DNA from: a virus
IMG/VR virus record: IMGVR_UViG_3300006927_000060
Location: 1-27,256 of that record
Strand: one strand, 5' to 3'
Length of the DNA stretch: 27,256 nt
The notes below the pieces were generated by a model. The model did no database searches, had not been told where the DNA came from, and saw only the letters and a program-made list of their open reading frames with translations. Of this stretch, positions 1 to 27,256 are shown piece by piece. The number at the start of each line of letters is the position of its first letter. The first letter of the stretch is position 1. The position numbers and the translations under genes were made by a program.

Positions 1-1
1 A

Positions 2-1033
2 TCAGAAGATTCATATCTACTAATAGTATCAATGGAACCAATAGCAATAACCGGTGATAGACAAATCGTGAATTATTCAGATTCACCGGGTGCAACAAAT
101 GAATTCTATTGGGGCAATAATGGTTGCTCGTGGGGACCGCTATATAATAATTACGGAATATATGACGAAATCGATGATGGGTATGCTAAAAATTATTTAA
201 CCTACAAAGAGGGCTTTTGGTATAATTCAATTGTTGGTGCTCCATCGCTAGATAATATAATTCCAAATTCTTTTACTAGCCAAAAGAGAGCAACATTAAT
301 ATCAAATAATCCATATGATAAGTTGATGACAAGACCTATACAATCTATAAATGGTCTTTGGCATCGGAATTGGGGATTATATAATACCATAAGAATGATA
401 TCCGCAGATAATATTTTATATCATGGTTATACTTCATCATCCCCCAATGCATACACATCTTCTGATTATGGACCAGGATTGACGAGTGATTATATCTCAG
501 CCATGCGAGCAATTAGGTTACTAGACGATGGTATAACTTCAGAATCTCAAGGAAACACAGCAAACCCAAATAATATAAGTGGATGGTATGTTCCTAGCCA
601 TGATGAATTAGCATTCATGGCTGCTAATTGCGTATTAGATGATTATAATCCATATGGATTTAATTTAAATATTAAACTTCTAGAAGAGGGCGGATCTCCA
701 TTAGATGGAATTATGTGGTCCTCAACTGGGGCATTTGATACATCATATTATGGAATAATTGGTAACGACACACATGATTTAATGGATGGTATCTACTCTA
801 ATGTTGGATTAAGTGCAGGTTCTATGGCGTGGTGTGTTAATTTTGATTCGAATGGAATTATAAATAATTTTAAGTCTATTAAAAGAAATCGAACAAAAGA
901 ATTAGCCCAAGTAAGACCAGTACGTCTAATACGTTGTGATAAAAGATACCACACCGACAAAGAAAGCAATGGAGATAAACTGTGGCGTCTTCCTCCGGTA
1001 TATAGAGATAAAGATAGAGGGATCAACCAGTAA
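2..1033 (+). CDS. Adhesin/tail-fibre-like protein with DUF1566-like C-terminal domain (5' end outside window)
   Basis: The frame is open from the left edge, so the true start probably lies outside the window; the first ATG inside is at 32 but has no convincing ribosome site. The last ~150 residues carry the pattern of DUF1566/Fib_succ_major-type domains: WYVPSHDELAF (bases ~583-615), then MWSST (~714-728), then VRPVRLIR (~910-935). In bacterial and phage proteins this C-type-lectin-like module sits at the C-terminus of surface or fibre proteins. The product is rich in Asn, Tyr, Ser and Gly and has no membrane segment. It is followed by a second protein ending in the same kind of domain; TAATG joins the two genes, so they are probably translated together. 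Inferred role: distal part of a tail fibre or other virion adhesin. The domain call is fairly sure; the fibre role is contextual. Confidence 0.6.
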   Translation, partial: SEDSYLLIVSMEPIAITGDRQIVNYSDSPGATNEFYWGNNGCSWGPLYNNYGIYDEIDDGYAKNYLTYKEGFWYNSIVGAPSLDNIIPNSFTSQKRATLISNNPYDKLMTRPIQSINGLWHRNWGLYNTIRMISADNILYHGYTSSSPNAYTSSDYGPGLTSDYISAMRAIRLLDDGITSESQGNTANPNNISGWYVPSHDELAFMAANCVLDDYNPYGFNLNIKLLEEGGSPLDGIMWSSTGAFDTSYYGIIGNDTHDLMDGIYSNVGLSAGSMAWCVNFDSNGIINNFKSIKRNRTKELAQVRPVRLIRCDKRYHTDKESNGDKLWRLPPVYRDKDRGINQ

Positions 1034-4000
1034 TGATAATTGGAAGTAGCAGAATTCCCGTAGTTGGATCCAGAGGACCAACTGGTCCCACTGGCCCTAC
1101 TGGACCAACTGGTCCCACTGGATCTACTGGAACGACCGGAAACGCTGGTTCTAGAGGTGTAGGTATCTCTGATGTAATATCACCAACTATATTATATCCC
1201 AATGTTGTGTTTAATATTAGTGATGGGACAACTATCGATATACCATTTGAGAATTTCTTCGAGGAGGAGTCCGTAGATCCTGGCTCATTGAATATAGTTC
1301 CTGCAATAGTGGGAAATACATATGGAAATATTCTACAATCAATATCTGGTAGGACTGCTTATTTTAAATCAATATATGGTGGAAGTGGAATAACTGTAGA
1401 AGAAATTGACAACACACTTTATATTAGTGGGGTCACCACTGAGTATGGAACTATTGGGACAACTGGTAGTAATTTTGTCTATATTTATTCTGGTTTGTCG
1501 GGACATGGAACAGACAAATATACAAGATTTGATTATCTTGAATCTGGTAGTACTTTTGGAAATGTATACCATCTTGGTGGAGATTTTGTAGAGAGTACTA
1601 ATACTGGAAATATAATCAGTAATCATAATGTGCCTCCTACCAATACACATGAAATAAAAAATGACTTAACCGTTTCTGAAAGATTTAGAGCAATACCGTT
1701 TGCCCATTATTCTCATACTACTGGAAATACATTTGGAATAAATTTGGGCATATCTGCTGGTTCTGAGTCGGTTTATTATTTTAAAAAGACAGAACCAATT
1801 GTAGATCCGTTTGGTTCGTCCTTCTCCGCAACTATTGGGTCATGTTGCTTGTGTGATAATGAGACAGATGAACTTAATAGTATTTGTGTGGATTATACTA
1901 CAGAAGCATATTGTAATTCTATGGGTGGTTCGTTTAATGAAGTTTCATGTGAAAATAGACCAGAAGGTCCAAATTGCTCTTCTGTTGGAAGTTGCTGTTT
2001 ATATGGCCAATGCTTTTCAACAACAGAGAATAAATGTTTTTCGGTGAATGGATCATTCATTGATTTACCATGTGGTTCTTTTAGTTGTCCTGATCCGTGT
2101 TCGTTTGAATCTGGAGCGTGTTGTATAGAAGGTTCGTGCTTTGGATTCGACGAAGATACATGTTCCGCGTTAGGTGGTATGTGGTATGATATGGTGTGTA
2201 ATGATGTTCTCTGTTGTATGGGAGGAACAAATAGAGGGGCGTGTTGTCATACAGATGTGCCACCGTGTACAGAAAACGGCTGTCCTTCCACACCTGAAGG
2301 TATTTTTAGATGTATGCAGATGAATCCTCTCGAATGCTCACAAACTGATGGTGTATTCTATGGGTTTGGTACACAATGTTGTGATATAAATTTATTACCG
2401 GTGGGCTGTGTTGAGTGTTGTTCTTTCCCAGGAGAAACAAACAAAAGAGCATGTTGTATTCCAAACAGTAGTGGTGATGAATATAGTTGCGTTCGTGTGA
2501 CTGAAGTTGAATGTATTTCTATGGGGGGAATATTTAATTCTGAAATCCCAACGTGCTTAGGTTCCCCCTGTTCGCAATACGAAGGTTTTGAAATGAGGAA
2601 ATATAGTGATAATCCATTTTCTTCTTCTGTGCCAACATGTAATCCTTGTTTGAATTCAGATCCGAATGATAATAGTGTATCGTATGTTCCTGGACAATAT
2701 TATGAAGAACTTGGTGGATATTTCATTGGTTATATGGGACTGGATAATCCTTGTGATTATAGTGACGTTCTACAAACCTCAAATTATCCTTTGGCAAAAG
2801 GACAAATTAAAAAACAAATAGAAAAACACACAAGAAACACCATAAATTATCTTCCAGGAATGGATTGGGATAGTTCTGATATTAATTCAGATCTTCCTGG
2901 ACCCGAATTGGATAATTCATATCTTTCATATAAAACCAAATATACAGACAAAGAACCAAACACAAATATAAAAAGAGGATGGAACCCATTTGAGGACCAT
3001 TTAACACCAAACATGGTCTATTCGTACACATTAACAAATTCCAATTATGTTTCTGGTCTCTTTTCGGATATGTTTGATATATGTTCCATTAATCCACCCA
3101 CAGATTCTTCGTGCAAAACAGACAAGGGAGATAACCAATTTTTACATAATGTATATTTCCCCAATCTATATGGATGTCCTGCTGGAAATTTGATTAGTCC
3201 TGGTGAAAGTTATTATCAAGATTTTTATAAAGAAATTCCATATAGTAAATATTGTAACGCTCATAATAAATGGCATATTAATAAATTTGATGAAATAATA
3301 TATCCTTCCTTGGTTTCTTTATATGGGTGGACTGAAGGATCCCGAAACAACCCAATACATCTTGATAATTCAGATTATGTGCATTTTGCAAATCAAATAT
3401 ACGGTCAAGATAAACTTCATAGAAGATGGGCACTCGTGATGAGTCCCGTAGATATTATAAACCCAAATAATCTTTCCGGCGAAACCAACTACCAATTGCG
3501 GTGGGGTATGATGCAAAATGGATCTGTTAATTCTGATGGTAAAAGTAAAACAAGAATTATCGAAACCACAGAATATGACGGTTTATTAAACACAAGAATG
3601 TTTGACAATACATCCTATGAAAATAACTTATGGTTCTTTGGTGATAATTTAGATTATGAAAAGTGGGAACATAACATAAACAACAATTGGGATTCATCTG
3701 TTTCACGAATTGATATAAACAATTCTTCGGAAATGTTTAAAACTGAATTTGAGAACATGTGGAAGAAAATTAACACAAACAATAGTTGTTTGTGGCAAGT
3801 ATCAAATATAAACACCAATGGTGGCATTATGAATGATTCTGATAAATTTGAATATTCTAGTGGATTTGAAGATTGGTATATCCCAAGTATGTCTGAATTA
3901 GGATATGTTTACTGGGCAACTAAAAATACCAATTTAAATAATAATCTATCAGCAAATAATCACAAACCAGTGAGAGAAGAATTATATTGGTCCTCTACCA

Positions 4001-4512
4001 GTGCCGACAGGTGGTATATCAACCCATCTGATGGAACATATGTTAGACCAACAAAAAAGAATTTCAATTGGAATTGGGATAACTTTATTGGATATGATGG
4101 AAATGGTGGTCCGGATGAAAATTATTTTAACACCATGGAAACAGTTTTGAGTGGTTTGCCGGACAATGATCCAAACATTGATAAAGACGAAATAATAAGA
4201 AAGTCGGGAAATGCCCACAGAATGTCATGCCAAGTATTTAATGGAATTAATCCTATTATCAACCACCATCTCTGTGGTTATGATGAAAACAGTACATGTG
4301 AAGGAATGGTGGTAACACCATTCAGAGATGAAGAAATAGCATCTCTTAGATTAATAAGAAGAGTTTTAGTTTATACTTCTGAGAGTGACTCCTGGATGAA
4401 TGATTATAATCCAGGTGATGTTGGAATCTCACGAAAATCATACACGAAAGAACCGGCTTGGAAAAACAACAATCATCCTAATGATGGGATGAAAGGTTGT
4501 CTAAATAGTTAA
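1033..4512 (+). CDS. Modular adhesin: collagen-like N-terminus, Cys-rich repeats, DUF1566-like C-terminus
   Basis: 1159 residues. The start codon overlaps the previous stop (TAATG), with AGAGGGA about 11 bases before. Visible modules: residues 12-42, Gly-x-y collagen-like run dominated by Gly-Pro-Thr; ~90-135, a beta-rich segment (FKSIYGGSGITVEE) shared with the next gene; ~269-515, five cysteine-rich units beginning GSCC, GACC or RACC with the spacing CC-x-C-x-C-GG-x-C; ~520-900, unassigned Asn/Tyr-rich sequence; ~916-1113, a DUF1566-like domain with WYIPSMSELG, LYWSST and a closing LRLIRR. There is no signal peptide or membrane segment. Collagen-like triplets are common at the virion-proximal part of phage fibres, where they trimerise. 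Inferred role: a trimeric virion fibre carrying a receptor-binding tip. Modules are read directly; the virion location is inferred from the T4-like structural neighbours. Confidence 0.65.
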   Translation: MIIGSSRIPVVGSRGPTGPTGPTGPTGPTGSTGTTGNAGSRGVGISDVISPTILYPNVVFNISDGTTIDIPFENFFEEESVDPGSLNIVPAIVGNTYGNILQSISGRTAYFKSIYGGSGITVEEIDNTLYISGVTTEYGTIGTTGSNFVYIYSGLSGHGTDKYTRFDYLESGSTFGNVYHLGGDFVESTNTGNIISNHNVPPTNTHEIKNDLTVSERFRAIPFAHYSHTTGNTFGINLGISAGSESVYYFKKTEPIVDPFGSSFSATIGSCCLCDNETDELNSICVDYTTEAYCNSMGGSFNEVSCENRPEGPNCSSVGSCCLYGQCFSTTENKCFSVNGSFIDLPCGSFSCPDPCSFESGACCIEGSCFGFDEDTCSALGGMWYDMVCNDVLCCMGGTNRGACCHTDVPPCTENGCPSTPEGIFRCMQMNPLECSQTDGVFYGFGTQCCDINLLPVGCVECCSFPGETNKRACCIPNSSGDEYSCVRVTEVECISMGGIFNSEIPTCLGSPCSQYEGFEMRKYSDNPFSSSVPTCNPCLNSDPNDNSVSYVPGQYYEELGGYFIGYMGLDNPCDYSDVLQTSNYPLAKGQIKKQIEKHTRNTINYLPGMDWDSSDINSDLPGPELDNSYLSYKTKYTDKEPNTNIKRGWNPFEDHLTPNMVYSYTLTNSNYVSGLFSDMFDICSINPPTDSSCKTDKGDNQFLHNVYFPNLYGCPAGNLISPGESYYQDFYKEIPYSKYCNAHNKWHINKFDEIIYPSLVSLYGWTEGSRNNPIHLDNSDYVHFANQIYGQDKLHRRWALVMSPVDIINPNNLSGETNYQLRWGMMQNGSVNSDGKSKTRIIETTEYDGLLNTRMFDNTSYENNLWFFGDNLDYEKWEHNINNNWDSSVSRIDINNSSEMFKTEFENMWKKINTNNSCLWQVSNINTNGGIMNDSDKFEYSSGFEDWYIPSMSELGYVYWATKNTNLNNNLSANNHKPVREELYWSSTSADRWYINPSDGTYVRPTKKNFNWNWDNFIGYDGNGGPDENYFNTMETVLSGLPDNDPNIDKDEIIRKSGNAHRMSCQVFNGINPIINHHLCGYDENSTCEGMVVTPFRDEEIASLRLIRRVLVYTSESDSWMNDYNPGDVGISRKSYTKEPAWKNNNHPNDGMKGCLNS
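1066..1158 (+). repeat. Collagen-like Gly-Pro-Thr triplet repeat in the second adhesin gene
   Basis: Imperfect 9-base direct repeats of the form GGNCCNACT encode Gly-Pro-Thr triplets, decaying into Gly-Ser-Thr, Gly-Thr-Thr and Gly-Asn-Ala. Third-base differences between copies suggest the repeat is maintained at the protein level, though slippage could still change its length. Confidence 0.8.
1837..2577 (+). repeat. Five cysteine-rich GACC-type protein repeats
   Basis: Units open at GSCC, GSCC, GACC, GACC and RACC, each about 40-70 residues, with cysteines recurring at similar spacing and often a GG-x-F/W motif before the fourth or fifth cysteine. The same unit is hugely expanded in the next gene. 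Confidence 0.75.
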
Positions 4513-4532
4513 AATAGTATGGGAAATTATTC

Positions 4533-7500
4533 ATGGTTTATATTGGAAGTAGTCGAGTATATCCAAATAACACAGAAGGAATGATAGGTCCAACTGGTCC
4601 GTCAGGTCCAATGGGACCAGTCGGGTCTTTTGATGGATCTACTTCTGGTCTTACCGGCCCAACTGGACCAACAGGATATTATATAGTAGAGGGATATACT
4701 GCAAGTGATTCTTTCCATATTAAATTATCAAATGATATTGGATTTACTCTTGACAATTTATTAGATTTAGAAAACAATCTATATGATGCATATGGTATTA
4801 CGATGCCTGTGCCTGTTGGGTTTACTGGTGGAAATATTTTTGATGAGTATTTACAAGGTGCTTCTGGGACTACATTCTTTTTTAAATCAATAACCGGCGG
4901 AGCAAATATAACAGTAACTTCGACGGACAATAGTATTATTATTAAAAGTTCGTCAAATTCGTTCTCTGGGGTAACTCTTGGTGCAATAACTGACGAAAAG
5001 GTAATTATAACATCTTCTTCAAATAGTGATGCTTTACAGGATCAAGTGATATCATCATCTATAAGTATAATACCCGAATCTGGTATTACTGGTGCTCTTG
5101 ATTTAGAATATAATAATGTATTCAATCCATATTCTTTGAATAAACTTTCTGTTGGACCAATCCAAGAAACTGAACTTGTTGGTATTACAGGTGGTCCATG
5201 TTTAGGTGGTCCTTGTGTTCAGGGAGAAGGTATACTTTTAGATATTCGTGATGGTTCTGTTATTAAAATAGCAACACCAATAGGCATTCAGGGTATTACT
5301 GGAGAATTTAATAGTCTAGGGTGGTTTTCTTTTACTGCGTTCATTGACGGCAATGATCTGTGGGACGTACCATCTGATATAAAATTTGAAAATGACACTT
5401 CTCTTGGATGTGGTTTAAATATTGTTCATTTTACTTATGATCCAACATTATCATCTTCTAATTGGAAAGCATCTTTAGTTTCAAAAAACTACAATAAAGA
5501 CGATTGTCCAATTATAGAAAACTCAATTGGTTCATGCTGCTACATAAATGAATCTGGATCACAAGAGTGTTTGGAGTATATGACTAGTGAAGATTGCACA
5601 ATCAATTATGGTGGTAATTTTTCTTTATTGACACCATGCTCTTCTTCCTGTTCTGAATTAATAATAGGAATTTGTTGCATTGGTCCAGATTGTCACCAAG
5701 ATATGTCAAACACAGAATGTGATTATTTTGGAGGAATTTTCTGGGATTATATTCCATGTCCACCAAATAGTTCTTATGGAGTGTGCTGCCTTTCTGGTAA
5801 TAGGTGTGAGACAAACACATTAATAGGATATTGTGATTCTTCTGGTGGAACGTGGTATTCTTATGATGTTGGTGCTGATTGTGGTTGGTGTTTAGATAAA
5901 CCTGAAGATACGGGTGCATGTTGTCCTGCCAATAGTGGGGACTGTTATCAAACAACTGGAGACAAATGTATCTCTCCATGGAATTTCTTAGGAGTAGGAA
6001 CCGAGTGTTCACAATGTGGTAATATTCTGGGTTCGGCTTGCTCGACGGAGGTGACAAGTTGTATAGACAATATCACCAACGATGAAAGCCCAGGATACCC
6101 ATATATTTGGTCTCCTGTTCCTTGCTCACAAAATAATACTTGTAGTTCCGGAGCATGTTGTACACCAGACAACGGGGGTGATTTTTTCACTTGCAGATCA
6201 AATATACTGGGATATAATTGTACTGGTACATTCTACCCAAATACTAGTTGTAGTGGATTAAGTGATGAACAATGTCCGGCGGCACCGGAAGATCATGATT
6301 TCTGGTGTTGCACGTTGTACGCCGTGTGTAGTGGTTATGACTGCTGCTCTGATTGTACGCTCGGGAAGTGTTTAGATCCCAATGATGATTGCAGCGCTTG
6401 TTGTTATGCAGCGGCCAAAGGCTGGTTCCTTGACGGCAACCCACCCGGTAATTATGTTTGTACGGGGCCATATAACACGCAAGACTATGATCCATCTGTT
6501 CAATGTCCTTCGTGGGTTATAGATCAAGAGTTAATTTATCCCCCCTGCAACGCCACTTGCACGGCCGGTTCGGGCTGTGATGATGTTTGTACTGGAAGTG
6601 TATATGTAGATGATGAGTATGTTTACGCATGTCCATCCTGCGGCGGTTGTGCTGGGTCTGAATGTCCTGGTTGTTGCACCGGCGTCTCCGAGGCGGCAAG
6701 AACAGCCGAAGATGTGACAAATTGTGCTGATTGCGATGTTGTTGGTGAAGATTTCTGCTGTGATCCGTGTCAACAAACCGGATCTTGTTGTGTTAATGTT
6801 GCAACAGATGATCTTCAAGATGAATATATTTGCATAATACCAACACTGGACGACGGAACTCCATTTGGATGTATAAGTGAACTTCAGTGTGAAATTTTAG
6901 ATGGAACTTGGGTAGAGGGTGGCGTTTGTGGTGAGATTGATTGTTGTGAACATATGCCTTTGTTGGGCGCGTGTTGTGTGTTTGATAATTCGTTAAATCA
7001 ATATATTTGTACTATTGCAACACCGACAAATTGTCTTAATTCTGGTGGTCTCTTTATGGGACATGAAACATCCTGTGATGATATGTTGTGTGGATGTGAA
7101 GCATATGGTGCATGTTGTATTCCTAACTTTGATAATTCGACGTACACATGTGAAGAAACTACTGGAACTAATTGTACACAATTAGAAGGAATATTTGTAG
7201 AAAATTCACTATGTGGAAATACTGATTGTAATGAAATATCATTCACTGGTGCTTGTTGTAATGAATATTATGGAACATGCGCAGATAACGTTTCTATTAC
7301 TGATTGTACTGGAACTTTTCACTTCCAAGATACCTGCGATAGTATTGTTAAAAATAACAGTCTACTATTAGATCCCAGATTAGATCCCACAGATTCACAA
7401 GAAAATAGTTTCAATACATCCTATCTTCAATGGAAAGCGTGGCCCGGCAAAAGTCAATATCCCTTTGGTGCAGAGTGTGAAGATTTATCTTGTTCTTATT

Positions 7501-10187
7501 GCGGTGATTCTTCTGGTGATTCTCATTGCATCAACTGTACAATAGATGATTCTGTTTTCAAATATCACAATAATGATCCTGGATATGTTGGATATCATTG
7601 CCCGTCTTGTGCTGAATATGGTAGATGTTGCGTTTCTAAATGGTGGAGTGTTAAAGAGGATTTAGAAAATAATAGTTCGATTAATAGTGCAGAAGAGGCT
7701 CTAGATTATGTAGATAATGACCCACAGCATGAAGGATTAGATGGAACAGAAACATATTGTTTATCTTCAACTGAAGGTATGTGTGACATGATGATGGGTC
7801 ATTTTGAACCATCATTCCAGCAGTATGAAAACTCTAGTTGTCCCGATGCTCCAGGAGGAGAATGTTGCCCCTCCAGTGACCCAACATATAACTCTTTCTG
7901 TGATTTGGATCAAGTCGTTTGTTGCTCACGAACGAGTGGTCATGGTGGGTTGGAAATGAGAGATAGTTGGTATGATTGTGTTTTTGGAGATTTTGATACA
8001 ACTGGAAAATTTGGTGTTCCTTTATCTCCAAGATATAAAACGGTACAAGATGTGCCCGACGAGATTAAAAGCAAATTAAGTTGTGGTCAAGCATATGCTG
8101 GTGGTGTTTGTTGTTATAAACATCACGTTGGGTCTGACTGCGATGGTAACTGGGTGGCACCGTGGTTAGAGAATGTATGTTCAGAAATTGCTGAAGAAGA
8201 CTGTCATTTTAATGGTAGTACTCGTTACTATAAATGGCTAGATGGGGCGGATTGTTCAGACAACCCATGTCACCGGGGAATTCATTGTTGTACTGATGGT
8301 GAATGCTATGAGTTTACTGTTAGGGATGGTCAACGGGATTGTGGTGCAGGCATTGAGGAATACGCCACTACATTCCCCACCGCTGCTACTGTATGTGGCA
8401 GGGCGGGGGGGAGTTCCGACATTCTCGGCTCGCTTGGTATGTGTTGTGCAGATAACGCGGGTACAGAAGAATGTGATGGGTTAACACCCTCTTCCTGTAC
8501 GGGTGCTTGTTGCGTTAATGGTAATTGTGAGGACCTGCTTCTATCAGAGTGTGACGGCGGTTCTACTGGTAACTATCTTGGACCTGGCACTGAATGTAAG
8601 TATATAACTTGCGGAGGAAGATGCTGTCCGTCCTACGACGATACAGCGGGGACTCAGTGCCAACATGCGGTGGACTTGGCTGCATGTCGAGACCTTAATG
8701 GTTATAATGCCAACTTTGATGGTCATAATACAGTCTGTGGAGATGCTACATGTGAAAATAACGGCGGACTTGGTGTTGACACGCAGTGTTTTACTACTGG
8801 AGCATGTTGTATTCAAGGTAGTTGCACAGATATGGAGATACCAAATGAAGACGGCTATGACGATGCTATAGGCCCAGAGGAATGTCATGCTCAAAATGGT
8901 ACTTGGCACTACCGAGGTTCGTGTTGTAGTAGACCTGATTTTGATTGTAATACCAAATGGGAACGGGGTGCGTGTTGTTGGACCGACCAGTACGGCCGGA
9001 ACCGATGTTGGAATGCGTCTCGGCAGTTTTGTGACCAGGCATTCGGCGGTGGGGAATGGCAAGGAATTAATACTACATGTAATGATGAAAACCTTCCGGG
9101 TATGTGTTATCCAGAGGGTGCATGTTGTCTACCTGATGGTACTTGTCAATATACTTCGAAGCAATCCTGCTTGTCTTGGGGAGAAACTTCATATTTTTAT
9201 GAACCAAGATCAGGAGAACAATATTACACCGACTGTGACGACGATGTCGTAAGGTGTGAACGGGGAACTTGTTGTATTCCCAACCCCGATGAACTCCATG
9301 ATGCAGAATGTAAAAATACAATATGGCCTCGATGCAAAGAATATCTCAAAAATTCTTGTAACACTTATACTGACTATTGGGAAGATAATTTCGGAGATTA
9401 TGAAGGCGAAACCACTCTTTGTTTCCTGGATAACTTCTACGACGCCATGGACGAATATCTTTGGACACTAGATAATGCTTGTGGTTCTAATGGGTATAAC
9501 TGCAATTTCCCGAGAGTTGCATGTTGTGATGATGGTGTTTGTATTGATAATCGATATGATTATGCTGGTTGTGAGGCCGCTGGTGGTATAGTACTTGATC
9601 CTGGTGATCCAGATTGGTCTTCATGTGATGATCTCAATTGTGGCCATGTGGTTGCTGATGTTTGTGTTGCTCCGGAATTACACAGTGTTCAAACTAATCC
9701 CAGTTGGCGATACCCCACTCTCGTTTCTGGTATACCTGCATGTACATGTGGTGCTGGTGGTGACGTGGGTGCATGTTGGAAGACAAAGGGTAGCGGGAAC
9801 AATTGTGTTAATATAACGTGTGCGACCTGTGTTGATGATTATCGTGGTATATTCTTAGGAGAAGGAAGCGATTGCAACCAAGATGATAGTCTTGGAGATT
9901 TCCTTCCCGGCGCGGAGGGCACATGTTGGATGGAGCCGAGTATCGAAGACCTGACGTATACGGAGTGTCAACAATTCGCCGGATTCTTTACAGCGAAGAG
10001 TGCCTGTTTCGATGACGACGGCGATTGCAGCAACAGCACCAGTATTATACCATTCAAGCAATGTTGTGTGGAAGGGAATGTAGATGTATGTGTCGATGAG
10101 GGCAAGACGGATGAATACCCACGATACTGGAGAGCACCCACTCCAGATCATCCTTGGTTCTATAGTTGCGATGGAGATTACCCATAA
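4533..10187 (+). CDS. Giant cysteine-rich repeat protein with collagen-like N-terminus (putative virion fibre/adhesin)
   Basis: 1884 residues. Start chosen because MVYIGSSR matches the start of the preceding protein (MIIGSSR); the ribosome site is weak (GGGA), so coupling to the upstream gene is likely. Residues 19-48 are collagen-like. Residues ~95-145 (LQGASGTTFFFKSITGG) match the beta-rich segment of the previous gene. From ~332 to the end there are about two dozen units of the form G-x-CC-x(4-15)-C-x(5-12)-C-x-GG-x-[FW]-x-C, with cysteine near one residue in seven in the units counted. Similar GACC repeats occur, from memory, in secreted proteins of environmental bacteria such as Planctomycetes. 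No transmembrane segment or enzyme motif is seen. Either a disulphide-rich or a metal-binding fold is possible. It sits in the adhesin cluster next to neck genes, so a virion surface role is inferred, not shown. Confidence 0.6.
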   Translation: MVYIGSSRVYPNNTEGMIGPTGPSGPMGPVGSFDGSTSGLTGPTGPTGYYIVEGYTASDSFHIKLSNDIGFTLDNLLDLENNLYDAYGITMPVPVGFTGGNIFDEYLQGASGTTFFFKSITGGANITVTSTDNSIIIKSSSNSFSGVTLGAITDEKVIITSSSNSDALQDQVISSSISIIPESGITGALDLEYNNVFNPYSLNKLSVGPIQETELVGITGGPCLGGPCVQGEGILLDIRDGSVIKIATPIGIQGITGEFNSLGWFSFTAFIDGNDLWDVPSDIKFENDTSLGCGLNIVHFTYDPTLSSSNWKASLVSKNYNKDDCPIIENSIGSCCYINESGSQECLEYMTSEDCTINYGGNFSLLTPCSSSCSELIIGICCIGPDCHQDMSNTECDYFGGIFWDYIPCPPNSSYGVCCLSGNRCETNTLIGYCDSSGGTWYSYDVGADCGWCLDKPEDTGACCPANSGDCYQTTGDKCISPWNFLGVGTECSQCGNILGSACSTEVTSCIDNITNDESPGYPYIWSPVPCSQNNTCSSGACCTPDNGGDFFTCRSNILGYNCTGTFYPNTSCSGLSDEQCPAAPEDHDFWCCTLYAVCSGYDCCSDCTLGKCLDPNDDCSACCYAAAKGWFLDGNPPGNYVCTGPYNTQDYDPSVQCPSWVIDQELIYPPCNATCTAGSGCDDVCTGSVYVDDEYVYACPSCGGCAGSECPGCCTGVSEAARTAEDVTNCADCDVVGEDFCCDPCQQTGSCCVNVATDDLQDEYICIIPTLDDGTPFGCISELQCEILDGTWVEGGVCGEIDCCEHMPLLGACCVFDNSLNQYICTIATPTNCLNSGGLFMGHETSCDDMLCGCEAYGACCIPNFDNSTYTCEETTGTNCTQLEGIFVENSLCGNTDCNEISFTGACCNEYYGTCADNVSITDCTGTFHFQDTCDSIVKNNSLLLDPRLDPTDSQENSFNTSYLQWKAWPGKSQYPFGAECEDLSCSYCGDSSGDSHCINCTIDDSVFKYHNNDPGYVGYHCPSCAEYGRCCVSKWWSVKEDLENNSSINSAEEALDYVDNDPQHEGLDGTETYCLSSTEGMCDMMMGHFEPSFQQYENSSCPDAPGGECCPSSDPTYNSFCDLDQVVCCSRTSGHGGLEMRDSWYDCVFGDFDTTGKFGVPLSPRYKTVQDVPDEIKSKLSCGQAYAGGVCCYKHHVGSDCDGNWVAPWLENVCSEIAEEDCHFNGSTRYYKWLDGADCSDNPCHRGIHCCTDGECYEFTVRDGQRDCGAGIEEYATTFPTAATVCGRAGGSSDILGSLGMCCADNAGTEECDGLTPSSCTGACCVNGNCEDLLLSECDGGSTGNYLGPGTECKYITCGGRCCPSYDDTAGTQCQHAVDLAACRDLNGYNANFDGHNTVCGDATCENNGGLGVDTQCFTTGACCIQGSCTDMEIPNEDGYDDAIGPEECHAQNGTWHYRGSCCSRPDFDCNTKWERGACCWTDQYGRNRCWNASRQFCDQAFGGGEWQGINTTCNDENLPGMCYPEGACCLPDGTCQYTSKQSCLSWGETSYFYEPRSGEQYYTDCDDDVVRCERGTCCIPNPDELHDAECKNTIWPRCKEYLKNSCNTYTDYWEDNFGDYEGETTLCFLDNFYDAMDEYLWTLDNACGSNGYNCNFPRVACCDDGVCIDNRYDYAGCEAAGGIVLDPGDPDWSSCDDLNCGHVVADVCVAPELHSVQTNPSWRYPTLVSGIPACTCGAGGDVGACWKTKGSGNNCVNITCATCVDDYRGIFLGEGSDCNQDDSLGDFLPGAEGTCWMEPSIEDLTYTECQQFAGFFTAKSACFDDDGDCSNSTSIIPFKQCCVEGNVDVCVDEGKTDEYPRYWRAPTPDHPWFYSCDGDYP
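4587..4676 (+). repeat. Collagen-like Gly-x-y run in the giant Cys-rich gene
   Basis: Two short runs of GPT/GPS/GPM/GPV and GLT/GPT triplets separated by a Ser/Gly stretch encode residues 19-48. It corresponds in position to the collagen-like run of the preceding gene. Confidence 0.75.
5526..10107 (+). repeat. Array of about two dozen cysteine-rich GACC-type protein repeats
   Basis: Units start at motifs such as GSCC, GICC, GVCC, GACC, GRCC, GECC, GMCC and GTCC and are about 30-80 residues long. They diverge strongly in sequence but keep the CC opener and a GG-x-F/W before a late cysteine. The last units replace CC with CW (GACW, GTCW). Low DNA identity between units means the array is old or under diversifying pressure rather than freshly duplicated. 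Confidence 0.75.
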
Positions 10188-10207
10188 ATGATAAAAGGTA
10201 CATAAAA

Positions 10208-11161
10208 ATGACAACTGATACAAAATCAATTTGCAGATATATCCTTAAAGAAACGGATGATTACACTTCTTTTGAAATAAAAAGTTGTCTTGATTCTTTG
10301 AGAACAGGGGAAATTAAATCATATAAGAATGTTTTTGGAGTTGATGTCTTAGAACGAAATGACTTTTTTTGTAATAAAGCCTGCTATAAAACCTTCATAG
10401 AAACAATCACAAATAAAAAGGCAATAGCATCAGTTAAAAGAACGTATTGGTCACCAAAACAATCATCGCCATATAAAACTAAAAACTACAACGAAGAAAA
10501 TATAATAGAAATAACAATAAATGACAGCAGTGATATTTTGTCGTTCTGTGAAGCCCACGAACCACATGATGATATTATTGTTAGAGATGAATCAAGCAAA
10601 GGATTCAAAAGAGAGTCGAAAAAATTATACATCATCACATCAGACAAATCATTTAATCCAGAAGATTTTATAAATGACTATTCTGAAAATGTTAATTTTG
10701 TAACATCAAATCTTGATTCTTCTGGGTATGGTGTTTATACTACAGCAACAAATGAAGAACTTCTGAATTATGGTGATTTCGGAAAACACAAGTATTATGA
10801 CACATGTGACAAAAGTACACCTTGTTGTGATAATTGTTCAATATATGCTATTGGGAACTGCATAACAATAAATTCATGTAAATGGATATTTTCTGATGGA
10901 ATGTATGATTTAGTCTGTTCTGATGAACACAAATGTTCCGAAGCATACCCCATGTCAATCGATATATTACCAACAGAATTCTATAATTCAGATCTAAATA
11001 GCGATAAAAGAAAAATATGGAAAAAATTAATAAACGAATCCAAAACAATCAAAGAAAGTTCAAAAAAGAATTTATTCATTCCAGAATTAAATCAATGTTT
11101 ATGGTTTGAATGTATACCAAATTCGTTAAATGATCCCTGTAAAAAATACGGAAAATGTTAA
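10208..11161 (+). CDS. Hypothetical protein with C-terminal cysteine clusters
   Basis: Not recognised. The reading frame can be extended back to an ATG at 10166 inside the preceding gene, but the ATG at 10208 (MTTDTKSICRYIL) lies just past the upstream stop and has AAAGG about 7-8 bases before it, so 317 residues is preferred. The first ~200 residues are charged and poor in cysteine apart from CNKACYKTF. A dense cluster follows, STPCCDNCSIYAIGNC then VCSDEHKC, and the last 25 residues hold four more cysteines (CLWFECIP, PCKKYGKC). This loosely echoes the CC units of the upstream giant protein, which may mean a partner, chaperone or small structural protein of that fibre. No catalytic motif, signal peptide or membrane span is visible. 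Codon use is AT-rich, unlike the GC-richer end of the upstream gene. Confidence 0.7.
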   Translation: MTTDTKSICRYILKETDDYTSFEIKSCLDSLRTGEIKSYKNVFGVDVLERNDFFCNKACYKTFIETITNKKAIASVKRTYWSPKQSSPYKTKNYNEENIIEITINDSSDILSFCEAHEPHDDIIVRDESSKGFKRESKKLYIITSDKSFNPEDFINDYSENVNFVTSNLDSSGYGVYTTATNEELLNYGDFGKHKYYDTCDKSTPCCDNCSIYAIGNCITINSCKWIFSDGMYDLVCSDEHKCSEAYPMSIDILPTEFYNSDLNSDKRKIWKKLINESKTIKESSKKNLFIPELNQCLWFECIPNSLNDPCKKYGKC

Positions 11162-11181
11162 TTGACAATTAATAAATCTAA

Positions 11182-11189
11182 TATACAAT
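11182..11189 (+). promoter_or_regulatory. Weak candidate late-promoter-like octamer (TATACAAT)
   Basis: TATACAAT lies in the 53-base gap before the gene at 11215, 33 bases from its start codon. It resembles the TATACATA octamers seen ahead of gp13, gp20 and gp22 but is a poorer match to T4 late TATAAATA. Confidence 0.25.
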
Positions 11190-11214
11190 ATGAAATAAAG
11201 GAGAGTTTTATTAT

Positions 11215-11817
11215 ATGAGTGAGTATAATATGAATCAAACCCCAGAAGAAAAAAAAGACTGTGGGTGCGGTAAAAATAAGAATTTTAAAAAACAAGAACT
11301 TCCAGATCAAGGTGGTTTTTTAAAGAGAAAGATGAGCATGATTCAGAGTTTTGCATCATCTTTAACTTCTAGGGGAGTGAATAACAAAAAGATCAACAGA
11401 GCAAATAAACAACTTAGAGTCTTAAGTTGTATTGGAAATGATTTTATAGGTGGTGATCTTCCCCAATGTGAACAGTTAAAAATTAGTAAAGTTGATTCAA
11501 CAAAACGATATTGTGGGGCATGTGGTTGTGGTGACAGAAAAGGAACGTGGTTAATTTCAGATTCAAATGAATATGGTAAATTAGATTACCCAAAGGTGGG
11601 GTGTCCGTTGCAAATGCCAGGATTTACCAATTATCGAGAAAGTCTACCAGAAGAAGCACAAGAACCAACCACCAGAAAGTACTTCATTGAACATATTTCA
11701 TATAAAGAGTTAGAAATAATACCAGTAACACTCCCGCAATTAACAGAAAAACAAGAAAAGGCTATGGAAGAATCTCAAAAAAGAATGCAAAAGATGAGAG
11801 AAGAAAAACAAAAGTAA
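11215..11817 (+). CDS. Hypothetical protein with Cys-rich (possibly zinc-binding) motif
   Basis: 200 residues, with AAAGGAGAG about 9 bases before the ATG. Not confidently recognised. An N-terminal KKDCGCGKNKNF is followed by a basic helix-prone stretch. A central CGACGCGDRKGTWL and a later VGCPLQMPGF give a Cys-x2-Cys-x-Cys...Cys pattern that could bind zinc. The last ~30 residues form a highly charged helix rich in Lys, Glu and Met. I recall similar small proteins next to structural genes in marine T4-like phages, but cannot name a family. It is the last gene before an intrinsic terminator, so it closes the adhesin-side unit; it does not overlap the neck genes. A structural accessory or assembly role is possible but unsupported. 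Confidence 0.7.
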   Translation: MSEYNMNQTPEEKKDCGCGKNKNFKKQELPDQGGFLKRKMSMIQSFASSLTSRGVNNKKINRANKQLRVLSCIGNDFIGGDLPQCEQLKISKVDSTKRYCGACGCGDRKGTWLISDSNEYGKLDYPKVGCPLQMPGFTNYRESLPEEAQEPTTRKYFIEHISYKELEIIPVTLPQLTEKQEKAMEESQKRMQKMREEKQK

Positions 11818-11859
11818 TAAGAAGAAAATTAAGAATAAATTCTCCAATAGTGGGAAAAA

Positions 11860-11881
11860 GCACCTAATTAGGTGCTTTTTT
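11860..11881 (+). terminator. Intrinsic terminator after the adhesin/hypothetical block
   Basis: A perfect 16-base palindrome (GCACCTAATTAGGTGC, 11860-11875), extended by A5 before and T6 after, forms a hairpin followed by a T-rich tract. It sits in the 92-base gap between the gene ending at 11817 and gp13. The A-stem-T symmetry may let it act on both strands, though no opposing gene is present. Confidence 0.85.
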
Positions 11882-11885
11882 CTTT

Positions 11886-11893
11886 TATACATA
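11886..11893 (+). promoter_or_regulatory. Candidate T4-type late promoter before gp13 (TATACATA)
   Basis: TATACATA differs at one base from the T4 late promoter TATAAATA. It lies directly after the terminator and 24 bases before the gp13 start. The identical octamer occurs before gp20 and gp22. A gp55-like sigma factor would be the expected reader; no such gene is in the window. Confidence 0.5.
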
Positions 11894-11909
11894 TAATTAG
11901 GAGAATCTT

Positions 11910-12716
11910 ATGCCAATACCAACGTCTAGAGAAAGTATAATAGAATATTCATTTCGTTCTCTTGGGTATCCTGTGGTGGAGATTAATGTTGATCATGGAC
12001 AGGCTCAAGATAGATTAGATGATGCTTTAGATTATTTCGTTGAAAGGCATTTTGATGGAGTCGAACGTGCTTATTTCAAATATCAAATAACACAAACTGA
12101 CATTACAAATAAATACATTGACACTGATTCTTTGGGAGCGGTTAATGGGTTTGGTGGAGATGGACCAACAGGTAAAGATATTGTTACTATAAGTCGAATA
12201 CTTCAATTTGGTGATTTTGCCAATATTAGTATGTTTGATGTTAGATATCAAATGGCGTTAATGGACTATTTTGGTATCAATCGGGGCTTGGGTGGAAATA
12301 GTTCTATGGGTCTTGCAAGTTACGACTCCACCAAAAGATATATCAGTCTATTAACTGATTTTTTCCAACCAGAAAAGAATGTCAGATTTAGTAAGGTAAC
12401 TAATAAACTTCATATTGATATGAACTGGGAAAATGAAATAACAGCCAATGAATATCTAATAATTGACGCATATGTTAAATTAGATCCGGAAACTTTTCCA
12501 GAAATTTGGAATGACCGGTATTTAAAGAGATATCTAACGGCTCTTATCAAAAAACAATGGGGTCAGAACCTTTCTAAGTTTGAAGGTATTCAGTTGCCGG
12601 GTGGCGTTTCTTTTAATGGAAATCAACTTGTTGCCCAGGGAGAAGATGAGATATTACGAATCGAAGAAGAAATTAAATCACAAGTCGAACTTCCAATTGA
12701 CTTCATGACAGGTTGA
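11910..12716 (+). CDS. 13: Neck protein gp13 (head completion)
   Basis: 268 residues, AGGAGA before the ATG. Matches the gp13 family of T4-like phages (T4 gp13 is ~309 residues): N-terminal PTSRESIIEYSFRSLGYPVV, then VDHGQAQDRLDDALDYFVERHFDG, and a C-terminal helical part with RYLTALIKKQWGQNLSKFEG. In T4, gp13 and gp14 form the neck that closes the DNA-filled head below the portal and gives the tail its docking site. Position directly before gp14 and gp15 is the expected order. It follows a terminator and a late-promoter-like octamer, so it probably starts a transcription unit. It ends in TGA, 16 bases before gp14. No anomalies seen. Confidence 0.88.
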   Translation: MPIPTSRESIIEYSFRSLGYPVVEINVDHGQAQDRLDDALDYFVERHFDGVERAYFKYQITQTDITNKYIDTDSLGAVNGFGGDGPTGKDIVTISRILQFGDFANISMFDVRYQMALMDYFGINRGLGGNSSMGLASYDSTKRYISLLTDFFQPEKNVRFSKVTNKLHIDMNWENEITANEYLIIDAYVKLDPETFPEIWNDRYLKRYLTALIKKQWGQNLSKFEGIQLPGGVSFNGNQLVAQGEDEILRIEEEIKSQVELPIDFMTG

Positions 12717-12732
12717 GCAAGGAGACCTTTGG

Positions 12733-13659
12733 ATGGCTCGAAATCCATATTTTAAAGAATATTCTGGCGAACAAACCCTAACTGATGATGTTACAATAGA
12801 GATCATCAAAATGATGGGTAAGGATATGGTATACATTCCTAGAACTCTCGTTAATGTGGATACTCTCTTTGGGGAAGATGACATCTCAAAATTTGATGAT
12901 GGATATACTATTGAGATGTACATAGAATCGGTAAATGGATTTTCGGGTAGAGGCGATGTTCTTTCAAAGTTTGGTATTGAAATTAAAGATAATGTTGAAT
13001 TAGTCGTTTCAAGAAAACGATTTGAGGATGCAGTTGGAACGTATGAAAATATAACAAGACCAAGAGAAGGTGACTTGATTTATTTTCCTCTCTCTAAGAC
13101 AGTATTTGAGATTAATTTTGTTGAACACGAAAACCCATTCTATCAACTTGGTAAACTCTTTACTTATAAATTATCATGTGAAACCTTCACCTATAGCCAT
13201 GAGGAAATTGATACGGGTATATCTGATATTGATAAGGTTGAAACAGACAGAAAGAAATTTGCAGTTGAACTGACGTTGGGAACTAGTCATACTGTATCAT
13301 ATCCAAACTTCTTTGAGGGGGAAAGTGTATATCAAGTTCTAGGCGTCACTGGAGCGGGTGCTACTTTAGGAAACGCAACATCTACTGCAATTGCTGTTGA
13401 TTGGGACTTAATCACAACTAAATTGAATATAACAAATATTGTTGGGTCATTCTCAACAAGTGCCGGAGAAACCATCAAGGGTGCGGTCTCTGGTGCTGAA
13501 TATGACGTTTCTTCTAAGACTACAACTACTATTATTGTGCCCAACGAGCCGGTGACAGATACTCCAGTGGGAGACAACGAAGAGATTGAATTGATCAGAG
13601 ATGTTGAAGATATATTTGACTTTACTGAAACTGATCCTTTTTCGGAAGGTACATATTAG
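12733..13659 (+). CDS. 14: Neck protein gp14 (head completion)
   Basis: 308 residues, AAGGAGA ahead of the ATG. Characteristic gp14 segments: RNPYFKEYSGEQTLTDD (3-19), MVYIPRTLVNVDTLFGED (32-49), VNGFSGRGDVLSKFGIE (67-83), RPREGDLIYFPL (109-120) and FVEHENPFYQLGKLFTYKLSCE (129-150). T4 gp14 is ~256 residues; the extra length here is a Gly/Thr/Val-rich beta segment at ~195-262 (FFEGESVYQVLGV ... GAVSGAEYDVSS) that looks like a small inserted domain. It acts with gp13 in the neck. The gene ends in TAG, the only clearly terminal TAG in the window, and gp15 begins 3 bases later in the same frame; see the findings. Confidence 0.87.
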   Translation: MARNPYFKEYSGEQTLTDDVTIEIIKMMGKDMVYIPRTLVNVDTLFGEDDISKFDDGYTIEMYIESVNGFSGRGDVLSKFGIEIKDNVELVVSRKRFEDAVGTYENITRPREGDLIYFPLSKTVFEINFVEHENPFYQLGKLFTYKLSCETFTYSHEEIDTGISDIDKVETDRKKFAVELTLGTSHTVSYPNFFEGESVYQVLGVTGAGATLGNATSTAIAVDWDLITTKLNITNIVGSFSTSAGETIKGAVSGAEYDVSSKTTTTIIVPNEPVTDTPVGDNEEIELIRDVEDIFDFTETDPFSEGTY

Positions 13660-13662
13660 AAA

Positions 13663-14223
13663 ATGTTTAGTGCATTTTACAACGAATCATTACGAAAATT
13701 AGTCATTGGATTTGGCAGTCTATTCAATGAAATTCATATTATTCGTAGAAATTCTGATGGTACAGAAAAAGAAAGAATTCGTATTCCGATATCTTATGGG
13801 CCAAAAGAAAAATTCATAAGAAGAATAACAGAATCCAGTTCTATTTCAGATAGTAACAAAGTTCAAATAACTCTACCAAGATTGGGATTTGAAATTCTCA
13901 ATATCAATTATGATCCCATTAGAAAAACAAATAAATTAGGCAAAACTAAAGAAAAAGATATTGATTATAGCGTTAAGTGGAACTATAGAGAAGTACCTTA
14001 TAATATAACATTCGGTTTATATTCGTTCACCAGAACTATGGACGATAACCTACAAGTGATAGAGCAAATAACACCGTTTTTCACACCAGAATTTATCGTT
14101 TCAATGAATGTAAATGATATTAACAAAAACATTGATATCCCCATTGTGTTGAATGCAGTTAATACATCTGAAGATTATGAAGGCGAATTTGATTATAGAA
14201 GAAGTATTATAAGTACTTTTTAG
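13663..14223 (+). CDS. 15: Proximal tail sheath stabiliser gp15, interrupted by amber codon 187
   Basis: Recognisable as the gp15 family, whose hexamer caps the tail and joins it to the neck: MFSAFYNESLRKLVIGFGSL, EKERIRIPISYGPKEKFIRR, then VEQITPFFTPEF-type sequence and FDYRRSII near the end. T4 gp15 is 272 residues; here translation meets TAG after 186. Sequence with gp15 character (FTAKTYVYGP) continues in frame after the TAG for 67 codons to TGA at 14422-14424, giving 253 residues if read through. So the natural product is either the full protein via suppression or recoding, a truncated version, or the TAG is a mutation or sequencing error. The gene starts 3 bases after gp14 in the same frame; the likely ribosome site is GGAAGG, rather far away (~13 bases). 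Confidence 0.85.
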   Translation: MFSAFYNESLRKLVIGFGSLFNEIHIIRRNSDGTEKERIRIPISYGPKEKFIRRITESSSISDSNKVQITLPRLGFEILNINYDPIRKTNKLGKTKEKDIDYSVKWNYREVPYNITFGLYSFTRTMDDNLQVIEQITPFFTPEFIVSMNVNDINKNIDIPIVLNAVNTSEDYEGEFDYRRSIISTF

Positions 14224-14424
14224 TTTACTGCGAAAACATACGTTTATGGACCAGAAAAGACATCTTCAATAATACTAGATGCAAGTGTGGAATTGTATAA
14301 TGTCGAAGGTGACGCATGGCCATCAATTTCTGATCCATATACCTACAGAGTGCGTGCAACAGGTGATACTGGTGGAAATACTGGTGGTTCGACAGCAGGA
14401 AGGAATGAAGTAGTTTATGAGTGA
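14224..14424 (+). other. 15: C-terminal continuation of gp15 beyond the in-frame TAG
   Basis: 67 codons in the gp15 frame: FTAKTYVYGPEKTSSI at the start, then a short acidic/beta stretch and a Gly/Thr-rich tail (TGDTGGNTGG), ending NEVVYE at TGA (14422-14424). The TGA overlaps the gp16 start (14417) by 8 bases, the spacing expected of an intact gp15-gp16 junction. There is no in-frame ATG and no ribosome site in the segment, so it is unlikely to be a separate gene. It is best read as the missing C-terminal third-to-quarter of gp15. Confidence 0.8.
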
Positions 14425-14875
14425 TAAAAAATCTGTTAATGAAAAAATATCTGATGTGTTTGATGTTGAATATGAAGTTAAAGAATCAAAAGCAATAGAG
14501 AAATCTAAACCTATTGTTGTTTCTGAAGACAGATCAGAAGAAAGACACATCAAAGAAGATTATCGCATAGCACGAGAAAATATGCAGGAATTGATTGGTA
14601 TTGGAAAAGAAGCGATAGACGGAATATTGAAGGTTGCTTACGAGGGAGATTCTCCCAGAGCGTATGAAGTTGCTTCTCAAATGATAAAAAATATTGCTGA
14701 GATAAATCAAGATTTGGTTTCTATTCATAAACAAATGAAAGAAATTAATAAAGAAGAAATTAACATCAGTCAAACAAACAATTCAATTTATGTTGGTTCT
14801 ACAACAGATCTACAGGATCTTATAAATGAAGCAAGAAGTAGAACAAAGGCGATAGTGGATAATAATGGTAAGTAA
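14417..14875 (+). CDS. 16: Small terminase subunit gp16
   Basis: 152 residues, close to T4 gp16 (164). The AGGAAGGAA ribosome site lies inside the gp15 tail. The N-terminal ~50 residues are charged and likely flexible; a central pair of helices follows (ENMQELIGIGKEAIDGIL, then DSPRAYEVASQMIKNIAEIN), with a coiled-coil region (DLVSIHKQMKEINKEE) and a polar tail. The DSPRAYEVASQMI segment is the family's most conserved piece. gp16 forms a ring that recognises viral DNA and stimulates the gp17 motor. It overlaps gp17 by 11 bases, so the two subunits are probably translationally coupled. Confidence 0.87.
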   Translation: MSDKKSVNEKISDVFDVEYEVKESKAIEKSKPIVVSEDRSEERHIKEDYRIARENMQELIGIGKEAIDGILKVAYEGDSPRAYEVASQMIKNIAEINQDLVSIHKQMKEINKEEINISQTNNSIYVGSTTDLQDLINEARSRTKAIVDNNGK

Positions 14876-16523
14876 AAAGGGTGGATATCTCGGCAACGTA
14901 AACTTAAAAGAAGCCGGGGTGAAAATAGAATTCACTAAAGAGCAAGTTGAAGAATATATAAAATGTGCTAAAGATCCTTCTTATTTTATTGAAAAATACA
15001 TCAAAGTGGTTTCTCTTGATGAGGGTCTTATACCGTTTAATCTTTATGATTATCAATCAGAACTTGTGGAAATTGTCCACAACAATCGCTTTGTTATTGC
15101 AAAACTACCAAGACAGAGTGGTAAAAGTTTAACATTCATATCATATATTCTCCATTATGTTCTTTTCAACCAAAACATGAATGTTGCAGTTCTTGCAAAT
15201 AAGCAAGCAACTGCAAAAGAAATCCTAAGTCGATTAAAACTCACATATGAATACCTCCCATTATGGTTGCAACAAGGAATATTAGAATGGAACAAAAATT
15301 CCATTCAATTGGAAAATGGTTCTAAAATTCTTGCATCCTCCACTTCCTCATCAGCAATTCGTGGTGGTTCATTTAATCTCATTTTACTTGATGAATTTGC
15401 CCACGTTCCAAATAATGTAGCAGAAGAATTCTTTAGTTCGGTGTATCCTACCATCAGTGCTGGTCAAACCACAAAGGTGTTCATGGTGTCTACCCCCAAT
15501 GGTTTGAATATGTATTATTACTTCTGGAGGGGGGCCACCAAAAAGGAAGGCGAAAAAGGAAAGAATGAATATAAAGCAATAGAAGTAAATTGGAATGAGG
15601 TTCCTCAATATCCGGGTGGTCCGTTACGAGATGAAAAATGGAAAAATCAGACCATTTCAAACACCAGTGAACATCAATTCAAAATTGAATTTGAATGTCA
15701 ATTTATTGGTAGTCAAAATACTCTAATATCTTCTGAAAAACTAAAAGAATTAACATATTCCGAACCATCCGTAAAAAACAACGACGGATTATGGATATAT
15801 GAAAAGTTTAAAAAAAATCATTCATATTTTATCACAGTAGATACATCTGGTGGACAGGGAGATGATTTTAGTGCCTTTACTGTAATTGATGCCACGGAAA
15901 TGCCTTATAAATTAGTAGCAAGATATCGAAATAATCTTGTATCACCTATGGTATTTCCTACTGCCATTATTGCAGTTGCTAGACAATACAATAATGCACA
16001 TGTGTTGATTGAGGTTAATGGTATTGGTTCACAAGTAGCAGATATTATCCATTATGATCTAGAATATGAAAATCTTCTAAAATGCTCAAATAAGGGAGCA
16101 AAGGGTCAAATTATTTCCTCGGGATTTGGTAAATCTGGAAATACTATGAAAATGGGAGTAACCACAAGTGTCCCTGTTAAAAAAGTTGGTTGTTCTATTT
16201 TAAAAAGTTTAATCGAAGAAGATAAACTAATAATAAAAGATATTGAAATTATTAATGAATTGACCACATTTATTGCAAAAAGACAATCTTTTGAAGCAGA
16301 TGATGGTCACACTGATGACTTAGTAATGAGTTTAGTGATTTTTGGTTGGATGACAAGACAAGATTATTTCAAAGAATTGGTGGACGGAGACATAAGAACT
16401 GACATATATGAAGAAGAACTAGAACGAGTAAACGATGAAATGACACCATTTGGTTTTATATCTTCTGGATCAGAAGATGATGGAGAATGGGACGGAGAAG
16501 ACCGGTGGTATCCCGCACTCTAA
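14865..16523 (+). CDS. 17: Large terminase subunit gp17 (packaging ATPase/nuclease)
   Basis: 552 residues (T4 gp17: 610). N-terminal ATPase domain: Walker A PRQSGKS (82-88), Walker B LILLDE (172-177) followed by FAHVP, and a coupling motif VSTPNG (208-213). C-terminal RNase H-like nuclease domain: first acidic residue in ITVDTSGG (D326), second in VLIEVNG (E383), third in GHTDDLVMSL (D484/D485). All key catalytic residues are present. The protein docks on the portal (gp20), pumps DNA into the prohead and cuts concatemers. It begins inside gp16 and is followed by a 46-base gap with a promoter-like octamer before gp18. No intein or intron is seen, although terminase genes often host them. Confidence 0.95.
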   Translation: MVSKKGGYLGNVNLKEAGVKIEFTKEQVEEYIKCAKDPSYFIEKYIKVVSLDEGLIPFNLYDYQSELVEIVHNNRFVIAKLPRQSGKSLTFISYILHYVLFNQNMNVAVLANKQATAKEILSRLKLTYEYLPLWLQQGILEWNKNSIQLENGSKILASSTSSSAIRGGSFNLILLDEFAHVPNNVAEEFFSSVYPTISAGQTTKVFMVSTPNGLNMYYYFWRGATKKEGEKGKNEYKAIEVNWNEVPQYPGGPLRDEKWKNQTISNTSEHQFKIEFECQFIGSQNTLISSEKLKELTYSEPSVKNNDGLWIYEKFKKNHSYFITVDTSGGQGDDFSAFTVIDATEMPYKLVARYRNNLVSPMVFPTAIIAVARQYNNAHVLIEVNGIGSQVADIIHYDLEYENLLKCSNKGAKGQIISSGFGKSGNTMKMGVTTSVPVKKVGCSILKSLIEEDKLIIKDIEIINELTTFIAKRQSFEADDGHTDDLVMSLVIFGWMTRQDYFKELVDGDIRTDIYEEELERVNDEMTPFGFISSGSEDDGEWDGEDRWYPAL

Positions 16524-16534
16524 ATATCATTTTG

Positions 16535-16542
16535 TCTAAATA
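16535..16542 (+). promoter_or_regulatory. Candidate T4-type late promoter before gp18 (TCTAAATA)
   Basis: TCTAAATA differs at one base from TATAAATA and lies 35 bases before the gp18 start. It overlaps the left arm of a small inverted repeat, CTAAATA (16536-16542) and TATTTAG (16552-16558), whose right arm abuts the gp18 ribosome site AGGAGAG. Confidence 0.4.
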
Positions 16543-16569
16543 ATAGGATTATATTTAGGAGAGAATTAC

Positions 16570-17847
16570 ATGGCTAGACCAAATGTTACAGTAATAATTG
16601 ATGACCAGAGTTTTGTGATTCCGGGAACCGAATCTGGTGGATTGCATAGAGCCGGTTTCATATCTGATAATGCTCTCATTCCTAACTTGGGAACAACCGC
16701 AGAACGAAATAGTGGTATCATGACCATTGGTAGTATGGGTGACTGGTATGGTAGATTGTCCTCTCTTGATCCAATTCAGTCCGGGCTGAGTGCTGGCAAT
16801 GGTGGTAACCATTCGTCAATTAACAGTGGAGGTACTGGTGCTAGATGGCCAGGTGGCCCTACTGGAGCGTGGGAAGGTGAATGGTGGACAGTTCATAATT
16901 ACCTCCAATATGGTGGTGTTGCAGTTGTGGGATCCACTGGTGAAGAAGAAAGCACCGTAGGAGCCTTAGATGCTTTATCAAACAAACAAGTAGCACTGGA
17001 TAGTGTTGTTGCTATGAGTAGCGCAAGAACTGGTTTAACTTTAGGTGGTGTTCTCGTCGGAGCGAAATATTATAGTGTTGTTGGTGATATTGCTAATGTT
17101 AATACGGTAGTTAATGCCAGACTCGATTGTATTGGGGTATATCCACATAAGGAGGGTGAGACTTTAAATGACTCATGGACAGATGCGGCAGCATCCACTT
17201 CTATTACACCAAACGAATACGCTATAGCAGTATATGGAGCAAAGAGATTCTTGGGAACAAGCAATGATGCTGATAATGATGTCAAAGAACTGAATTGTGC
17301 TCCTGATGTGGCTGGATGTTTAGCACGAACAGATAGAGAATCTGAATATTGGTTCTCTCCTGCTGGATTTAAACGAGGTGATATATTAGACAGCATGAGA
17401 TTGGTTTACAATCCAACAGATGCAGAGCAAGATGAGATGTATGCTCAGAAGATCAACCCGGTTGTAACATTCCCGGGCGAAGGAACTGTACTCTTTGGTG
17501 ATAAAACATTAGCAGCCGCGACTTCGACTCTAAGTAGAATTAATGTTTCTAGATTGTTTATATACCTAAAGAAAATTGTTGGTTCTGCTGCACGTTCACT
17601 TCTTTTTGAAATGAATGACGAAGACACCAGAAATGCTTTCGTAAATTCTATTGAGCCTCTACTAGAACGTATAAAGGGCCGACGAGGAGTTTATGATTAT
17701 AAGGTAGTATGTGACGAGAGTAATAACCCTGGAAGTATTGTTGATGTTAATCAATTTGTGGCTGATGTGTTTATTAAACCTACTAAATCTATCAACTTCA
17801 TTAGAATAACATTTACAAACGTTAATACTTCAGTTGATTTAGGCTGA
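16570..17847 (+). CDS. 18: Contractile tail sheath protein gp18 (compact form)
   Basis: 425 residues, TAGGAGAG before the ATG. The conserved C-terminal sheath domain is clear: TSTLSRINVSRLFIYLKK, IEPLLERIKGRRGVYDYKVV and VADVFIKPTKSINFIRITF. The N-terminus (MARPNVTVIIDDQSFVIPG) suits the strand that knits into neighbouring subunits. T4 gp18 is 659 residues and many marine relatives are longer still; here the protruding middle domains seem reduced to a short Gly-rich insertion around 60-100 (GGNHSSINSGGTGARWPGG) and a following core. It polymerises around the gp19 tube and contracts on infection. It ends TGA followed immediately by TAG. gp19 follows after 15 bases. Confidence 0.9.
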   Translation: MARPNVTVIIDDQSFVIPGTESGGLHRAGFISDNALIPNLGTTAERNSGIMTIGSMGDWYGRLSSLDPIQSGLSAGNGGNHSSINSGGTGARWPGGPTGAWEGEWWTVHNYLQYGGVAVVGSTGEEESTVGALDALSNKQVALDSVVAMSSARTGLTLGGVLVGAKYYSVVGDIANVNTVVNARLDCIGVYPHKEGETLNDSWTDAAASTSITPNEYAIAVYGAKRFLGTSNDADNDVKELNCAPDVAGCLARTDRESEYWFSPAGFKRGDILDSMRLVYNPTDAEQDEMYAQKINPVVTFPGEGTVLFGDKTLAAATSTLSRINVSRLFIYLKKIVGSAARSLLFEMNDEDTRNAFVNSIEPLLERIKGRRGVYDYKVVCDESNNPGSIVDVNQFVADVFIKPTKSINFIRITFTNVNTSVDLG

Positions 17848-17862
17848 TAGAAGGAGAGAATT

Positions 17863-18390
17863 ATGCCAATTAGTTCAAATATTGCTGATTTTAGAAGTAG
17901 ATTTAAGGGCGGAAGTCGCCCAAACAGATTTGTTGTGGATGGTAATATCCCAACATCATCTGATGTTGGGGAATCTAACTTCTTAATTAAGGCTACAACC
18001 CTACCTCCTTCAACAGTTAGTATCATTCCTGTTCCTTTCCGTGGACGAATCTTGAAAGTTCCTGGAGATAGAATGTTCATGGAGTGGGATATTGTTGTTC
18101 TTGATGACCCAAAAACCAGAGATTTAAGAAAAGAATTTTTGGAATGGTCCCATGCAATAAATTCGCATTCAGGTAACTTAATAAACCACCAAGACTTCTT
18201 TAGCCAGTGGACAGTCACTCAATTAGATCATAATGATGACAGCGAAATTCCTGGTCGAAGACTTGTATTACACAATTGTTGGCCAGTTGAAGTATCTGGT
18301 GTTGAGTTAACTCACGATGTTCCAAATACATTGGTTGAGTGGTCTGTGAGGATAGCGTATGATTTCTGGACAGCAGAGGGCATTGAGTGA
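17863..18390 (+). CDS. 19: Tail tube protein gp19
   Basis: 175 residues (T4 gp19: 163), strong AAGGAGAG site. Family features: N-terminal SSNIADFRSRFKGGSRPNRF, FLIKATTLPPSTVSIIPVPF, RMFMEWDIVVLDD and a C-terminal NTLVEWSVRIAYDFW. gp19 forms stacked hexameric rings making the rigid inner tube through which DNA passes. Position between sheath and portal is canonical. It ends TGA and is followed by a 48-base gap with a TATACATA octamer and a palindrome. Confidence 0.93.
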   Translation: MPISSNIADFRSRFKGGSRPNRFVVDGNIPTSSDVGESNFLIKATTLPPSTVSIIPVPFRGRILKVPGDRMFMEWDIVVLDDPKTRDLRKEFLEWSHAINSHSGNLINHQDFFSQWTVTQLDHNDDSEIPGRRLVLHNCWPVEVSGVELTHDVPNTLVEWSVRIAYDFWTAEGIE

Positions 18391-18398
18391 TATACATA
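18391..18398 (+). promoter_or_regulatory. Candidate T4-type late promoter before gp20 (TATACATA)
   Basis: Identical octamer to those before gp13 and gp22, immediately after the gp19 stop and 48 bases before the portal start. Confidence 0.45.
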
Positions 18399-18412
18399 TT
18401 AGTATACTAATA
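18397..18412. repeat. Perfect 16-base palindrome in the gp19-gp20 gap
   Basis: TATTAGTATACTAATA is fully self-complementary and overlaps the end of the TATACATA octamer by two bases. It has no T-tract and is AT-rich, so it is a poor terminator; it could be an operator-like site or a chance AT palindrome. Confidence 0.5.
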
Positions 18413-18438
18413 GAAATATAATATGGAGTTTTTGAAAA

Positions 18439-19962
18439 ATGCCTATAGACCTCTTTGGATTTAACTTTGGAAAAAAGAAAACCAGCAAAAAGGTTTCGGA
18501 AGAAATTCCGAAATCTTTTGTTGCACCGGATAGTTATGATGGTGCATTTACTGTAGAAACAGGTGGTTTCTTTGGGACATATGTTGATTTTTCAGGTTCT
18601 ATCCGAGACGAAAATCAATTAATCAATCGCTATCGCTCCTTGGCTTTATATCCAGAATGCGACAGTGCTATTGAAGATATTGTAAACGAAGCAATCGTTG
18701 CGGATAAAAGCAAAAATATGATCAATATTGATTTAGATAATATTAATCTATCTGATAATATTAAATCTAAAATAACCGCAGAATTTAAAAATGTATTCAA
18801 TACACTAGACTTTAAAAATAAAGGTCATGAAATTTTTAGACGATGGTATATCGATAGTAAAGTTTATTATCATGTAATATTAGACAATAAGAATCCCCTA
18901 AGAGGAATTTTAGAACTTAGACCCATTGATCCTGTAAAAATTAAAAAAATAAGAAAAATTGAAAAGAAGCACGATAGAAATTATACCAACACAGGTAATG
19001 TCCCACTCATCAATAATATAGATGAATTCTTTGTTTATACTAATACGGATAAAGATTCCATATATCAAACTACAAGTTCTGGTATAAAAATTCATAAAGA
19101 TTCTATTATCTACTCCCATTCTGGTGTTGTGGATTCTTCTTCTAAAAAGGTTGTAGGATACCTACAAAAAGCATTACGTCCTCTTAATATGCTTAGACAA
19201 ATTGAAGATGCTGTTGTAATTTATCGTATATCTCGCGCACCAGAAAGAAGAATTTTCTATATCGACGTTGGTAATCTACCAAAACATAAAGCCGAACAAT
19301 ATATTCGTGGTATTATGAATAAATATCGAAATAAATTAGTATATGATTCTGCTACTGGTGAAGTTAGAGATGACAGACAGCATCTTCATATGTTAGAAGA
19401 TTTTTGGCTTCCTAGAAGAGAGGGCGGTAGGGGAACTGAAATTCAAACCTTAAGTGGTGGTGAGAATTTGGGTGAAATGGATGATGTAGATTATCTACTT
19501 CGGAAATTATACAAATCATTAAATGTTCCTATATCTCGTCTTGAATCTGAAAATGGATTCAATATGGGTCGTTCTGCTGAAATTACTCGGGATGAAGTTA
19601 AATTTTATAAATTCATAGACAGGCTTCAGCATCGATTTTCTGCTCTATTTTTGGATATTCTTCGTATTCAATTGCTGTGTAAAGGAATAATCACAGAAAA
19701 TGATTGGAAGGGAATAAAACAAGATATTTCTTTTATTTGGAATAAAGATAATTATTTCTCAGAACTTAAAGAAAATGAACTCATAAGAGAACGTCTTGAT
19801 ATGCTAAATATATTAAATGAATACATAGGTAGTTACTATTCTGTTAATTGGATAAGAAGAACCATTCTCAAACAAGACGATTTTGAAATAGAACAAATGG
19901 ACAAAGAAATCGAAAAAGAACGAGAAATGGGATTAATACAAGACCAAGAGGAAGAGATCTAA
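18439..19962 (+). CDS. 20: Portal vertex protein gp20
   Basis: 507 residues (T4 gp20: 524). Strong family segments: FFGTYVDFSGSIRDENQLINRYR, YPECDSAIEDIVNEAIV, IYRISRAPERRIFYIDVGNLP, AEQYIRGIMNKYRNKLVYD, EDFWLPRREGGRGTEI, and VPISRLESENGFNMGRSAEITRDE. The dodecameric portal sits at the unique head vertex, initiates prohead assembly with the core, docks gp17 during packaging and later holds gp13/14. The ribosome site GGAG lies 10 bases upstream. An earlier ATG at 18423 is out of frame. The gene ends TAA one base before the next ATG, so it is likely coupled to the core-protein gene. Confidence 0.95.
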   Translation: MPIDLFGFNFGKKKTSKKVSEEIPKSFVAPDSYDGAFTVETGGFFGTYVDFSGSIRDENQLINRYRSLALYPECDSAIEDIVNEAIVADKSKNMINIDLDNINLSDNIKSKITAEFKNVFNTLDFKNKGHEIFRRWYIDSKVYYHVILDNKNPLRGILELRPIDPVKIKKIRKIEKKHDRNYTNTGNVPLINNIDEFFVYTNTDKDSIYQTTSSGIKIHKDSIIYSHSGVVDSSSKKVVGYLQKALRPLNMLRQIEDAVVIYRISRAPERRIFYIDVGNLPKHKAEQYIRGIMNKYRNKLVYDSATGEVRDDRQHLHMLEDFWLPRREGGRGTEIQTLSGGENLGEMDDVDYLLRKLYKSLNVPISRLESENGFNMGRSAEITRDEVKFYKFIDRLQHRFSALFLDILRIQLLCKGIITENDWKGIKQDISFIWNKDNYFSELKENELIRERLDMLNILNEYIGSYYSVNWIRRTILKQDDFEIEQMDKEIEKEREMGLIQDQEEEI

Positions 19963-19963
19963 T

Positions 19964-20590
19964 ATGAACGAAAAGATTAAAAATATGTTGGAATTTATGG
20001 TCCATGATAATGTGGACGAATTTAAGGATCATTTTGACATCGCCCTGAAAGAAAAGGCTTCAAGCCATATCCAAAATATATCTAAAAATGTCTCTAGAGA
20101 TTTATTCAAAGATGTTCAAACAAATGAAGATTATGGCCGAAGTGGTATTAACACTGGTGTATATAAATTTGAGGATGAAAATGAAGCAACTAAATTTTTT
20201 GAATCTGCCATTAATGCTGGAATTTCCAAGAAAGATTTAAATGTTGCTGGAAGTGAAGTCCATGTTGGTGATATTTCTGATTCTGATATGGAAGAAACTT
20301 TATATGAATTAGCAAAGCAAATGAATGCTTCATTTACTGAAGAGAATAATTCATTCGCTTCAATAATTAATGCAGTTATAACTGAAAATAATGATATGTT
20401 TGTGTATACGCACAATGATGATAAAATTAAACTGACACCATATATTGTAGAAAATATAATAACACTCCATGATGGTTTAAACTTAGAGAATCAAAAAATT
20501 CTAAGAAATTCAATATTTGAAGACCGAAATTCATTTGATAGAATAGTCAATTTTGCAAAACAATATTCATCCAAGGGGACAGTATCATGA
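19964..20590 (+). CDS. Putative prohead core protein (in gp67 position)
   Basis: 208 residues. It lies between portal and protease, where T4 has the small core proteins gp67 and gp68, but it is longer than either (about 80 and 141). The first ~45 residues (NMLEFMVHDNVDEFKDHFDIAL, then KEKASSHIQN) form a helix-turn-helix pattern I recognise from marine T4-like prohead core proteins, and the same pattern opens the next gene. The remainder is acidic and helical with a middle GVYKFEDENEATKFFESAI segment. Inferred role: internal prohead scaffold component, later degraded by gp21. Start has AGAGGAAGAG upstream; the stop overlaps the next start (ATGA). Confidence 0.6.
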   Translation: MNEKIKNMLEFMVHDNVDEFKDHFDIALKEKASSHIQNISKNVSRDLFKDVQTNEDYGRSGINTGVYKFEDENEATKFFESAINAGISKKDLNVAGSEVHVGDISDSDMEETLYELAKQMNASFTEENNSFASIINAVITENNDMFVYTHNDDKIKLTPYIVENIITLHDGLNLENQKILRNSIFEDRNSFDRIVNFAKQYSSKGTVS

Positions 20591-20970
20591 CTTCAACTAA
20601 AAATATAATTGAAAATATATTAGATGAAAATATAATTTCTGCCAAAAAAAATATATCAAACATTTTATATTCTAAAATGTCGTCTATTTTAGAACAAAAA
20701 TGGGAAAATTATATTCCATTGATTTTTTCCCCTAAAGTAGAAAACAATGAGGATATTAATGAGGATGTTGCTGCTTCTCTTCTTTCTGTTCTTGATAATG
20801 TCCTTACAGAAAAGAAACGAGAATACAGAGACAGAGAAACGATATATGGTATTCCTAAAGATGAATATATGAAATTGACTGATGATATGAAAAGGAAGGT
20901 TAAAGAGCGTTTCTATTTTGAAAAAGACCGAGAAAAGAAGACAAGGTCTCGTCATAGGGGTAAAAGATGA
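20587..20970 (+). CDS. Putative prohead core protein (in gp68 position), basic C-terminus
   Basis: 127 residues, near T4 gp68 in size (141) and place. N-terminal residues 3-45 follow the same pattern as the preceding protein (KNIIENILDEN ... LYSKMSSILEQ). The C-terminal ~35 residues are strongly basic (MKRKVKERFYF, EKKTRSRHRGKR), which could bind DNA or the acidic scaffold gp22. It has an AAGGGGA ribosome site, overlaps the gene before by ATGA, and overlaps gp21 by ATGA. Function inferred from position and shape only. Confidence 0.6.
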   Translation: MTSTKNIIENILDENIISAKKNISNILYSKMSSILEQKWENYIPLIFSPKVENNEDINEDVAASLLSVLDNVLTEKKREYRDRETIYGIPKDEYMKLTDDMKRKVKERFYFEKDREKKTRSRHRGKR

Positions 20971-21614
20971 AACTAATAACTGAGATGACAGAAGATGTTG
21001 AATTCCTTACTGAAAAGGAAGAAAATGGTGAAAAACATTATTTCATTAATGGTGTTTTTATGCAAGCCGAACAAAAAAATAGAAATGGGAGAGTATATCC
21101 TAGTTCGATTTTAATGAATGAGGTCAAAAGATACAATTCTGAATACGTCAATAAAAATAGAGCACTTGGTGAATTGAACCACCCACAAGGTCCAACAGTT
21201 AATCTTGACAGAGTATCTCATATGATTAAAGAACTTAATAGTTCTGGAAATGATGTTGTTGGTAAAGCCAAAATTATGAACACCCCTATGGGTAAAATTG
21301 TGCAAAATCTCATGACTGAGGGAGCAAAATTGGGGGTGTCTTCTAGGGGGATGGGTTCTTTAAAATTAAATACTGAGGGCATCAACGAAGTTCAAAAAGA
21401 TTTCTTGTTATCCGCTATTGATATAGTAGCAGATCCATCTGCTCCTGGAGCCTTTGTCGAAGGCATCATGGAAGGTAAAGAGTGGATATGGGATAATGGT
21501 ATTCTTAAGGAAAAAACCATAAATGAATACTGTCAATTAATCCGTAAATCGAATCGTGTGAATCTAGAAGAAAGATGTCTAGATGCATTCAAGGATTTTC
21601 TATCAAAAATCTAA
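20967..21614 (+). CDS. 21: Prohead maturation protease gp21
   Basis: 215 residues (T4 gp21: 212). Serine protease of the herpesvirus-assemblin-like fold: catalytic His72 in GELNHPQGP, catalytic Ser in LGVSSRGMG (S125 or S126), and conserved IDIVADPSAPGAFVEG (~151-166). NRNGRVYP (39-45) is also typical. It is made inside the prohead, cleaves gp22, other core proteins and the N-terminus of gp23 at Leu/Ile-x-Glu sites, and destroys itself. It starts inside the previous gene (ATGA overlap). The stop is followed by a 39-base gap with a TATACATA octamer. Confidence 0.93.
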   Translation: MKLITEMTEDVEFLTEKEENGEKHYFINGVFMQAEQKNRNGRVYPSSILMNEVKRYNSEYVNKNRALGELNHPQGPTVNLDRVSHMIKELNSSGNDVVGKAKIMNTPMGKIVQNLMTEGAKLGVSSRGMGSLKLNTEGINEVQKDFLLSAIDIVADPSAPGAFVEGIMEGKEWIWDNGILKEKTINEYCQLIRKSNRVNLEERCLDAFKDFLSKI

Positions 21615-21618
21615 TTAT

Positions 21619-21626
21619 TATACATA
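21619..21626 (+). promoter_or_regulatory. Candidate T4-type late promoter before gp22 (TATACATA)
   Basis: Third identical TATACATA, 35 bases before the preferred gp22 start. Scaffold and capsid protein are needed in large amounts, so an extra promoter here makes sense. Confidence 0.5.
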
Positions 21627-21653
21627 AAATGACAAATATAGGAGTTGTTTCTT

Positions 21654-22679
21654 ATGTCCGAAAACGTTAATGAAAATAAACCACAAGAAAGCAATACTGT
21701 GAGAGCAGTTGCTGATTTTATAACATCAAAATACTCTAAAATGAATGAGGCTGAGGGTGTTGCCGTGGAAATGGATGCTGAGGGCAAGTCCTCGTTTGAT
21801 GCAGAAGGTAAGGGTCCAATGCTTCCGGATCCTATAAATGCTGATTCTAATAAGAATAAAAGTACCTTAAGTCCAAAGAAAGCCGAAGCATCTTCTTCTG
21901 ATGCTGAGGAAGATGATGTTGATGAAACCAGAAAAGAACATCTAGAAGTTCTCTTTGCTGGTGAAGAACTTAGTGAAGAATTTAAGGAGAAGGCAGGAAC
22001 CATTTTCGAAGCCGTCATCTCTGAAAGGGTGTCAGAAATTGAAAATGCTATACTGGAAAATTATGAAAAACAACTTACAGAAAATACCGAAACGATATTA
22101 AATGATCTATCAGAAAAGTTAGATGATTATTTAAATTATGTCGTAGAGGAATGGTTAAAAGAAAACGAATTAGTAGTTGAAAATGGTATTCGCTCTGATG
22201 TTACTGAGAACTTCATTCTTGGTATGAGAACCTTATTCGAAGAAAACTACATTGATGTTCCCTCTGAGAAGTATGATCTATTGGATGGTCTCTTTGAGCA
22301 AAATGAATTGCTTGAAACTTCTCTAAACGAACACATGCACACAAATAAAGAATTAATCAATGAACTCAATAGACTTGCTAAAGTGGAAGTCTTTGCAGAG
22401 GTTGCTGATGGTTTAGCATCTACTGATGTTGAGCGTCTTGCGACCCTCACAGAAAGCATTTCTGATGAAACTGATATTGATGATTTTAAAAGCAAAATAA
22501 CAACTCTTCGTGAAAGTTACTTCTCTGGAGAAGAAATTCCATTACCTTCTGGTACAGTGGTAGAAGAACTTAACGAAGAAAGCACAGACAGTCGTATAAG
22601 TGGAGGTTCTCAACCTTCCGCTATGGACAAGTATGTTAACACAATTGGCCGTCATTCGAAGGCTAACAAGGTATCATAA
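21654..22679 (+). CDS. 22: Prohead core scaffolding protein gp22
   Basis: 341 residues from the ATG at 21654 (MSENVNENK); an upstream TTG at 21645 would add three residues but sits only 1 base from the TAGGAG site, while the ATG has ideal 9-base spacing. T4 gp22 is 269. The protein is very acidic and mostly helical. It opens with a region containing AVADFITSKYSKMNEAE, then a Ser/Asp/Lys linker (~60-90), then FKEKAGTIFEAVISERV and long coiled-coil-like helices (LENYEKQLTEN, LDDYLNYVVEEWLKEN), and a C-terminal tail. Many Leu/Ile-x-Glu sites fit cleavage by gp21. It fills the prohead and dictates its shape. Its 3' end is 10 bases from gp23. Confidence 0.87.
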   Translation: MSENVNENKPQESNTVRAVADFITSKYSKMNEAEGVAVEMDAEGKSSFDAEGKGPMLPDPINADSNKNKSTLSPKKAEASSSDAEEDDVDETRKEHLEVLFAGEELSEEFKEKAGTIFEAVISERVSEIENAILENYEKQLTENTETILNDLSEKLDDYLNYVVEEWLKENELVVENGIRSDVTENFILGMRTLFEENYIDVPSEKYDLLDGLFEQNELLETSLNEHMHTNKELINELNRLAKVEVFAEVADGLASTDVERLATLTESISDETDIDDFKSKITTLRESYFSGEEIPLPSGTVVEELNEESTDSRISGGSQPSAMDKYVNTIGRHSKANKVS

Positions 22680-22689
22680 GGAGAAAAAA

Positions 22690-24060
22690 ATGAATTTTTC
22701 AGATACAAGCCCCTTTGATGTCTTGGTAGAGAAGTGGAATCCGGTTCTTAACCATTCCGATTTACCAGATATTCAAGATAATTATCGTAAAAAAGTTACT
22801 GCTGCTATTCTCGAAAACCAAGAACGTGCCCTTCGTGAGCAGGTTATTAATGAGACAGCGGCTTCAACAAATGTCATGGGTGGCAATTTCAGCGACCCAC
22901 AGGTTGGTTCTGCTGGTAATCTTGCTGGTTATGATCCAGTACTTATCAGTCTAGTCCGTCGTTCTATGCCAAACTTAATGGCTTACGACATCGCAGGTGT
23001 TCAGCCAATGAGCGCACCCACTGGTCTTATCTTCGCAATGCGTGCAAGATACGATAGCCAGACTGGTGCTGAGGCTTTATACCAAGAAGCATTCTCGAAG
23101 TTCTCAGGTGAAGGTAATACTGCATATGGTGCTGCACATAGTGCCACTGGTGGTATCGACCCAACTGCTTCGCCTGCTCTTGATGGCTTCCGTGCAATGC
23201 TCACAGCAAACGCGGAATCATTAGGTGCTGATGGTGTCACAGGCTTTAAGGAAATGGCATTCAGCATTGAACGAGTTGCTGTGCAAGCAAAGACTCGCGC
23301 ACTCAAGGCTGAGTACACCACCGAACTAGCACAAGATCTCAAGGCTGTTCATGGTTTGGATGCAGAAACTGAACTTGCTAATATTCTTAGCACCGAAATT
23401 CTTGCAGAAATTAACCGTGAACTTCTTCGAACCATCTATACAAGTGCAGCAAGTGGTGCTCAACATGGTGATCTTAATACTCAGGGTACTTATAACCTTC
23501 TGCTTGATTCAGATGGTCGTTGGTCCGCAGAACGGTTCCGTGGTTTGATGTTCCAGATTGAACGTGAATCTAACCAGATTGCTAAGGAAACTCGTAGAGG
23601 TAAGGGTAACTTTGTTATCTGCTCCTCGGATGTTGCATCTGCCCTCGCAATGGGTGGATTCCTGAACATCTCACCTGCTCTAAACGTCCAATTGGATGTT
23701 GATGATACAGGTAATACCTTTGCTGGTATATTAAATGGTAAAACTCGCGTCTATATTGATCCATACGTCCCATCGGGTGCCGATTTCGTATGTGTTGGTT
23801 ATAGAGGCTCTTCGCCATATGATGCTGGTCTGTTCTACTGTCCATACGTCCCACTCCAGATGGTGCGTGCGGTTGGTGAAACTACATTCCAGCCCAAGAT
23901 TGGCTTCAAGACTCGATATGGAATGGTCGCAAACCCATTCTCAAGAGGTGATGCCGGAATCGCAGACGCTGGTCTTGGTCAGGGCGACAACGTTTACTAC
24001 CGACTCTTTACAGTTGGTGGTCTACACGGTCACACTGGTGGTTTCTGGAACACTGCCTGA
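22690..24060 (+). CDS. 23: Major capsid protein gp23
   Basis: 456 residues from the ATG at 22690, which has AAGGAG 6 bases upstream. The frame could extend to an ATG at 22600 inside gp22, but those 30 residues are basic and unlike gp23. Diagnostic sequence: DPVLISLVRRSMPNLMAYDI, VQPMSAPTGLIFAMRARY, AELTTELAQD-like LKAEYTTELAQDLKAVHGLD, and a C-terminus with RYGMVANPF. T4 gp23 is 521 and loses 65 N-terminal residues to gp21; here ILE42, LRE50 and INE55 are candidate cleavage points. HK97 fold, forms the icosahedral/prolate shell. The codon choice is visibly richer in C-ending codons than that of its neighbours, as expected of the most abundant protein. Confidence 0.95.
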   Translation: MNFSDTSPFDVLVEKWNPVLNHSDLPDIQDNYRKKVTAAILENQERALREQVINETAASTNVMGGNFSDPQVGSAGNLAGYDPVLISLVRRSMPNLMAYDIAGVQPMSAPTGLIFAMRARYDSQTGAEALYQEAFSKFSGEGNTAYGAAHSATGGIDPTASPALDGFRAMLTANAESLGADGVTGFKEMAFSIERVAVQAKTRALKAEYTTELAQDLKAVHGLDAETELANILSTEILAEINRELLRTIYTSAASGAQHGDLNTQGTYNLLLDSDGRWSAERFRGLMFQIERESNQIAKETRRGKGNFVICSSDVASALAMGGFLNISPALNVQLDVDDTGNTFAGILNGKTRVYIDPYVPSGADFVCVGYRGSSPYDAGLFYCPYVPLQMVRAVGETTFQPKIGFKTRYGMVANPFSRGDAGIADAGLGQGDNVYYRLFTVGGLHGHTGGFWNTA

Positions 24061-24093
24061 TTAGATTAGTTAATAATTAAACTTATTAAGAAT

Positions 24094-24128
24094 AAAGGGG
24101 AGTCCTTCGGGACTCCCCTTTTTCTTTT
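24094..24128 (+). terminator. Strong intrinsic terminator after gp23
   Basis: Perfect 12-bp stem AAAGGGGAGTCC (24094-24105) / GGACTCCCCTTT (24110-24121) with a stable TTCG tetraloop, followed by a T-rich tract (TTTTTCTTTT). It closes the capsid transcription unit. Confidence 0.93.
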
Positions 24129-24129
24129 G

Positions 24130-24137
24130 CATAAATA
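24130..24137 (+). promoter_or_regulatory. Candidate T4-type late promoter (CATAAATA) before the gp19-like gene
   Basis: CATAAATA matches TATAAATA at seven of eight bases. It lies right after the gp23 terminator and 27 bases before the next start, so it can restart transcription for the gp19-like, uvsY and uvsW genes. Confidence 0.5.
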
Positions 24138-24156
24138 AAGGGCAAGGAGTATACTT

Positions 24157-24699
24157 ATGCCCAATTATGGTTACACCGCAGATATACCAGATATAAAATA
24201 TGTTAATAATGAGCGTCAACCAGAAACAAATAACTATCTAACTAATAATTATTTTAAGTTTGAATTTACTCGTCTGCCCACAGTAACATATTTTTGTCAA
24301 CAAGTTAATCTTCCATCAATATCCTACGATGCTGCCAATATGGGAACAAGATTGGGGATCCCTCATAAAACCCCTGGTGGTAAATACACCTATGATGATT
24401 TAAATGTTTCGTTTATGGTAGACGAAAATATGAAAAATTGGATAGAAGTATATGAATGGATGCAATCAATTGGTATACTAAACGATATAAGTGATACCAT
24501 TCCTCATAATGATAAATTCTCTAACGCCAAATTAACTATAATGAATAGTTCATATAAACCAAAATTGCAAGTAACATTTTATGATATGTTCCCAATTGGA
24601 ATTAGTGGTATTGAATTTAACTCTACATTGCCTGATAATATTGCTATAATAGCATCGGCAACATTTGCATTTAATTATTATAAAATTAAATCAATATAA
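24157..24699 (+). CDS. gp19-like (tail-tube-fold) structural protein
   Basis: 180 residues, AAGGAG 7 bases upstream. It follows gp23 where T4 has gp24. The pattern NYFKFEFTRLPTVTYFCQQVNLPSIS, GGKYTYDDLNVSFMVDENMKNW, LTIMNSSYKPKLQVTFYDMFP and the closing ATFAFNYYKI resembles the tail-tube/gp19 superfamily, which in T4-like phages also includes the baseplate tube initiator gp54. It differs clearly from the gp19 earlier in the window, so it is a distant paralogue rather than a recent copy. Possible roles: tube initiator, tube terminator or baseplate component. Superfamily moderately sure; exact role open. Confidence 0.6.
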   Translation: MPNYGYTADIPDIKYVNNERQPETNNYLTNNYFKFEFTRLPTVTYFCQQVNLPSISYDAANMGTRLGIPHKTPGGKYTYDDLNVSFMVDENMKNWIEVYEWMQSIGILNDISDTIPHNDKFSNAKLTIMNSSYKPKLQVTFYDMFPIGISGIEFNSTLPDNIAIIASATFAFNYYKIKSI

Positions 24700-24714
24700 T
24701 ATAGGATCTTTATT

Positions 24715-25149
24715 ATGAATATAACACAATTAAAGGAATTGGTAGAGAAAGATATGCCAATTAATGAAACAGAATTAGATTCTGAATCACTGAAAACACC
24801 ACAGTTGCATAATAAATATCTCATATTGTTTATTGATGAAAAGATTTTATTCGAAAAAATAAAGTCTGATTTGCAAGTCATGAAAAAGAAAAAATGGTTA
24901 TATTATACAGGAAAGATGTCCGAAGAAGAATTAAAATATCATGGTTGGGAACCCTTCCAGTTGACTGTTCTTAAAACAGATCTTGATAAATTTATAGAAT
25001 CAGATGATGATTATATTACATTACACCATAAGGTAATATATCAAAAAGAAAAAGTCAACTACCTAGAAAGTATATTAAAAATAATAAACAACAGACAGTG
25101 GTATATTCGTTCCGCTATTGATTGGATTAAATTCTCACAAGGCGTTTAA
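24715..25149 (+). CDS. uvsY: Recombination mediator UvsY
   Basis: 144 residues (T4 UvsY: 137). Matches the family in the central YYTGKMSEEELKYHGWEPFQ followed by LDKFIESDDDYI, and in the C-terminal YLESILKIINNRQWYIRSAI with DWIKFSQG. UvsY loads the UvsX recombinase onto gp32-covered single-stranded DNA for recombination-dependent replication and repair. An AGGA site lies 8 bases ahead. Its stop shares a base with the uvsW start (TAATG). In T4 these two genes also lie close together downstream of the capsid genes. Confidence 0.88.
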   Translation: MNITQLKELVEKDMPINETELDSESLKTPQLHNKYLILFIDEKILFEKIKSDLQVMKKKKWLYYTGKMSEEELKYHGWEPFQLTVLKTDLDKFIESDDDYITLHHKVIYQKEKVNYLESILKIINNRQWYIRSAIDWIKFSQGV

Positions 25150-26642
25150 TGGTGTCTGATATAGAAATAACAACCATAAACAGCGTTCACTCTAAAATCT
25201 TTTGTGATAGGGGCATCTCAAAGGAGATGAGTGATTATTTCACATTTAAAGTACCCAACTATAAGTACCATCCAGCGTATCGAAATAAGATATGGGATGG
25301 TCAAATTAGATTATTCAATATACACAAGAAGACATTGTATGTCGGTCTACTCCCATATGTATTTCAATTTGCACTAGAACGAAATTATACGATAACATCT
25401 GATTATAAAATAAAGGAAAAATTAAAGTTAGAAGACACTAGAAAGTTTATAACGGATGTTATAAAACCAACCGTATCTAATAGTTATATAACTCCCCATG
25501 ATCACCAAATTGACGCAGTTAATCATGCAATAAATCATGAAAGATGTTTATTACTATCTGCTACTGGTTCTGGTAAAAGTCTAATTATATATTCTTTAAT
25601 ACGATATTATCTAAGTCTTCTTCCAAAAGAATCTAAATTGCTTGTCATAGTACCAACAACTAACCTTGTCAGTCAGATGTTTAGTGATTTTGAAGATTAT
25701 TCATCCAATAGTGATTGGTCAGTAAAAAAATATTGCTACAAAATATATCAAGGTAGAGATAAAAAAACCAACAAAAGAGTTGTCATTTCGACATGGCAGA
25801 GTCTGTATAATATGCCAGAAGAATACTTCAAAGAATTTAATGTTGTATTTGGAGACGAAGCACATCTCTATAAGGCAAAATCATTAACAGGTATAATGGA
25901 AAAGTTAAAAATATGCCCCTATAGAATAGGAACAACAGGCACATTAGATAACTCCAAGACTCATAAACTTGTCACTGAGGGGTTATTTGGTAAAGTCTAT
26001 AAAGTTGCATCAGCAAAAGAACTCATCAATAAAAACATTCTAACCAATTTAAATATTGATTTTCTTAATCTTAACTACAGTGATGAAGAAAGATTGGAAA
26101 CCAAAAGAATGAAATATCATGACGAAATTAAATGGTTAACTGAAAGTAAAAAACGAAATAATTTCATAATTAATCTAACCAAAACTATTAAGGGAAACAC
26201 ACTAGTTCTATTTAATTATGTTGAAAGTCATGGTAAACCCCTGTATACTGCTATATTAGAATCCAACAAAGAAAGTAAATCTTGTTATATGATATATGGT
26301 GGCACTGACGTAGAACAGAGAGAAGAAATACGAAAAAGGTTTGATAGTGAAGAAAATGCTATCTTAGTTGCATCATATGGAACATGTTCTACTGGTATTA
26401 ATTTAAAAAATATTCACAATATAATATTTGCATCCCCATCTAAATCTGTAATACGAGTATTGCAATCTATAGGGAGAGGTCTTCGTAAGTCAGATTCTAA
26501 GGATTTTGTAAAATTGTATGATATTTGCGATGATTTGAAATACCGTAAGTATGTCAATCATACGTTCCGTCATGCAGACGAGAGAATAAAGATATATAGT
26601 AATGAGGGATTCAGTTTTAAAAAAATTGAAATAGATCTATAA
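25149..26642 (+). CDS. uvsW: ATP-dependent helicase UvsW
   Basis: 497 residues (T4 UvsW: 503). N-terminal DNA-binding part with HPAYRNKIWDGQIRLFN (41-57). SF2 helicase motifs: I, ATGSGKS (138-144); II, DEAH (236-239); III-like GTTGTLD (261-267); VI, QSIGRGLRKS (439-448). All catalytic residues are intact. In T4 it unwinds branched DNA and R-loops, switching replication from origin-driven to recombination-driven and rescuing stalled forks. It is coupled to uvsY by TAATG. It is followed after 6 bases by another gene on the same strand. Confidence 0.93.
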   Translation: MVSDIEITTINSVHSKIFCDRGISKEMSDYFTFKVPNYKYHPAYRNKIWDGQIRLFNIHKKTLYVGLLPYVFQFALERNYTITSDYKIKEKLKLEDTRKFITDVIKPTVSNSYITPHDHQIDAVNHAINHERCLLLSATGSGKSLIIYSLIRYYLSLLPKESKLLVIVPTTNLVSQMFSDFEDYSSNSDWSVKKYCYKIYQGRDKKTNKRVVISTWQSLYNMPEEYFKEFNVVFGDEAHLYKAKSLTGIMEKLKICPYRIGTTGTLDNSKTHKLVTEGLFGKVYKVASAKELINKNILTNLNIDFLNLNYSDEERLETKRMKYHDEIKWLTESKKRNNFIINLTKTIKGNTLVLFNYVESHGKPLYTAILESNKESKSCYMIYGGTDVEQREEIRKRFDSEENAILVASYGTCSTGINLKNIHNIIFASPSKSVIRVLQSIGRGLRKSDSKDFVKLYDICDDLKYRKYVNHTFRHADERIKIYSNEGFSFKKIEIDL

Positions 26643-26648
26643 GGGAAA

Positions 26649-27256
26649 ATGATGTTAAATAACTCATATAGAATAATAAAATTTAAAAGTGGTGAAGAAA
26701 TAATTACCACCATAAGAGGTCAAGATAAAAATCAATTAACTATTGAAAGACCAATGGTGTTTAAAACAACCACCATGCAAAATCCATATGGACAAATGAA
26801 GTATGTTACTGTTTTACAGAATTGGCTTTCCAACTCAAATCAAATTACTACTAAAATACCAAAAGAATTTATTATGACATTTTTAAATCCATCAGAAGAT
26901 GCTATTAATTTGTATGAGATGGAGAAAGAAAACGAAGACAGACATCATGTAAATAATGATGAGTCTTTCAATATTGAAGATTTTATAAAAGATAATTTTG
27001 GTGATGATATCCCTGAACATATCATGGAAAATGCTATGGGAAATCTTATGGATGATATAATGAATTTAGATTATGAAAATAATTTAAACGATCTCGAAGA
27101 AATTCTCAAATTTGATGATGATGGTGGTGATGATGTGACAGAAAACATAATCTCTATGACTATTTTCTTTCCACCAAAAGCATTAATGGTGTTGGTGGAA
27201 TCTGGTCTTCTTGACATTGATGAAGTTAAGAAAATGATCAATACTATCAATCATAG
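26649..27256 (+). CDS. Hypothetical acidic protein, 3' end outside window
   Basis: Open from ATG ATG (26649 or 26652) to the right edge, ~202 residues visible. AAGGG sits 3 or 6 bases ahead; the second ATG has the better spacing. N-terminus YRIIKFKSGEEIITTI, LTIERPMVF and VTVLQNWLSNSNQITTKIP gives a run of short beta strands of the kind seen in small beta-barrel (LSm-like) proteins of marine T4-like phages; this is from memory and tentative. An acidic central linker (ENEDRHHVNNDESFN, then Asp/Glu/Asn-rich sequence) follows, and then ISMTIFFPPKALMVLVESG. No enzyme motif. Translation is likely linked to uvsW. Confidence 0.65.
   Translation, partial: MMLNNSYRIIKFKSGEEIITTIRGQDKNQLTIERPMVFKTTTMQNPYGQMKYVTVLQNWLSNSNQITTKIPKEFIMTFLNPSEDAINLYEMEKENEDRHHVNNDESFNIEDFIKDNFGDDIPEHIMENAMGNLMDDIMNLDYENNLNDLEEILKFDDDGGDDVTENIISMTIFFPPKALMVLVESGLLDIDEVKKMINTINH

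Follow-up and report, generated by a model that had tools for sequence, protein, structure and literature searches.

The in-frame TAG that interrupts the tail terminator gene gp15 in this record of a marine phage is almost certainly a private single-base change without any function in decoding, whichever of two origins it has. Over the gp15 region, the window (that is, the whole 27,256-base stretch analyzed here) is 99.8%–100% identical to three IMG/VR contigs drawn from three further metagenomes (L002, L003, and L004; Table 1), in all of which this codon is GAG (Glu) rather than TAG, with G instead of T at position 14221. Over the 14,971 bases covered by near-identical sibling contigs (10096–20055 and 21073–26083), the only substitutions in the window are those at 14221 and 17268, the latter being a synonymous T/C difference in gp18 between the window and both L003 and L004. 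A DNA pattern scan of the viral_contigs collection, allowing either base at 14221 and requiring about 20 exact flanking bases per side, recovered only the same three contigs, each of which has G; such scans may omit the window's own record. Because GAG is present in all three siblings, the only near-identical contigs over the site, whose samples may not be fully independent of that of the window, the TAG is, within this collection, private to the record. The first-pass annotation had named reads with a sense codon at this position as the observation that would count against a functional stop, and such a codon was found, at the level of sibling contigs; it had also suggested CAG or TGG as the original codon, which the GAG of the siblings contradicts.

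Table 1. Features of the gp15 region and the near-identical contigs compared with the window (positions are those of the window).
Feature	Coordinates	Strand	Basis or details
gp14 (neck protein/head closure)	12733..13659	+	Pfam T4_neck-protein, PHROG head closure Hc2
gp15, tail terminator/tail sheath stabilizer	13663..14424	+	Pfam T4-gp15_tss, PHROG 227
In-frame TAG, gp15 codon 187	14221..14223	+	GAG in three near-identical contigs
gp15 C-terminal part, in frame past TAG	14224..14424	+	Conserved in relatives
gp16 (putative small terminase, by position)	14417..14875	+	Position between gp15 and gp17, and naming in the first-pass annotation
Contig L002 (3300025097)	10096-14766		1 difference in 4,671 b, the 14221 base
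Contig L003 (3300037634)	13134-17940		Differs at 14221, 17268, and by a 6-base in-frame deletion in gp18
Contig L004 (3300010151)	13124-20055		2 differences in 6,932 b: 14221 and 17268
Near-identical contig L231	21073-26083		Zero differences

The window letters place the gp15 start at the ATG at 13663 and bear out the first-pass description of a TAG at codon 187 followed by an open frame, which continues for 66 sense codons to a TGA (14422–14424) that overlaps the gp16 ATG (14417) by 8 bases. In the near-identical relatives, gp15 comprises 253 sense codons. With the TAG read through, the window's gp15 matched PF16724 (T4-gp15_tss) at 214.7 bits (E = 1.5e-63), well above the gathering cut-off of 25 bits, compared with 186.1 bits for the truncated open reading frame, and the Pfam and PHROG 227 matches cross the TAG and reach residue 217–221. 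The window's gp15 is thus a broken copy that is still a member of the T4-like gp15 (PF16724) family: its C-terminal part does not lie in one uninterrupted frame in this record and is intact in the siblings and in all relatives. That the segment past the TAG is the gp15 C-terminus, as the first-pass annotation held, is borne out by its conservation (FTAKTYVYGP is near-invariant among closer gp15 relatives), by the extent of the Pfam match, and by the alignment to T4 gp15 from F188 onward; the alignment of this segment with T4 TFEVNGWMYPP was likewise accurate. No in-frame ATG was found 3' of the TAG, again as previously described, though in-frame GTG (14287 and 14350) and TTG (14293) codons are present.

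More distant homologues also run through the site. All 147 other gp15 loci, which include some from the same or overlapping contigs and so are not all independent, cross it in one frame, the shortest being about 222 residues long. Among 103 distinct aligned homologues, no internal stop was found, and the residue at the site is most often Glu (34) or Asp (22), followed by Ser (16), Asn (12), Gln (7), Thr (7), Ala (3), and Arg (2). Among marine T4-like phages, the gp15 of Pelagibacter phage Mosig EXVC030M is 49% identical and those of cyanophages are approximately 39%–46% identical, with the matched stretch in each case extending past the TAG position. T4 gp15, whose hexameric ring completes the tail (PMC3004832), has the same domain and is likewise flanked upstream by gp14; its solved structures were matched at E = 2.7e-24, with chains 4HUH, 3J2M, and 4HUD aligning over residues 1–200, and its Thr191 aligns with the TAG of the window. 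Megablast of positions 10000–27256 against isolated phages returned only short matches in the gp23 region, so this phage is without a close isolate in that phage collection.

Other parts of the window are less readily assigned. Two very large open frames at 1033–4512 (1,159 aa) and 4533–10187 (1,884 aa) each have collagen-like repeats (GPTGPTG) close to the start and contain numerous cysteine-rich GACC...C...C units, and the GC fraction rises to 0.44–0.47 in parts of the second; a Pfam search of both frames gave no match. Upstream of the neck genes lies a 314-aa frame (10217–11158), for which a Pfam search likewise found nothing and a scan of viral_contigs confirmed only the near-identical contig L002. 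The 6 bases of gp18 (tail sheath) missing in frame from L003, at 16819–16826, are present in both the window and L004, and their absence could be an assembly error or a true variant.

How the stop arose is less firmly established than its private nature. The phage's normal gp15 would be a protein of 253 codons forming a hexameric tail terminator, and the T for G at 14221 in this record would turn its Glu codon GAG into TAG. The likeliest origin would be a consensus error, arising where coverage was low, where the last base of a T-run was miscalled, or where a single variant read entered the consensus, and a real amber mutant genome in the sample would be the less likely one; we infer that the former is roughly twice as probable as the latter. 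Both origins had been listed as options in the first-pass annotation and agree with a private one-base change. A random substitution in these genes was computed to yield a stop in approximately 5% of cases, and one stop among two changes can therefore be explained without a special cause. The changed base is preceded by TTTT, a run that the T lengthens, and this context fits a miscall weakly; Illumina errors follow G or C more often than A or T (PMC3334598), so the T-run argument is not a strong one. The competing origin, for which we estimate a lesser but appreciable probability, is a genuine amber mutation that segregates in the sampled population or was common there for a short time, which would leave gp15 truncated and defective unless complemented by co-infection or suppressed by the host. 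One transversion from the siblings' GAG suffices to produce it, the difference from two siblings at 17268 makes some true strain variation possible, and packaged phage genomes may carry lethal mutations. Nonetheless, a lethal variant must dominate the reads of a sample to become the consensus, no other record in the searched collection carries TAG here, and, because the T4 gp15 ring completes the tail (PMC3004832), a fixed truncation of gp15 is expected to be defective. It is very improbable that the strain sampled is a true amber variant that survives through co-infection or a suppressing host, with the TAG partly read as an amino acid. If a true amber allele did dominate this natural sample, it would be of mild interest, pointing to complementation or to suppression by the host.

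Readings in which the TAG serves a purpose, or in which gp15 is naturally short, fare far worse. The first-pass annotation had proposed stop-codon recoding; in this reading, TAG would be decoded as Glu, Gln, or another residue via a suppressor tRNA encoded elsewhere in the genome. The frame past the TAG is indeed open and conserved, and since the record covers only 27 kb of the genome, such a tRNA could lie beyond it. However, we consider recoding exceedingly improbable and reject it on the count of in-frame stops, on the use of TAG as the true stop of gp14, and on the tRNA scans, in addition to the GAG at codon 187 in the near-identical siblings. The 20 genes checked (8,365 codons) contain one in-frame stop, the TAG of gp15 itself, and the search for internal TAG in other genes that had been suggested as a check gave none in the other 19 genes (approximately 8,100 codons). 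The gp14 stop (TAG, 13657–13659) lies in the reading frame of gp15, a single AAA codon ahead of its ATG (TAG AAA ATG), and L002–L004 retain this stop; with gp14 and gp15 parted only by TAG AAA, suppression or recoding of TAG would fuse the two. Neither the 27 kb record nor the 11 relative loci scanned yielded any tRNA gene, including one with the CTA anticodon suggested as a further check. TAG-recoded phages (genetic code 15, crAss-like, phAss-1) do share with the window an in-frame TAG within a conserved gene, but they have many interrupted genes, with TAG inside 41 ORFs of phAss-1 (PMC10607447), and often a CTA suppressor tRNA, which is present in about half of those for which use of table 15 is predicted (PMC11210395); in the window, by contrast, a single codon in a single record is affected and TAG still ends gp14. 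Programmed readthrough yielding short and long forms of gp15 in this lineage, another earlier proposal, could likewise draw on the conserved in-frame continuation. A programmed stop should persist in contigs that are approximately 99.98% identical, and it does not, being absent from these and from every relative, which leaves readthrough unsupported. The 100 nt 3' of the TAG are no more stably folded than shuffled sequence (z = −0.38), giving no sign of a stimulatory RNA structure in that stretch, and the base directly after the TAG is U, which favors termination in Escherichia coli. We therefore reject readthrough at the level of the lineage, as the TAG is not conserved and the RNA folding result is null, and assign it a negligible probability. 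We regard it as hardly conceivable that gp15 naturally ends near residue 186, the downstream segment being a separate or decaying piece: the in-frame GTG and TTG codons downstream could be taken to favor this, yet the Pfam domain spans the site to residue 217, and homologue lengths lead us to reject it, all 147 other loci staying in one frame to about residue 222 or beyond. Homologues ending near residue 186, which the first-pass annotation had named as a contrary case, were looked for among these loci, and none was found.

On the sequences compared, special decoding is very probably not behind the TAG in gp15, which would instead be either an error of sequencing or assembly or a rare, broken mutant; the sibling contigs show that the TAG does not characterize the phage population. 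Before recoding is invoked for an isolated in-frame stop in a phage contig from a metagenome, near-identical contigs should be consulted, and here that comparison settles the recoding question.
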